Positions 1 through 64,000 of a stretch of 64,000 bases of DNA are shown in pieces. The notes beneath the pieces are model-generated. The model did no database searches. It saw only the letters and a list, made by a program, of their open reading frames with translations, and had not been told where the DNA came from. The position numbers and the translations under genes are program-made. Position 1 is the first letter of the stretch; each line of letters begins with the position of its first letter. The stretch covers positions 1,949,001 through 2,013,000 of the forward strand of contig NZ_BSDR01000001.1 of NCBI RefSeq assembly GCF_027925305.1. The letters are read 5' to 3'. The DNA is from Desulforhabdus amnigena (GTDB lineage Bacteria > Desulfobacterota > Syntrophobacteria > Syntrophobacterales > Syntrophobacteraceae).

Positions 1-803
1 AGCAAGCCGAACAGCTTGAGGAGTTGGGCTTGCCCGAAGGGCTTTCCATTCTTGAAGATGATGACGATACGTTTTACTTGGTTATTGCAGCAGTCGCAGA
101 CAAAAAGGAGATCAAAGACTGGCTGAAAGAATCCGACCCCCCAAAAGAGATAAAAAAAACAGTGAGTGAAGCTTTGAAACAGGCCAAACCAAGACGGCCA
201 CGTGCGGAGGAGGTATCAAAAGGTAGAGGCCAGATGTGCAAAACCTTCTATGATATCAGAACGTTTGGTGCAGTTTTATCGCTCAAGACAGCCCCCAACT
301 GCGGCCAGGTTCGCGGCCCGGTTCAGCTCACCTTCGCACGCAGTATCGAACCTATCGTTCCGCTCGAACACAGCATCACCCGCATGGCTGTGGCCACCGA
401 AGCGGAAGCTGAAAAGCAGCAGGGCGACAACCGCACCATGGGCCGCAAGTTCACTGTGCCCTATGCCCTCTACCGTTGTCACGGTTTTGTTTCCGCTCCT
501 CTTGCAGAGCAAACAGGTTTTTCCGACGAAGACCTGAAATTATTCTGGGAAGCCCTGACCAGCATGTTCGAGCATGACCGCTCGGCGGCGCGTGGAGAAA
601 TGGCGACCCGCAAGCTGATTGTTTTCAAACACGATTCGAAGATGGGAAAAGCACCCGCCCATAAACTGTTCGATCTGGTCAAAGTAGAAAGGGTCAATGG
701 CGCTAAGGGACCGGCGAGATCGTTTGCCGACTATGTTGTGAAGGTAGACGAAACCTCTATACCGGCTGGAGTGATTCTAGAGAAGGAACTCGATGTACAC
801 TGA
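1..803 (+). CDS. cas7: Type I-C Cascade backbone protein Cas7 (Csd2), 5' end outside window
   Basis: Backbone subunit of the type I-C surveillance complex; it polymerises along the crRNA spacer. The frame is open from base 3, so the N-terminal part of the gene lies before the window; the TTG at 24 is only an internal codon. The visible part carries strong Csd2 signatures: [70 protein letters not shown] and APAHKLFD. The stretch before [10 protein letters not shown] is acidic and low in complexity (LEDDDD) and looks less conserved than the rest. The stop lies 11 bases inside cas4, so the two are translationally coupled. cas3, cas5 and cas8c would be expected upstream. Confidence 0.95.
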
Positions 804-1452
804 AGAAGACCTCCTCCCTCTCTCCGCCTTGCAGCATCTGCTCTTCTGTGAGCGGCAGTGCGCCCTGATCCACATCGAGCAGATATGGGTGGAAAACTTA
901 TACACGGCCGAGGGGCGCGTCATGCACGAGCGAGTGGATTCCGGTCGCAGCGAATCCCGACGGGATGTCCGCCTGGCGTTCGGTCTGCCTTTGCGCTCGC
1001 TCAGGCTGGGGCTGACGGGGAAAGCCGACGCGGTGGAGTTTCATCGCGAGGAAGGCAAAACGGGAGGAGAGAGGTCTTCCAGCTCACCCCTCTGGAGGCC
1101 TTTCCCCGTCGAGTACAAACGCGGTCGGCCCAAAAAGGAGCTCTGGGACAAGGTCCAGCTCTGCGCTCAGGCCATGTGCCTGGAAGAGATGCTGGATGTT
1201 GAAGTGCCCAGAGGCGCTCTTTTCTACGGCAAAACCCGCCGTCGGGTAGACGTGGTTTTTGACGCGGAACTGCGCCGCAAGACCGAGGAAACGGCCGGTC
1301 GATTGCATGACTTGATCGCTTCAGGCGTAACGCCGCCTGCGGTCTATGATGAAAAGTGTGAATCCTGCTCTTTCATTTCCTTGTGTCTTCCCAAGGCCAC
1401 GGGAGGCAAGCGCAGCGTGGCCCGGTATCTGGCCGAGATGATGCAAAGTTGA
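793..1452 (+). CDS. cas4: CRISPR adaptation nuclease Cas4 (type I-C)
   Basis: RecB-like iron-sulfur nuclease, 219 residues, that in type I-C works with Cas1-Cas2 to trim prespacers and select those with the right PAM. Seen in the sequence: an N-terminal [10 protein letters not shown] cysteine segment, nuclease motifs GKADAVEF and [10 protein letters not shown], the QLCAQAM segment, and the C-terminal cysteine cluster [10 protein letters not shown], which together would hold the Fe-S cluster. The ATG overlaps the end of cas7 by 11 bases. In most I-C loci cas1 follows at once; here cas1 starts 587 bases later, with a toxin-like gene between them. Confidence 0.95.
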
Positions 1453-1543
1453 GGGGCACATGTACAGCTTTCCCTGCCCTGGATTGTATCGTACCATTAC
1501 TGTTAAAGGCCGTGATAAAATGCTTGCAGGCGCTTTATAGGGG

Positions 1544-1783
1544 ATGAAGCCAACACAAGATTTGGAGGTTGCCTGGGAGATCCGTCAGCTTGCAGACAAG
1601 AACTTTCAGTTGTTGAAGAAGAATCCGCGATATCCTTCTCTTCAATTCAAGAAAATCGATGAATTGTGGTCTGTGAGAGTTGGTCTTGCACATCGAGCAT
1701 TGGCTGTCGAAGATGGCGATGACTTCATCTGGGTATGGCTTGGCACCCATGACGATTACGAAAAAATGATAAAAGGGTGTTAA
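1544..1783 (+). CDS. RelE/ParE-like toxin, possibly N-terminally damaged, inside the cas operon
   Basis: Protein of 79 residues resembling the small RelE/ParE-superfamily toxins that contain ADKNFxLLKKNPxxPSLxFKK, WSVRVGLxxRALA and WxGTHDDYEKMI. Members usually open with an aromatic FWxxYxxLP segment. Here the reading frame starts at ATG 1544 and reads DLEVAWEIRQLAD, while another frame over the same bases reads IWRLP, so the first strand may have been lost by a frameshift. I see no clear antitoxin gene beside it; 1453-1543 has only a few codons before the stop at about 1538. It sits between cas4 and cas1 in the same direction. It may be a selfish or addiction gene or a decaying remnant. The function is inferred from family resemblance only. 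Confidence 0.6.
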   Translation: MKPTQDLEVAWEIRQLADKNFQLLKKNPRYPSLQFKKIDELWSVRVGLAHRALAVEDGDDFIWVWLGTHDDYEKMIKGC

Positions 1784-2039
1784 CCGCCAGACGGGATAAG
1801 CCCGCAAGGAACTCCTTGAGCCTTGTGGCACATGTCAGTTACCCATTGAATAGGGCTGCATTACGATAGGAAGACATGATACATCCGCGTGTTGTGGGGG
1901 GTAAACGGGATTCCGAGTAAATGCTCACCCTTTCATTCTCTAATCTCGCAGGTCGCCACTTTGATGTTTGGTCATACCTTAGAAAAAGGGCTTTGGGGGA
2001 GTTTCTCGTGGATCTTACGAAGTTCAGTTAAGGAGGGTC
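1784..2039 (+). other. Non-coding gap before cas1
   Basis: No convincing gene seen. The only firm signal is a strong ribosome-binding site (AAGGAGG) at about 2031-2037 just before the cas1 start, which suggests that cas1 is translated independently of cas4 despite the intervening toxin gene. Confidence 0.6.
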
Positions 2040-3071
2040 ATGAAAAAGCACCTCAACACCTTGTATGTTACGACCCAGGGTGCTTACCTGTCCAAGGAAG
2101 GTGAAACCGTGTTGGTTTCCGTGGAAGGCGAAAAGCGCCTGCAGGTTCCGGTGCACACCCTCGGAGGCATTGTCTGCTTTGGCCGGGTGAGCTGCAGTCC
2201 TTTTCTGATGGGCTTTTGTGCCGAAAACAATGTGGGACTCAGCTTTCTGACGGAAAGCGGCCGATTCATGGCGCGGGTACAGGGGCCGGTCTCCGGAAAT
2301 GTACTGCTTCGTCGCGAACAATACCGCCGCGCCGATGCACCCGAATTTTCGACCGCAATGGCAAGGTTCTTTGTGGCTGGAAAAATCGCCAATGCCAGGA
2401 CGGTCCTGCAGCGCGCCATTAGAGATCATGGCGACAAGATCGCTCAATCTGAGGTCGAGAGTGCCGTGGCCTGGCTCGCGGGCGCCCAAAAGCGACTGGA
2501 AACCATTGATTCCCTGGATGCCGTAAGGGGGATCGAAGGCGATACAGCCCGCTGGTATTTCAGCGTCTTCGATCACCTGATCACCAGTCAAAAAGATAGC
2601 TTCAGATTCAAAGGGCGAAACCGGCGCCCACCTTTAGATAATGTCAATTGTTTGCTGTCGTTTCTCTACACATTGTTGGTGCATGACGTTCGTTCAGCTC
2701 TTGAAGGCGTGGGACTCGATCCGGCTGTGGGCTTTCTGCATCGCGACCGACCCGGCCGCCCCGGCCTCGCACTGGACCTGATGGAGGAGTTCCGTCCATT
2801 CCTGGCTGACCGACTGGTTTTATCCCTCATCAATCTCGGACAGGTAAACGCAAAGGGATTCAGCAAATCGGAGACGGGAGCCGTTACCATGACGGACGAT
2901 ACCCGAAAGGGGGTTATCGTGGCCTACCAAAAGCGCAAGCAAGATGAGATTCTGCACCCTTTTCTCGGTGAAAAGGTGGCCATCGGGATTCTCTTCCATA
3001 TACAGGCGCTTTTGCTGGCACGCTACCTGAGAGGTGATCTGGACGGTTATCCGCCGTTTGTCTGGAGGTGA
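2040..3071 (+). CDS. cas1: CRISPR integrase Cas1 (type I-C)
   Basis: Metal-dependent integrase of the adaptation complex, 343 residues, typical for subtype I-C. Opening KKHLNTLYVTTQGAYLSKEGE is the I-C form. The three catalytic positions are present: Glu in RGIEGDTARWYF, His in GFLHRDRPGRPG, and the acidic cluster in LALDLMEEFRPF. The ATG at 2040 follows AAGGAGG. cas2 follows after 6 bases. Together with cas4 upstream and cas2 downstream it would serve the array that starts at 3553. Confidence 0.97.
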   Translation: MKKHLNTLYVTTQGAYLSKEGETVLVSVEGEKRLQVPVHTLGGIVCFGRVSCSPFLMGFCAENNVGLSFLTESGRFMARVQGPVSGNVLLRREQYRRADAPEFSTAMARFFVAGKIANARTVLQRAIRDHGDKIAQSEVESAVAWLAGAQKRLETIDSLDAVRGIEGDTARWYFSVFDHLITSQKDSFRFKGRNRRPPLDNVNCLLSFLYTLLVHDVRSALEGVGLDPAVGFLHRDRPGRPGLALDLMEEFRPFLADRLVLSLINLGQVNAKGFSKSETGAVTMTDDTRKGVIVAYQKRKQDEILHPFLGEKVAIGILFHIQALLLARYLRGDLDGYPPFVWR

Positions 3072-3077
3072 TGAATC

Positions 3078-3368
3078 ATGATGGTGCTGATCAGCTATGA
3101 CGTAGCCACCAAGGATAGCAATGGACAGAAACGTCTGCGGGGGGTAGCGAAAATTTGCAAGAATTATGGGCAAAGGGTCCAATATTCGGTCTTCGAATGC
3201 ATAGTGGATCCAGCCCAATGGACACTACTGCGGCAGAAGTTGCAGGATGTGATCGATCCCTCTGAAGACAGCCTGCGCTTCTATTTTCTGGGCGCCAACT
3301 GGCAGAAACGGGTAGAGCACATCGGAGCCAAGCCCTCTTTTGACCAGGAAGGTCCCCTCATTGCCTAA
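3078..3368 (+). CDS. cas2: CRISPR adaptation protein Cas2 (type I-C)
   Basis: Small ferredoxin-fold dimer, 96 residues, that bridges two Cas1 dimers. Begins [24 protein letters not shown], with the conserved Asp of the first strand, then [13 protein letters not shown] and LRFYFLG, all typical of I-C Cas2. Two ATG codons are in line at 3078 and 3081; either could start it. It closes the cas operon; the leader begins directly after the stop. Confidence 0.96.
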
Positions 3369-3552
3369 CGCCCCGCGAACCCCAAGCTCACATCTTGAAC
3401 CCTGGAGGTTCGCGGACCCGTAATTTACCCAAAATTCGGAGGAGATAAATTTTTATAGAGGCAGCTGGTTCGGCTGAACATCGGTTTTTTTATTAGAGTT
3501 CGCGGATCAGTTCTTGAAAATAATGTATTTTCATTTAGATGAAGGTTATACA
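3369..3552 (+). promoter_or_regulatory. Leader of the type I-C array
   Basis: The 184 bases between cas2 and the first repeat are AT-rich toward the array and carry no gene. CCGCGAACC (3373-3381) pairs perfectly with GGTTCGCGG (3407-3415), a 9-bp stem just after cas2. The GTTCGCGGA half recurs as a direct copy near 3497. A weak promoter-like pair (TTGAAA near 3514 and an AT-rich block 16 bases on) precedes the first repeat. Transcription of the pre-crRNA is expected on the plus strand from here. Confidence 0.75.
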
Positions 3553-8143
<4,591 letters not shown>

Positions 8144-8162
<19 letters not shown>

Positions 8163-8275
8163 AGGTTTCTCGGAATTGAAATCCGAGAGCTATGAGGGAC
8201 GGGGATCCAAGGAAGGAGCGGACTGTCGCATGCCGGTTGTAGCCTGGAGGAGAGCCCTGCTGCTGAGCTATCAAC
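8144..8275 (+). other. Truncated terminal repeat fused to a hairpin element shared with the type III array
   Basis: The last repeat breaks off after GCGGGGG. Next comes GGAGGTTTCTCGG, then AATTGAAATCCGAGAGC (8161-8190). TCTCGGA and TCCGAGA form a perfect 7-bp stem around ATTGAAA. The same arrangement, with about 27 of 32 bases alike, follows the truncated last repeat of the unrelated array at 55401-55432. A weaker resemblance continues downstream (GAGAGCCCTG near 8250 against GAGTAAAGCCCTG near 55476). It has no T-tract, so it is not a standard intrinsic terminator. Function unknown. Confidence 0.7.
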
Positions 8276-8382
8276 CATGCACTTTCTGAGTTGAAAAATC
8301 GAGGATCACGGGTTAATTTTCCGCTGGAAAGCGGGGGCAAAGGACCGGATTTTATTCTGCAGTGCCGGCTTATAACGTTTTT

Positions 8383-8515
8383 ATATGAAAAAAGGCTCAT
8401 GGTTCATAGCTCATGGCTCATGATAACATCGTGTTTCAAGAGCGTTTCCCGCTTTCCATATTGGCTTGCATCTCTTTGCCTTTTTCATTTTTCGTTGTGA
8501 CTGTTCCGGTCATGG
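8383..8515. repeat. Dispersed repeat, inverted partner near 12303-12583
   Basis: Two units lie side by side. 8383-8425 is a run of ATGGCTCATG/ATGGTTCATAG-like heptads; 8437-8515 is a roughly 80-bp unit beginning TTTCAAGAGCGTTTCCCGC. Both recur in inverted orientation at 12540-12583 and 12303-12385, so they bracket the genes between 8.5 and 12.3 kb. The ATGAGCC unit also recurs at about 15717-15742. Confidence 0.8.
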
Positions 8516-8598
8516 GAGTTCATTTCGCTCGAACCAGCAAAAAATTGTGTCAAGGTGCATCGTTTTTTAAGCCCGTGGAGATCCTTGCGGAGGATAAA

Positions 8599-9165
8599 AT
8601 GTTTGGCTCGCGTTTGATGGTGTCCTTACTCATTCTGGTTGGCCTGCTGTTCTGTGTGCCCACGCATTCGCAGGCAATGATGGTGGGGCTCAGTACAAAG
8701 GAACTCACCGGCAATTCGGAGCTTGCCCTGGTTGGCCGGGTCGAAAAGGTCAATTCCCATTGGAATGCCGATGGAACGATGATCTTCACCACAGCGGAGA
8801 TCCGCGTGGAAGAACCTCTGAAAGGAGATGCCTCACCCGGGCAAACGGTTACGGTTACCTGCGAAGGTGGAGAGGTCGGAAACATGGGGCTCAGAGTTTC
8901 CGACTCGGCAACGTTTACGAGAGGCGAAAAGGTAATCGTTTTTCTCGAACCTGAGGCGAAGCAGGTCGCTGAGGCAAGGGCAAAACCGCATTCGCAATTG
9001 GGGGGCGCTTACAAACTGGTTGGGAAGGCGCAGGGAAAATACACGGTGGATAAGGATGGAATTGCCAGGAAAAAGGGCTTTTCTTTAGCCGGTAAATCGG
9101 AGTCGGTCGAAAATGATATTCCCGAGGCCAATCTGGTCGACAAGATTAAAAGAGAGGTGCGGTAA
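8599..9165 (+). CDS. Secreted protein of unknown function
   Basis: Protein of 188 residues. ATG 8599 is chosen because GCGGAGGA lies 5-6 bases upstream and the protein then starts with a clear signal peptide (FGSRLMVSLLILVGLLFC, cleavage near HSQA). The mature part has a beta-rich pattern (ELALVGRVEKVNSHWN, TAEIRVEEPLKG, TVTVTCEGGEVG, GEKVIVFLEPE) like small exported proteins that often sit beside metalloproteases. Its stop overlaps the start of the next gene (TAATG), so the pair is co-translated. I do not recognise a named family with certainty. Confidence 0.75.
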   Translation: MFGSRLMVSLLILVGLLFCVPTHSQAMMVGLSTKELTGNSELALVGRVEKVNSHWNADGTMIFTTAEIRVEEPLKGDASPGQTVTVTCEGGEVGNMGLRVSDSATFTRGEKVIVFLEPEAKQVAEARAKPHSQLGGAYKLVGKAQGKYTVDKDGIARKKGFSLAGKSESVENDIPEANLVDKIKREVR

Positions 9166-9767
9166 TGAAAAAGTTCCCCCTGTTCCTCTTTTCCGGCCTG
9201 ATCCTTTTCTGCTTTCTGTCCTCAACTGACGCAGGAGCGTTCGAAGCTAGCAAAACCGATTCAGGCAAGCTCATAAAGTGGGCGTTTCCCCAGGAAACCT
9301 ATCGCATTAACGCCTCAGGCGGACCGTCCGGCAGTATCAAGGCCATCCGCCGTTCGGCAGCGACCTGGACGAATGTTACAGGATCATCATTCATTTTTAT
9401 ATACGGCGGTAAAACAACGAGTACAGCGTATGGTATAAACGATGGAGAAAACCTGATGAATTTCGGTAAGCTGCCCCTGGGCACCCTCGCAGAAAACTAC
9501 AACTGGTATAATCCGATTACGGGCAGGGTGTACGATAGCGATATCAAGTTCAATACCCGCTACAAATGGGCGACAACGGGCGTTGCCGGATATTACGACG
9601 TACAAAATATCGCAACGCACGAAATGGGCCATTCGCTCTCCCTTGCAGACCTTTATGGCCCGGGTGATACCGCAAAAACCATGTACGGCTATTCCTCTGA
9701 AAGCGAAATAAAGAAGCGGTCCCTGACACGCGACGACATCAATGGAATAAAGTATCTTTATCCATGA
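9165..9767 (+). CDS. Secreted matrixin-type zinc metalloprotease
   Basis: Protein of 200 residues with a signal peptide (KKFPLFLFSGLILFCFLSS) followed by a single compact protease domain. The zinc helix reads HEMGHSLSLAD near residues 149-159: the two His and the Glu of HExxH are present, but the third ligand position, usually His in HExxHxxGxxH, is Asp. TMYGYSS, about 15 residues later, is the likely Met-turn. KWAFPQETYRIN and WNPITG-like strands match the matrixin N-terminal fold. The start overlaps the upstream secreted protein by one base, suggesting a co-exported partner. Confidence 0.8.
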   Translation: MKKFPLFLFSGLILFCFLSSTDAGAFEASKTDSGKLIKWAFPQETYRINASGGPSGSIKAIRRSAATWTNVTGSSFIFIYGGKTTSTAYGINDGENLMNFGKLPLGTLAENYNWYNPITGRVYDSDIKFNTRYKWATTGVAGYYDVQNIATHEMGHSLSLADLYGPGDTAKTMYGYSSESEIKKRSLTRDDINGIKYLYP

Positions 9768-9788
9768 TTCCTCTATCCCGCCGGAACC

Positions 9789-9971
9789 TTGAACACGGAT
9801 GCGGCTCGGATTGTTGTTGCACACCTGGAACAGATATCTCGCACCGGTTTGAAACCCGCTCACATCCGGAACCGGAGACAAGCCATGAAATTCGCACAGG
9901 CAGTTCAGATCCATCAGGAGAGCCGTCGGCACCTCAACGTCCTCTCCGTATGTAGATCAGGAGTATCATGA
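9789..9971 (+). CDS. Possible small protein overlapping the acyltransferase start
   Basis: Open frame of 60 codons from TTG 9789 with an even composition (NTDAARIVVAHLEQISRTG) and a stop that overlaps the ATG of the next gene as ATGA, the arrangement seen in coupled genes. The ribosome-binding site is weak and I recognise no family, so this may be chance. If it is not a gene, 9768-9967 is simply an intergenic gap. Confidence 0.25.
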   Translation: MNTDAARIVVAHLEQISRTGLKPAHIRNRRQAMKFAQAVQIHQESRRHLNVLSVCRSGVS

Positions 9972-11227
9972 TCTACAGTCTAAACGGACAGAGCACAATT
10001 CAGCAGACTTCCAGCACTGCAGGCCGGACCTCCATCTCCCAGATCCATACCCTGCGTGTTCTGGCGATGCTTGGAGTCTTCCTGCACCACCTCTGGAATA
10101 CGGTCATTTTGACTCCCGTTGGTTCCCTCCAGTGGGGGCTCGATGTGATCTTCGACACGGCATCCGATGGCGTGATCCTTTTCAACGTCCTTTCGGGTTT
10201 CCTGCTCGCCTTGCCGTACCTCGGCCCGGAACGCCGCACTTTTATCGGGTACGGGAACTTCCTCCACAGGCGTTTCCTGCGGATCATTCCCCCTTACTAT
10301 CTCGCGCTGCTCCCCTTTTCCCTGGCAAATATTCTGATCTTTCACGTTCCCCTGGATTCGGCCCTTCGTACTCTGCTGCTGCATCTTGGTTTTCTAAATT
10401 CCTTCGACTATTCCATGATGGCCAGCAACTTTTCCCATTTCTGGTATCTCGGCATGCTGGCCCAGTTTTACCTGCTATTTCCCTTCTTTCTGAGATTCTT
10501 CGAGCGTGTCGGTTCCAACAAGGCCATCGTCTGGATCGTGGCCATGTGCTGGATCGGGTGGGCCGGTCTGTATGCTTATCTTTCATTGTATCCGGAGTCT
10601 TCCCTGGGAATGGCCGGGTACCTCATGCATTTCAATCTCCCGGGACGCCTGCCCGAATTCGCCGCAGGCATGTGGCTCGCTTCCCGCTGGACCTCATCGG
10701 CGCCCGCTCTGCGCACTGCGATCTTCGATCGGCCCTTTACCCTGGTTTTTCTCGCGATGTTGGCGGGCATCGTCCTGGGCACTCCCTTTCTCGGCAGACT
10801 GGGCATGCCCTGGACCCATATGTACCATGTGTCGCTCTGCATGGTTCTCGTGGTGCCCCTCATCCTCTGGACGCCCGTTGCCGCGCTGGGGAAAATGGGC
10901 GTCATACAGAAACTTTCGCTTCATTCCTATGCGATTTATATCGTGCATGAACCTCTGTTCAGCTACGTGGGTATCCTGCCCAACAAGGTTCCCCACAAGC
11001 TGAGCATCTTCCTTGTGCTCGCGCTCCTGCTGTTGGCGCTCTCCTACCTCGCCGCCACAGTCCTGGATCGAGTTTCAGGAGAGATGCTGAAAAAATTCGC
11101 GGACTGGAAAAAGCACGTTCAGGCGGGATTGCACATTTTAAAGATTCCTTTGAAAATCTCCCGTGGCTCCTCTGCGCCGGAAAAAGTTCTCGCGGCGAAA
11201 CCCGCGTGCGACCGCTGCAAAAAATGA
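9968..11227 (+). CDS. Membrane acyltransferase (acyltransferase family 3, OafA-like)
   Basis: Integral membrane protein of 419 residues with about ten hydrophobic segments. It has the family hallmarks: an early His in the first segment (RVLAMLGVFLHHLWN), the cytoplasmic Arg-rich turn FLHRRFLRIIPPYYLAL, HFWYLGMLAQFYLLFPFF and, near the end, KLSLHSYAIYIVHEPLF. Such proteins transfer O-acyl groups to sugars of surface polysaccharide, LPS or exported metabolites; the substrate cannot be told. ATG 9968 is preceded by CAGGAG. It stands alone, with the ADP-ribosylglycohydrolase gene convergent to it. Confidence 0.88.
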   Translation: MIYSLNGQSTIQQTSSTAGRTSISQIHTLRVLAMLGVFLHHLWNTVILTPVGSLQWGLDVIFDTASDGVILFNVLSGFLLALPYLGPERRTFIGYGNFLHRRFLRIIPPYYLALLPFSLANILIFHVPLDSALRTLLLHLGFLNSFDYSMMASNFSHFWYLGMLAQFYLLFPFFLRFFERVGSNKAIVWIVAMCWIGWAGLYAYLSLYPESSLGMAGYLMHFNLPGRLPEFAAGMWLASRWTSSAPALRTAIFDRPFTLVFLAMLAGIVLGTPFLGRLGMPWTHMYHVSLCMVLVVPLILWTPVAALGKMGVIQKLSLHSYAIYIVHEPLFSYVGILPNKVPHKLSIFLVLALLLLALSYLAATVLDRVSGEMLKKFADWKKHVQAGLHILKIPLKISRGSSAPEKVLAAKPACDRCKK

Positions 11228-11296
11228 CATCGTAAAAGCGGACGCACTCATCCTCGAAACCTGTTTCTCCATTATCCTCTATCCTCTCTTGCCCGT

Positions 11297-12169
11297 TCAA
11301 ACGGCAAAGCCTTCAGGCAGAGGCTCCCTGCACCGGACCCAGAGTGGTGGAATCTCCGGGGCCGAGAGGGCGACGATCCCCCCGACGATGGCGCACGTGG
11401 TATCGCAATCCCCTCTTCCGGCCGCCGTGCGCCAGAGAGCCTCTTCAAAATCATGCAGAGTGTGGGCCGCATTCCAGATACAAAAGGGAACGGTATCCTG
11501 AGCTGAAACGCGTCTGCCGGTCCCGAGCTTGCGTATGGCTTCCTTCAAACCTTCCCTTGGAATCTCCAGCGACATTTCGATGGATTTTCGAGTCAAAGAT
11601 TCGGGCACGAAAGCGAGGACTTCCCCAATGAAGTCGTTGCCCGAAGGGCAGTGGGCGCTCCCTGCAACCGCTGCCGCGGCGGCGACGGCCATGGCTCCCG
11701 CCTGGGCTTCGGGATGGGCATGGGTGATGACGGCGGCAAGCCTCGCTTCCGAAGCCGCACGGGCGGGGTCCCCCGCAAAGTAGCCGCCGACGGGCGCTAT
11801 GCGCATGGCCGAGCCGTTGCCGTAAGAACCCCCGCCAAACAGGGCAGGAGCCGCCTCGCGCCAGTCTTCGCCCGCGTGAATGCGAGAGAGCAGCAACCTG
11901 GCTCCGCCTGCATACCCGCGATATGGCTGTTCCATGAAGCGGCGCGCGAATGCCCGGGCCAAGACGTCCTGGTCGATCTTTCCATGATTTTTCAGCACTT
12001 CCACGACGGAAAGCGCCATGTGCGTGTCATCCGTCCAGGGCCACGGGCCCGACGGCAGCTTCCGTGTCTCGAACACGGAAGCGGGAAGGGAAAAAAAGAG
12101 CTCTCCAAATGCGTCCCCTACCGATAATCCCTCCAGGCTGAGCAACGCTTTTTCGATGGATGCGGTCAT
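11297..12169 (-). CDS. ADP-ribosylglycohydrolase family protein (DraG-like)
   Basis: Predicted hydrolase of about 290 residues removing ADP-ribose from proteins or small molecules. Signatures: GLSVGDAFGELFF at the N-terminus, the metal-binding WTDDTHMALS, YAGGARLLL, SYGNGSAMRIAPVG, and the C-terminal metal site GDCDTTCAIVGGIVA, together giving the two-magnesium centre of the family. The frame is open upstream to 12271, but ATG 12169 has GAGGAGA about 6 bases before it and starts just before the conserved fold. DraG proteins can reverse nitrogenase reductase inactivation, but nothing nearby points to nitrogen fixation, so the target is open. Confidence 0.85.
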   Translation of the reverse strand: MTASIEKALLSLEGLSVGDAFGELFFSLPASVFETRKLPSGPWPWTDDTHMALSVVEVLKNHGKIDQDVLARAFARRFMEQPYRGYAGGARLLLSRIHAGEDWREAAPALFGGGSYGNGSAMRIAPVGGYFAGDPARAASEARLAAVITHAHPEAQAGAMAVAAAAAVAGSAHCPSGNDFIGEVLAFVPESLTRKSIEMSLEIPREGLKEAIRKLGTGRRVSAQDTVPFCIWNAAHTLHDFEEALWRTAAGRGDCDTTCAIVGGIVALSAPEIPPLWVRCREPLPEGFAV

Positions 12170-12302
12170 AGCCTTCTCCTCATTCATTCTCTGCTCGCAG
12201 TTCTCATTCATGGTGAACACAGCCCACTCTACAGAATGTTTCAAATGGCTTGTCTTTCGCGAAAACCTCATTTATACCTCAAGCCGTTCGCATTAAAACT
12301 TC

Positions 12303-12583
12303 CATGACTGGAACGGTCACAACGAAAAATGAAAAAGGCAAAGAAATGCAAGCCAATATGGAAAGCGGGAAACGCTCTTGAAAAGCGATCTTATACTGTG
12401 AACGGTTGAAATCTTGACTTCTGTAAGTTTTGTAGGAGCGCCTTCCAGGCGCGAATTTTTTAGGAGCAGGCTATTTTTGTCGCGGCTGGAAGCCGCTCCT
12501 ACAAGATCGTCAAGAAGTCGGGTCTCATCCGCCCGGAGTATATCATGAGCCATGAGCTATGAACCATGAGCCTTTTTACATAA
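12303..12583. repeat. Inverted copy of the 8.4-kb repeats with a REP-like unit inserted
   Basis: 12303-12385 is the reverse complement of 8437-8515 with a few mismatches, and 12540-12583 the reverse complement of 8383-8425. Between them, 12431-12505 holds a REP-like pair: TGTAGGAGCGCCTTCCAGGC at one end and GGCTGGAAGCCGCTCCTACA at the other, able to fold as hairpins. In the left copy the two units touch, so the REP-like unit may have inserted here. No gene seen. Confidence 0.75.
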
Positions 12584-12624
12584 AGGTCCAAAGGCTGAAA
12601 AGCGAAAGGTCAAACAGAAGGCAA

Positions 12625-13650
12625 ATGAAACGAAGGCTCCCCGCAGAATGGGAATCGCAGGACGGAGTGCTGATGGCGTGGCCCCACGAAGCCAGCGACT
12701 GGCGATTTTACCTGCGTGCAGTGCAAACCACTTTCACGGAAATCATTCGACACATCACGCGATTCGAAAAGTGCATCCTGGTGGCACCGGACCCGGCCGA
12801 TGTTCGCGCGCGGCTGCAGAAGGCAGACATCCACATGGAACGGCTCCACATCTATAAAATGGATACCAATGACACCTGGGCGAGGGATTTCGGTCCCATC
12901 ACCATCCTCGAGGAGGGCAAACCGGTTCTCCTGGACTTCGGATTCAATGGCTGGGGCCTCAAGTTTCCCGCGGACCTGGACAACCAGATCACACGCAGGC
13001 TGCACCAACTGGGAGGTTTCCATTCCACTCCCCTGAAGACCGTGGGACTCGTTCTCGAGGGGGGCAGCATCGAGAGTGACGGAAACGGCACGATCCTAAC
13101 CACTACGGAATGCCTCACGAGTCCCAACCGTAACCCCCAGTTGACCCGGCAAGAAATCCAGGAGGAACTTGGCCGGCTCCTGGGAGCGGATCATTTCCTC
13201 TGGCTGGAAAACGGTTTTCTGGCAGGCGACGACACGGATTCTCACGTGGATACCCTGGCGAGACTCTGCCCCGACGACACGATCCTTCACACGGCATGCG
13301 ACGACCCGTCCGACATGCATTTCAAGGCCCTCCAGGCCATGACGGAAGAATTGAAACGCTTCAGGACCCGCCAGGGCCGCCCTTACCGGCTGATCCCCCT
13401 GCCCTGGCCTTCACCCCACCTGGACGATGAGGGAAAACGGCTTCCGGCCACTTACGCCAACTTCCTGGTCCTGAACGGTGCGGTGCTCGTCCCCACCTAC
13501 CGGGATCCCAAAGACGGGGAAGCCCTGAACGCCGTTCGAAAGGCCTTTCCGGACCGCGAAATCGTCGGTATCGACTGCAGCCCACTGATCCTTCAGCATG
13601 GTTCACTGCACTGTGTCACCATGCAGCTTCCCAAAGGAACCCTCTCATGA
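12625..13650 (+). CDS. aguA: Agmatine deiminase
   Basis: Converts agmatine to N-carbamoylputrescine and ammonia. 341 residues from ATG 12625, chosen because AGAAGG lies just upstream and family proteins begin near RLPAEWESQDGVLMAWPH. Guanidino-group hydrolase signatures: DTWARDFGPI, FGFNGWG, LVLEGGSIESDG with TTTECL, the DDTDSHVDTLAR substrate segment, and the catalytic Cys in HGSLHC near residue 330. It overlaps the next gene (ATGA), whose product uses its product. Both make putrescine from arginine-derived agmatine. Confidence 0.95.
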   Translation: MKRRLPAEWESQDGVLMAWPHEASDWRFYLRAVQTTFTEIIRHITRFEKCILVAPDPADVRARLQKADIHMERLHIYKMDTNDTWARDFGPITILEEGKPVLLDFGFNGWGLKFPADLDNQITRRLHQLGGFHSTPLKTVGLVLEGGSIESDGNGTILTTTECLTSPNRNPQLTRQEIQEELGRLLGADHFLWLENGFLAGDDTDSHVDTLARLCPDDTILHTACDDPSDMHFKALQAMTEELKRFRTRQGRPYRLIPLPWPSPHLDDEGKRLPATYANFLVLNGAVLVPTYRDPKDGEALNAVRKAFPDREIVGIDCSPLILQHGSLHCVTMQLPKGTLS

Positions 13651-14531
13651 AAAGACTTGTGGCGGGACTCATCCAGCAGAGTTGCTCGAGCGACAGGGCA
13701 TCCAACATTCAGAAGAGCATGGCCGCTATCCGTAAGGCAGCCGATGATGGAGCCCAACTGATCGTCCTTCAGGAGCTCCATACAGGGCTTTACTTCTGCC
13801 AGGCCGAAGACGCGGGGCAATTCGACCTTGCGGAGCCCATTCCCGGCCCTTCCACAGCGGCTTTCGGCGCTCTGGCAAGGGAACTGAACACGGTCATCGT
13901 AACATCCCTTTTCGAACGGCGCGCCGCCGGGCTGTACCACAACACGGCGGTGGTCCTGGAACGGGACGGCTCCATCGCCGGCAGATACCGCAAGATGCAC
14001 ATCCCCGACGATCCCGGATACTATGAAAAATTCTACTTCACGCCGGGAGACCTCGGATTCTATCCCATCGCGACTTCGCTGGGAAAACTCGGAGTCCTGG
14101 TCTGCTGGGACCAGTGGTATCCCGAAGCGGCGCGTCTCATGGCCCTGGCCGGTGCTGACCTTCTCATCTACCCGACGGCCATCGGATGGGACCCGGCTGA
14201 TGCCGAAGACGAACAGGAACGGCAGCTCGACGCGTGGATCACCGTCCAGCGCGGCCACGCCGTGGCCAACGGACTTCCCGTCCTCAGCGTGAACCGGGTA
14301 GGTTTCGAACCCTCCACCGAACCCCATGCAAGGGGCCAGCTCTTCTGGGGGAACAGCTTTGCGGCGGGACCCCAGGGGGAATTCCTGGCGAGGGCTTCAA
14401 GCAACGCGGAAGAAGTGCTCACTGTGGAACTGGATCTCGAACGCAGCGAATCCGTACGCCGCATCTGGCCCTTCCTCCGCGACCGGCGCATCGATGCTTA
14501 CGGGGAGCTCCTCAAACGCTACCGGGATTGA
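13647..14531 (+). CDS. aguB: N-carbamoylputrescine amidase
   Basis: Nitrilase-superfamily hydrolase, 294 residues, converting N-carbamoylputrescine to putrescine, CO2 and ammonia. The Glu-Lys-Cys triad is visible: Glu in IVLQELHTGLYFC, Lys in GRYRKMHIPDDPGYYEK, Cys in GVLVCWDQWYPEAARL. The motifs YEKFYFTPGD and FFGNSF-like LFWGNSF are those of plant and bacterial carbamoylputrescine amidases. The start overlaps the aguA stop by 4 bases, so the two enzymes are coupled. Confidence 0.95.
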   Translation: MKRLVAGLIQQSCSSDRASNIQKSMAAIRKAADDGAQLIVLQELHTGLYFCQAEDAGQFDLAEPIPGPSTAAFGALARELNTVIVTSLFERRAAGLYHNTAVVLERDGSIAGRYRKMHIPDDPGYYEKFYFTPGDLGFYPIATSLGKLGVLVCWDQWYPEAARLMALAGADLLIYPTAIGWDPADAEDEQERQLDAWITVQRGHAVANGLPVLSVNRVGFEPSTEPHARGQLFWGNSFAAGPQGEFLARASSNAEEVLTVELDLERSESVRRIWPFLRDRRIDAYGELLKRYRD

Positions 14532-14554
14532 CCCGCTGCAAGCTCCTGGCTTCA

Positions 14555-15454
14555 TCACCAATAGCAGGGCTTGAGGTATTCGGGGTCCATGGTTTCGACG
14601 GCACGCAAAGCGACCCGGACGGCATTTTCCTCGGCAGCCAGCTTGAGAGGGCGAGCGATCTCTTCACCCGCCGTGCGATCCGCAACCACGGCGCAAATGC
14701 AGGCTGCGGCAAAACCGTACACTCCGGCCATTTTGAGCAGCGTGCCGCACTCCATCTCGTAGTTGAGCACATTCAGATGCCGGTATTCTTCCGTGATGCC
14801 CCCGACCCGGATCTCATCCCGGTGCATCTCTTGAAGACGCTCCTCGGAAACCCCCAATGCCCGCAGCGTTTTCTTCGTGAGGCAAACACCGCCCAGCCAG
14901 CGCATCAGGTGCTTGTTGACCGACGATTCGGTGCGCTCTTGTCCCTCGTAGAATGTATCCACCGAAGCGGTGATTCCCATGTGCCAGTCGACCTTCAGTT
15001 CCCTGGCCGCATTGACCAGGGCGACAGTCACGAAAGGATTGGCCGCGGACGGGTACTCGACGGGAGCGATGTCATTGGCGGCTCCCTGTCTGCAGAGGGC
15101 CGCACGGGTAATCACCACACTGCCTGTTTTCACATGATCCTGAATGGAACCACATGTCCCGACGCGAATGATGCGGCGTATCCCGACATCATAGAGTTCA
15201 TTGACCACAATGCTGAGCGAAGGCGCTCCCATGCCGCTGGTGGCGGACAAAATACGTTGTCCGCCGGGAAGAGATGCCAGGTAGCTGTTCAGACCACGGT
15301 TTTCAGACAAAATTTTTACGAGCCGGACCCCTTCGGTTTCCCGGGCGATGCGTGCGGCCCGATCGGGGTCTCCACAAAGCAGAGCGAAGGCCGGCGGATG
15401 CTCCCCCAGGTCCTCCCGGCTGAAACCAATGTGATATCTGGGCTTGCAATTCAT
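14555..15454 (-). CDS. Nucleoside phosphorylase, uridine phosphorylase-like
   Basis: PNP/UDP family phosphorylase of 299 residues for nucleoside salvage. Phosphate-binding GDPDRAARIA, the IRVGTCGSIQ loop, a GMGAPSLSIVVNELYD segment and the ribose-binding YEMECGTLLKMA are all present. The specific base is not certain; the overall form is nearest to uridine phosphorylase. It is convergent with aguB, leaving 23 bases between stops. Confidence 0.85.
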   Translation of the reverse strand: MNCKPRYHIGFSREDLGEHPPAFALLCGDPDRAARIARETEGVRLVKILSENRGLNSYLASLPGGQRILSATSGMGAPSLSIVVNELYDVGIRRIIRVGTCGSIQDHVKTGSVVITRAALCRQGAANDIAPVEYPSAANPFVTVALVNAARELKVDWHMGITASVDTFYEGQERTESSVNKHLMRWLGGVCLTKKTLRALGVSEERLQEMHRDEIRVGGITEEYRHLNVLNYEMECGTLLKMAGVYGFAAACICAVVADRTAGEEIARPLKLAAEENAVRVALRAVETMDPEYLKPCYW

Positions 15455-15560
15455 GATTCAATCTTTTCCTGAAAAGTGTTCTGATCTTGAACGCTTTGAT
15501 CTTGAAGTTCCGGCAATCAAAGTGCACTATAATTTATAAAATTCCATTTAAGCACCAATA

Positions 15561-15674
15561 AGAACCTATCCAAAAACCTACCTCGGCAGCGGACACCCCC
15601 CTTTAATTCCCCCCTCAAGGGTGGACCAAGGGGGGTGTCGCAAAGTCCACAGGTGGTTTCTGGATAGGTTCTAA
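15561..15674. repeat. MITE-like repeat, copy 1
   Basis: A 114-bp palindromic unit. It starts AGAACCTATCCAAAAACC and ends GGTTTCTGGATAGGTTCT, the reverse complement with few changes. The middle holds a C-run and G-run stem (ACCCCCCTTTAATTCCCCCC and its partner). A near-identical copy lies at 28648-28761 and half a copy at 56930-57013. No coding capacity, so it would need a transposase acting in trans. Confidence 0.8.
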
Positions 15675-15759
15675 GTACCAAAGCAAAAGTTTCTTAAAAC
15701 ATTATGATACTCGATCATGAGCCATGAGCCATGAGCCTTTTTCTTATAAGGGGCGCCCG

Positions 15760-18700
15760 ATGCTTGATCCTGGTATGGTGCTTATAATTTGCTGTCTTTA
15801 CATGGGTTTCCTCTTTTTGATAGCCCTCTGGACAGAGTGGAAATCCGCCACGGGCAAAAACCCGGCCAACCATCCGGTGGTTTATTCTCTCTCCCTGGCA
15901 GTTTATCTGAGCTCATGGACCTATTACGGCAGCGTGGGCATGGCTGCACGCTCCGGAATGCTTTTCGCCACTTTTTACCTGGGCTCCACCATCGTGGTTT
16001 TCCTCTGGTGGACCCTCCTGCGTAAAATGGTCCATCTCAAAACCATGCACCACATCACCAGCATCGCAGACTTCATTTCAGCCCGTTACAGCAAATCCCG
16101 GTCCCTGGCGGCCCTGGCAACCCTCATCGCCCTGGTGGGAACCGCTCCTTATATCGCTCTCCAGCTCAAGGCGATCATCTCCACTTTCCGTATCATCACT
16201 CATTCGCCCGCGGCCGGTAGAGCCACCGGGATCCTCACGACTTCGTGGATCACCGATCATGTCGGGCTGACTGTAGTCGGGCTCATGACCCTCTTCACCA
16301 TCATTTTCGGCGCCAGGCGGCTGGATCCCACGGAACGCCACGAGGGGATGGTCATGGCCCTGTCAGTCGAATGCATAGTCAAATGGGTGGCCTTCATCGC
16401 AGTGGGCATCTTTGTAACCTATTTCCTTTACACGGGATTTGGCGACATATTTCAACGCCTCCGTGAAAGCCCGTCATGGAATCAGGACCTGCACAACACG
16501 AACCTCATGAGCTTCGGGCAAGAGGACACTCCCTTCTACTCGACATGGATGAGTTACTTCATCCTCTCCATGTCCGCCGTTTTGTTTCTGCCGAGGCAGT
16601 TTCACGTGGCCGTCGTGGAAAACTTCGACGAGAAGCACATCCTCACAGCCATGTGGCTCTTTCCCCTTTACATGATTCTGATCAACATCTTCGTCGTTCC
16701 CATTGCCATCGCCGGCCTGTTGAAAGGTTACCCGGTTTCCCTGGCCGATGCGTTTGTCCTCATATTGCCCCTGAACCACGGTGAGCCCTGGATGGCGCTC
16801 CTGGCGTTCATTGGAGGATTTTCAGCCGCTGCGGGTATGATCATGATCAGCGCCATGACCATGTCCACCATGATTGCCAACCACCTGCTGCTCCCCCTCC
16901 TGGGCTGGCTTCGCCCTCTCTCTTTCCTGAAACGCCACCTGCTCAGATGCCGCTGGGTTGCCGTGACCGCTTTTCTCCTCATGGGCTACTGGTTTGAAGA
17001 ACGGATCGGGGAATCCTACGTCCTCATCAATATGGGATTGATCGCCTTCGCCGCCGTGCTCCAATTCGCCCCGGCCATGCTGGGGGGACTCTTCTGGCGG
17101 AGAGGAAACAAGGCGGGCGCCATGCTCGGTTTGAGCGCAGGGTTTTTGACCTGGGCCTATACACTCCTGATCCCTTCATTCGCCAAAAGCGGGTGGATCT
17201 CTCAAGGCCTGCTCCAAAACGGCCCCTGGGGCATTGAACTCCTCAAACCCGAACATCTTTTCGGTCTCACGGGACTCGATCCCGTCAGCCACACGGTTTT
17301 CTGGACCCTCCTCTTCAACATCGGGTTCTATGTGCTGGGTTCCCTGTGTACCGAACAAAGCGAAGAGGACCGAGGGGTGGCCGAAGAATTTGTGGGGGTC
17401 CTCACACTCTCCCAAGCTCCAAGCCCCATGGCGGCAAGAGAAGCCTATATCGACATGGGACTGAAAAGAAACGAGGTGGAGGCTCTCCTGAGCCAATACT
17501 TCAACGGTTCAGAAGTAAGCGCCATCACTGAAAAATGCCTTTGCGCCGCGGGGATTGCCGGGAAAGACCAGATTTCCATCACTGAATTGCTCGAATTTCA
17601 TAACGAGGTGGAAAAGTCTTTGGCCGGTTCCATCGGATCGGCGGAAGCCCATAAGGCCGTGAGCAAGGGAACCATTTTCACTCCCCGGGAAACACGGGAA
17701 CTTTCAGAAGTCTACGAAGAATTTCTGAGCAACCTGAAAATCACCTCGCCGGATTTGAAAAGAAAGATCGAATACTACCAGGAAAGGATCCGGCTGGCCG
17801 AAGAACGCTACCTGCACCTCGTGCGCCACAGCCCTTCCCTCATCTATATGCTGCGCAGGGATTTCAACCTGGATTTCATCAATCAGGCCTGTTCCATGAT
17901 GCTCGGCTATACCCCGGAAGAAGCCATGAGCACCCCTCACTGGTTTCTGGAACGCATCCATCCGGACGACCAGTTGCGTATAAAAGATTTGTTCATGGCC
18001 GCCTTCAAGACCTGCGAACTCTCTTTTTCCGCAGAATGCCGCCTCATACACAAGAATGGGCATTCCATTCACGCCATCATCAAGTCCATCCCTTTTTGTG
18101 GTTGGGAAAAAGGCCATGAAGTAGAGCGCCTGGAAGGAATCATCGTGGATATCACCGACCGTGTTTTTCTGGAAAAGGCCCTGGTGCAAAAGGAGACGCT
18201 CAACGCTCTAGGCGCCATTTCACTGGAGGTCGCTCATGAGATTCGCAATCCCCTCATGTCCATAGGAGGCTTCGCCCGCAGGCTTCAGAAAAAAATGCCC
18301 GAACTGCCCGAACCCCACATCATATTGCGGGAAGCGGAGCGGCTGGAAAAACTGCTGGGCAGAATCAGGGATTATTTGAGGCCCATAGAGATCCGCGCTG
18401 AAGAAGCCTCCATCAATGATACCATTTCCCAATGCCTGGAACTGCTGGCTCCGGAGATGAACGAAAAGGGCGTAACATCCGAGATCCATCTCGATTCAAG
18501 ACTCCCGCACATTTACACCGATCCGGAAATACTGATCCAGATCTTCACCGTTCTTATCCGCAGTGCCCTGCAGGCCATGACAAAGGGCGGGATATTTTAC
18601 ATCAAAACATTTGAAAGCGATCAGAACATCCATATAGAGTTCAGACACGAGGTTGGTAAAGCCAGGTTCAAGGAACCCGACCTCCTCTTTCTTCCCTTTG

Positions 18701-18831
18701 ATGAAGGGGCTCAGAATATCGGTCTGCCTCTATGCTACCGGTTGCTCAAGTACCTGGACGGTCTTCTTTCCTTTACAACGGAACAAAACCATGTGGTATT
18801 CACCGTTTCTTTGCCCAAAAGAGCACAGTAG
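15760..18831 (+). CDS. Sodium/solute symporter fused to PAS sensor histidine kinase
   Basis: Protein of 1023 residues. Residues 1 to about 560 form a SSS (SLC5)-type transporter with some 13 membrane segments. A linker and a PAS domain (RHSPSLIYMLRRDFNLDFINQA, with IVDITDR at its end) follow, then a histidine-kinase region with H-box VAHEIRNPLMS, His near residue 826. The ATPase part is short and its G-boxes are weak. CbrA-type sensors share this plan, detecting or transporting a nutrient and signalling to a sigma-54 regulator. ATG 15760 has AAGGGG upstream; the frame is open to 15724, but those bases belong to a dispersed repeat. No response regulator is adjacent. Confidence 0.88.
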   Translation: MLDPGMVLIICCLYMGFLFLIALWTEWKSATGKNPANHPVVYSLSLAVYLSSWTYYGSVGMAARSGMLFATFYLGSTIVVFLWWTLLRKMVHLKTMHHITSIADFISARYSKSRSLAALATLIALVGTAPYIALQLKAIISTFRIITHSPAAGRATGILTTSWITDHVGLTVVGLMTLFTIIFGARRLDPTERHEGMVMALSVECIVKWVAFIAVGIFVTYFLYTGFGDIFQRLRESPSWNQDLHNTNLMSFGQEDTPFYSTWMSYFILSMSAVLFLPRQFHVAVVENFDEKHILTAMWLFPLYMILINIFVVPIAIAGLLKGYPVSLADAFVLILPLNHGEPWMALLAFIGGFSAAAGMIMISAMTMSTMIANHLLLPLLGWLRPLSFLKRHLLRCRWVAVTAFLLMGYWFEERIGESYVLINMGLIAFAAVLQFAPAMLGGLFWRRGNKAGAMLGLSAGFLTWAYTLLIPSFAKSGWISQGLLQNGPWGIELLKPEHLFGLTGLDPVSHTVFWTLLFNIGFYVLGSLCTEQSEEDRGVAEEFVGVLTLSQAPSPMAAREAYIDMGLKRNEVEALLSQYFNGSEVSAITEKCLCAAGIAGKDQISITELLEFHNEVEKSLAGSIGSAEAHKAVSKGTIFTPRETRELSEVYEEFLSNLKITSPDLKRKIEYYQERIRLAEERYLHLVRHSPSLIYMLRRDFNLDFINQACSMMLGYTPEEAMSTPHWFLERIHPDDQLRIKDLFMAAFKTCELSFSAECRLIHKNGHSIHAIIKSIPFCGWEKGHEVERLEGIIVDITDRVFLEKALVQKETLNALGAISLEVAHEIRNPLMSIGGFARRLQKKMPELPEPHIILREAERLEKLLGRIRDYLRPIEIRAEEASINDTISQCLELLAPEMNEKGVTSEIHLDSRLPHIYTDPEILIQIFTVLIRSALQAMTKGGIFYIKTFESDQNIHIEFRHEVGKARFKEPDLLFLPFDEGAQNIGLPLCYRLLKYLDGLLSFTTEQNHVVFTVSLPKRAQ

Positions 18832-18961
18832 AATTCAGGATTTTTCCAAGGAACACCAACGTCCGGCGTCGCGGGACCGAATCTTTACCGGGTATTCGAA
18901 CAGAAGTTGGAAGATCCTCATATCGGGTCGCTTTATTTCAGGGAGTTGGCGGATTCTAATA

Positions 18962-19065
18962 TCCCGTTATTCACCACGGAGACACGGAGGGCACGGAGTA
19001 GATTTTGGAATTCTTCTGGGATTCCTCCGTGATCTCTGTGCCTCCGTGGTAAATGGGGATTTCAA
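18962..19065. repeat. Dispersed repeat of the CCACGGAG type, inverted partner at 21157-21262
   Basis: Contains ACCACGGAGACACGGAGGGC and, about 45 bases on, the inverted form CTCTGTGCCTCCGTGGTAAA, joined by TTTTGGAATTCTTCTGGGAT. The whole unit recurs inverted at 21157-21262, so the two copies bracket the esterase and ATP-grasp genes. Shorter copies lie near 21805-21860 and 28229-28306. Confidence 0.8.
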
Positions 19066-19121
19066 GAGCGACTCACTCCCTTATCACCATATCCCTGGAT
19101 GATTGAACGATTGGAGCAAAC

Positions 19122-19910
19122 ATGAGCGACATTCAGATTCTGCATGATTTTTATTCCCATCCGGAAGGAGCTAACAGGACCCTCCGCATTTGCATCCCGG
19201 ACGCTTATTATTCACAGCCCGCAACATATTTTCCGGTGCTTTACATGCTGGACGGTCAGAACGTTTTCAGTCACCCGGAGTCCGCTGTCTTCCATACCTG
19301 GTGCGCCAACACGACCATGGACCGGCTCATCGCCGAAGGCCGCATCCGCCCCTGGATCATCGTGGCGATCGATCATCTGCCCGACCGTTTTTCTGAATAT
19401 TCCCCATGGAATGAGCCCGCGGTAGGGGCTGAGGGGCGCGGCTGGCTGTTCATCGATTTTCTCGTGAATTATCTCAAACCCTTCATGGATCAGAACTACC
19501 GAACGCTTGGGGAACCGCACTGGACAGGGATACTGGGGGCCAGCCTGGGAGGATTGATGAGCCTTGCGGCCGGGAAGGTTCACCCCGATGTCTTTGGTCG
19601 GATCGGCGCCGTTTCTCCATCGGTCATGTGGGCAAACGGGGAAATTTTCCGCCTCTGGGATCATCCCACCGGTCACTGGTGCAAAATCTATATGGATACG
19701 GGCTCCCTGGAACGCTATTGGTATTACAACATTTACCTGGACTATGTCGAATCCACGAAGAACTTCTACGAGCACCTGAAAAGCCTCGGCCTGAAGGACC
19801 ACGAACTGCGCTATGTCGTGGCCCAAGATCATTTCCACAACGAAGAAGCCTGGCAGGCGCGTCTTCCCGATATATTTACCTGGCTGCTCGAGGATGCCAA
19901 AGGGGTTTAG
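19122..19910 (+). CDS. Putative esterase, alpha/beta hydrolase
   Basis: Protein of 262 residues in the esterase D / enterochelin esterase-like family. It has the oxyanion-region strand FPVLYMLDGQNVF, the nucleophile elbow GASLGGLMSL (GxSxG) and a late His in AQDHFHNEEAW as likely general base. No signal peptide, so it is probably cytoplasmic. The substrate cannot be inferred. It is convergent with the ATP-grasp gene. Confidence 0.82.
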   Translation: MSDIQILHDFYSHPEGANRTLRICIPDAYYSQPATYFPVLYMLDGQNVFSHPESAVFHTWCANTTMDRLIAEGRIRPWIIVAIDHLPDRFSEYSPWNEPAVGAEGRGWLFIDFLVNYLKPFMDQNYRTLGEPHWTGILGASLGGLMSLAAGKVHPDVFGRIGAVSPSVMWANGEIFRLWDHPTGHWCKIYMDTGSLERYWYYNIYLDYVESTKNFYEHLKSLGLKDHELRYVVAQDHFHNEEAWQARLPDIFTWLLEDAKGV

Positions 19911-19974
19911 AGGATATCCGAAAGCCCATCGCCCCGACCCTCTCCCTCGGGGAGAGGGAGTCTCCGGGCAGGCT

Positions 19975-21132
19975 TCAAACCGTCTCTTCCACCTTCCGGA
20001 TGGCTTCCAGCAATGGATTCAGCTCGGGGGTCCTCAAAAGGTAAGCATAATTTCCCATAGCATCGCTGAGTGCATCGGGAACATCCCTGTGAGCCACCAC
20101 CATGGGGCCCAAGCTGGCCAGCAGTTCTTCGTGACTCCAGCGGTAATTCACTCCATGCCGCCTCGACGCATGGGCCACGTGATACTTGCGTTCGAAATGA
20201 AAATCCCTGCGCACACCGGCGACAAGGTCCGCCCACCAGCGGAAGAGATCGATGTCGCAGGCATAATTCATCATGTCCAGAGTGAAGCCGCCCGGCGGAC
20301 GCACATTGATTTCCAGGGCATAAAACTCCTCCGCATCCTTACGAAAGAATTCGATATGAAAAAAGCGCTCCCGAACCTTGAAAGCCTCCACCGCCTTTCT
20401 CCCCAATTCTTCCAGGCGCGGAGGAATCTCACGCAGTGAGTAGTAATGCATGGGACCGCGCTCGCTGACAATTTCCATGATCCCGCCGGAAAAGCGGTTC
20501 ACCGTCCAGAAGACGATTTCACCATCACGATTTGTCAGACCGTCGAAGCTCAGAAGGTCGCCGGTCAGTATCGATTCGACCATGTATCCGTCCGGAAGGT
20601 TGTGAAGGGCGCCATTGAGCTCTTCTTCGCTGGAAACCTTGAATGTGCCCGCCGCTCCTACCCCCTGATCCGGTTTGAAGATGACGGGGTAGCCGTATTG
20701 TTTGACGAAGCGCCGAACGCTCTGCTCGTCCGTTGCAAGAATGCCCCCGGCACAGGGGATACCGGATTCCACGAACCGCCTTTTCATCCCCATCTTATGG
20801 CGGTTGACTTCGAGGTCACCCGGTTTTTGCCCGAAGACATTGAAATCTTCACGTAAACGGGCGTCCACGTCCAGCCAGAACTCCGTGTGGGATTCAATGC
20901 GATCGATCTTTCCGTACTTGTGCGTGAAAAAACCGCAGGCCCGAAGCATGGCATCATAGTCCATCATGGTAGGGACGCGGTAGTACTCCGTCAGAGCTTC
21001 CCGGAGCTCGGGACGCAGATCGTCCCACGGAGCGTCGCCGATGCCCAAAACGTTTACCCCCGCCTGTCGAAGAGAGGTGCAGAACAGGAAATAGGTCGGG
21101 GGGAAATTTGGAGATATAAAAACCACATTCAT
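19975..21132 (-). CDS. ATP-grasp superfamily ligase
   Basis: Protein of 385 residues. An N-terminal pre-ATP-grasp domain (NVVFISPNFPPTYFLFCTSL, with VLGIGDAPWDDL) precedes an ATP-grasp fold: KRRFVESGIPCAGG, YPVIFKPDQGVGAAGTFKV for ATP phosphate binding, and FHIEFFRKDAEEFYALEINVRPPGG with the metal-binding Glu-x-Asn. Such enzymes join a carboxylate to an amine or thiol; relatives are often annotated only as carboxylate-amine ligases. The acceptor is unknown. Confidence 0.8.
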   Translation of the reverse strand: MNVVFISPNFPPTYFLFCTSLRQAGVNVLGIGDAPWDDLRPELREALTEYYRVPTMMDYDAMLRACGFFTHKYGKIDRIESHTEFWLDVDARLREDFNVFGQKPGDLEVNRHKMGMKRRFVESGIPCAGGILATDEQSVRRFVKQYGYPVIFKPDQGVGAAGTFKVSSEEELNGALHNLPDGYMVESILTGDLLSFDGLTNRDGEIVFWTVNRFSGGIMEIVSERGPMHYYSLREIPPRLEELGRKAVEAFKVRERFFHIEFFRKDAEEFYALEINVRPPGGFTLDMMNYACDIDLFRWWADLVAGVRRDFHFERKYHVAHASRRHGVNYRWSHEELLASLGPMVVAHRDVPDALSDAMGNYAYLLRTPELNPLLEAIRKVEETV

Positions 21133-21156
21133 TGTATTTCTCCTTCGTAGGGAAAT

Positions 21157-21262
21157 GAGTCACTCTTGAAATCCCCATTTACCACGGAGGCACAGAGATC
21201 ACGGAAGAATCCCATAAGAATTCCAAAATCTTCTCCGTGCCCTCCGTGGTGGATAACGGGAT
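21157..21262. repeat. Inverted copy of the 18962 repeat
   Basis: Runs from GAGTCACTCTTGAAATCCCC to CGTGGTGGATAACGGGATAT and is almost the exact reverse complement of the unit near 18950-19075. A third, shorter copy follows the cytidine deaminase start at 21805-21860. Confidence 0.8.
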
Positions 21263-21314
21263 ATCTGCGGAATGCAAAAGGTGTTGAGTGGATCAAGAGC
21301 CGACTTTGATCTCC

Positions 21315-21740
21315 TCAACGTGGACCATTGAGCCTGGGAAGCCGGGTGGAAGCGAAGGCATGGGGAAGAAGCCGGTCCAGAGTGGTCTCGACGCGGTGGT
21401 CGGTATCACAGAAACACTTCACCAGGGCATTGGGACCGAACTCGTGGATGACCTGACGGCATGCACCGCAAGGAAGTGTGGCCCGTCCCGTCGGTGTGTA
21501 TACGACCACCACACGGATTTCCCGGCACCCTTCCGAAACGGCCTTGAAGACTGCAGTACGTTCCGCACAGTTGGTCAACCCGTAGGAAACGTTCTCCACA
21601 TTGCATCCAGTGAAAATCCCACCCGTTTCCGTCAGCACCGCAGCCCCCACGGGAAACCGACTGTAGCGGCAGTAGCTGTTCCTGGCCGCCTCACGGGCAA
21701 GCCGTTTCATTTCTTCCAGCAGCTCTTTTGGAAAATCCAT
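21315..21740 (-). CDS. cdd: Cytidine deaminase
   Basis: Zinc hydrolase of 141 residues converting cytidine and deoxycytidine to the uridines. Zinc site: TNCAERTAVFKA, with the zinc Cys and catalytic Glu, and LPCGACRQVIHEF with the other two Cys. SRFPVGAAVLT and CNVENVSYG match the family. ATG 21740 is preferred because GAGGGG lies 6 bases upstream; an ATG two codons earlier abuts that site. With the nucleoside phosphorylase at 14.5 kb it suggests pyrimidine salvage. Confidence 0.93.
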   Translation of the reverse strand: MDFPKELLEEMKRLAREAARNSYCRYSRFPVGAAVLTETGGIFTGCNVENVSYGLTNCAERTAVFKAVSEGCREIRVVVVYTPTGRATLPCGACRQVIHEFGPNALVKCFCDTDHRVETTLDRLLPHAFASTRLPRLNGPR

Positions 21741-22115
21741 GGGCATCCCCTCACAAAGAAAACGACTCGACCGCCTCCGCCCGAACACGCCGGGAACCTC
21801 GAAGAACCAAAATCTTCTCCGTGCCTTCCGTGTCTCCGTGGTGAATAACGGGATATTGGAATCCGGACCTATAGGTTGCGTATTTTCAAGACAATGAAAG
21901 ACAAAGGCTTTTGAATTCTATTAGCTCAAAGATGGAGAGGGGACAAGATCCATTTTGAAGGGACCGGGGGGAAAGTCGGTAATCGTCGAACGAGTCCTCC
22001 CAACGTCATGGGCGCAAAGGCGGGCATTCAGAAACTCTGCACGAAACGATACATTCGATTCTTGAAGACCTGATCTGCAAGGTCCCTCAAGAACAAAAAG
22101 CCGCACATACAGCCT

Positions 22116-22517
22116 TCAACTCTGCGACCACAACATTCTCGGAAGATCAAAAGCGGTGCACTTTCCAATGACCTTCATCACACTGGCGAGGAATTCATTC
22201 AGCCTGAAAGGCTTGGTCAGATAAGCGCTGGCGCCCAGCCTCAAAGCGGTACTTCTGGCTTCCTCGTCATAACTTGCGGTCATCATGATAAAGGGCGTAA
22301 AGGGGTAGCCCGAAAGCACATATGATAGAAGGTCCAGGCCGGATTCAAGGGGCATATTCAGGTCGGAGACGATCAATTGAAAATGGTTCCGCTTGAGCTG
22401 TCTGCGGGCTTGGGCCACACTGCCGGCCACAACACATTCGTAGCCGTTCATCTCAAGAAAATCGGTCACTATGGAACGAAAAGTCGCGTCGTCATCAACG
22501 ATCAAGATCTTGGCCAT
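22116..22517 (-). CDS. Single-domain response regulator (CheY-like receiver)
   Basis: Receiver of 133 residues. Acidic pair in ILIVDDDATFRSIV, the phospho-acceptor Asp in FQLIVSDLNMPLESG, a Thr in FIMMTASYDEEAR, and the Lys in ASAYLTKPFRL. No output domain, so it acts by protein contact or phosphorelay. No kinase is adjacent. ATG 22517 is taken because the protein then starts MAKILIVDDD; the frame extends upstream without homology. Confidence 0.88.
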   Translation of the reverse strand: MAKILIVDDDATFRSIVTDFLEMNGYECVVAGSVAQARRQLKRNHFQLIVSDLNMPLESGLDLLSYVLSGYPFTPFIMMTASYDEEARSTALRLGASAYLTKPFRLNEFLASVMKVIGKCTAFDLPRMLWSQS

Positions 22518-23259
22518 GGGATTTACCCCCTTGTGATTTTTCTCAAGAACATCAAAAGAGTTTCGAGACACCAGGGCTCCAACGAAATCCAATGCATTAC
22601 AATACGTCTCTGTGGCTCACCAGTACAGCCCGGCGGAAGTCCCTCCCCCGGCAACATACAATTGGCGGTCGGGGCTGATTTGAGCCAACAAAGAGGGGTC
22701 GGTAAACTTCCGCCATCGTGTACTGGACAAATATTTTAAAAGCAACGGTTGTGCCAGATCTTTCAGGCGCTCGATCTGCGGTGCAATGGTTGAAGAATGC
22801 GGTTCAAAGGAGAATTGCCAGGGGTTGGAACAGATGCCCCTCGTCGCGTGACAAGGGCACCTGCTGTATGGTCTCACATACACTTCTGTAGCCCGGAAAC
22901 TACATCGAAGTAGAAAAATCTCGCTTTCTTTCTCAATCCAGCTCCACATTGAAAGGTGAACAAAATGCACTTGCTGTCATCCCGGCGAAAGCCAGGGCCC
23001 AGAAAAGCTTAATTGACCTGGATTCCGACTTTCGTCGGAATGACAATGGATAGCCTCCACCGATTTTGTACACTTGTTTGTGTGGGGCTGCACTTAAGTA
23101 CCTGATCAGAAGTTATTTAACATTTTGGGTGGTTACAGATTACGTCATTCCGGCATGTTTTTAGCCGGAATCCAGCCACACGGCACATTTTCTGGATACC
23201 GGCTTTCGCCGGTATGACGATGTAAAAATGTTAAGAAATTTTTGCCCAGGTATTTAATA
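22518..23259. repeat. Gene-free stretch with dispersed hairpin repeats
   Basis: About 740 bases without a believable gene. 22977-23050 and about 23130-23222 carry the common GTCATTCCGGC...GCCGGAATCC type of inverted pair (for example CATTCCGGCATG with TTAGCCGGAATCCAG and TTTCGCCGGTATGACGA), a repeat style widespread in bacterial intergenic regions. Confidence 0.6.
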
Positions 23260-23402
23260 TTTAAGATCGCAATTACGCACCCGTTTACCCGTGCGTTTTT
23301 GTAGGAGCGGCATCCTGCCGCGACAAAGTGTGCAGTTGCCAGTTCCTGTCACGGCTGGAAGCCGTTCCTACAAAGAAATGGCCGCATATTTACGATCTTC
23401 GG
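23260..23402. mobile_element. MITE related to IS630 ends, carrying a REP-like pair
   Basis: A 143-bp unit between TA dinucleotides. The left end reads TTTAAGATCGCAATTACGC; the right end, reversed, reads CCGAAGATCGTAAATATGC. Inside, 23300-23375 has TGTAGGAGCGGCATCC and GGCTGGAAGCCGTTCCTACA hairpin units. An inverted copy of the whole unit is at 28765-28907. The end bases AATTACGC and GCGGCCATTT also occur at the ends of the IS630 element that starts 10 bases away, so that element's transposase could move it. Confidence 0.7.
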
Positions 23403-23411
23403 TACTTAGTA

Positions 23412-24663
23412 CCCCAACGCGCTAATTACGCGGCCATTTGCACGGATTTTGGAGCAAACTTGGCCACGAGCTTTGTTTTCGTATAGGTCCACTTTATGGG
23501 TTTTGGATGTCTGTTGAGCTCATCAAAGTAGCCCATAAGCATTTGTGAAAGCTCCTTTTTGTCGTTGAAGTCGTTGGGAGTGAGTACATCCCTTGTAACC
23601 TTACTGAAGATGATCTCAACCTGATCGAGCCAACTGGCATATGTGGGAAGCCAGTAGATACGAACATTAAAAGAAAGGTTGAGAGAAGCAATCCATTTGC
23701 CCAGTTGTTTGGGTGCATGCGTAGAGCCATTGTCCAGAATGAGATCAATAACCTTGAATCCCTTGACAATGGCTGAAGAAAAGAAACTCAGAAGAAAGGT
23801 TTTGAACTCCGCGAAGCGCTTGCGAGCGAAGGTACGGGCGAAGGTGATTCCATTGGCGACGATAAGAGCACAAAACAGCTGTAATGCTCCCATCCGTTTG
23901 TATCGGGATGCCACGTGAACGGGGTGTTCGGCTATGGCGGGTTTGGTCTCGTGAAGAGGTCTTCTTGCTTGAATGGAGGTCTTCTCATCGATACAAACGG
24001 AAGCTTCACCCTGCTGGAACAACTGGGGAGCGTTCTCATAGAGATCCAGGACTGGAGACGCTTTCTCAACGAATTTTGGATCAGGAGATTTTTGCCATAG
24101 ATGATATTGCCAGGGTTTGATCTTGTCCTGTTTCAGCCAAAGACGAATAGTGCTCGGGGCAATGTGGCTGACGATTCCTTTTTCTTTGGCGACTTGACAA
24201 AGCTTCTCTCCAGACCAGCGTTGCCATGGCTTGCCATGATCACACGGTTTCGAGCAGGCCAACAAGGTGATCTGAGCCCTCACGGCAGAAGGATGCTTTC
24301 TTGGGGCTCCGGGTCGGGGGTGGTTTTTGAGGCTACCTTCATTGACCCATCTGTTGCGGAACTTCTTAACGGTGGATGGCCTGCATCCGACTTCATCAGC
24401 GATCTGCCGGATGCTCCATTCCGGATGCTCATGCGATAGGAGGAGGATACGAGCCCTTACAACCTCCGCATAGGGTTTTGTGTAGCTCACGCTCAGATGT
24501 TTCAATACTTTCCGTTTCTCTGGAGGAATGTAGATGCAGTATTTGTGTTGAGGTCCAGGCATGGTTGTACTCCTCTCCTGTTTGTTGCCTTTTTATTTAA
24601 TTTTAACATGCCTGGAGCCTCTTAGGGTTGAACAAATCTGGTTGCGTAATTATCGCGCTGGAG
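23412..24663 (-). mobile_element. IS630-family insertion sequence
   Basis: 1252 bp. The ends are imperfect inverted repeats: CCCCAACGCGCTAATTACGC on the left and, reversed, CTCCAGCGCGATAATTACGC on the right. Each is bordered by TA (23410-23411 and 24664-24665), the usual IS630 target duplication. It holds one transposase gene on the minus strand. It sits right beside the 143-bp MITE, in the short run TACTTAGTA. Confidence 0.88.
23426..24562 (-). CDS. IS630-family transposase
   Basis: Protein of 378 residues, apparently intact. The N-terminal helix-turn-helix region (WSIRQIADEVGCRPSTVKKFRNRW) has a proline-rich linker after it. The catalytic core has the DDE pattern: Asp in ASVCIDEKTS, Asp in VIDLILDNGSTHAPK, and Glu in ASWLDQVEIIFS. 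The start ATG 24562 follows GAGGAG. The reading frame ends within 14 bases of the element's left end. Confidence 0.93.
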   Translation of the reverse strand: MPGPQHKYCIYIPPEKRKVLKHLSVSYTKPYAEVVRARILLLSHEHPEWSIRQIADEVGCRPSTVKKFRNRWVNEGSLKNHPRPGAPRKHPSAVRAQITLLACSKPCDHGKPWQRWSGEKLCQVAKEKGIVSHIAPSTIRLWLKQDKIKPWQYHLWQKSPDPKFVEKASPVLDLYENAPQLFQQGEASVCIDEKTSIQARRPLHETKPAIAEHPVHVASRYKRMGALQLFCALIVANGITFARTFARKRFAEFKTFLLSFFSSAIVKGFKVIDLILDNGSTHAPKQLGKWIASLNLSFNVRIYWLPTYASWLDQVEIIFSKVTRDVLTPNDFNDKKELSQMLMGYFDELNRHPKPIKWTYTKTKLVAKFAPKSVQMAA

Positions 24664-24684
24664 TACTTAGCCGCGTGCGGCAAA

Positions 24685-26085
24685 TCAACGAGTTTTCAAG
24701 ATGTGCTTCGCTGTTTTGAAATCATTGGGGTTGAGACGGTATTTCCTGATGAGCTTGTAGAACTCGGGGCGGTATCTCCCCACAAAAGCCGCGGCATGAG
24801 AAACATTTCCCTGTGCCGCGGTGAGGACTTGCGTCAGGTAGGCGCGCTCAAATTCCGCCCGTGCTTCGTTCAGGGGCAGGAGCTCCGATTGGCTGCTTGG
24901 GGAAGAAGACATGTTTTCTTTCCCCAACAGCAAATGATCGAGCATGATTTGTTCCCCACAGGCCAGCGCCACCGCCCTCTCCACTACGTTGGACAGTTCC
25001 CGTACATTCCCGGGCCAACGGTGCAGCATGAGCTGCTGCATCACTTCCGGGGAAAAGCCCCGAATCTGCTTGTTCATCGCTCGATTGAAGTGGTTCAGAA
25101 AGTGCTGAGCCAGAAGGGGGATGTCCTCCCTGCGATCCCTCAGGGGAGGAAGATAGACGGGAATGACATGGATGCGGTAATAGAGATCTTCGCGGAATCT
25201 GCCCTCGCTGACGGCTTTTTCCAAGTCCTGGTTGGTTGCGGCGATCAGTCGGATATTGGTCTTGAGAGGATGAACGCCTCCCACGGGATAATATTCACGC
25301 TCCTGAAACGCCCGGAGAAGTTTTACCTGGAGGGCCAGGGAGAGTTCGGCCACTTCATCCATGAAAAGTGTTCCTCCCTCCGCCCGCTGCAAGAGTCCCT
25401 TTTTCACCTGGTCTGCCCCGGTGAAGGCTCCCTTGACGTATCCAAACAGTTCACTTTCCAGGAGCCCCTCGGGTATGGCGCCGCAGTTGATGGCCACGAA
25501 GGGCCCCCGTGACCGTGTGCTGCTCGTATGAACGGCCTTGGCGATCAATTCCTTGCCCGTCCCGCTCTCTCCATAAAGACATACGGTGGAATCCGTCGGA
25601 GCGATCTGCGAGACCTGCCGCAAGACCTGCTGCATCTTTCCACTGCTCGCGATGATATTGTCGAAATGATAACGTTCCTGCACCAGAGAGCGGAGACGGT
25701 CCACTTCCACTTTGAGCTTGCCCACCTCGAGGGCCTTTTCGATGCGGTACAGCAAGTCTTTCGCGTCGAAGGGCTTGGTCATGAAATCATAGGCGCCCTT
25801 CTTCGTGGCCTCTACGGCGGTGGCAATGGTTCCATAAGCGGAAAGGATGATCACGGGAAGATAGGGTTGGATGCGAAGCAGTTTTTCCATGAGCGTGATG
25901 CCGTCCATCTCTCCCATTTTGAGATCCAGGATGGCAACATGGTAGATTTCATCCGTGGCGAATTTCAGAGCTTCCTCCCCCCCACCCGCGAGAGTCACCC
26001 CGTAACCGGCTCCCTCCAGGCGGGCCTTCATGAGAGTGAGAAGCCCCCGGTCATCATCCACTACAAGAATTTTCTCATCAGCCAT
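24685..26085 (-). CDS. Sigma-54-dependent response regulator, GlrR/QseF-like
   Basis: NtrC-type activator of 466 residues. Residues 1-120 are a receiver (KILVVDDDRGLL; phospho-Asp in VAILDLKMGEMDG; Lys in FMTKPFDAKD). About 140-380 is the AAA+ domain with Walker A GESGTGKELIAKAVH, the sigma-54 contact loop GAFTGA, Walker B GGTLFMDEVAEL and the arginine-finger region. The end is a Fis-type helix-turn-helix (AAQGNVSHAAAFVGR). It is the last gene of a kinase-lipoprotein-regulator operon in the order seen for glrK-qseG-glrR in enterobacteria. Confidence 0.9.
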   Translation of the reverse strand: MADEKILVVDDDRGLLTLMKARLEGAGYGVTLAGGGEEALKFATDEIYHVAILDLKMGEMDGITLMEKLLRIQPYLPVIILSAYGTIATAVEATKKGAYDFMTKPFDAKDLLYRIEKALEVGKLKVEVDRLRSLVQERYHFDNIIASSGKMQQVLRQVSQIAPTDSTVCLYGESGTGKELIAKAVHTSSTRSRGPFVAINCGAIPEGLLESELFGYVKGAFTGADQVKKGLLQRAEGGTLFMDEVAELSLALQVKLLRAFQEREYYPVGGVHPLKTNIRLIAATNQDLEKAVSEGRFREDLYYRIHVIPVYLPPLRDRREDIPLLAQHFLNHFNRAMNKQIRGFSPEVMQQLMLHRWPGNVRELSNVVERAVALACGEQIMLDHLLLGKENMSSSPSSQSELLPLNEARAEFERAYLTQVLTAAQGNVSHAAAFVGRYRPEFYKLIRKYRLNPNDFKTAKHILKTR

Positions 26086-26097
26086 ACCAGCACATCT

Positions 26098-26610
26098 CTA
26101 CTGAAGCAATTCCCTTTCTTTACGATCCATCTCGAGGTCTATGGCGCGGGAACGTTCTATCTGTTTCTGCAATTTCTGGATCTTGGTGTCCTTGGATTTG
26201 AGCTTGCCCTTGAGTTGGCTTCGCTTTTTTTCTGCAACGATCTTGTTCTCTATGAGGGCCGTCATTACCCTGGCCTGAAAGGCAAAGGGACTCTCCGGGT
26301 ATTTCTCCATGACTTCCTTCAGGCGCTTGAGCCCTTCGGACTGGTTGTAAAAAGGGCTCTGGGGAAATGCATATACAAATGCCACATTGAAAAGAGCGAT
26401 ATCGCAGTCCTTGGAACAGTCTTCCAGGATTTTCCGATTCTCTTCGAGAAATGCCGCATAGTCGTTGCTCGCCATGGCCTTCTGTGGAGGAAAAACATAG
26501 ACGGGCTGCAATTCGACCCTGGGAGGGGGCGGTGTATGGGCGGCGCACCCGCCGAAAAAAAACAATAGCAGGATAAGACTTAAAATTTTAAATAAAAATG
26601 AATCTTTCAT
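26098..26610 (-). CDS. Lipoprotein with coiled coil, QseG/YfhG-like position
   Basis: Protein of 170 residues with a lipobox (LLLFFFGGCAAH, lipidation Cys near residue 22). Then a helical region with a tetratricopeptide-like feel (DIALFNVAFVYAFP, GLKRLKEVMEKYPESPFAFQARV) and a C-terminal coiled coil rich in Lys and Gln. It lies between a histidine kinase and a sigma-54 regulator, where enterobacteria have QseG, which tethers the kinase at the envelope. Sequence identity to QseG cannot be judged here. Confidence 0.75.
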   Translation of the reverse strand: MKDSFLFKILSLILLLFFFGGCAAHTPPPPRVELQPVYVFPPQKAMASNDYAAFLEENRKILEDCSKDCDIALFNVAFVYAFPQSPFYNQSEGLKRLKEVMEKYPESPFAFQARVMTALIENKIVAEKKRSQLKGKLKSKDTKIQKLQKQIERSRAIDLEMDRKERELLQ

Positions 26611-26637
26611 CTACAACATCCTGATTCCATGATGTTA

Positions 26638-28134
26638 TTAGCCCGAAATACTCTGAAGTTCGGGCATGGGCGACTCACCGACGGGGGGAACCACCGGCAG
26701 AGTGAAAATGAAGGCAGAGCCTTTCCCCAACTCGCTTTCAGCCCAAATCGCTCCCTTGTGTCCCTCGATGATGTAGCGGGCAATAGCCAATCCCAGGCCG
26801 GTTCCCTGCTTGCCTTTTCCATTACCGGAAGGGGATTGATAGAATGGGTTGAATATCCTTTCTCTCTCCTCTTTCGGAATCCCTTCTCCCGTGTCCGAAA
26901 CCCTCACCTGCAGCTGCTGTTGCCCACTGCTGAAATCTTTGCTCAGAAAACCTTCAACGGAAATCCGCCCTCCTTCAGGCGTGAACTTCAGAGCGTTGCT
27001 GAGCAGGTTATCGAGAACCTGCTGGATCCTTTTTTCGTCCGCAACCGTGATCGGCAGTTCATCCATATGAGCGATATCCAGCTGGATACGCCTGCTGCGG
27101 GCAATCAGTTCCACCTTTTGAATGCTTTGGCGAATCAAACCGGACAAATCGCAGGGCACGAGCTCGTACTCGATCATTTGTGCCTTCATCCTGGAAAGAT
27201 CGAGGATGGAGGAAATACTTTGAAAGAGATGCTCACAATGACTGCTGACCACTTCCACGATCTCTTTTTGCGAAGGTGTGAGCGGCCCCGGTATTTCCTC
27301 CAACAGCAGGGACGTTCCTTCCTTGATGGCCGTGAGCGGCGTACGCAATTCATGGGAAACGTGGGCCGTGAAGTCGGACTTGAGCTTGTCCAGTTCGGCC
27401 AGTTTGTCCGTCATCCAATTGAACGTCTTCGCCAAATCATGAACCTCTTTCGGAGCCTTGATATTCACCGAGCGAGTGAATTCACCCTGCCCCACCCTGC
27501 GCATTTCCCGTGCGAGCTTGCGCAGCGGGCTGCTCACTCCCCGTGCAAAAAGGTAAGCCAGAAGAACCGCACCGAGTATCCCCTTGAAAGCGACCAGATT
27601 GATCATCCCGGCTGCAGACGCGGCCTGGTCCCGGGCTTTGGCCGTCTTGTCGGCAATGACCCCTTCCCGAAACCGGATGAGCGCATTGGTCATATCCAAA
27701 ATATCGTCGCTGATCTGAGCCCTCTCGCCTTTGTTTTTTTCAGGCCTTTTGCTGGAAACCGCGCGCTCTATTTCGGCGGTATAAAGATCGTGAGAAGAAA
27801 CGATTTTGGCGAGTGTCTCCTTCTCCCATGGAGTGTCCACGAGGGAAGAAACCTTCTCGAGGGATTCGGTGAACTCTTTTCCGGCCTTTGTAAAAGCCGA
27901 GTTCAAGGTTTTGTCGCGGAAAAGCAGATACTTTTCCGCGTTACGGATTTCCGTCAGGAAGCTCTTGAGGAACTGCTTTTCCTCCGTGATGCAGGAGGAA
28001 TCGACAGAGAGGATGCTTGCCCCGAGCTGAGTGATTTCATTCAATTTTGAATGCGAGTAGAAGCTTATCCCCAAGATCAGCGCAATCAGAATGCTTTGAG
28101 CCAAAATGGCACGCCAAAAGATTGTCAATCGCAT
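26638..28134 (-). CDS. Membrane sensor histidine kinase, GlrK/QseE-like
   Basis: Protein of 498 residues. An N-terminal membrane helix, a helical periplasmic domain of about 150 residues, a second membrane helix (LVAFKGILGAVLLAYLFARG), HAMP (SSPLRKLAREMRRVGQGEF), H-box HVSHELRTPLTAI, N-box LDNLLSNALKFTP, and the DTGEGIPKEERERIF and GTGLGLAIARYI ATP-binding boxes, so it looks fully active. The lipoprotein and regulator genes follow after 27 and 12 bases. An 80-bp gap and a cluster of repeats lie upstream. Confidence 0.9.
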   Translation of the reverse strand: MRLTIFWRAILAQSILIALILGISFYSHSKLNEITQLGASILSVDSSCITEEKQFLKSFLTEIRNAEKYLLFRDKTLNSAFTKAGKEFTESLEKVSSLVDTPWEKETLAKIVSSHDLYTAEIERAVSSKRPEKNKGERAQISDDILDMTNALIRFREGVIADKTAKARDQAASAAGMINLVAFKGILGAVLLAYLFARGVSSPLRKLAREMRRVGQGEFTRSVNIKAPKEVHDLAKTFNWMTDKLAELDKLKSDFTAHVSHELRTPLTAIKEGTSLLLEEIPGPLTPSQKEIVEVVSSHCEHLFQSISSILDLSRMKAQMIEYELVPCDLSGLIRQSIQKVELIARSRRIQLDIAHMDELPITVADEKRIQQVLDNLLSNALKFTPEGGRISVEGFLSKDFSSGQQQLQVRVSDTGEGIPKEERERIFNPFYQSPSGNGKGKQGTGLGLAIARYIIEGHKGAIWAESELGKGSAFIFTLPVVPPVGESPMPELQSISG

Positions 28135-28228
28135 ACGTCATCCCGGTGTGTAAGATCTCGAGGCCCCCACGCCCAGCACCTTTCAGGGGAAAAGCTCCAT
28201 TTCAAAAAGCGCCCTGACGCGACACTGT

Positions 28229-28306
28229 CGCATCAACCACGGAGACACGGAGGGCACGGAGAAAAACCTTCAAATGAAATCCCCGTGCTCTCCGTGGTCC
28301 AGATAA
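28229..28306. repeat. Dispersed CCACGGAG repeat
   Basis: ACCACGGAGACACGGAGGGC followed by the inverted CCGTGCTCTCCGTGGTCC, another copy of the family seen near 18962 and 21157. Confidence 0.75.
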
Positions 28307-28498
28307 AACCCGGCCATGTCGAGCTAAGGTGCATAAACTGCAAAGAGCATATACAAAAGCGGGGGGTGAAAGCAACTCTTTATGTAAAAAAGTGCGTAGG
28401 TTGCGTTGAATGAAATGAAACGCAACAAACAATAATGACATGTCGCGTTTCGAAACTCAACGCGACCTACGTGCTATCGGGTCTTTGTGCTGAATGAT

Positions 28499-28648
28499 CT
28501 AAGAGGATGTCTGAAAATTCCCCTCTTGAGGGGGGTAGGGGGGTGTCAAGATTTCGTGAACCAGAAAAACACCCCCCTTGCCCCCCCTCAAGGGGGGAAT
28601 CGAAGCAGGTTCGGCTCCCAAGCAAAGGAACTTTCAGACAGCCTCTAA
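28499..28648. repeat. MITE-like repeat with AGAGGATGTCTGAAA ends
   Basis: About 150 bp, with AGAGGATGTCTGAAAATTC at the left and, inverted, GAACTTTCAGACAGCCTCT at the right. The interior holds a long C-run and G-run stem (CCCCCCTTGCCCCCCCTCAA against TTGAGGGGGG). It directly abuts the next repeat. Confidence 0.7.
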
Positions 28649-28761
28649 GAGCCTATCCAAAAACCTACCTCGGCAGCGGACACCCCCCTTTAATTCCCCC
28701 CTCGAGGGGGGACTAAGGGGGGTGTCGCAAAGTCTACAGGTGGTTTCCGGATAGGTTCTAA
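28648..28761. repeat. MITE-like repeat, copy 2 of the 15561 unit
   Basis: Nearly identical to 15561-15674, from AGAGCCTATCC to GGATAGGTTCT. It sits between two other repeat families, making a three-element cluster upstream of the kinase operon. Confidence 0.8.
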
Positions 28762-28764
28762 GTA

Positions 28765-28907
28765 CCGAAGATTGTAAATACGCGGCCATTTCTTTGTAGG
28801 AACGGCTTCCAGCCGTGACAGGAACCGGCAACCGCACACCTTGTCGCGGCAGGATGCCGCTCCTACGAAAACGTAGGGGTAAACGGCTGCGTAATTACGA
28901 AGACCAG
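28765..28907. mobile_element. IS630-related MITE, inverted copy of 23260-23402
   Basis: A 143-bp unit bordered by TA at 28763-28764 and 28908-28909. The left end CCGAAGATTGTAAATACGC and GCGGCCATTTC match the IS630 left end at GCGGCCATTTG; the right end, reversed, reads CTGGTCTTCGTAATTACGC. It contains the REP-like hairpin pair at 28794-28868. Confidence 0.7.
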
Positions 28908-28914
28908 TACTAAG

Positions 28915-29994
28915 CTATAACCGTGCCAGGTTGTTCACCCAAAGGATCTCACACGCCCCGTCGCCCGTGTCCGTGCGACTGAGAGAACTGAACCACGTCC
29001 ATTGCCCCCCTTCCCGAATTCCCACAAGGTAGCCGCTCAATGCGATGAGTTCCCCCCTGCGAATGGATTTGAGCGATTTTTCGATCGCACTGTTGGCTGG
29101 AATCATGTGCATGTTGGAACTGTGAGACATGATGACCGGCCACGGCAAGGGGGGGCAGCACCTCACGGGAAAGACGAAAAATCTTCGGTTTCCCTGGCCT
29201 ATTTCCAGTTGATTCAACACGCTTTGATCCGACATGGGCCCCCAGCCCAGGGCCAGGTCTATGGGGGATATATCCGAAACGGGATCGAACCGGTAACGCT
29301 CCGTACTGAGAACCCGGGCCTTCAGGCTGAACCGGGCCAGGGGCACGAAAGTACGCTCTCCCACCCGCCACGGCTTGCCCTTTTCAATGATCACCTGCTC
29401 CGGTTCGGAAGCGATGAGAATGCCGGGCGGGTATTTGATTTCCCCCATCACGTAAATGTTGTAGTAAAGAATACAGCCCAGGAGCACGATGAGGAAAATC
29501 AGCAGGGCAATCTGTTTTTTTTCCTTTGCACTGTCATAAATCCTGATGGAACAGGACGGAAGGCCGGTTTTGCGGGCTCCGTCCAGGGACTTGCCCTGAA
29601 ACCTGCTGAAGATGATCCCGCAGCGGATGCATTCCACGGGATCTTCCCCTTCGTGGCCGCAGTTGGGGCATTTCACCTTACGTCTTTCCGAAAGGGCTTC
29701 TTTTTCTTCCCGCCGCTGCGGCACCTCACTCACTGGAGAAGACTTCGGCGCCGTCCTCTTTTTTTCCACCTCCACGGAGCAGAGAGCTCCTGCCTTTTGC
29801 AGAGTCATCCAGTACTTGCATGCGGTTTCATGGTCCATATCCCTCTTGATGGTCACGGGTCGCCCGGAGAAGAGCCCCTCTATCTTTTCTCCACTCATCT
29901 TGAAGAGGGTGGAGAGATTCTCCTTGACCTCGTCCATCTGCCGCCCCTCGGCAATCTCACCGCGAAAGGTCAGTTTATAGCAATGATCCGCCAT
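28915..29994 (-). CDS. Zn-ribbon single-pass membrane protein of unknown function
   Basis: About 359 residues. Parts in order: an N-terminal domain (ADHCYKLTFRGEIAEGRQ, SGRPVTIKRDMDHETA) of a kind I associate with deltaproteobacterial proteins; a zinc ribbon (CPNCGHEG with CIRCGIIF); a membrane helix (ALLIFLIVLLGCILYYNIYV); and a soluble C-terminal half with the probable periplasmic features FVPLARFSLKARVLS and LIALSGYLVGI. The start is uncertain: the frame is open to 30075, but ATG 29994 begins the conserved part. No function can be assigned. Confidence 0.65.
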   Translation of the reverse strand: MADHCYKLTFRGEIAEGRQMDEVKENLSTLFKMSGEKIEGLFSGRPVTIKRDMDHETACKYWMTLQKAGALCSVEVEKKRTAPKSSPVSEVPQRREEKEALSERRKVKCPNCGHEGEDPVECIRCGIIFSRFQGKSLDGARKTGLPSCSIRIYDSAKEKKQIALLIFLIVLLGCILYYNIYVMGEIKYPPGILIASEPEQVIIEKGKPWRVGERTFVPLARFSLKARVLSTERYRFDPVSDISPIDLALGWGPMSDQSVLNQLEIGQGNRRFFVFPVRCCPPLPWPVIMSHSSNMHMIPANSAIEKSLKSIRRGELIALSGYLVGIREGGQWTWFSSLSRTDTGDGACEILWVNNLARL

Positions 29995-30180
29995 ATGGAT
30001 TGAGCTCACGTCACAGCAAGAGTCCACAATCGAGGAAACCGGACCGGGAGATGGAACGCGGTTCCCCACTTTCACGCCGGAGGCGAAAAAAGCCCCCGGT
30101 TGGAAGAATCGTCTGAAGAAGGGAAAGACTTTAGATGAAAAACGGTGTGAAATGTAGACGTGTATCGAGCGGCCGAATTT

Positions 30181-32448
30181 TCAGGAGGAGTGTTTTCTCC
30201 CGTACAGGGAAAGCAGGACCTTTTCCGGAGTATGCGGCGCGTTGAAACGGACCGGCAGGTCCGCGCGAAATGCCTTCATGGCTTTCAGGAGGGCGAAGTA
30301 GGCTCCGATTCCATACATGAAAGGGGGTTCCCCCACGGCTTTGGATTGGAAGATTCCCGGAGGATTTTCCGAATCTTCCAGGAAATGGACCGCTATCTCC
30401 CCCGGAGCGAAGTGAATGTCCGGCACCTTGTAGGTGCTCAGGGTATCCGTGAGCAATTTCCCGTTCCCGTCATGCATCAGCTCTTCCAGGAGCATCCAGC
30501 CCAAACCCTGCACGATTCCCCCTTCCATCTGGCCAAGATCGATGCAGGGATTCAGGCTCTTGCCGAAATCATGAACGACTCTCACGGAATCCACCCGGTA
30601 GTTCCCCCGCAGACAGTCCAGCGTCACTTCCACAATCGCCACCCCGAAAACGTGATAGGCAAAGGGTTCCCCCTTTTCCTTTTCCCTGTCGAAGTAGAGT
30701 CCGGGGGTCGCATAATGGGCCTGCGCCGAAAGGCTTACACGGTCGAAGTAAGCCTGGCCGACCAGGCTTTCCCACTTGAGTTCCGTCTCCTTTCCAGCCA
30801 GGTAGACAGTTTCCTCCCTGATTTCGATTTCATGGGGAGCAGCCCCTTTCAGGGATTTTGCCGCTGTTTCCTTCAGCCGGTCGAGAATGGCGAGGCAGGC
30901 CAGCCGCGTGGCGTGCCCGTTGAGGTCGGCTCCGGTGCTGGCCGCCGTGGGCGGCATGTTGGCGATGCGGGTGGTGTTGGTGGTTTCGAGCCTGATCCGT
31001 TCGGGACGGATGGAAAACAGATGCGCCGGCACCTGCCGGATTTTGGCGTTCACCCCCTGCCCCATTTCCACGGCGCAGGTGCTCACACTCACGCTGCCGT
31101 CCACGTACACGTGCACGAGGGCAGAAGCCTGGTTCAAGAAAGTGCTGGTGAACGAAATCCCGAAGCAGACGGGCATGAAGGCCAGGCCCTTTTTCAGCCA
31201 TTTGTTCCGGGAATTGAATTCCTGGACTTCGTGCCGGAGGGACTGAAAACCGTATTTCCTCTCAGCAACCTCCCAGCATCGACGCTGCCGGCATCTCTCG
31301 ACACGCATACCGTAAGGGAATACATCCCCTTCGCGCAGGAGGTTCCGCTTTTGTATCTCCCAGGGTTCAATCCCCATCTCCTCGGCGGCCTTGAAGATGG
31401 CGGACTCCAGCACGAACATGGCCTGAGGCCCTCCAAACCCCCGAAATGCCGTGTTGGGAGGCAGGTGCGTGTAGCAGCTGATCCCGGTGGCCTTCACGTT
31501 GGGAATGAAATAGGCGTTTGTGGCGTGAAAAAGGGAGCGCTCCAGGATGGCCGTGGAAAGATCGGCGGCCGCGCCCCCGTTTTGGTAGAACGTCACTTCA
31601 TAGGCCAGGATCTTTCCCTCCCCATCAAGACCGATCTTGAAGTCCGACGAATAGGGATGACGTTTGCCCGTCATGCGAATGTCTTCCCGGCGCGGCAAAA
31701 CGAGCTTCACCGTTTTCTTGAGCCGCCACGCCGCCAGGGCGGCCAGGGCCGCCCAGTGAGTTCCCTGGTCTTCCTTGCCGCCGAAGGCCCCGCCCAGCCG
31801 CGGCACATCCACTTCCACCTCGTGCATGGGAAGCCCCAGGATTCTCGCCACGATCAACTGAACCATCGACGGGGACTGTGTGGATGAAACCACCTTCACC
31901 CCGCCCCTTTCCGTCGGCAGGGCAAAAGCGCTCTGAGTTTCCAGGTAGAGATGCTCCTGCCCCCCCGATTCCGCCGTGCCGCCCACGACCACGCGGCACC
32001 GCTCCCACGCGCTCTCCACATCCCCCAGGGAAAAGGTGCGGGGCGGGGCGATGAGCCGCCCCTCGGCGTACGCCTGCCGGGCATCGAAGACAGCCGGCAG
32101 GGGATCGTATTCCACCCGTATGGCGCGAACCGCCTCTCGAGCGATGGAAGCGCTCTCACCCACGGCAACGGCGATGGGCTGACCGACGAAACGCACCTCG
32201 CCTTCCGCCAGCAACGGTTCATCCAGGATGGTCTTGCCCACCTGGTTTTCACCCGGAATGTCCTTTGCCGTGAAGATGCCGCAGATCCCGGGAAGCCTCC
32301 GAGCTTCCTCCGCATCCAGGGAAAGGATTCTGCCGTGGGCGATGGATGAGGCACAAACCGCGGCGAAGAGCCGCCCCTCCGGCAGCGCCACATCGTCCAC
32401 GAAGGTCGATTCGCCACGGGCATGAAGCAGGGTGTCAGAAGATTTCAT
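30181..32448 (-). CDS. Xanthine-dehydrogenase-type molybdopterin subunit
   Basis: Large subunit of 755 residues of a molybdenum hydroxylase. Moco-binding segments: RLGGAFGGKEDQGTH, YTHLPPNTAFRGFGGPQAMF, VEMGQGVNAKIRQ, PPTAASTGADLNG, and the C-terminal catalytic Glu in SKAVGEPPFMYG. N-terminal DGRILSLDAEEARRLPG-type fold as in XdhB. It overlaps the Fe-S/FAD subunit gene by 14 bases. Substrate (xanthine or another N-heterocycle or aldehyde) is not decidable by eye. Confidence 0.9.
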   Translation of the reverse strand: MKSSDTLLHARGESTFVDDVALPEGRLFAAVCASSIAHGRILSLDAEEARRLPGICGIFTAKDIPGENQVGKTILDEPLLAEGEVRFVGQPIAVAVGESASIAREAVRAIRVEYDPLPAVFDARQAYAEGRLIAPPRTFSLGDVESAWERCRVVVGGTAESGGQEHLYLETQSAFALPTERGGVKVVSSTQSPSMVQLIVARILGLPMHEVEVDVPRLGGAFGGKEDQGTHWAALAALAAWRLKKTVKLVLPRREDIRMTGKRHPYSSDFKIGLDGEGKILAYEVTFYQNGGAAADLSTAILERSLFHATNAYFIPNVKATGISCYTHLPPNTAFRGFGGPQAMFVLESAIFKAAEEMGIEPWEIQKRNLLREGDVFPYGMRVERCRQRRCWEVAERKYGFQSLRHEVQEFNSRNKWLKKGLAFMPVCFGISFTSTFLNQASALVHVYVDGSVSVSTCAVEMGQGVNAKIRQVPAHLFSIRPERIRLETTNTTRIANMPPTAASTGADLNGHATRLACLAILDRLKETAAKSLKGAAPHEIEIREETVYLAGKETELKWESLVGQAYFDRVSLSAQAHYATPGLYFDREKEKGEPFAYHVFGVAIVEVTLDCLRGNYRVDSVRVVHDFGKSLNPCIDLGQMEGGIVQGLGWMLLEELMHDGNGKLLTDTLSTYKVPDIHFAPGEIAVHFLEDSENPPGIFQSKAVGEPPFMYGIGAYFALLKAMKAFRADLPVRFNAPHTPEKVLLSLYGRKHSS

Positions 32449-33880
32449 CGGGGCCTCCTGTAGCGGCCAGGTGGGGAACCAGGGTTATAAAATGGGCGAA
32501 AACGAGTTGACGCAGGAGCAGGCGCTTGTAATCGGCCGAGCCGCGCGTGTCGCTTATGGGGGAAATTTCCGATTGGGCCGCGGCGGCCGCATCGCCCATC
32601 ACGCGGGCATCGAGGGATTTGCCCCTCAGGAATTCTACGGTCCCCGAAAGATAGAGCGGCACGGGAGCCACTCCTCCCGCCGAAAGATGGACTTTTCGAA
32701 TCACATCGCCCTGGAGCTCCAGGAGCATGGCGGAATTCACGGAGGCTATGTCGAGATGGGTTCTCCGGGAAACCTTTTCAAAATTGAAAAGCGCGTTTTT
32801 CGCCGGCACCGGAAACCGGACCCATTCCACCAGTTCATTTGGGGCCTTATCGAGTTCCTTGTATCCCTTGAAAAAATCCTTCAGGGGCAGTTCCCGGCGG
32901 CGGTCTCCGTTCCGCAGCCCGACGGCGGCATCCAGCGCAAGAAAGAAGACCGCCAGGTCCCCAATGGGGGATGCATTGACGATATTGCCGCCCGGAGTGG
33001 CCCGCTCCCGGATGGGCGTGGAACCGAAGAGGCGCAGATGCGCATCGATTCCGGGCAATATGTTCCTCAGGATGTCCGATTTTCTCATCTCCTCGACCGT
33101 CGTCGCCGCCCCGATGCGGCAGCAGTTCCCCTCGAGACGAATCCCCCGCAGGTCTTCCCTGGTGGACAGGAAGAAGAGATCTTCCCGATGATTCAGGATT
33201 TCTTCTCCTTTCTGGAGCATGAGGTCCGTTCCTCCCGAGACGATCCTGCTTCCCGGGGGGGCCGGGCCTCGAACCGCCCCCGCTTCCCCCTGCAACCGCT
33301 CCAGCCTTGCCGGGATCTCCAGGAAATAGTCCGGCACGACCCGGGACGCCGCCAGCCAGGCGACGCGCTCCTCCATCTCAGCAGGGGGAACGCATTCCCG
33401 GCAGACCCTTTCCAGGGCCCTCTTGATGGATGGATATCCCGTGCAGCGGCAGATGTTCCCATCCAGAGCCGCAACGGCATCTTGTGCATCCAGGCGGGGG
33501 GCGTTGAGGAAAAAGCCGGTGAGAGAGATGATCATTCCCGGAGTGCAAAAGCCGCACTGGACGGCGCCTTCTTCCACCATGGCCTTCTGGATGGGGTTGA
33601 GTTCCTGCCCGTTGAGTCCTTCGATCGTGACCACATGAGCGCCGGCAACATCCCCCAGGGGAAGCAGGCACGAATTCACCCCCCGGTAGCGGACCCTCTG
33701 TCCGTCCCACCTGCCCAGGAGGATCATGCACGCCCCGCAGTCCCCTTCCCTGCAGCCTTCTTTTGTCCCCGTCAAACGGCACTCCCTGCGCAGAAAATCC
33801 AGGACCACACTCCCAGGAGGCCAACTGGTTGATATATCTTCACGATTGAGAATGAAACGGATGGGACCGCCCGGCTCCAT
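32435..33880 (-). CDS. Xanthine-dehydrogenase-type [2Fe-2S]/FAD subunit
   Basis: Small subunit of 481 residues combining an N-terminal ferredoxin domain (GTKEGCREGDCGACMILL), the second [2Fe-2S] domain (VQCGFCTPGMI and GNICRCTGYPSI), and a FAD domain (RIVSGGTDLMLQ, PGGNIVNASPIGD). ATG 33880 begins the ferredoxin fold (PGGPIRFILNRED); the upstream extension of the frame to 33997 reads into the preceding gene. Electron-transfer partner of the molybdopterin subunit encoded downstream. Confidence 0.9.
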   Translation of the reverse strand: MEPGGPIRFILNREDISTSWPPGSVVLDFLRRECRLTGTKEGCREGDCGACMILLGRWDGQRVRYRGVNSCLLPLGDVAGAHVVTIEGLNGQELNPIQKAMVEEGAVQCGFCTPGMIISLTGFFLNAPRLDAQDAVAALDGNICRCTGYPSIKRALERVCRECVPPAEMEERVAWLAASRVVPDYFLEIPARLERLQGEAGAVRGPAPPGSRIVSGGTDLMLQKGEEILNHREDLFFLSTREDLRGIRLEGNCCRIGAATTVEEMRKSDILRNILPGIDAHLRLFGSTPIRERATPGGNIVNASPIGDLAVFFLALDAAVGLRNGDRRRELPLKDFFKGYKELDKAPNELVEWVRFPVPAKNALFNFEKVSRRTHLDIASVNSAMLLELQGDVIRKVHLSAGGVAPVPLYLSGTVEFLRGKSLDARVMGDAAAAAQSEISPISDTRGSADYKRLLLRQLVFAHFITLVPHLAATGGPDEIF

Positions 33881-33890
33881 ATGAAACGCC

Positions 33891-34256
33891 CTATTCTTGG
33901 GAAAAGAGCGTGTAATAGACATTATCACCCTTCTTGAAGCCACGGGCCAGCTCCATGTGACGCAGCGTGGCGAAGGCGTTCCTGAATTCCGCTTCATTGA
34001 TTTCCAGCTTTGCCGTTATCTCTTCCATCTGCATGGGACCGTGCTCCTTGAGGAGCGAAAGAATCTCTTCCTGCAGCGCAGTGAGCTGAAAACCATCCTG
34101 GATGATGGAACTTTTGGCCAGATGAACCGCCCAGGGATCGCAGGTCTTGGGCGGATTCATCACGTCCATATAACAGTCTTCACAAAGGAGCTTTCCCTGA
34201 AATTCATAGGATTCCCCCGGTTCGATACCCGTTCCGCACTTGTTGCACTCTGTCAT
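33891..34256 (-). CDS. Small Zn-finger / winged-helix protein upstream of the Mo-hydroxylase genes
   Basis: 121 residues. The N-terminal CNKCGTGIEPGE and LLCEDCYMD give a four-Cys LIM-like zinc site; the C-terminal half (LTALQEEILSLLKEHGPMQM, AEFRNAFATLRHMELARGFK) looks like a winged helix. ATG 34256 follows GGGGAGGAAAC. It is 10 bases upstream of the Fe-S/FAD gene on the same strand, so it is probably the first gene of the operon and may regulate it; that role is inferred. Confidence 0.75.
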   Translation of the reverse strand: MTECNKCGTGIEPGESYEFQGKLLCEDCYMDVMNPPKTCDPWAVHLAKSSIIQDGFQLTALQEEILSLLKEHGPMQMEEITAKLEINEAEFRNAFATLRHMELARGFKKGDNVYYTLFSQE

Positions 34257-35046
34257 AAGTTTCCTCCCCTGGAGTTTTTGCTCCACTGTTTTTACTTTCC
34301 TCGCTTTTAAACTTAACCCCCTTCCATGAATCCTACAAGCGGGAAAGGGAGCGAGGGGGGCATTCCTGCAGGAATGGCTTCCAGCCGCGATAGAAACAAC
34401 CAACCCCTCCGGGAGAATCGCAGCCGGATGCCGCTCCTGCAAAAGGCAAGGCTTCAGCCGTTTAGAGTATGATAGCGCGAAAAATATTGAATAAAGAGAA
34501 AAACACGAGTAATATCAATCGATCTTGCCTGGACGTACCATTGAAGATCCTCTGTTACGCCTCAGACTTGAGTTCCATTTTGCTTGTAATACGGATTGCT
34601 ATCCATGAACTTTAAAGCACGTCTGATTCCCCTTCGAAATGTGCCGCGGCGGTAGCCTGCCATTGAGGCGGAAACTCTGGAAGTCCCCCTTTGAAGGGGG
34701 ATTCAGGAGATGTATGCCCATCGCCCTCATTGTAAAATCCGGCAAATTTGCCGGCAAAAAATTTTTTTCCAAGCGGGAATCAACCGATAGAGGGAGAGGA
34801 GGACTTTTTCCTGCCTTGCCTGTGGCTACAGGACTTGCGGGAAAACTTAAATCGCGATGACAGGTCTTCTGAAACGCATATCGTTTGAGTCCTGAAGCCG
34901 GAATCAATTGTAACCTTGGATTCTCAATGAATCCTGTATCTTGATAGATTATGTCGAGTCGAACAACGCAGAAATCCATGGGGTGGGTGGTGCAAAGATT
35001 TCAGACCTGATGAGCTATCTTTGCTCCTTATACAAGAGGATAAATA
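34257..35046. repeat. 790-base gap with a REP-like pair; no gene seen
   Basis: 34362-34446 has CTGCAGGAATGGCTTCCAGC and GGATGCCGCTCCTGCA, the fourth copy of the REP-like hairpin pair. The rest holds no believable gene. The ribosome-binding site of cas6 (AGAGGA, near 35036) closes the gap; the type III promoter should lie within about 34450-35040. Confidence 0.65.
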
Positions 35047-36000
35047 ATGATCAATTCTCTCAAATGGAACAGATTCCGCTTCAGAATTCGCGCTCTTGGG
35101 GATCTATCGTTACCTCAGTACAAGGGGGCGACCTTCAGAGGCGGGTTCGGACAGGCACTCAAAGGAGTGACTTGTGCTCTCAAACGTCAGGACTGTGGTA
35201 CTTGTCTCCTGCGAGATCGCTGTGTCTATGTTTACCTTTTTGAAACTCCACCGCCGGTGGATGCGGCCATGATGCGGTTGTATCCTTCCGCCCCTCATCC
35301 GTTTGTTCTGGAACCTCCGGAAACAAAAGCATGTCACATTCCCAAAGGAGAATGTCTCGAATTTGGACTGGTGCTGGTTGGGCGGGCACTGGAGCTTTTG
35401 CCTTATTTTGTCTATGCCTTCATCTCGTTGGGAGAGCGCGGGCTGGGGCGGGAGCATGGTACTTTCGCTCTTGAAAGCGTTTTTTCCGAGGATTCTGGCA
35501 TTCCTCGAATGATCTATGACATGACGACACAAAAACTGCGGGCAGGAGCCCCACCCGTGGTCTCTGAACATTTGATGCGTCGATGTAAGGCCCTCTCTTC
35601 CGCCTCAAAGCTTGGCGTGGAATTCCTGACGCCTACACGCATCAAGTCAGATGGGCATTTGCTGGATGGACCTGAATTTCATCATCTCATTCGTGCCCTT
35701 CTGAGGAGAATTTCCAGCCTGTCCTATTTCCACTGTGGGCAGCGTTTGAAGCTGGACTACCGGGAGTGGATCAGCCGTGCTCAAGAAATCCAGACCGTGG
35801 AGAAAGAACTCTCCTGGTACGACTGGGAACGCTATTCCACGAGGCAAAAGCAACGCATGACCCTGGGCGGATTCATAGGGCGGATTGCTTTTGAAGGAAC
35901 GTTTCAGAGTTTTCTTCCCTTGCTGGTCTTGGGGGAGATCCTCCATGTGGGCAAAGGCGCGACTTTCGGGTTAGGACATTACAGGCTGATGGAATCATAA
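35047..36000 (+). CDS. cas6: CRISPR RNA endoribonuclease Cas6 (type III-A locus)
   Basis: RAMP-fold endonuclease of 317 residues that cuts pre-crRNA at the repeat. N-terminal half has FRFRIRALGDLSLPQYKGATFRGGFGQAL and a four-Cys cluster (CALKRQDCGTCLLRDRC), as in the larger Cas6 subfamily; C-terminal GGFIGRIAFEGTF and a final Gly-rich loop (LHVGKGATFGLGHYRL) are diagnostic. It should act on the 37-bp repeat of the array at 49266. ATG 35047 follows GAGGATAA. First gene of the type III operon. Confidence 0.93.
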   Translation: MINSLKWNRFRFRIRALGDLSLPQYKGATFRGGFGQALKGVTCALKRQDCGTCLLRDRCVYVYLFETPPPVDAAMMRLYPSAPHPFVLEPPETKACHIPKGECLEFGLVLVGRALELLPYFVYAFISLGERGLGREHGTFALESVFSEDSGIPRMIYDMTTQKLRAGAPPVVSEHLMRRCKALSSASKLGVEFLTPTRIKSDGHLLDGPEFHHLIRALLRRISSLSYFHCGQRLKLDYREWISRAQEIQTVEKELSWYDWERYSTRQKQRMTLGGFIGRIAFEGTFQSFLPLLVLGEILHVGKGATFGLGHYRLMES

Positions 36001-36112
36001 AGTGCAATAGATTCTCTACACTCTATAAAAGAGCAGCAGTTAAAACCAACACTTTCTATCTTCACAGGAAACTGGACGTTGTTAAGGGAGAGGGACATTT
36101 CAGGAGAATGTA

Positions 36113-36556
36113 ATGGATGAAAATGTACTGAAAATAAGCATTGCGGGAATGATGCACGACATCGGTAAACTCGCCGATGAATGCGCGATGGAGGTTTCCC
36201 AAGATTACATCAACAACCATGCGGACTTATACCAACCCTACTTCAACAAACATCATACCCATCGCCATGCAGTGTATACGGCAGCTTTCATTGAACAAAT
36301 GGAGCAAGTGCTGCCGAGCCAGTTCAACCGACAGCATTGGGGATTGGAGGACAGCTTCATCAACCTTGCTGCAGGACATCACAAGCCGGAAACCTCTCTT
36401 CAGTGGATCATCGCTATGGCGGATCGCCTGAGCAGCGGCTGGGACCGAGCCCAATTCGATGCAAAGTACAACATAGCCGTGACACCCAAGGACTATCGGA
36501 AAACCCGACTGGTCCCCATTTTTGAAAAGCTCCTTAGTACTACAACCGCCATATGA
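36113..36556 (+). pseudogene. cas10: 5' part of cas10/csm1: HD nuclease domain, cut off by an IS701 element
   Basis: The first 143 codons are a normal Cas10 HD domain: GMMHDIGKLAD (His15-Asp16), HHTHRHAVYTAAFIEQ, INLAAGHHKPETS and IAMADRLSSGWDR, with all metal-binding positions present. Then the reading frame enters the inverted repeat of the insertion sequence and stops (TTAI-stop). The Palm domains resume at 38057 after the element. Because the HD motif residues are intact, a 147-residue stand-alone HD protein could still be made. Restoring the pre-insertion sequence does not join the two parts in frame. Start ATG follows AGGAGA. Confidence 0.92.
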
Positions 36557-38018
36557 TTAGAATGAGCATACCTTCAATGTGCACCCCAAGAATCGAGAAC
36601 GATAGTGACTTTGTCGGGCCTGAAGCCTTCTTTTTCGTCTCCAGCGGGACCAGGCCAACCGAAATTCAGGAGAGTGTACTGGCAAGGGCAGAACGATTTC
36701 AAGCAGTCGCCTCACCTCTGGAACTGTCAGCTCGGCCAGCTCTGCGTCTTTTTTTCCCCTCCTCCGAAGCCCGGATCGAGCTCAGCCAGGTATGGGCCAT
36801 CATAGAGAGGGTAATGTGACGATGCCAGCTGTGCCAGTACCTGACTTCATAGTGATCAAGCCCGGCTTCTCCTTTGCCTTCCTCAAAGCATTGCTCAATG
36901 GTGTAGCGGGTCGATGCCACCTGGGCAAGACGAGTGAGAGGAACATTCTCGGGAGCAAAGCAAAGGTAGTAGGCCATTTCTTCGGGTTTGGCTACAGATC
37001 GTCTGGCCAGAAGCCAGACCTCAGGTCCGGGGAGCTTGCCACGGCTCTCGATCACACGAACCCTTGCCCAGTCATAAGTTCTCGGTCCCTTTTCTCCTTT
37101 TGCCACACTGAACCGCTTCCAGACATCAGGAGACCATCCCATCACCACCTCAGCCACCGTCCCGGCATGCGGAGCATCCTTGGCCAACCGTACCCTTGTG
37201 GGTGGCCTGCCCATCCCTTTGCGCAAGGGCTGTTGGAGCAACGGTCGCCTGGTCCAAACGGGGGTATTGCAAGAGACTGCCAAGACATACCAGTGTCCAC
37301 TCTCCTGGATAGCTGCTCGAAGTTTCGGAGAATCCCCGTAGATCTCATCTCCTGTGACCCAGCGTATCGGGACACCCATTTTCCAGGCATGATCGAGCAT
37401 CGAGAAGGCCTGTTCGGGCTTGGTCTCAAACACCACCTCATCAGGAACCTTCGCCCCCTTGCGTCTTACCATGTCATTGGCCCAGTCCTCGGGAAGAAAG
37501 AGTCTTCTGTCCAGGAACACATGTCCTTTGGCCGAGGAATAGGTGAGGAAGGTTCCCACCTGAGAGTTTTCCACCTTCCCGGCCGTACCCGTGTATTGTC
37601 TTTTCACCCCGACAGACTTATCACCTTTTTTGATAAAACCCGTCTCATCTACGACTCCAATTCCTTCCGGGTCTGCAAAATTCTCGATCACGAACTGCTC
37701 CAAAATATCCCGTGCCTCATCCGCATCCCAGTTCACTCGGTAAAGCAGCCTTTCCATCTTATCCGGTCTCTTATCTCCTATGGCCTCAGCCATCTGCCAG
37801 CCGTTCTTGCGCTCAACGGGTGCAAGCAAGGAGTGAAGGTATTTTGCCGACTGTTCCCGAGATTGCGCCCGGGGGAATAGATGAGAAAAACGAGCATGAA
37901 AGGACCGAAAAGAATCTTCCCAATAATCCAACTCTTTCAACGTCATGACCGTTACCTCCGAAGGTTTCTCTACCTTATAATATATCCGGAAGTGCGGCAT
38001 TTTACATATGGCGGTTGT
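36542..38018 (-). mobile_element. IS701-family insertion sequence inside cas10
   Basis: 1477 bp, with perfect terminal inverted repeats ACAACCGCCATATG and CATATGGCGGTTGT. The flanks carry AGTACT on both sides (36536-36541 and 38019-38024); because AGTACT is palindromic and adjoins the ends, the duplication could be scored as 4 to 6 bp. One transposase gene, antisense to the cas operon. Fresh-looking ends suggest a recent event. Confidence 0.92.
36699..37946 (-). CDS. IS701-family transposase (IS4-type DDE)
   Basis: About 415 residues and intact. Signatures: YLHSLLAPVERKNGWQMAEA at the N-terminus, the first Asp in GIGVVDETGFIKKGDKSVG, the second in IRWVTGDEIYGD, and the Y-(2)-R-(3)-E type helix in STRYTIEQCFEEGKGEAGLDHYEVR. 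ATG 37946 has GGAGGT 7 bases upstream; the longer frame to 38030 reads out of the element. It points against cas10 and likely reduces transcription of the downstream csm genes unless an outward promoter exists. Confidence 0.93.
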   Translation of the reverse strand: MTLKELDYWEDSFRSFHARFSHLFPRAQSREQSAKYLHSLLAPVERKNGWQMAEAIGDKRPDKMERLLYRVNWDADEARDILEQFVIENFADPEGIGVVDETGFIKKGDKSVGVKRQYTGTAGKVENSQVGTFLTYSSAKGHVFLDRRLFLPEDWANDMVRRKGAKVPDEVVFETKPEQAFSMLDHAWKMGVPIRWVTGDEIYGDSPKLRAAIQESGHWYVLAVSCNTPVWTRRPLLQQPLRKGMGRPPTRVRLAKDAPHAGTVAEVVMGWSPDVWKRFSVAKGEKGPRTYDWARVRVIESRGKLPGPEVWLLARRSVAKPEEMAYYLCFAPENVPLTRLAQVASTRYTIEQCFEEGKGEAGLDHYEVRYWHSWHRHITLSMMAHTWLSSIRASEEGKKRRRAGRADSSRGEATA

Positions 38019-38056
38019 AGTACTAATCAAGGGAGGAAACTACCAAAGAGAAAACA

Positions 38057-40228
38057 TTGAAAAACTACCACTACTGTTACCCTTTGGCCAAGGTTTCTCC
38101 CACAAGCATTTTCCCTATAATCCGTAGGGCCACACAGGACGGGAACCAGCAAAAAAATGACAAAGAAGAATATCGGGCCTTATTCCAAGAATTTGTGGAG
38201 GCCCTGGGGCAACTGAAACACCGGGAAGAAAACCTGGAACTGTGGCTGGAACACTTTGACAGTCTTCTCATGATTTTTGCCTCTCATGTGCCGGCAGCCC
38301 GAGCGGGTCATGTCATCCCGGACGTCTCTCTCTACGATCACCTGCGATCCACTAGTGCGCTGGCTACGGCGCTCTACCTGTACCATTTAGCGAAAGGTAA
38401 CATGGAAATCGCCTCCATTCGAGACGAAGAACCCAAAAAATTTCTACTCATCGCTGGAGATTTCTACGGAATCCAAAACTTCATTTTTGCCGACAGTGGT
38501 GAAGCAGGAAGCCATCGATCTAAAATTCTCCGTGGCCGATCCTTTGCTGTATCGCTTTTTTCCGAATTGGCGGCGGACATGGTATGCCGTGAGGTCGGTA
38601 TGCCGACTACTGCGATGGTATTCAACGCTGCCGGCAAGTTTGTTCTCCTGGCACCCAATTTGGACTCTGTGCGCCGGGCAGTAGACAGGGTCGAAAGCAG
38701 GGTCAATGACTGGCTGATAAAGGTATCCCTGGGTGAAAGCGCTCTCGGGATGATTGGGGTGGAAGCTTCTGCAGGGGATTTTGTTGGGGGCCGGTTTGCC
38801 GAACTTTGGGAGCGTCTGGGCAGTAGCATGGAGGAACGGAAATTCCGTAAGGTGGATATGGACCGTTATGGGGGAGTGGTTGATGGCTACCTGGATGCAT
38901 TCAACAATGATCTGGCCCGTCCTTTGTGTCCCTTTTGCGGGAAACGGCCGAGTCATCCCTCTGCTGAAAATTCGCCACTCATTGGGGGCGACGGGTCTGC
39001 CTGCGCCATCTGCCGGGATCATATCTTCCTCGGAACACATCTGGTCAAAAAGGCACGCCTGGCCGTTACCACCCCTGGTGCTTCTTTGAAATCCGGCACC
39101 TTGAAGTTGTTGGAACCCGTATACGGCGCATATCAGGTATGCTTCGTGGATGGGGGATTGAACGATCTAGCGCGTCGGGGGCAGCTCCTCAAATACTGGG
39201 ATATCTCTTGTGATCCCTCCGGGGATGTGGCCAAGGATGTCACTGCCCGGTTCATCAATGGTTACGTGCCGGTGTATACCGATAGGGACCGCTATGATGA
39301 TCGTTTCCTGGCAGGACGGCGCAGCGAAAAGAAAAAGGAAGAACTCATCGAACAGATGGAACCGGGAATCCCCAAGACTTTTGCTCACCTAGCCTGCAAA
39401 GCCCTGCGCATGCCGGAAATCCAGGATGATGGCTATACAGGGGTAGAAGCTCTGGGCGTACTCAAAGCGGACGTGGACCAGTTGGGACTACTCATGGCCT
39501 GCGGCATCAAGGAAGAACATTACACCCTCTCGCGATTGGCCACTCTGAGCCGCCAGTTGCACTGGTATTTTGCCGTATATCTCCCTTATCTCTTGGCCAC
39601 AGATGAACGATTCCAGGATGTTTACACGGTATTTGCCGGTGGTGATGACCTTTTTCTTATAGGACCCTGGAACCGGATGATTACGCTGGCGGAGGTATTG
39701 AGATCGACTTTCGAGGAGTACACCTGTAGTAATCCCGAAATTCACTTTTCCGCAGGGATTACCCTGCACAAACCACACACCCCTCTGGATCGGTTGGCGG
39801 AGAAATCGGAAGAGGCTTTGAAGCAGGCCAAGGATGGGCGCAATCGGATCACGCTTTTCGGTGAAACAGCGGAGTGGAAAGATTTTTTGGCACTCCAGAC
39901 TATCAAGGAAACTCTTATCCGTTGGAAAGCCGAGGGACTGGTCAACAATGCCATGCTCTATCGGCTCAATGATTTCATCCGCATGATCGAAGGCGAACAA
40001 CGCATCCGCAAACAAAAAGAAATTGCCGTCAGAGAGATGGAATGTCTGAAATGGTATGCGCTGTTCCACTACATGGCGGAACGCAACGTGGGCAGAGGGC
40101 TCCAGAAAGAAGAAAAAAAGAGGGCACTCGAGGAATTTTCCCAGTGCATGGTCTGGTTGAAAGACTATGGGGCCACGTTCAAGATGGCTCTGTGGGATGT
40201 TCTCTATCATCAAAGGAGGGTTGGCTGA
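38057..40228 (+). CDS. cas10: Cas10/Csm1 Palm part (cyclic oligoadenylate synthase) lacking the HD domain
   Basis: 723 residues from TTG 38057. Contents: first Palm-like domain, a zinc ribbon (CPFCG near 291-295 with CAIC about 20 residues on), the second Palm with FAGGDDLFLIGPW (Gly528-Gly529-Asp530-Asp531) that makes cyclic oligoadenylate, and the helical C-terminal domain. KNYHYCYPLAKVSPTSIFP at the start is the normal sequence that follows the HD domain, so nothing but the HD part is missing. The start is odd: GGGAGG lies about 18 bases upstream, too far for ordinary use. The TTG overlaps TGA (TTGA), which is the stop reached by the HD frame once the element is removed. Confidence 0.93.
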   Translation: MKNYHYCYPLAKVSPTSIFPIIRRATQDGNQQKNDKEEYRALFQEFVEALGQLKHREENLELWLEHFDSLLMIFASHVPAARAGHVIPDVSLYDHLRSTSALATALYLYHLAKGNMEIASIRDEEPKKFLLIAGDFYGIQNFIFADSGEAGSHRSKILRGRSFAVSLFSELAADMVCREVGMPTTAMVFNAAGKFVLLAPNLDSVRRAVDRVESRVNDWLIKVSLGESALGMIGVEASAGDFVGGRFAELWERLGSSMEERKFRKVDMDRYGGVVDGYLDAFNNDLARPLCPFCGKRPSHPSAENSPLIGGDGSACAICRDHIFLGTHLVKKARLAVTTPGASLKSGTLKLLEPVYGAYQVCFVDGGLNDLARRGQLLKYWDISCDPSGDVAKDVTARFINGYVPVYTDRDRYDDRFLAGRRSEKKKEELIEQMEPGIPKTFAHLACKALRMPEIQDDGYTGVEALGVLKADVDQLGLLMACGIKEEHYTLSRLATLSRQLHWYFAVYLPYLLATDERFQDVYTVFAGGDDLFLIGPWNRMITLAEVLRSTFEEYTCSNPEIHFSAGITLHKPHTPLDRLAEKSEEALKQAKDGRNRITLFGETAEWKDFLALQTIKETLIRWKAEGLVNNAMLYRLNDFIRMIEGEQRIRKQKEIAVREMECLKWYALFHYMAERNVGRGLQKEEKKRALEEFSQCMVWLKDYGATFKMALWDVLYHQRRVG

Positions 40229-40229
40229 A

Positions 40230-40625
40230 ATGAAGGATTACAGTTTCTACAAGGATCCGGCTAAACGCACAGTGAAACCTGAACTTTTTTCCAATATGGC
40301 AGAAGGCCTGGCAAAGTGCATTGATCAGGCTGATCCCAAAAAGAATAAGCGGACACAAATCAGAAAGTTCTACGATGAAGTGGTGCGGCTCAATGCTCAG
40401 GCGCGAAGCTATCCCCAGGACTGGGACAAAATTCTTCCTCTCGTAAACATGATCATCGCCAAAGCGGCCTATGCCGAAGGACGGAAACTGGTCACAAACG
40501 ATTTCGTCGAATTTTTGAAGGAATCTATTCGTCAGGTGCAAAATGCAGAAGACCTGGATGTGTTTGCCAATCTGTTCGAGGCCTTCATGGGATTTTACAA
40601 AAAATACCGTCCGTCGGACAACTGA
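40230..40625 (+). CDS. csm2: Type III-A small subunit Csm2
   Basis: Small alpha-helical subunit of 131 residues lining the Csm complex along the crRNA. KRTQIRKFYDEVVRLNAQ is the typical Csm2 helix, followed by KILPLVNMIIAKAAYAEGRKLV and a FLKESIRQVQNAEDLDVFANLFEAF helix. ATG 40230 has GGAGGG upstream and sits one base after the cas10 stop. The frame is open further upstream into cas10 but without homology. Confidence 0.92.
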   Translation: MKDYSFYKDPAKRTVKPELFSNMAEGLAKCIDQADPKKNKRTQIRKFYDEVVRLNAQARSYPQDWDKILPLVNMIIAKAAYAEGRKLVTNDFVEFLKESIRQVQNAEDLDVFANLFEAFMGFYKKYRPSDN

Positions 40626-40644
40626 TGCAAAGGGGACCATTACC

Positions 40645-41364
40645 ATGCAACTTTTGAATATCTTGAACATCAAGGGAACCATTACGCTAAAGAGCGGCCT
40701 TCACATCGGGGCTGGAGATGTGGAAATGCATATCGGTGGTACAGACAACCCCATCATTAAACATCCTAATACCCAGGAACCTTATATTCCCGGCTCTTCC
40801 ATCAAAGGCAAGGTGCGTTCGCTACTGGAATTGAAAAGCGGACTGGTAGTCAAAACGGACGGCAACCCATTGAGTGCTAGGTTGTTGAAAGGATTGAAAG
40901 GCGAAGAGCGACAGGAGTGCGAGACCATTCTCAAGTTGTTCGGGAGCAGTGGGGCCGATGGAGAGGCCGTGGCGGAATTGGGTCCCAGCCGGGTGTCCTT
41001 CGCCGATTGCCCTATCACCAAGAACTGGCAAGAGAAGGTACGACAGAGTCGGTGGAGCCTCACGGAAGTGAAATCCGAAAACAGTATAAACCGCATCAAG
41101 GGTACTGCCGAAAACCCTCGTTTTACTGAACGGGTGCCGTCGGATACGGAATTCGCTTTTTCCGTGTGTTTGAAGGTTCTCAAACCAGAGGAGGAACAAC
41201 CATTGTTGGAAGCACTCCTCCAGGGTCTGAAGCTCCTGGAGTTGGATGCCCTCGGAGGCAGCGGCAGCCGTGGCTATGGCAAAGTGCAGTTTCGTTTCGA
41301 AGATGAAAGCATCCAAAAGCGCTTTGAAAGCATCGACCTCTTTTCCAGGGGAGGAAAACTTTGA
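40645..41364 (+). CDS. csm3: Type III-A RNA-cleaving backbone subunit Csm3
   Basis: Cas7-fold backbone protein of 239 residues that cuts target RNA at 6-nt steps. SGLHIGAGDVEMHIGGTDNP contains the catalytic Asp (Asp34), equivalent to Asp32 of the Staphylococcus protein; YIPGSSIKGKVRSLLE and the final GGSGSRGYGKVQF are RAMP signatures. So RNA cleavage looks intact. ATG 40645 is inside a longer frame and marks the start of homology. Its stop TGA overlaps the TTG start of csm4. Confidence 0.94.
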   Translation: MQLLNILNIKGTITLKSGLHIGAGDVEMHIGGTDNPIIKHPNTQEPYIPGSSIKGKVRSLLELKSGLVVKTDGNPLSARLLKGLKGEERQECETILKLFGSSGADGEAVAELGPSRVSFADCPITKNWQEKVRQSRWSLTEVKSENSINRIKGTAENPRFTERVPSDTEFAFSVCLKVLKPEEEQPLLEALLQGLKLLELDALGGSGSRGYGKVQFRFEDESIQKRFESIDLFSRGGKL

Positions 41365-42380
41365 AGCTTTATGCCATCAGTCTTGAACCGATTTCGGGGT
41401 TTGGAACTCCCCTGAAGGGAGACACCCTGTTCGGGCACTTTTGCTGGCAGGCAGCTTATGATTCCAAACTCCTCAATGGCGGACTCGATAAATGGATCGA
41501 CTGCTACGGAAAAAAACCCTGCGTCGTCTTTTCCTCGGCAATGCCATATTTTTCCGGGCAATCCACTCCCTATGCCGTAAAACGACCGGATCTCCCCCGA
41601 TCCTATCTATTCAACAAGCTGAAGGAGAAACCAAACAAGCGTGAACAAATAAGCGCCCGCAAAGAAGACAGCAAAAAAAAGTGGATGCTCCTGGAGAAAT
41701 CATTGACCATAAATCTGGACAAGCCTCTATTTCGAACAGACGCCGATCTTGCTGGAATGGTGGCCGGGGAGAATTTATCCGGCAGTTTTCGATGTTCCTT
41801 CGAACAGCCCCACAACACCATCAACCGGTTGACTTTGACCACTGGAGAAGGTGCCTTTGCCCCTTTTGCAGAAACCGTGCATTTTTATATGCCGGAAACA
41901 GAGCTGGCTCTCTTTGTACTTGTGGATGAGACAGCTACGGACCTTGAGCGTGTTTGCACGGCTCTCGAACGTATGGGACAGTTCGGCTACGGAAAGAATG
42001 CCTCCACCGGTTTGGGACGCTTTCGACTGGGATCTCTGCGTGAAGAGGTTTCCTTGCCATCGGGTCAAGCCTTCAATGCCTGCTATGCACTGGCGCCGGT
42101 GGTACCGGAAAGGGGGAGATTCTCAAAAGCCTTTTTCCAACCCTTTGTGCGTTTTGGAAAACACGGCGATGAGCTGGCCCGTTCTCCTCATCCCTTCAAG
42201 AATCCCGTTATCATGGCGGATGAAGGAGCCGTGTTCCTTCCGGCCACCGAAGCAACGGAAGAGGTTTTCCTCAAGCCTTATATCGGCACTGCCGTGAAGA
42301 ACATTTCCAAAGCTTTGAAGTCTTCTGTCGTGCAGGGTTATGCACCCTATGTACCCTTCCATCTGGAGGTAAACTCATGA
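41361..42380 (+). CDS. csm4: Type III-A subunit Csm4 (Cas5-like)
   Basis: Cas5-family RAMP of 339 residues that holds the crRNA 5' tag and contacts Cas10. Opening YAISLEPISGFGTPLKGDTLFGHFCWQ is the standard Csm4 start; LERMGQFGYGKNASTGLGRF is the C-terminal Gly-rich loop. The start is TTG 41361 after GGGGAGGA, overlapping the csm3 stop as TTGA. The end overlaps csm5 as ATGA. Confidence 0.92.
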   Translation: MKLYAISLEPISGFGTPLKGDTLFGHFCWQAAYDSKLLNGGLDKWIDCYGKKPCVVFSSAMPYFSGQSTPYAVKRPDLPRSYLFNKLKEKPNKREQISARKEDSKKKWMLLEKSLTINLDKPLFRTDADLAGMVAGENLSGSFRCSFEQPHNTINRLTLTTGEGAFAPFAETVHFYMPETELALFVLVDETATDLERVCTALERMGQFGYGKNASTGLGRFRLGSLREEVSLPSGQAFNACYALAPVVPERGRFSKAFFQPFVRFGKHGDELARSPHPFKNPVIMADEGAVFLPATEATEEVFLKPYIGTAVKNISKALKSSVVQGYAPYVPFHLEVNS

Positions 42381-43882
42381 CACAACCCATCCGCTATTGC
42401 CTCCAAATCTTGTCCCCTGTCCATGTCGGATGTGATGAAGTCTATGAACCCACGGCCTTTTTCCTGGATGAGGCTTCTCAAACCCTTTGCCCGTTCGACC
42501 CTCTTCGTTTCATTGGAGGGTTGAGCGAAGCCGACCAAAAAAAATTCAGTGAGATCTGTCAGAGGGGAACCATCCCCTCCATCCTGGAACTTTACAAGTT
42601 TGTAAGGGCCAGGGGCAACCCCGACCTGGCCCTGCACAAGGTTTCGGTATGTTCCGGACTTTTGGAGAACTTTCGCAAAACGCTTTCTCTGCCTGCAAAC
42701 AATGTAAAGGCCATTCAGCAGGACTTGAATAATTTCGCTATTCAGCGCACGGCTTTCCTTCCAGCATCTCAACGCCCATATATCCCGGGGTCGGCCATCA
42801 AGGGGGCACTGAGAACGGCCTATCTCAATGGGCGTGCCCAGAAGAAGGGGCGCATTCGGACCTCTCAGGGCAAAGGTGCCGCCCGAGACCTGGAAAAGAG
42901 CCTGCTGGACGGAGGTTCATTTGACACCGATCCTTTCAGGCTCATCAAGGTGTCCGATTTTCATCCCGTGGGCGAAGTCAGAACCCGTATCATTTATGCG
43001 GTCAACCGCAAAAAACAACCTTCAAAACTTAAAGGCTTTGAAGGCCAGGGGCCCTTCCAGATTATGGAAGTCATTCAACCGGGATCGGTCTTCGAAGGAT
43101 GGATCACGGTAGACGAGGGTCCTCCCAGATCCAGAGTGGCTGTGCCATTGAATATGAAAACGGTCTTAGAAAGTGCGACGATTTTCTTCCGCAAGGAGTG
43201 TCAGCGTGAAAACCTGGACCTGGAGAGGATTGGCGCTGCTCAGATCAAAATGAATATTGCCGAACATGGAATCCCTTTGCGCCTGGGCCGCCATTCCGGG
43301 GCGGAATGCGTGACGATCGAAGGCTACCGGGATATCAGGATAAAACTTGGCAACGGAAAATTCAAACAGAGCAATGCCGCAACGACGTTGTGGCTGACGG
43401 GTGATTCCAGCAAGCCCAGGGACAATGGAGGACTCAAGCCTTTTGGCTGGGTTTCCCTTAAAGAAGTAAGCGGAGATGTGTGGAAAAAGCTGGATGCTCT
43501 GGAGGTAGAATATCGGGACAGATTGACCGGGATAAAAGATAAGGCCGAGGTTTCAAAAGATGCACACGCCCACGGTACGGTGTCTGCCACAGAGAAGCCT
43601 CTGCCGGTATCCTCTCGAGAGGCTGTGGAAAAAGTCCATCCCCCTACACCAAGGGTAATAGAGAAACGCCAACCCAGCTCAAAGGACCTCCTTTCACAGG
43701 CGTCCAGTTTCCGATCCAACGACAAGATTACGCTGGAACGCTTGATAAAGGCTCTTGATGCGCTAGAAGATCAATCTTTAGCTCACAAGGTCGCGGAAGT
43801 GATCAAGAACAAGCTGATCCAGGCGGGAACATGGAAAAAGCATCCGCTCAGGGCAGAAATCGAATTTTATCTTGAGGAGTGA
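42377..43882 (+). CDS. csm5: Type III-A subunit Csm5
   Basis: RAMP protein of 501 residues capping the crRNA 3' side. CLQILSPVHVGCDEVYEPTA, the basic YIPGSAIKGALRTAYLNGR and GIPLRLGRHSGAECVTIEGY are typical. The C-terminal roughly 120 residues are extra and low in complexity (TEKPLPVSSREAVEKVHPPT), followed by a small helical piece. Overlaps csm4 and csx20 by 4 bases each, giving tight coupling. Confidence 0.92.
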   Translation: MTQPIRYCLQILSPVHVGCDEVYEPTAFFLDEASQTLCPFDPLRFIGGLSEADQKKFSEICQRGTIPSILELYKFVRARGNPDLALHKVSVCSGLLENFRKTLSLPANNVKAIQQDLNNFAIQRTAFLPASQRPYIPGSAIKGALRTAYLNGRAQKKGRIRTSQGKGAARDLEKSLLDGGSFDTDPFRLIKVSDFHPVGEVRTRIIYAVNRKKQPSKLKGFEGQGPFQIMEVIQPGSVFEGWITVDEGPPRSRVAVPLNMKTVLESATIFFRKECQRENLDLERIGAAQIKMNIAEHGIPLRLGRHSGAECVTIEGYRDIRIKLGNGKFKQSNAATTLWLTGDSSKPRDNGGLKPFGWVSLKEVSGDVWKKLDALEVEYRDRLTGIKDKAEVSKDAHAHGTVSATEKPLPVSSREAVEKVHPPTPRVIEKRQPSSKDLLSQASSFRSNDKITLERLIKALDALEDQSLAHKVAEVIKNKLIQAGTWKKHPLRAEIEFYLEE

Positions 43883-44283
43883 AAATTGCCGTGGTGAAGC
43901 AAATGCTTTTTCTCTTCAACCATCAACCCACTGCAGAACAGATGATGGATGCGGAAAGGACCCTCGAAGTCGGTGACATCATTTATCCACCGGAAGATCT
44001 ACAAGCCCTCTGGGGCCGGATCCCACCGGATATGGCCGCCCTCGAGCCTTTCCTCGAACCGTTTAAAAACTGGCTCCGGAAATCAGCCCATCCGGGAGAC
44101 TTCGTCCTCATCCAGGGAGATTATGGAGCCACTTACCTCATGGTGCGCTTCGCCATGGAACACGGACTCATACCGGTGTATGCCACCACGCAAAGAAAGG
44201 CTGTAGAGGAACCGTTACCTGACGGTTCCATTCGCCTGGTGCATCATTTTGTTCACCAAAGGTTCAGAAAATACGGAGTGTAG
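43879..44283 (+). CDS. csx20: Csx20-family type III accessory protein
   Basis: 134 residues from GTG 43879; GTG 43891, GTG 43894 and ATG 43903 are alternative starts, since family members begin near LFLFNHQPTAEQ. LQALWGRIPPDMAALEPFL, DFVLIQGDYGATYLMVRFA, GLIPVYATTQRKAVEE and HHFVHQRFRKYG match Csx20. These small proteins occur in type III loci with CARF effectors and have been proposed to bind or degrade cyclic oligoadenylate; that activity is not shown by the sequence. It overlaps csm5 (GTGA) and precedes the CARF nuclease by 27 bases. Confidence 0.82.
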   Translation: MKIAVVKQMLFLFNHQPTAEQMMDAERTLEVGDIIYPPEDLQALWGRIPPDMAALEPFLEPFKNWLRKSAHPGDFVLIQGDYGATYLMVRFAMEHGLIPVYATTQRKAVEEPLPDGSIRLVHHFVHQRFRKYGV

Positions 44284-44310
44284 TAAAACTTCTGCAAGGA
44301 GTCCTCCAAG

Positions 44311-45492
44311 ATGAAAAAGTGTTTAGTATGTCTTGTAAGCGATCAGACCATCCCCAATATCACAGTCATCTTGCACTTTGAGCCGGATTTTCTTCTTTTC
44401 GTAACAACTCCACTCATGGAAGGTAAAGGAAAGACTCAGGCTATCTTGAACACGCTGATTCATCGAGGTCATGATTATTTGGAACGGCACGCCAGGGTGG
44501 AAGTACAGGAAGATTCACTTCTAGGCTTTGAATCTGCTGTATCTCGTTGGATCAGTCAGGCCCCGGAAGAATATGACTTTACCGTGAACTTGACGGGAGG
44601 CACCAAGCTCATGTCCATTGCAGCTTACGACCTCTTTTCATCTTTCGGAAGTGAAATGGTCTATGTGCCGATCCCTAGAAACGAATTTCTGACACCCTTT
44701 CCCAAACGGCGCCCCCGGAAACCCACGCCTTTGAAGGCTCGTCTCTCGGTGACCGAATATCTCACTGCGTACGGATTTACCGTCAGTAACGAAGCCCAGC
44801 TGGCTGGATATCGTAAAGAGGCCGAAGCCAGAGAGGTAATGACACGGTTCATCTTTCAGAACTATGAAGCTCTGTTCCCCCTGTTGAAATGGCTGGGAAA
44901 CGAGCTGCGCCCTCTAAAGTCCAATCAAGTCCAAAAGGGTTATGATTTTTCAGGTATTTTTCAAATTTCAACGGATGTTGAGGCGGAATTCTTGAAAAAC
45001 CTCAAATTCGATAAGGATGGCGACCGATTCTGTAAACGTATCTATAAAACAGACTGGACTTACCTGCGGGGTGGATGGCTCGAAGACCGTCTGTATCTGG
45101 CCGTGCGAGAGGCGCTCCCTTCCTCGGCAAATGTGGAACTCAACGTTGTATGTAAAGATCCTAAAGGAAATCAAAACGAATTTGATGTTCTGTTCACCTT
45201 GGACAACGCTTTGTATCTCGTCGAATGCAAATCATTGAGTGCGTCGGAGGGCGGTGGAGAAAAGATAGGAATCCCCGAATTTCTTTACAAACTGGGTGCG
45301 CTTCGCCAGAGTTTCGGACTCACACCGAGAGCCTACCTCGCAACCACGGCGGATAGCATCCTGGACAAGAGCGGACAGGTCAAATCGCACTTGATTGAAC
45401 GAGCAGGGCAGTTTAGCACCAAGCTCATACCTCTTCTGGTCATGAAGGACATAGAGGGGTTTTTCCGTAATGAATTCAGTGCGAAAAGTTAA
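44311..45492 (+). CDS. Card1/Can2-type CARF nuclease (DUF1887)
   Basis: 393 residues. Residues 1 to about 150 form a CARF domain (KKCLVCLVSDQTIPNI at the first strand, TVNLTGGTKLMS as the ligand loop) expected to bind cyclic tetra-adenylate. The C-terminal half is a PD-(D/E)xK nuclease: Glu290 and Asp292 in NEFDVLF, then Glu305 and Lys307 in YLVECKS. Relatives Card1 and Can2 cut single-stranded nucleic acid, or nick DNA, when activated. It lies straight after csx20, so signal effector and possible signal control are paired. Confidence 0.9.
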   Translation: MKKCLVCLVSDQTIPNITVILHFEPDFLLFVTTPLMEGKGKTQAILNTLIHRGHDYLERHARVEVQEDSLLGFESAVSRWISQAPEEYDFTVNLTGGTKLMSIAAYDLFSSFGSEMVYVPIPRNEFLTPFPKRRPRKPTPLKARLSVTEYLTAYGFTVSNEAQLAGYRKEAEAREVMTRFIFQNYEALFPLLKWLGNELRPLKSNQVQKGYDFSGIFQISTDVEAEFLKNLKFDKDGDRFCKRIYKTDWTYLRGGWLEDRLYLAVREALPSSANVELNVVCKDPKGNQNEFDVLFTLDNALYLVECKSLSASEGGGEKIGIPEFLYKLGALRQSFGLTPRAYLATTADSILDKSGQVKSHLIERAGQFSTKLIPLLVMKDIEGFFRNEFSAKS

Positions 45493-45552
45493 GATGTCAA
45501 GGTAGAGTTTCATAATCAACCAAGATTATCGACTATGAGAGGTGACTGATCA

Positions 45553-47328
45553 GTGCACACCAAAATCACCGAGGTGCTTTTGCCAACAGACACCCTGCTC
45601 CAAAAAGCCCGAACATCTCTCGATTCCGGCAATGAATCCCAGGCGCGGGACTGCGCTCAACGGGCTGCAAGCCAGGAATACTGTTCTGCCAAGCTCTGTA
45701 CGGCCTGGGCCGAGATCTGCGAGGAACTGGGAATGGCCCGGCTCGCCCGGGAATTTTATGAGAAGACTCTCCGCCTGAGTCCCAATCATGCGGGGGCACT
45801 CTACGGCTTGGCGGCGCTTCTCGCCGAAGGCGGGCATGTGGAGAAGTCCGTCCGGCACCTGAAAAAACTCCTGAAACTCGATCCCTCTCACGTCAAAGGC
45901 AAGGCCCTTCTTGCGGAACATTATCAGGCTATGGGGCTCCCCGGGCAGGCGGCCGCCCTGAAACCAGCCTCCGCAACCCAGGAAGCCCCCTCGCCTCTGC
46001 GTTCCTTCAAGCCATCGGTGAGCCGCGCGGACACAGAGCGGCTTTTGAAGCTCTTTGCAGGCCGCGAGCAGGGCTTTGCGCTCCAGGAGATTCATCCCAC
46101 AACGGGTGAAAGCAGTTATGTGTTTCAAGCGGGAAGCCTCACTCATGAAACCATTGCGGCCCATATCCTGGGGGACTTGAATCTTGGAATTTATTCCCTT
46201 CGCTCCGACAACACCGTCTGTCATGCAGCCGTCCTGGTGCACGTTTCCGGGGCCATGATGGAAGCCGCCCGGAGAAATGCCTCTACCGTGGCCCTATTCG
46301 GAGAAAAACTGCATCGGCACCTGGTCCTTCTGGTTCGCCATGCCGTTCAGTTGGGTTTGCCCGCCTATGTGGAGGCGACGGGTTCGGTGCAGGGCCGCCT
46401 CTGGTTCTTTTTTGACGGATTTCTGCACTTCCTCAAGGTCAAACGGTTTCTAAAGGATTTTCTGGAGCATGCACCCGAACCGGAAACTCCCCTCGTGGTC
46501 GAACCGCTCCTTCCCACACAGCCAGTCGGCATCGGCTGGGAGGAACAGGCCATCCCGATGCCCCTGGGACTGGATCGGGCCACTTTGCAACGCTCCTTTT
46601 TCCTGGACCGGGAAGGAAAGGTGGAAGGGGAACAACTCAAGCTCCTGCACCGCATCCGCCGGATTCCTCTAAATTCCCTGCATGCTTCCCGGCTTCATTG
46701 CGACGGACGCCAGGAAAGGGTTGCTGTGTGGGAAGGCCGGCGCCACGCTTCCTTCAAGCGGATCCTGGAAAGTTGTTCGATCCTCAACGAACTGGTGCGC
46801 AAAGCTGTTTCCGGGCGCATACTGCGCCGGGAAGAAAAAGTGGTTCTCTTCTACACATTGGGCTGGTTGGAGCAGGGAGCAGAGATCCTGCACGAGTGTC
46901 TCCAGGCCTGTCCCGACTACCAGTACGAGAGTGTCCAGCGCCAGGCGGCCCGCCTCAAGGGCCATCCCATGAGCTGCGTCAAGATCCGGGAGTTGATACC
47001 TGAAGTCACCTCCGTGCTCGACTGCAATTGCAGCTTCGACCTGCGTGGGGGTAAGTACCCTTCACCCCTTTTGCACGTGCACCCGCACATGGTCCCTGCG
47101 GCGGAAACCTTTGTCGTTCCTGAAGATTTGTCCCTGCGAGAAGCTGGAAGGCGGTATGTGGCTTTGCGTCTCCACCTCCAGGAGTCGGAAAAGGCTCTCC
47201 TGAGGTTGGAAAGGATATTGGAAAAAGGCTTCACGCGAAAAAAGCTCTCTTCCCTGCGGGTGGATCAGTTCAATCTTCTGCGGGTGGAGGAGGAAAATGG
47301 TGTGACCTGGAAAATGGAGCGTGCGTGA
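45553..47328 (+). CDS. CRISPR-associated primase-polymerase homologue with degenerate active site
   Basis: 591 residues from GTG 45553 (GAGAGGTG upstream). Residues 20-135 are TPR-like helices; 165-355 an archaeo-eukaryotic primase fold (REQGFALQEIHP, HILGDLNLGIYSLRSDNTV, AYVEATGSVQGRLWFFF, IPMPLGLDRATLQRSFFLD); 395-510 a PriL-like domain with four Cys (Cys408, Cys475, Cys491, Cys493) for an Fe-S cluster, ending YPSPLLHVHPH. In active relatives the strand after DNTV ends in Asp-x-Asp; here it is VLVHVS (His230, Ser232). The second-motif His before LW is Arg282. So it looks unable to polymerise. It overlaps cas1, tying it to adaptation. Confidence 0.8.
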   Translation: MHTKITEVLLPTDTLLQKARTSLDSGNESQARDCAQRAASQEYCSAKLCTAWAEICEELGMARLAREFYEKTLRLSPNHAGALYGLAALLAEGGHVEKSVRHLKKLLKLDPSHVKGKALLAEHYQAMGLPGQAAALKPASATQEAPSPLRSFKPSVSRADTERLLKLFAGREQGFALQEIHPTTGESSYVFQAGSLTHETIAAHILGDLNLGIYSLRSDNTVCHAAVLVHVSGAMMEAARRNASTVALFGEKLHRHLVLLVRHAVQLGLPAYVEATGSVQGRLWFFFDGFLHFLKVKRFLKDFLEHAPEPETPLVVEPLLPTQPVGIGWEEQAIPMPLGLDRATLQRSFFLDREGKVEGEQLKLLHRIRRIPLNSLHASRLHCDGRQERVAVWEGRRHASFKRILESCSILNELVRKAVSGRILRREEKVVLFYTLGWLEQGAEILHECLQACPDYQYESVQRQAARLKGHPMSCVKIRELIPEVTSVLDCNCSFDLRGGKYPSPLLHVHPHMVPAAETFVVPEDLSLREAGRRYVALRLHLQESEKALLRLERILEKGFTRKKLSSLRVDQFNLLRVEEENGVTWKMERA

Positions 47329-48419
47329 TGGCTGTAGCGTATGTAATGGAGCAAGGTGTGACCTTGAATCGGGAAGGAGAGCGACTGGTGGTGCGTAAAG
47401 GCAGCACCACCCTCCATGCCCTTCACCTGTTCAAGCTGGAACAACTCGTTGTCATGGGAAACGTTTCGCTTACGCCCCCGGCCTTGACTTGCCTGCTGGA
47501 TTCCGGGGTGGACACAGTCTTCATGTCCCTGAACGGTCGTTACAAGGGGAGGCTTCAGAGCCCCCTCAGCAAGAATATCACCCTGAGATGCGACCAGTTT
47601 CGCCGGTTGGGAGATTCCGCTTTCTGCCTGAATGCCGCTCGATCCATCGTGGCCGGGAAGATCAACAACCTGCGCACTGCGCTGCAGCGGCTCAACCGCA
47701 GCCGGGAAACCCTGGAACTGGACGATCACATCCTGGAATTGAAGCAGTTGGGACAAAAAGCGGTTGAAGCGGAAAACCTGGAAATCCTGCGTGGTTATGA
47801 AGGCCGAGCGGCGGTCCGCTATTTTGACGGTTTTGCACGGGGCTTCCTGGCGGAAGGAGTGACCTTCGCCCGCCGGGTCCGCCGCCCGCCTACGGACCCG
47901 GTAAACGCTCTACTGAGCCTGGGGTATACACTCCTCTTCAATACGGTCATGGCAGCCGTGAGCCTGGTGGGCTTCGACCCTTACCTCGGCTGTCTTCATA
48001 CCGTGGATTACGGTCGGCCTTCCTTGCCCCTGGATCTCATGGAAGAATGGCGACCGGTCATCGTGGACTCTCTCGTTTTGAGCGTTTTCAATCTCAAGGT
48101 CATTACCCTGGAGGATTTCATATGTACTCCCCCATCCCTGGAAGAAGACGCTCCAGACCCACTTGACCCCTTGGCCGATGATGAAGAAGAAACTGAAAAG
48201 TCGCAAGGCAAGAACCCGGCGGCACTGCCCGTCAGGCTCACGGACACTGGATTTCGCAAATTCATCACCCAGTTCGAAAGAAAGATGGGGGAAAAAGTGC
48301 GATTTCACCTGACGGACCAACATTTTTCCTACCGCGACTGCATTCGGGAACAGGTGCGCCATTTCGCTCGAGTCGTTCGAGGTGAGGAGGCCGTTTACCG
48401 TCCCGTGGCTTGGAGGTGA
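47328..48419 (+). CDS. cas1: CRISPR integrase Cas1 (type III-A locus)
   Basis: 363 residues from ATG 47328, overlapping the primase-polymerase stop. The three catalytic sites are present: Glu in LRGYEGRAAVRYF, His in GCLHTVDYGRPS, acidic cluster in LPLDLMEEWRPV. An unusual acidic insert (LEEDAPDPLDPLADDEEE, near residues 270-288) lies before the C-terminal helices and is absent from the I-C Cas1 at 2040. It is clearly a different Cas1 lineage from that one. Confidence 0.95.
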   Translation: MAVAYVMEQGVTLNREGERLVVRKGSTTLHALHLFKLEQLVVMGNVSLTPPALTCLLDSGVDTVFMSLNGRYKGRLQSPLSKNITLRCDQFRRLGDSAFCLNAARSIVAGKINNLRTALQRLNRSRETLELDDHILELKQLGQKAVEAENLEILRGYEGRAAVRYFDGFARGFLAEGVTFARRVRRPPTDPVNALLSLGYTLLFNTVMAAVSLVGFDPYLGCLHTVDYGRPSLPLDLMEEWRPVIVDSLVLSVFNLKVITLEDFICTPPSLEEDAPDPLDPLADDEEETEKSQGKNPAALPVRLTDTGFRKFITQFERKMGEKVRFHLTDQHFSYRDCIREQVRHFARVVRGEEAVYRPVAWR

Positions 48420-48424
48420 AGTCC

Positions 48425-48700
48425 ATGCATGTACTGGTTTCCTACGATATCGTTGACAATAAAACCCGGACCCGCGTGATGAAACATCTCAAGAACTACG
48501 GGCAAAGAGTGCAATTGAGTTGCTACGAATGCGATCTCGATGAATCCATGTACCAGCAGATGAAGGAAGGGGTGGAACAACTCATCGACAAAAAGATGGA
48601 CAGCGTACGCTATTACCGCCTCTGCAAGGGGTGCCTGCATAACGTTATCATTTGCGGCTGGGGGGAAGTCCGGGAAGATGAAGGTTTTGAGATCATCTGA
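48425..48700 (+). CDS. cas2: Cas2, first of two tandem copies
   Basis: 91 residues. HVLVSYDIVDNKTRTRVMKH with the conserved first-strand Asp, NYGQRVQLSCYECDL, then YYRLCKGCLHNVIICG with a CxxC pair. ATG 48425 follows GGAGGTGA; a TTG earlier in frame is unlikely. It lies 5 bases after cas1. A second, distinct cas2 follows after 35 bases. Confidence 0.94.
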   Translation: MHVLVSYDIVDNKTRTRVMKHLKNYGQRVQLSCYECDLDESMYQQMKEGVEQLIDKKMDSVRYYRLCKGCLHNVIICGWGEVREDEGFEII

Positions 48701-48735
48701 ATGGAGTCGGGATCTTCTTATGGAGGAAACGGACC

Positions 48736-49029
48736 ATGGCAACAAGAATCAACCATATCCTGGCCAGCTATGATATCAGCCATCCACGGAGACTCCAGCG
48801 TGTGGCCAAAATCATGCGTGATTATGGCGACCGGGTGCTGAAAAGCGTTTTTGAATGCCATTTGAGCGATGCGGATTTTCAGCGAATGAAGGAACGCATC
48901 GAAGAAACCATCGACCACACGGAAGACTGCGTGCGTTTCTATTTCGTTTGTGATAAATGTTTAGGACGTGTGGAGGTTTCAGGCCTGGGTGAGGGGTTTG
49001 TTGATGAAGTTGAGTTCATCATCACATGA
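48736..49029 (+). CDS. cas2: Cas2, second tandem copy
   Basis: 97 residues, the same fold as its neighbour but clearly divergent: INHILASYDISHPRRLQRVAK, DYGDRVLKSVFECHLSD, FYFVCDKCLGRVEVSG. It too has Asp in the first strand and a CxxC pair. GGAGGAAAC-type ribosome-binding site near 48722. The leader of the type III array begins directly after its stop. Confidence 0.93.
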   Translation: MATRINHILASYDISHPRRLQRVAKIMRDYGDRVLKSVFECHLSDADFQRMKERIEETIDHTEDCVRFYFVCDKCLGRVEVSGLGEGFVDEVEFIIT

Positions 49030-49265
49030 GTGCGCGAAACAGGGAAACAACGGCGGTTGATCTTTAAGTAACGGAAGATACAGGTAAAAGTAAATCGAGT
49101 GCCAACAGGTTGGCGCAATACAATTAAATTAAATGATTTCAAATAGATATCAGCTAATCCTTTAGATAAAGAGGAATGAGAGATGATGCAAAAACAAAAT
49201 AAAAGTCCAGGTTCGCGTAACGACATACGTACTCCCCTTGTAATCCTCAACTGTATGAGGCCGCA
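49030..49265 (+). promoter_or_regulatory. Leader of the type III-A array
   Basis: 236 AT-rich bases without a gene. GCCAAC-AG-GTTGGC (49101-49114) is a perfect 6-bp hairpin. CCTCA (49245-49249) pairs with TGAGG (49256-49260) just 5 bases before the first repeat. AGGTTCGCG near 49209 also occurs in the I-C leader at 3406, perhaps by chance. Pre-crRNA transcription is expected rightward. Confidence 0.7.
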
Positions 49266-52200
49266 GCCGGAAAACCTGACCTGATGAATAAGGGATTGCG
49301 ACCCTTCCTTGCTGAAGGGTGTGATTTTAGCCTTTGCGCCGGAAAACCTGACCTGATGAATAAGGGATTGCGACAACACGAGGTTCGATGGAAATTGAAA
49401 TGACGCTCTGTGCCGGAAAACCTGACCTGATGAATAAGGGATTGCGACTGTTCGATGTACAGCTTCAATCTTTCGATCATTTCTATGCCGGAAAACCTGA
49501 CCTGATGAATAAGGGATTGCGACTTCATTACATCTTCATCGGTTATATCTTTGGGGACCGAGGCCGGAAAACCTGACCTGATGAATAAGGGATTGCGACA
49601 TCTTCGTCACTACTCCCTTTCTACCTTCGCTGGGCTTGCCGGAAAACCTGACCTGATGAATAAGGGATTGCGACTAGGCGTGCAAAAGCCTGATGGTGAT
49701 ACCTGATGCTAGGCCGGAAAACCTGACCTGATGAATAAGGGATTGCGACTGTTAGTGTTAGTGTTAGTGTTAGTGTCGTTTATCGGAGTGCCGGAAAACC
49801 TGACCTGATGAATAAGGGATTGCGACACTCCTTGCTCGCTGCCGTCTTGTCAGCTAACTTCTGCGCCGGAAAACCTGACCTGATGAATAAGGGATTGCGA
49901 CCGGAAGATTTTTATATTCACACCTCCCTATCTCAGCGAGCCGGAAAACCTGACCTGATGAATAAGGGATTGCGACTGTAAGTTCATAGTTTCATTCCTC
50001 TTTCAGGAGTTAGTGCCGGAAAACCTGACCTGATGAATAAGGGATTGCGACGTAACGCGTACGGGAACGGTATCTTTCCGGGCCTTATCCGCCGGAAAAC
50101 CTGACCTGATGAATAAGGGATTGCGACTTTCTGTACGTCTTACCGATATGATTACCATTACCGCATGCCGGAAAACCTGACCTGATGAATAAGGGATTGC
50201 GACATTATTTTCTCACGCCTGTTTTTCCAGCTGTTCGCCTGGCCGGAAAACCTGACCTGATGAATAAGGGATTGCGACCAGGCTGCCCTTGCTTGATAAG
50301 GATCGATTTGTCTTGCCGGAAAACCTGACCTGATGAATAAGGGATTGCGACAGGGTAGAAGGCGGACGTTTGTACCGTTTCTGTACGTGCCGGAAAACCT
50401 GACCTGATGAATAAGGGATTGCGACCTTCCGTATTCGCGCTCATATCAATCTTCCTTCCTTTCGCCGGAAAACCTGACCTGATGAATAAGGGATTGCGAC
50501 GTCTTTGACATCTTCATAGACACACTTGACTTTGCGCCGGAAAACCTGACCTGATGAATAAGGGATTGCGACATCTTCTTGTCTGTCTTACCTTTCCCAC
50601 GCTCCTTTTTGCCGGAAAACCTGACCTGATGAATAAGGGATTGCGACATGTACATAAGCATTTCATAGCAACTAGATGGCCAGGCGCCGGAAAACCTGAC
50701 CTGATGAATAAGGGATTGCGACATTGTATTCCCTCTGTCATTTATCAGACTTGGTTTGGAGCCGGAAAACCTGACCTGATGAATAAGGGATTGCGACACA
50801 CGGGTTACTGTTGCCATTTTAGGCTCCTTTTAGAGGCCGGAAAACCTGACCTGATGAATAAGGGATTGCGACAGGTTATACAAAAGGGGATGAAAGGGCA
50901 TAGCACCGGGCCGGAAAACCTGACCTGATGAATAAGGGATTGCGACCAGACGCAGCCTTGTAATGTTTGCGCTCTCCCCTGTTAAGCCGGAAAACCTGAC
51001 CTGATGAATAAGGGATTGCGACGTCACTTTGTGACATTATTTTCTCACGCCTGTTTTTCGCCGGAAAACCTGACCTGATGAATAAGGGATTGCGACTCTG
51101 CAGTAGCTATGACTGATTTTATCTCGTTGTAACTGCCGGAAAACCTGACCTGATGAATAAGGGATTGCGACCCGATTAGCTGATCACGTATTGTCCAGTA
51201 TTTAATACGCCGGAAAACCTGACCTGATGAATAAGGGATTGCGACATGCGACGGAGCAGATCGGTACTCCGCCGGAGGTTTTAAGCCGGAAAACCTGACC
51301 TGATGAATAAGGGATTGCGACGATATGATTACCATTACCGCATAAACATTTTTATGACATGCCGGAAAACCTGACCTGATGAATAAGGGATTGCGACCAG
51401 GATGATGGAGTCGGTGGGGCGGAGCTGTAAGAGGCCGGAAAACCTGACCTGATGAATAAGGGATTGCGACCGAGGCCGGGGAGGTTGATACCGAGAGAAG
51501 CCATGAGCCGGAAAACCTGACCTGATGAATAAGGGATTGCGACTCGCAGAGACCTGAGATTTGGTACTCGCGAATGCCGGGCCGGAAAACCTGACCTGAT
51601 GAATAAGGGATTGCGACGCAATGACAGAATCTACTAACGATGCCTTGGACTGTCTGCCGGAAAACCTGACCTGATGAATAAGGGATTGCGACTCTTTCTT
51701 ATTTAAGATTGTTTTCTTGTTACAGTCTGCCGGAAAACCTGACCTGATGAATAAGGGATTGCGACCCACTTTGTGACAATGCTTTCTTAACTCCTCTGTT
51801 ACAGCCGGAAAACCTGACCTGATGAATAAGGGATTGCGACATAGAAGTATCTTCACTCAATTTCCAAGTCATGATCTTCGCCGGAAAACCTGACCTGATG
51901 AATAAGGGATTGCGACATCTTAAAAACCAATGTTTCCTGTCCCGCCGCTTCCAGGCCGGAAAACCTGACCTGATGAATAAGGGATTGCGACTTGCCCTCT
52001 ATTTGCCCTTTTAACGGGCTTTATGGGCCGGAAAACCTGACCTGATGAATAAGGGATTGCGACAAGGCATTCAGCGCATGACATGGCAAACCTCCTCATC
52101 GCCGGAAAACCTGACCTGATGAATAAGGGATTGCGACCTCGAGGAGGGACAAGCCGAAGCCTGCCCCTCGCCTATGCCGGAAAACCTGACCTGATGAATA

Positions 52201-55200
52201 AGGGATTGCGACTATTTTCTGGCGATTCTATTGATGAATGATTGTTTGCCGGAAAACCTGACCTGATGAATAAGGGATTGCGACATGGTAAAGAGTTTGG
52301 TATCAAGGATGACCATGTAGGCCGGAAAACCTGACCTGATGAATAAGGGATTGCGACATCGCCACAGCTTTTGCATACATGAGCAGCTTCTACCGCCGGA
52401 AAACCTGACCTGATGAATAAGGGATTGCGACACACATAATATACCACTGTTACTTACTATTCTATCTAAGCCGGAAAACCTGACCTGATGAATAAGGGAT
52501 TGCGACTTGTTTTTTGCCCACCGTTTGAGTATCCCCCTTGCCGCCGGAAAACCTGACCTGATGAATAAGGGATTGCGACAGCGGCTTTTTCGAGCATTTT
52601 TTCGGTATGCCGCTTGGCCGGAAAACCTGACCTGATGAATAAGGGATTGCGACGGATACTTCCCCGTATCGATTGGTGTAGCGGTCCACAGCCGGAAAAC
52701 CTGACCTGATGAATAAGGGATTGCGACATGAGAGCGTTGGCGCGATCCGCGGAAGATGCGGAATGCCGGAAAACCTGACCTGATGAATAAGGGATTGCGA
52801 CAAAAGATTGGTAAAATTCATATTGGTTCCTTTCTGTGCGCCGGAAAACCTGACCTGATGAATAAGGGATTGCGACGGGCACTCTTCCGAGAGTGCCTTT
52901 TTCTTTTCGTCCTTGCCGGAAAACCTGACCTGATGAATAAGGGATTGCGACCGCTCTTCAACCCAATGGTCCTTCTTGCCTTCCATGGGCCGGAAAACCT
53001 GACCTGATGAATAAGGGATTGCGACACGTACCGTGCAAGCTCACCCTTCTGATTACGATACAGCCGGAAAACCTGACCTGATGAATAAGGGATTGCGACG
53101 GTCATATACTCGAAGCGTTCCATATCTTAGTCCATGCCGGAAAACCTGACCTGATGAATAAGGGATTGCGACAATGGAATGACGTTGGCATTGGCATTGC
53201 TCATAAGATGCCGGAAAACCTGACCTGATGAATAAGGGATTGCGACTGACAAAAGTACCCGTAGGAGCTTGCCTTCCGCTGCAAGGCCGGAAAACCTGAC
53301 CTGATGAATAAGGGATTGCGACCGATAAATGTCGTTATCCGAGAATGGAACTGTATTGCCGGAAAACCTGACCTGATGAATAAGGGATTGCGACCCGGTT
53401 GCCGATCTTAGTTGACCCACTGTCCGGTGAGCCGGAAAACCTGACCTGATGAATAAGGGATTGCGACTCGATTGCCGGTCACCTTGATTGATTCCAAGCT
53501 TGGGCCGGAAAACCTGACCTGATGAATAAGGGATTGCGACCCCGGTACACATCCCTTGATCGGTGCCAGTGAGATGTTGCCGGAAAACCTGACCTGATGA
53601 ATAAGGGATTGCGACCCCGGTACACATCCCTTGATCGGTGCCAGTGAGATGTTGCCGGAAAACCTGACCTGATGAATAAGGGATTGCGACCGTATCGCCG
53701 TGCAACCGCTTCGGCACCGGCTATGAAAGCCGGAAAACCTGACCTGATGAATAAGGGATTGCGACCCAACCATAGGTGCGGATGATTCCAACCGTGAGGG
53801 AAAGGCCGGAAAACCTGACCTGATGAATAAGGGATTGCGACAAAACCGTGCCGCTGAGCGTTTTAAACCGTGACATATTGGCCGGAAAACCTGACCTGAT
53901 GAATAAGGGATTGCGACTCTTCTACCGATGAAGTATTCAAGCTTTTGGTTCAGGGCCGGAAAACCTGACCTGATGAATAAGGGATTGCGACCCGTTTCTT
54001 CCATCAGTGATATGGTATCCTTGCCGATCGCCGGAAAACCTGACCTGATGAATAAGGGATTGCGACGTTCCCATATCCACCGGATTGCAAAGCCCATTTC
54101 CTTGCCGGAAAACCTGACCTGATGAATAAGGGATTGCGACTCATCTATTCCGTCCACGTATTCTTTGATAAGTTCAAAGGCCGGAAAACCTGACCTGATG
54201 AATAAGGGATTGCGACGTCCTTTCCGTTGTGCTTCCGTATCCATTCCCTGAGCCGGAAAACCTGACCTGATGAATAAGGGATTGCGACATATACAACACC
54301 CCGCCCATACCAGACAGCTTTTTGCCCGCCGGAAAACCTGACCTGATGAATAAGGGATTGCGACAAATTTTTATCTTAGTTGGTTGGTTTGGTTGTTGTA
54401 TTGCCGGAAAACCTGACCTGATGAATAAGGGATTGCGACATCATAAGAACCAAGGCAATTTCAGCCATTGATCGCAACGCCGGAAAACCTGACCTGATGA
54501 ATAAGGGATTGCGACACACATCAGGTGAACTGATTCCTGTAAATTTATTCCGCCGGAAAACCTGACCTGATGAATAAGGGATTGCGACCTTCTCCTCCCT
54601 AAAATTCAACCTGTTTCATCTGCTCTTGGCCGGAAAACCTGACCTGATGAATAAGGGATTGCGACACCCAGCACCTACGATCAATGCCCGTCATCTTCTC
54701 CAAGCCGGAAAACCTGACCTGATGAATAAGGGATTGCGACGTTTGGCTGACTCTCTCTTGATGTTCTCGAAGATTTCCTGGCCGGAAAACCTGACCTGAT
54801 GAATAAGGGATTGCGACAATCGAAAGGAACACCCATCTTGTAGAGGATATGGAGGCCGGAAAACCTGACCTGATGAATAAGGGATTGCGACAGTCCCAGG
54901 GCTGGATTGATTTGTTTTCGGTTCCCCCCTGCCGGAAAACCTGACCTGATGAATAAGGGATTGCGACGCGGCGGCATCATCCGTTTTGGGAATACATCCA
55001 AAGTGCCGGAAAACCTGACCTGATGAATAAGGGATTGCGACACAAATCCCACACGGCCGATATCCCGCTTTGATCGCATGCCGGAAAACCTGACCTGATG
55101 AATAAGGGATTGCGACTGCGATAATGAACCAATCGGTTCCTATTCAATGTGATAAGCCGGAAAACCTGACCTGATGAATAAGGGATTGCGACTTTGCTTA

Positions 55201-55402
55201 ATTGCAATTCTAAAATTTTTTGCTTGACATTAAGCCGGAAAACCTGACCTGATGAATAAGGGATTGCGACAGAGGCACTCGAGGATCCTAGCGTCTATCT
55301 CATGCGCCGGAAAACCTGACCTGATGAATAAGGGATTGCGACCTTTACCCACCCCTTCCAGTCTAGCAAGCTAGACTACCGCCGGAAAACCTGGCCTGAT
55401 GA
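49266..55402 (+). CRISPR. Type III-A CRISPR array, 83 repeats and 82 spacers
   Basis: 37-bp repeat beginning GCCGGAAAACCTGACCTGAT and ending AAGGGATTGCGAC, so ATTGCGAC would be the crRNA 5' tag. I counted 82 full copies from 49266 to 55306 and a last degenerate one at 55381 (first 22 bases, one mismatch). Spacers are 35-41 bp. Direction follows from cas1-cas2 and the leader on the left and the repeat end. Spacers 58 (53541-53578) and 59 (53616-53653) are identical. Spacers 12/28 and 13/24 overlap in sequence. All three minus-strand frames of the repeat are stop-free, which explains long false reading frames on that strand. Confidence 0.99.
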
Positions 55403-55490
55403 GAGGCTTCTCGGGATTTAAATCCGAAAGCAAGGCGGGGTGCGGGTATAGGGGCGTTGCGGGGGAGTAAAGCCCTGGGGGTGGCAGGAG
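55381..55490 (+). other. Truncated terminal repeat fused to the same hairpin element as the I-C array
   Basis: The last repeat stops after CTGATGA (with one G for A change), then GAGGCTTCTCGGGATT, then TAAATCCGAAAGC (55402-55432). It matches 8162-8190 at about 27 of 32 positions. The stem here is CGGGATTT against AAATCCG with one bulge. Its possible continuation GAGTAAAGCCCTG near 55476 resembles 8250. From 55490 to 55663 I see no gene. Confidence 0.7.
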
Positions 55491-55663
55491 AAGTGATGAT
55501 TTATGGGGAAGGTTGGGAAAATACGGAGTGAAATTGGGACAAAACTGTCCGTATAGGCCATTCTTTTACCGGAAAAAGGATGATCTGATCCTGTCGTGTC
55601 CGGAAAATATTTCGGAGCAGCCAGGCTTATTCAACAGCTGAGATAAGATCTTCTTGCCTGAGA

Positions 55664-55912
55664 TTATCCGGTATCTCGATACTTCTTTCCAGCAAAGATC
55701 CTGTTGCGTACCTGCTCCAAGATCCGGTCTCCTGCTTCCTCGCTTATGGGAAGAACTTTCCTGATCGTCTCCTCGAAGAGATGCTGCAAGGAACTCTTTT
55801 CGGTCTGTTCCATCTGTCGGATGACGGCATGGGCGGTGATGTTGACCAAAGTCAAACGGATGAGGCCGTAGTCGGCATTTCTGTAAGCCCCTTCCAGGAT
55901 TGTATGCATCAA
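55664..55912 (-). CDS. Small hypothetical protein, possibly a gene remnant
   Basis: 82 codons (HTILEGAYRNADYGLIRLTL, LQHLFEETIRKVLPISEEAG). A helical, charged composition suggests real coding origin. Just upstream, in another frame, ATG and MNHQDFHGTDPFTH-like codons end in a stop that nearly touches this start, so it may be the 3' part of a frameshifted gene. I do not recognise a family. Confidence 0.35.
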   Translation of the reverse strand: MMHTILEGAYRNADYGLIRLTLVNITAHAVIRQMEQTEKSSLQHLFEETIRKVLPISEEAGDRILEQVRNRIFAGKKYRDTG

Positions 55913-56114
55913 TGAGTGAATGGATCCGTTCCGTGGAAGTCCTGGTGGTTCATCTTGTCGGAAATTGTTGTGGTAGGGGCTGAGTTGCAGGATGTATCAA
56001 CATTCTATTGAAATTATTAAGTTATACTTTATGAAGTATTTTATCCCATTGCTATTTACGGACCGTTAGGATTGTTGAACGGATTCCACACTTCGTCATG
56101 CGAAGCCATCCGCA
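55913..56114. other. Gene-free stretch
   Basis: About 200 bases, AT-rich in 55990-56080; nothing recognised apart from the possible upstream remnant described for the small hypothetical gene. Confidence 0.5.
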
Positions 56115-56142
56115 AAGAAAAAGGGCGGTCTGGAAGCCGCCC
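56115..56142 (-). terminator. Intrinsic terminator after the small secreted-protein gene
   Basis: On the minus strand GGGCGG (complement of 56137-56142) pairs with CCGCCC (complement of 56123-56128), with CTTCCAGA in the loop, followed at once by a T-run (complement of the A-run 56115-56122). It lies about 70 bases past the stop of the gene at 56211. Confidence 0.8.
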
Positions 56143-56210
56143 CAAGACAAATCAGTTGATTTTGCCCGTCACCCGGATGGCTATAGGTCCTCTCGCCGTC
56201 GCCAGGTTAT

Positions 56211-56627
56211 TTATTGTTTGATGATCCTGACTTTACAGGTATCAATATGGTCACCTTTATAGTGATTCCAGGTCCCTAAAATTTTCTTATTTCCTGTCAC
56301 CTTGCAGGTGAAAATTGTAAAATCGCAATCATACGCCCCACGCAAGATTGCGGTAAGTGTTCCGTCAGTCGAGACATTTCCGGTGAGAGGGTATGACTCA
56401 AACCTGCCATAAAAATTCCCGGTCTTCGGGTCCTGGTAACTGATATTGAGAGTACCGATATAAGCCCCCGTGGAAAATTGATCCGTCGACTCATCCCAGG
56501 TAACACAGTTGATCGAAACATTCCATTTTCCTTTTATAACAGGGTACGTGGCACCAACCGCCATACCGGATGTCAACAGCATCAATGCTGAAAACAACAC
56601 CATCGCCGTTCCGAGCCTTTTACTCAT
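56211..56627 (-). CDS. Small secreted protein, unknown function
   Basis: 138 residues with a signal peptide (LGTAMVLFSALMLLTSGMAV, cleavage near AVGA). The mature protein is all-beta in look: KGKWNVSINCVTWDES, YIGTLNISYQD, NFYGRFESYPLTGNV, KKILGTWNHYKGDHID, with four Cys that could form two disulphides. ATG 56627 follows GAAGGAGA. A clean terminator follows, so it is a single-gene unit. No family recognised. Confidence 0.75.
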   Translation of the reverse strand: MSKRLGTAMVLFSALMLLTSGMAVGATYPVIKGKWNVSINCVTWDESTDQFSTGAYIGTLNISYQDPKTGNFYGRFESYPLTGNVSTDGTLTAILRGAYDCDFTIFTCKVTGNKKILGTWNHYKGDHIDTCKVRIIKQ

Positions 56628-56929
56628 GGGTGTCTCCTTCTTTATTCAGGGCACTATTCCGTTAAAATCCTTTATTACTGCCGGATTCAAAGCTCTCGAA
56701 TTCGTTGTCTGGGACTATCCCTGATGCCTGACACCCGATTATCCTAATTTTTTAAGGGTATTGGCCTGAAAATTCTTCTGATGGTTTTGTTCATTGCCCC
56801 AAAGCGTTACTGACGATCTGGGAGTGTGCTGGAATCGACCACATGAAGATGGCAATTTTTGTACTTTTAACATTTTCTAAAACATCCGTACGAAAAAATT
56901 CTCAGCAATGCTCATTTTGAAAAGCGAAT

Positions 56930-57013
56930 CCTCCCTTCAATTCCCTCCCCATCGAGGGGGAACTGAGAGGGGTATTCCAAAGTCCACAGGTGGTTTCTGG
57001 ATAGGTTCTAAGC
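56930..57013. repeat. Partial copy of the AGAACCTATCC MITE
   Basis: Only the right half is present, ending CAGGTGGTTTCTGGATAGGT TCT; the left inverted end is missing. Related to 15561 and 28648. Confidence 0.65.
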
Positions 57014-57075
57014 CACACAACTTTCCAGCAATGTATTGGTGCAGATGGCTATTTGCCCAAGACAGCGTCAGCAAT

Positions 57076-57116
57076 CTCCATTATTGAAAGACCATAACGG
57101 TTTTTCAATAATGGAG
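57076..57116. other. 14-bp perfect inverted repeat downstream of tamB
   Basis: CTCCATTATTGAAA (57076-57089) and TTTCAATAATGGAG (57103-57116) with a 13-base loop. It lies about 85 bases past the tamB stop and could end its transcript, but no T-run follows on either strand, so it could equally be an operator or a mobile-element end. Confidence 0.5.
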
Positions 57117-57199
57117 CAAAATAATGCGAAATCCGTTTTATCTTCATGAAGTTCCGGTTGATGCTCCCTTCTGTGAATTGCCTGCCCGTTTGTCAGGTG

Positions 57200-60100
57200 T
57201 CAGTAATCGTATTTCCAGTTGACTCCCAGGCCGGTGGTGGCATCGGAACCAGCCTCGCCCGTGATGGTGATATTGGGAGTGATCTCGACTTCCACCCGCG
57301 CTTTTCCGGCCTGTCCGCTCACATCCTTCTGGACGTCCACGTAGATGTCTTCCGTCAGGTATTTCCCTATGCCTACCGCAGCGGCGCTTTCACCCTCGGC
57401 CTCCCGTATGTCGAGCTGGTCCAGGCCCAGGATCTTCCGGCTGCGGCCCATGAAATCGAGGGTATTTCCCCCGGTGGAAAGGGTTTCCGCCGCCTTGGCA
57501 AGTTTCAGCGCCTGGACGGGGGTGACGTTGGAGAGGCTCCGCCCGAAGAGAATTCTTGCGAGGATCTCATCCTTGGGAAGGTAGGGATCGGATTCCAGTT
57601 CGATCTTCGGAGAGGAGACGAGCCCCGAAATGAGAAGGCGCGCCGTGATGTCCTTCGCCTGCGCCTCCGCCGTCACTTCCAGGTAGGGGGACGGAGGAGA
57701 GGTCCCGTCGAACTGGATGGTTCCCTTCACCAGCTTGAAGCGCTTGTCCAGAAAATCGAAATATCCTCGTATCACGTTGAGATTCCCGATAATGACCGGG
57801 GCATCGGCGGAGCCCTCGATGCGCAGATTGCCTCCCCATTCCGAATCGAGCCCCCGGCCCCGCACAAAAATGCGGCCGGGAAGAACGACGCGCAGATTGA
57901 GTCCCAGTTTGAAGGGAGGAGGCGCGATTTCGGGTTTCCCCTCGTGTTTCATCTCTACCGGTCCATGGATTTCAATGACATCGAGCCTGGTCAATTCCGG
58001 CGGCAGGCTCTTGGGCAGATTGATCTGAGCCGGCGCCACCTCGAGGTTCCCCCCCAGCGCCACATTCCGGCTGGACCCTGCGAGGTCCAGGCCTCCCCGC
58101 ACAGTTCCCGTCACGTCTTCACGGCGCACCAGGGTGGCATCCGTAAAAGTGATTTCCACCTTGAAAGGAAAGTCCTTTTCAGGGTCGAGCTCCAGTCCCC
58201 CCGTTGCCGAGATTTTTCCCGCTCCGCTGTCGGTGGCGGTCAGGTTTTCGATGTCGAGCCGTTTTCCCCTGGCGACGACTTTCGCGGAGAGATTGCTCAA
58301 AACCGTCCCCGTCGCCTGGTTCTCGTAGTGGCCCTTCTCGACGACCGCATCACCGGAGACTCCGGGTTCCGACACCGTTCCCCCGATGTCCATGTGGGCG
58401 GTCAAATTTCCAGCCAGCTTCTGCCCTTCCTGGGGCACGAATTGCATGAGCCTCGCCAGGTCGGCCTCGGCGTCCAGGCTGCCCTGAAGCGGACTCGATG
58501 GAGAGACTTCAAAGGCAAAGGGATCCAGTGAAAAACGGGCAGGAACCGCCAAGGCGGCTTTCGCCGGCTTCTTGACCGGCCCTTCCAGTTGGGCTTCCGC
58601 CTTCAACCGACCTCCCTCCAGGGAACCCTCTACGGTCAAGGTCGCCGGAGGGACATTTTGAAGGGACGACTTACCCGATCGAATGTCGGTAAGACGCAGA
58701 TTCATGCGTGTGACGGGCCTTGCGGGATCTCCTGCCAGCTGGAGGCGTCCGGCCCCGGTCCCCGAGAGATCGGGCACTCCGAAAAGAGCCAGCATTTCCA
58801 GGGGAAACCGGTCCAGTTCGGCGTCCAGGTCCACTTTCTTCGGCCCGAGTCCGCCTGAAGCCTGCAGGCTTCCCTTTCCAAACTTCAGGGCGAGCTTCTC
58901 GAAGGAAAGGCCCTGGGGGGATCGATCGAGCAGAAAAGGCTGCTGGAGATTCACGGGATATTTTCCGAAATTTCCGCTGAATGTCTTCAGCTGAACGCGG
59001 TCCGTCGTATTCACCCGCCCCCATTGCCCCTCTGTTTTGAAATCGAAATCCTGGACCGCATGTCCCCTGGCTTTCGCCTCGAGCCGCACCCCCTTCCCGT
59101 CGCCGGCCGCTTGCAGGTCGAAGCTGCGCAAGGCAAGGCCGCCGCTTTGGAATCCCTTGATCTGCGCGTCGGCAGATCCGCGGGGGGCTCGAAGAACGTT
59201 CTTGAGGTCCGCCTCCAGGGAAAGCTGCTCGGTATTGCCAAAGGACGATGCGATGCCTTTTCCCTTGAGGGTCGCCTTGACGTCCTGTTCTTCCCTGGCG
59301 TGGGAAAGGCGAACATTGAATTCCACGCTTCCCCCCATGGATTGTCCGAGAAAGCGGCCGAGCTCGCCCAGGTTTTTGAACCGGCCGTCCAATGTGCCCT
59401 CGAGAAGCGTCTTGTCGAGGACCGCCTTGAGATCCCCTTCCACCTTGCCGCCGGGGGCTTCCATGCGAAGGGAAGCCAGTTTCAGATTCTTGTTTTCAAG
59501 GGAAAAACCGGTGGATGCTTTCAGGACGCCCTTTCCCTGTTTCACTTCCAGGAGAAAGTCTCCCGTGGGAGACCGGGGTACACCACGGGCATGAAGATCC
59601 GATACGATCCGCTCGAATTTGCTCTTTTCCCAGGCGATATTCTTTCCGCGCAAGGAAACGGCAAGTTCCAGGGCATCGAAGCTCCCCTTCACATCCCCTT
59701 CCGCCTCCACGCTACCCGCCATGGACTTTTTCAGGGCCGTTCCGACCGGTTTCAGCTCGGGCAGGGAAAGCTTCCAGTTTCCCTTCATGGCCTTCCCGGA
59801 AAGGTCCACGGCCGCTTCGCTCGTAAGGCGCACCCCCTGCCCTTCCAGCCGGAATGCGGAAACCTGGAGATCCCTTCGTTCCTTGAGGGCGACATCGCCC
59901 GTCACCGTGACCTTCGGACCGAGCAGGACCGTCAAGGCGGGAGGCAGCCCTTCCACGCGGGTCAGCTCTCCATCGACATGCGCCGTCGCGGAACCCGTTC
60001 GCCCCTCCCCCTTCACCTGGACTTTCAGAGCCAGGGCGCCGGGATGCTCCTCTCCGAGAAGAGCCGTCAGCATCCTCAAGTCCTTGATTTCAAGCTTCGT

Positions 60101-61570
60101 CTCGAGATCACCGCTCAGTTTCGCGGGGTCGAAATCTCCCGCCACTTTAAGGGAATGCTGATCGCCTTCGATTTCGAACCGGTGAACGGCGATGCTCCCT
60201 TTAAAGGGCACCCCCAGGTCCAGGGACCAGGAGAGGGACGTTTCGGGGAGTTTCTTTTCCCTGGGAACTAGAATTTGCTTCGCACTGCCCGATCCGCTGA
60301 TGCGCAGGCCGGTTAAAGAAGAGGCTTTGGAATCGAGGGATTCGAACTTGAGGTCGGTCAGCACCTGTTCGATCCGCACCTGATCTGTTTGCAGCTTTTT
60401 GAAATCGAGAAGGATATTCCCCTGGGGCTGTTGCAGGGTCCCGGCGACACGCATTTGAATCCCCGCGGCTCCGGCAAGGGGAATGCCGGCCAGGGGCGCC
60501 AGCACCTTGAGGTCTCCCACTCCGAGCGAGAAATCACTCTGCACCGCCTGGGATTTGAGATCCAGCTTCCCCGTCCCCTGCAGCCTGTAGGAGGCGCTCT
60601 GCAGGTCCACCCTGTTCAGGGCCACGGATTCGCCCGATACGAAATGGAGCGTGATGCCGAAACGATTTTCCGCTCCCAGGAGCGGGGCCAGGGAGGGAGG
60701 CAGAAAAGAGGGAACCACTTCGCCCTTTCCATCGAGATCCAAGGTGATATCCTTCAGCATCCCGAGGTGAACGTTCATATTGATGGACCCATACTTCCCC
60801 ACGCTTCCGGAAAGGGTTCCCTTCCAGGCCGAAAGCGGACCTTTTCCGCGCAGGGCCAGTTGGAGCTCTCCAGCCTCTTTCAGGTTCAAAACCCCGGCCA
60901 GCCATCCGTTGGGAGCTTCATGGAGTTCTCCCTCGACGACCAGCTCGGGCGGGTTTCCCTTCAAAGTGGCCACGAGATCGAGCCGGGTTTCCGGTCCCTC
61001 GTCGGTGCGTCCTGCATGAAGGGATGCCGTGAGCCCCCCGCCGTCCCCGGCTTTGAGCACGTCACCCTTCAGACGGAAAACGCCGCTTCTGCCGAGAACC
61101 GGCTCGCCCAGGGCAAGCTGCTCGACATTCAAGTGCTCCACCACCACAGGGGGCAGTTTTTCAGGCAGCGTGAAGGGCCGGGACTCCTTGGGCTTCTCGG
61201 GAGCGGAGGGCGGCAAACGATCGACTTTGATCAGGGATGCGCCCAGCTCCTCGATTCGCAGCTTTCCCGTCAAGAGGGCCAGGGGAGACCAGTTCAAGAC
61301 GATATTTTCGCCCATGAGCCACATCCCTTGGGCATCGCTCACCACCACGCGCCCCAGGCGCATTCGGAACGGGACGACACCCTCCAGGTTTTCCAGGACC
61401 ACCTTCTGTTCGGGTTCCCTGCTGAGAAGACTCGAAAGCTTTGCCGTGACTTCCTTCCGGGCAAAATCGGTTTGAATCACGAGAAACGAGGCGCAAAGAA
61501 GCAGAAGGATCGCTCCCAGCACTCCGGCCACTCCGATGACCACCCACTGTCGTCTTGTTTTTTCGGTCAT
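57200..61570 (-). CDS. tamB: Translocation and assembly module protein TamB
   Basis: 1456 residues. One N-terminal membrane anchor (WVVIGVAGVLGAILLLLCAS) and then a very long run of beta-strand repeats with alternating hydrophobic pattern, as in AsmA/TamB-type proteins thought to move lipids or assist outer-membrane protein insertion. The C-terminal TamB domain is clear: IRGYFDFLDKRFKLVKGTIQ, PYLPKDEILARILFGRSL, GLDQLDIREAEGESAAAVGI, and the final GVNWKYDY strand. It directly follows tamA (4 bases between), the usual pair. Confidence 0.93.
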   Translation of the reverse strand: MTEKTRRQWVVIGVAGVLGAILLLLCASFLVIQTDFARKEVTAKLSSLLSREPEQKVVLENLEGVVPFRMRLGRVVVSDAQGMWLMGENIVLNWSPLALLTGKLRIEELGASLIKVDRLPPSAPEKPKESRPFTLPEKLPPVVVEHLNVEQLALGEPVLGRSGVFRLKGDVLKAGDGGGLTASLHAGRTDEGPETRLDLVATLKGNPPELVVEGELHEAPNGWLAGVLNLKEAGELQLALRGKGPLSAWKGTLSGSVGKYGSINMNVHLGMLKDITLDLDGKGEVVPSFLPPSLAPLLGAENRFGITLHFVSGESVALNRVDLQSASYRLQGTGKLDLKSQAVQSDFSLGVGDLKVLAPLAGIPLAGAAGIQMRVAGTLQQPQGNILLDFKKLQTDQVRIEQVLTDLKFESLDSKASSLTGLRISGSGSAKQILVPREKKLPETSLSWSLDLGVPFKGSIAVHRFEIEGDQHSLKVAGDFDPAKLSGDLETKLEIKDLRMLTALLGEEHPGALALKVQVKGEGRTGSATAHVDGELTRVEGLPPALTVLLGPKVTVTGDVALKERRDLQVSAFRLEGQGVRLTSEAAVDLSGKAMKGNWKLSLPELKPVGTALKKSMAGSVEAEGDVKGSFDALELAVSLRGKNIAWEKSKFERIVSDLHARGVPRSPTGDFLLEVKQGKGVLKASTGFSLENKNLKLASLRMEAPGGKVEGDLKAVLDKTLLEGTLDGRFKNLGELGRFLGQSMGGSVEFNVRLSHAREEQDVKATLKGKGIASSFGNTEQLSLEADLKNVLRAPRGSADAQIKGFQSGGLALRSFDLQAAGDGKGVRLEAKARGHAVQDFDFKTEGQWGRVNTTDRVQLKTFSGNFGKYPVNLQQPFLLDRSPQGLSFEKLALKFGKGSLQASGGLGPKKVDLDAELDRFPLEMLALFGVPDLSGTGAGRLQLAGDPARPVTRMNLRLTDIRSGKSSLQNVPPATLTVEGSLEGGRLKAEAQLEGPVKKPAKAALAVPARFSLDPFAFEVSPSSPLQGSLDAEADLARLMQFVPQEGQKLAGNLTAHMDIGGTVSEPGVSGDAVVEKGHYENQATGTVLSNLSAKVVARGKRLDIENLTATDSGAGKISATGGLELDPEKDFPFKVEITFTDATLVRREDVTGTVRGGLDLAGSSRNVALGGNLEVAPAQINLPKSLPPELTRLDVIEIHGPVEMKHEGKPEIAPPPFKLGLNLRVVLPGRIFVRGRGLDSEWGGNLRIEGSADAPVIIGNLNVIRGYFDFLDKRFKLVKGTIQFDGTSPPSPYLEVTAEAQAKDITARLLISGLVSSPKIELESDPYLPKDEILARILFGRSLSNVTPVQALKLAKAAETLSTGGNTLDFMGRSRKILGLDQLDIREAEGESAAAVGIGKYLTEDIYVDVQKDVSGQAGKARVEVEITPNITITGEAGSDATTGLGVNWKYDY

Positions 61571-61573
61571 GAC

Positions 61574-63391
61574 TTAAAATGCCTGTCCCAAGCTGATGTA
61601 AACTTGAAAAGGATCATCCAGATCTTCACGACGGTTGAGAGGGACTCCCACATCCACGCGCAGCGGTCCGATGGGTGTAAAATATCGCACACCGGCACCC
61701 GTCCCCCACCTCAGGCTCGTACTGAAGTCGGGATAGACCGAATCAAACGCGCTGCCCCCGTCCAGAAAGGCCACAAGGCCGATGGATTTTGTCACCTTGA
61801 GCCGGAATTCCGCACTCAGCTCCACCAGGGAACGCCCCCCGATCGGCTCTCCATCCAGCAGGGGGCTCACCGTCTGGTAGGGATAACCTCGGATGGATCC
61901 GCCCCCACCCGCATAAAACCGGATATCGGCAGGGATGGAATCCCGGTCGGTTCCCCCCATGCTCCCCACGGCGCCGCGGCCGGCAAACAGAAGAAAGGGA
62001 TGCTCCAGCAAAATGAAATAACGGCTGTAGCTGGCATAGGTCCTGAAGAAAGTCACGTTTGAACCCAGCATGTCGTAGTAAGGGGAAGCCTGCAGCCGCA
62101 AACGCCCCCCACGGGTTGGATCCAGCAGGTTGTCGCTGGTGTCCCAGTCGAATTGCCCGGGGAATGAAAGGAGCGCGAAATTCTGCTGATCCTCCGTTGT
62201 CTGATCCACACGGGAAAGCCTGAAACCCGGACCGGCGCCGATTTTCATGCCACGCATCAATTCCCTCTGTACAATGAGGGAAGTCTCGAGGTTGTTGCTG
62301 GTAAAGGCATCTGTATCATCCCTCGCCACTCGCAAGTTGGCGTTGAGGGATTGGTCCGGCCTCATGAAATCAGCCTTCTGGAACGTATTGTCCAAAGCGA
62401 GGACCAGGCTCGAAATCGTCAAGGCCGTCTTGAATTTTTCGCCCTGGTGAAAAAGGTTGCGGTTTTCCCAGGAAGCGGTCACACCAGCGCCCTCATCGGT
62501 TGCATAACTGACCCCCACTCGAACACTGCGATGCTTTCTCTCTTTGAGCTCGATGCTTATGGGAAGTTCGCCGTCGGCATCCAGGGCCTCGGCGTGCTTG
62601 ATGAGAATGAGAGAAAAAAGCCGGGTTTCCGTATAACGCTTTCGAGCCTCCACGAAGAGGTCCCCATTGAAACGGTCTCCCTGCTTCCAGGGAAGCTTTC
62701 GCCTGATGAAGCCCTCTTCCACCGATTCCAGCCCCTTTATATCCGTGGCCCCAAAATGTGCCAGGGGACCGAGCTCCATGCGATACGTCACCAGAACCCC
62801 TTCCACACTGTGGTCCACCACCACTCTGCGTTCCATGATTTTGGCGAAGGGATAGCCCTGGGCCTGCATTTTCCTGAGGATCAGGTCCTGGGCATCGAGA
62901 ATGCGCCGGGCGTTGGAAGGTTGCCCCACCTCAAGGTTAAGCTCCGCGGCGCTCGGCACCTTTACGGTCTCAGGAAAGGGCTCACCGCTCTCTTGAACGA
63001 TATCGACCGACTTCAGAAGGTAGGGGGGGCCTGTTTGAATATGAAACCTTACCTGGACGGGTTCACTCTTCTCATCGATCTCCACATCGATCTGGGCCGC
63101 ATAGTACCCCCGGGAACGAAGGGCCTGGCGGAAAAGTTCAATATCATCGCTGGTTCTCCGCTTGAGAAGATAGAGAGTGGCGGGCGGTTCATCCTGCTTG
63201 GCGAAAGTGTTGGAAAGCGCCTTCAATATTCCCTGTAGGCCCTTGTCGGCCACCCCCTCGAGAGTGACCTCATAAGGCACTCCCGATTCTCCAAGGGAGG
63301 TTCCGGCAGGCATGAAAACACTCAGAATGCCCCAGCACAAAAGGACCAGCCATTTCATCGGATAGCATTTTGCGGCGGTCTTCAAAGCCAC
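61574..63391 (-). CDS. tamA: Outer-membrane assembly protein TamA (Omp85 family)
   Basis: About 605 residues: signal peptide (KWLVLLCWGILSVFMPAG), three POTRA-like domains (SRGYYAAQIDVEID, QGYPFAKIMERRVVVDHS, FNGDLFVEARKRYTETRLF), then a 16-strand barrel with the Omp85 motif region (FYAGGGGSIRGYPYQ) and C-terminal YISLGQAF ending in Phe. The start is either GTG 63391, with GGAGGAGGA just upstream, or ATG 63358, which begins the signal peptide itself. It forms an operon with tamB. Confidence 0.93.
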   Translation of the reverse strand: MALKTAAKCYPMKWLVLLCWGILSVFMPAGTSLGESGVPYEVTLEGVADKGLQGILKALSNTFAKQDEPPATLYLLKRRTSDDIELFRQALRSRGYYAAQIDVEIDEKSEPVQVRFHIQTGPPYLLKSVDIVQESGEPFPETVKVPSAAELNLEVGQPSNARRILDAQDLILRKMQAQGYPFAKIMERRVVVDHSVEGVLVTYRMELGPLAHFGATDIKGLESVEEGFIRRKLPWKQGDRFNGDLFVEARKRYTETRLFSLILIKHAEALDADGELPISIELKERKHRSVRVGVSYATDEGAGVTASWENRNLFHQGEKFKTALTISSLVLALDNTFQKADFMRPDQSLNANLRVARDDTDAFTSNNLETSLIVQRELMRGMKIGAGPGFRLSRVDQTTEDQQNFALLSFPGQFDWDTSDNLLDPTRGGRLRLQASPYYDMLGSNVTFFRTYASYSRYFILLEHPFLLFAGRGAVGSMGGTDRDSIPADIRFYAGGGGSIRGYPYQTVSPLLDGEPIGGRSLVELSAEFRLKVTKSIGLVAFLDGGSAFDSVYPDFSTSLRWGTGAGVRYFTPIGPLRVDVGVPLNRREDLDDPFQVYISLGQAF

Positions 63392-63603
63392 TCCTCCTCC
63401 AGGGTGATGACAAAAAGAACAATTCCGTGTATTTTATGATTCAGTTGTTCGCAGCGGGAATGAGCTTTTAACGGTCATGATACTGGAACACATCGGCTTA
63501 TTCAAGCTTAAGGATCACACTGAGCGCAAGCCGGTCCCCCTTCCCCCCCGGCCCTCTCCCAAGGGAATGGGGGAAACTTGGGGAGAGGAGGTGAAAATAC
63601 GGC

Positions 63604-64000
63604 ATGTCGGAAAAAAGATTAAATATATTCAGATGCATAACCATCACATCCCTTCTTTTGGGGTTTCTTTCATTTTCCACTGTATCGGCCCAGACACAAG
63701 CTATGGAAAATGCCGCACAAGGGGAACAGGGTGAACCGAAACAGGAAAAGCCCACGGTCCTCGATCAACTCAAAGAACTGTCTTCGGAAACAACCGCTCC
63801 TATAAAGACGGAAAAAATCGACAAAGCGGGAGAGAAAATCAGCGATCACATTGAAAAAATAGAGAAGGAAGCTTCTTCCCGTTGGGGGGACTGGATCGAT
63901 GCCGAACTGTTTTGGGGAATCACCTGGCTCAAGCTGGGTTTCTGCCTTTCCATACTCTTCTCTGTGTTTGTTTTCGAACGCCTGCTGCACTTTTTCATAA
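63604..64000 (+). CDS. Exported or membrane protein, probable mechanosensitive-channel N-terminus (3' end outside)
   Basis: Frame open from ATG 63604 to the window end, 132 codons, preceded by AGGAGGTG. Signal peptide (FRCITITSLLLGFLSFSTVS, cleavage near SAQTQA), then a charged helical stretch (PTVLDQLKELSSETTAPIKT, KAGEKISDHIEKIEKEAS), then a membrane helix starting WGITWLKLGFCLSIFFSVFV. This opening resembles large MscS-type proteins of related bacteria, but the diagnostic pore domain is not in the window, so the assignment is tentative. Divergent from tamA. Confidence 0.6.
   Translation, partial: MSEKRLNIFRCITITSLLLGFLSFSTVSAQTQAMENAAQGEQGEPKQEKPTVLDQLKELSSETTAPIKTEKIDKAGEKISDHIEKIEKEASSRWGDWIDAELFWGITWLKLGFCLSILFSVFVFERLLHFFI

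What the first reader, a model, noticed from the sequence alone, without database searches (positions are those of the whole stretch)
49977..54628. Type III spacers are repeatedly antisense to ribosome-binding sites and start codons
Reading the complement of the spacers (the strand a crRNA would bind) shows translation starts again and again. Spacers 10 (49977), 16 (50426), 21 (50798), 38 (52064) and 48 (52802) each contain a good Shine-Dalgarno, proper spacing, then ATG and an open frame; for example AAAAGGAGCCTAAAATGGCA in 21. Spacers 20 (50723) and 72 (54589) end in a Shine-Dalgarno. About ten more, such as 30, 50, 53, 62, 70 and 78, have ATG near the start of the complement and stay open. 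Plus-sense starts are scarce here, while the I-C array shows a few in the sense direction (spacers 23, 33). It fits an RNA-targeting system, but the enrichment at 5' ends is more than strand choice alone predicts.
Basis: partly seen in the sequence, partly recalled or inferred. Interest (0 to 1): 0.7.

Follow-up and report, generated by a model that had tools for sequence, protein, structure and literature searches.

The report
CRISPR spacers antisense to messenger RNA
This large CRISPR array carries memories that would pair with the messenger RNA of unknown invaders, sometimes over the ribosome-binding site; in this one array the number of such hits is about what strand choice alone predicts, although many related arrays taken together hint at a modest extra preference for gene starts.

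Summary
The sites are real: the complements of spacers 10, 16, 21, 38 and 48 each hold a Shine-Dalgarno, proper spacing, ATG and an open frame. The array belongs to a type III-A locus with a CAPP-Cas1-Cas2 adaptation module; no reverse transcriptase was found there.

Within this array the count does not exceed strand choice: at threshold -7, 3 of 81 unique spacers are antisense start sites, while the phylum's I-C spacers, both strands counted, predict 2.7. The 'about ten' early ATGs are near chance.

Pooled over the phylum (1,384 type III-A spacers, 41 loci; 1,827 I-C spacers, 30 loci), strand bias is overwhelming: 63 antisense to 4 sense in III, 29 to 32 in I-C. After subtracting shuffles, III holds 1.7-3.2 times more start sites than I-C (array bootstrap P 0.0008-0.077 by detector); uncorrected counts do not show it clearly. 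Strand bias is known; gene-start enrichment has a laboratory precedent.

By-product: CAPP-linked arrays hold hairpin spacers 3.8 times above shuffles, I-C 1.8 times. No convincing protospacer was found, so positions along genes remain unproven.

The parts
35047..36000 (+). cas6
   Evidence: Pfam CRISPR_Cas6 5.7e-23, over cut-off; NCBIfam cas6 1.4e-5, below its cut-off
36113..36556 (+). HD-domain part of a split cas10
   Evidence: Pfam HD and Cas3_HD, PADLOC Cas10 N-terminal part; the frame ends inside the insertion sequence
36534..38026 (.). insertion sequence of 1,493 bp lying between the two parts of cas10
   Evidence: perfect 22-nt terminal inverted repeats, DDE_5 transposase frame 36699-38030 on -, three near-identical copies in the genome
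38057..40228 (+). rest of cas10/csm1
   Evidence: Csm1 7.7e-168, profile positions 109-753; GGDD at residue 528
40167..40625 (+). csm2
   Evidence: NCBIfam 1.7e-15, over cut-off
40543..41364 (+). csm3
   Evidence: NCBIfam 3.1e-63, over cut-off
41361..42380 (+). csm4
   Evidence: NCBIfam 1.4e-16, over cut-off
42377..43882 (+). csm5
   Evidence: NCBIfam 2.6e-16, over cut-off
43879..44283 (+). csx20
   Evidence: NCBIfam 1.2e-44, over cut-off
44311..45492 (+). Card1-like CARF nuclease
   Evidence: Pfam CARF_Card1 3.7e-27 and Card1_endonuc 5.8e-11
45553..47328 (+). CRISPR-associated primase-polymerase, CAPP type A1
   Evidence: NCBIfam PrimPol_Msp 3.8e-89, over cut-off; Pfam AEP-TOTE
47325..48419 (+). 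cas1, no fused reverse transcriptase domain found
   Evidence: Pfam Cas_Cas1 3.6e-86 only
48386..48700 (+). first of two tandem cas2 frames (stop to stop)
   Evidence: Pfam CRISPR_Cas2 9.4e-24
48691..49029 (+). second tandem cas2 frame (stop to stop)
   Evidence: Pfam CRISPR_Cas2 2.9e-22
49030..49265 (+). leader (inferred)
   Evidence: lies between cas2 and the first repeat, opposite the degenerate end
49266..55417 (+). type III-A array: 82 exact 37-nt repeats, 82 spacers, degenerate last repeat from 55381 (its right edge inferred from repeat length)
49977..50014 (-). spacer 10: complement holds SD, ATG, open frame
   Evidence: -6.0
50426..50463 (-). spacer 16: same
   Evidence: -7.5
50798..50835 (-). 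spacer 21: same
   Evidence: -7.9
52064..52100 (-). spacer 38: same
   Evidence: -13.0
52802..52839 (-). spacer 48: same
   Evidence: -5.6
51023..51059 (-). spacer 24: complement reads TAATG then an open frame; overlaps spacer 13, and resembles the start read in spacer 34 (51766-51803)
   Evidence: read by eye; overlap 13/24
3553..8109 (+). type I-C array, 69 repeats, 68 spacers, used as control

Best explanation
An ordinary type III-A array whose crRNAs pair with transcripts of phages or other mobile elements. Only antisense spacers let a Csm complex bind nascent mRNA, so antisense spacers are kept, and a few percent of random antisense 38-mers cover a ribosome-binding site and start codon. 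In this array that alone accounts for the count. Across the phylum's type III-A arrays there is probably a further, modest (roughly two-fold) surplus of start sites. I think its most likely cause is that effective type III spacers come from early regions dense in small genes, where starts lie about twice as close together; ribosome-free initiation RNA as a better target is the next candidate. Shown: the locus anatomy, the antisense bias, the pooled surplus over shuffles. Inferred: that the targets are mobile-element mRNAs, that selection causes the strand bias, and that early genes are the source of the surplus.
For: Type III-A genes. Target-strand purine 0.570 in the window, 0.553 in 1,065 other CAPP-linked spacers, 0.479 in the window's I-C array. 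Start sites at -7: III 63 antisense, 4 sense of 1,384; I-C 29 and 32 of 1,827. Window 5/4/3/1 antisense sites at -5/-6/-7/-8 against 7.5/4.5/2.7/2.1 expected from I-C both-strand rates. Pooled shuffle-corrected excess 3.08% [2.00, 4.63] in III against 1.03% [0.32, 1.79] in I-C at -7. Small-gene clusters: Shewanella phage 3/49, 9 CDS in 31810-34190, one per 264 nt, against 574 for the genome. Literature: type III spacers average 65% coding strand (PMC8482600, passages); strand and early-region bias ascribed to selection in Thermus (PMC7515739, passages).
Against: No protospacer supports it; that the small-gene clusters are early regions, and that these spacers hit them, is not shown. The surplus is detector-dependent: bootstrap P 0.077 with the strict detector, and 0.19 for CAPP arrays alone with it. 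Uncorrected III-antisense against I-C both-strand rates: P 0.03 in the opposite direction at -5 (99 of 1,385 against 170 of 1,827), no difference at -6 (P 0.88), 0.08 at -7, 0.15 at -8. The III and I-C arrays come mostly from different hosts. ATG positions within spacers do not cluster visibly, which neither helps nor harms.
Confidence: 0.74

Rival explanations
1. Spacers over ribosome-binding sites are specifically selected, because the initiation region is ribosome-free, accessible RNA (and a bound crRNA also blocks translation), so they protect better and are retained.
For: The start-site signal is on the target strand only (63 to 4), appears with and without CAPP, and SD words (GGAGGT, AAGGAG, GAGGTA, AGGAGG) are among the 14 most over-represented 6-mers of the type III target strand, while none is in the 14 listed for I-C. 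Some arrays hold several overlapping spacers at one RBS (L077 32/35, L104 10/13, L203 24/25).
Against: Gene-start density in small-gene regions could give the same surplus. The window array shows none beyond strand choice. The pooled surplus is small and detector-dependent.
Confidence: 0.25
2. The adaptation machinery prefers gene starts, for instance the displaced coding strand behind a stalled RNA polymerase, before any selection.
For: Review PMC9048733 (sections 10 and 11 read) tells of S. thermophilus III-A spacers enriched about 10-50 bp downstream of start codons and at stem-loops. Hairpin spacers are enriched in CAPP-linked arrays, so some acquisition preference seems to be at work there.
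Against: Our start sites are centred on SD-ATG, but the method cannot see sites 10-50 bp downstream. None of the 120 hairpin spacers holds a start site at -7, so the two signals are separate. Acquisition without selection showed no strong strand bias in Thermus (PMC7515739, passages), whereas start sites here are almost wholly one-stranded.
Confidence: 0.15
3. Spacers are copied from RNA, as in RT-Cas1 systems.
For: Antisense bias.
Against: Cas1 carries only the Cas1 domain, and no RT family was hit in the proteins scanned at the locus; not every frame of the window was scanned. CAPP incorporates dNTPs poorly on RNA templates (PMC8211822, passages). Eight non-CAPP Cas1 frames also carry only the Cas1 domain. 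In Marinomonas even RT-Cas1 gave only a moderate bias (PMC5576922, passages).
Confidence: 0.04
4. There is no start-site signal at all: purine-rich message-strand DNA makes SD-like plus ATG patterns by chance.
For: Window sites barely exceed shuffles (6 against 4.3); early ATGs are near chance.
Against: Pooled antisense sites at -8 are 49, against about 13 in shuffled target strands (sum of the three type III rows); SD words are prominent among 6-mers.
Confidence: 0.1

Closest known systems
Type III CRISPR arrays with coding-strand bias (Vink et al. 2021, PMC8482600, passages seen; Artamonova et al. 2020, PMC7515739, passages seen)
   Same: spacers antisense to transcripts; bias ascribed to selection for function
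   Different: a term search for 'start codon' and 'ribosome' in both papers found no occurrence, so start-site enrichment is not treated there under those words
S. thermophilus III-A acquisition (Zhang et al. 2021, known here only through review PMC9048733, sections 10-11)
   Same: enrichment near start codons and at stem-loops
   Different: laboratory acquisition, 10-50 bp downstream of starts, no CAPP mentioned; here natural arrays, sites over SD and ATG, hairpins mainly with CAPP. In that work the coding strand was enriched at acquisition
CAPP-Cas1-Cas2 adaptation modules (PMC8211822, passages seen)
   Same: same gene set: CAPP beside cas1 and cas2 in a type III locus
   Different: in the passages seen that work is biochemical; here spacer content is examined, and there are two tandem cas2 frames
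RT-Cas1 type III systems (PMC5576922, passages seen)
   Same: type III effector, functional spacers antisense
   Different: no reverse transcriptase found here

Membership tests
Type III-A CRISPR-Cas | Cas10/Csm1 with csm2-csm5 | tested here: met
   all five over NCBIfam cut-offs; cas10 is split by an insertion sequence, so whether the complex works is untested
Type III-A CRISPR-Cas | spacers antisense to transcripts | tested here: met
   pooled 63 to 4 at start sites; purine bias in the window; window alone 3 to 0 at -7
Type III-A CRISPR-Cas | RNA-activated effector in this strain | not testable with these tools
   needs expression; the GGDD motif is present
CAPP-associated adaptation module | PrimPol of family NF040561 beside cas1 and cas2 | tested here: met
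   299.6 bits against a cut-off of 200; cas1 and two cas2 frames follow
RT-Cas1 RNA-acquiring type III | reverse transcriptase fused to or beside cas1 | tested here: not met
   only Cas1 and primase domains in the adaptation genes
Gene-start-biased acquisition or retention | start sites above the rate given by strand choice, this array | tested here: not met
   5/4/3/1 observed, 7.5/4.5/2.7/2.1 expected
Gene-start-biased acquisition or retention | start sites above the rate given by strand choice, pooled phylum | tested here: inconclusive
   shuffle-corrected bootstrap P 0.0008, 0.0032, 0.077 and 0.026 by detector; uncorrected Fisher P 0.14 and 0.08 at -7
Gene-start-biased acquisition or retention | protospacer positions peak at start codons | not testable with these tools
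   no convincing protospacer found

The most novel reading that the evidence does not exclude
Type III-A arrays of this phylum carry two separate target preferences readable without any protospacer: a strand-specific surplus over ribosome-binding sites (with and without CAPP), and, where the adaptation module includes the primase-polymerase CAPP, a surplus of hairpin-forming spacers with little strand preference. The second would mean that CAPP steers Cas1-Cas2 to folded single-stranded DNA, perhaps by priming on or extending hairpins, giving CAPP a role in choosing what is remembered.
Probability: 0.25. Interest if true: 0.62.

Novelty: new member of a known kind. Interest (0 to 1): 0.36.

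Why it matters
The array itself is ordinary. What matters is that the hunch could be tested on many arrays at once without knowing a single target: natural type III-A spacers show near-complete antisense bias at start sites and perhaps a two-fold preference for them, a pattern that I otherwise met only as laboratory acquisition in one species (PMC9048733). If the link between the CAPP polymerase and hairpin spacers holds in a larger set, it would be a spacer-level hint of what CAPP does in living cells, which the passages I saw of PMC8211822 leave as proposals.

Tried and rejected
Protospacer search. 80 of 81 unique spacers (no. 82 left out) against INPHARED phages, blastn, E up to 1: no match. 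The same query against 26 genomes of the family, E up to 0.1: the array itself plus four weak matches (E 0.014-0.085, 23-28 bases), taken as chance and not examined further. Spacers 1-42 only against plasmids: one 25-base match in two Caballeronia records, E 0.1, taken as chance. L078 array against phages, near mode: none. L082 array against the 3 genomes of its genus: matches in and directly beside the arrays of two genomes, none in the third; not resolved further.

RNA-derived acquisition was rejected (no RT found at the locus). CAPP as the cause of the start-site surplus was rejected (non-CAPP arrays show it too). The simple SD-word rule was followed by a duplex-energy rule and a strict word rule; all are reported.

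Rows dropped before counting: duplicate spacers; spacers outside 28-55 nt (CAPP set) or 26-50 nt or with N (other sets); one false repeat family in L102; one array of unfitting repeat in L157. Spacer 82 is only. The I-C set is 'arrays beside Cas8c/Csd1'; four of its loci (L158, L160, L183, L193) have repeats of another pattern. One search printed a gene count of 12 for 29450-32330 of Vibrio phage pYD21-A; on recount it is 11, and I do not use it.
Full report
What is there. The array has 82 exact 37-nt repeats at 49266-55342 and a degenerate last repeat from 55381. Upstream of it, on the same strand, lie cas6, a split cas10, csm2-csm5, csx20, a Card1-like CARF nuclease, a CRISPR-associated primase-polymerase (CAPP type A1), cas1 and two cas2 frames. 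So it is a type III-A locus with a CAPP-Cas1-Cas2 adaptation module. No reverse transcriptase was found among the proteins scanned there.

The observation. The five best cases (spacers 10, 16, 21, 38, 48) are as written: each complement holds a Shine-Dalgarno, fitting spacing, ATG and an open frame. I then scored all spacers with one rule: ATG, frame open to the end, anti-SD duplex energy in the stretch 17 to 5 bases upstream. The array gives 6 antisense sites at -5, with 4.3 +- 1.7 in dinucleotide shuffles (80 spacers), and 1 sense site (81 spacers). The early-ATG cases are near chance: 15 of 81 against 11.7 +- 3.2 shuffled, 8 on the other strand. Spacers 24 and 34 look like two versions of one gene start (read by eye), and spacer 13 overlaps spacer 24, so repeated sampling of one place adds to the impression.

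Is it more than strand choice? If antisense spacers are a random sample of the message strand, their start-site rate should be about the both-strand rate of a strand-indifferent system. I-C spacers of the phylum are such a system: 29 target-side and 32 sense-side sites at -7 in 1,827. They predict 7.5, 4.5, 2.7 and 2.1 sites in the window at -5, -6, -7 and -8; observed 5, 4, 3 and 1. In this array strand choice is enough.

Pooled test. CAPP over the family cut-off occurs in 49 of 395 sampled genomes of the phylum, the window's included. I took stretches of up to 20 kb on either side, where the contig allowed, from the 48 others and 4 weaker cases. With the window and the Desulfoferrobacter locus L010, the array finder gave 34 loci and 1,145 unique spacers. 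Stretches around Csm1 in 13 genomes without CAPP over the cut-off gave arrays in 7 loci, 239 spacers; stretches around Cas8c in 40 genomes, plus the window, gave 1,827 spacers in 30 loci. Type III arrays were oriented by the repeat's 3' end. At -7, spacers trimmed to 34 nt, antisense/sense: CAPP without the window 45/3 of 1,065 (shuffled 16.4/4.3); window 3/0 of 80 (1.6/0.6); non-CAPP 15/1 of 239 (3.2/1.0); I-C 29/32 of 1,827 (22.1/20.2). The picture is the same within GC bins, except that the low-GC bin has no I-C set. Six phage genomes tiled the same way show a both-strand excess of 0.62% on average, range 0.27-1.42.

With loci as bootstrap units the excess in type III is 3.08% against 1.03% in I-C at -7 (P 0.0008), 2.42% against 1.03% at -8 (P 0.0032), 2.29% against 1.37% with the strict word rule (P 0.077), and for a strong SD anywhere 1.40% against 0.44% (P 0.026). 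For CAPP arrays alone P is 0.010, 0.041, 0.19 and 0.096; for non-CAPP arrays 0.040, 0.014, 0.013 and 0.083. Against this, uncorrected comparisons are weak or reversed: strict rule, both strands, 48 of 1,384 against 47 of 1,827, P 0.14; III antisense against I-C both strands, 99 of 1,385 against 170 of 1,827 at -5 (III lower, P 0.03), no difference at -6 (P 0.88), 63 against 61 at -7 (P 0.08), 49 against 48 at -8 (P 0.15). Part of this is that the I-C figure sums the false positives of two strands. The k-mer test needs no motif chosen beforehand: of the 14 listed 6-mers most over-represented on the type III target strand, GGAGGT, AAGGAG, GAGGTA and AGGAGG are SD words, beside others such as AAGGCC and GCCGCC; none of the four is in the I-C lists. 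I conclude that the antisense bias is certain, that a start-site surplus of roughly two-fold is likely but not firm, and that it is not a property of CAPP.

How it most likely works. The Csm complex acts only when its crRNA meets a complementary transcript, so antisense spacers are the ones kept (PMC7515739, passages; PMC8482600, passages). A two-fold surplus at starts is what one expects if useful spacers come from early regions with small genes: in Shewanella phage 3/49 one stretch has a start per 264 nt against 574 for the genome; that such stretches are early, and are what these spacers hit, is inference. A direct advantage of ribosome-free initiation regions would look the same here. Acquisition bias is the third option: review PMC9048733 (sections 10 and 11 read) reports type III spacers enriched 10-50 bp downstream of start codons and at stem-loops in S. 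thermophilus; the paper I believed to be the original was not held.

A by-product. Looking for that stem-loop preference, I found that spacers of CAPP-linked arrays hold perfect stems of 6 or more far too often: 109 of 1,145 against 28.8 shuffled, compared with 87 of 1,827 against 49.4 in I-C and 8 of 239 against 7.5 in non-CAPP III-A; excess 7.0% [4.4, 9.4], 2.1% [0.6, 3.6] and 0.2% [-1.4, 1.8]. Leaving out the two largest arrays (L078, L082), 58 of 747 remain against 18.4 (sums). Terminator-like spacers are 11 on the target strand and 10 on the crRNA strand of 1,145 (shuffled 1.5 and 2.9), against 3 and 1 of 1,827 in I-C (shuffled 3.3 and 2.5). None of the 120 hairpin spacers (untrimmed) holds a start site at -7, and their target-strand purine share is lower (0.522), so this signal is separate from the start sites.

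Against a CAPP-only reading: at stems of 8 or more, non-CAPP arrays have as much excess as I-C (1.1% and 1.0%; CAPP 2.9%); by folding energy relative to shuffles, non-CAPP (-0.84 +- 0.19 kcal) lies near CAPP (-0.97 +- 0.10, 1,000 sampled) and below I-C (-0.40 +- 0.08, 1,000 sampled); one I-C array, L162, is itself hairpin-rich (14 of 83 against 2.1); non-CAPP arrays are few. The window shows little of it (3 of 80 untrimmed against 1.4; 2 against 1.1 trimmed). It is a lead, not a result.

Limits. No convincing protospacer was found, so no spacer has been placed on a real gene. Type III and I-C arrays come mostly from different hosts. Literature was searched in an open-licence library only; in those listings and the passages read I saw no paper on ribosome-binding-site enrichment in natural type III arrays, which does not show that none exists.

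Noticed in passing
36113-40228: cas10 is split: an insertion sequence (36534-38026, perfect 22-nt inverted repeats, DDE_5 transposase, three near-identical copies in the genome) lies between the HD part and the rest. The effector of this large array may be altered in this strain.
   Followed up: partly
just left of the window, G000:C1:1946881-1948668: The I-C cas8c frame reads through one TGA, so both CRISPR effectors of this strain may be impaired.
   Followed up: no
48386-49029: Two tandem cas2 frames with different sequences follow cas1.
   Followed up: no
CAPP-linked arrays, e.g. L010, L078, L082, L104, L140: Hairpin-forming spacers are 3.8 times above shuffles in CAPP-linked type III arrays (109 of 1,145 against 28.8).
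   Followed up: partly
pooled arrays; in the window spacers 12/28 and 13/24: Many spacers overlap another of the same locus by 15 or more bases on the same strand: 62 pairs in 1,145 CAPP-linked, 9 in 239 non-CAPP, 37 in 1,827 I-C spacers (opposite strand 5, 0 and 9). Several such places are ribosome-binding sites or terminators.
   Followed up: partly
52877-52914, spacer 49: The spacer reads as a strong hairpin followed by a T run, like an intrinsic terminator, on the crRNA strand.
   Followed up: no
53541-53653, spacers 58 and 59: Two adjacent identical spacers, a repeat-spacer duplication.
   Followed up: no
49750-49789, spacer 7: The spacer begins with tandem copies of TGTTAG, a low-complexity target.
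   Followed up: no
12559-13650: A peptidyl-arginine (agmatine) deiminase-like gene (Pfam PAD_porph 9.6e-123) and, at 15724-18831, a PAS/HisKA sensor kinase lie between the two CRISPR loci.
   Followed up: no
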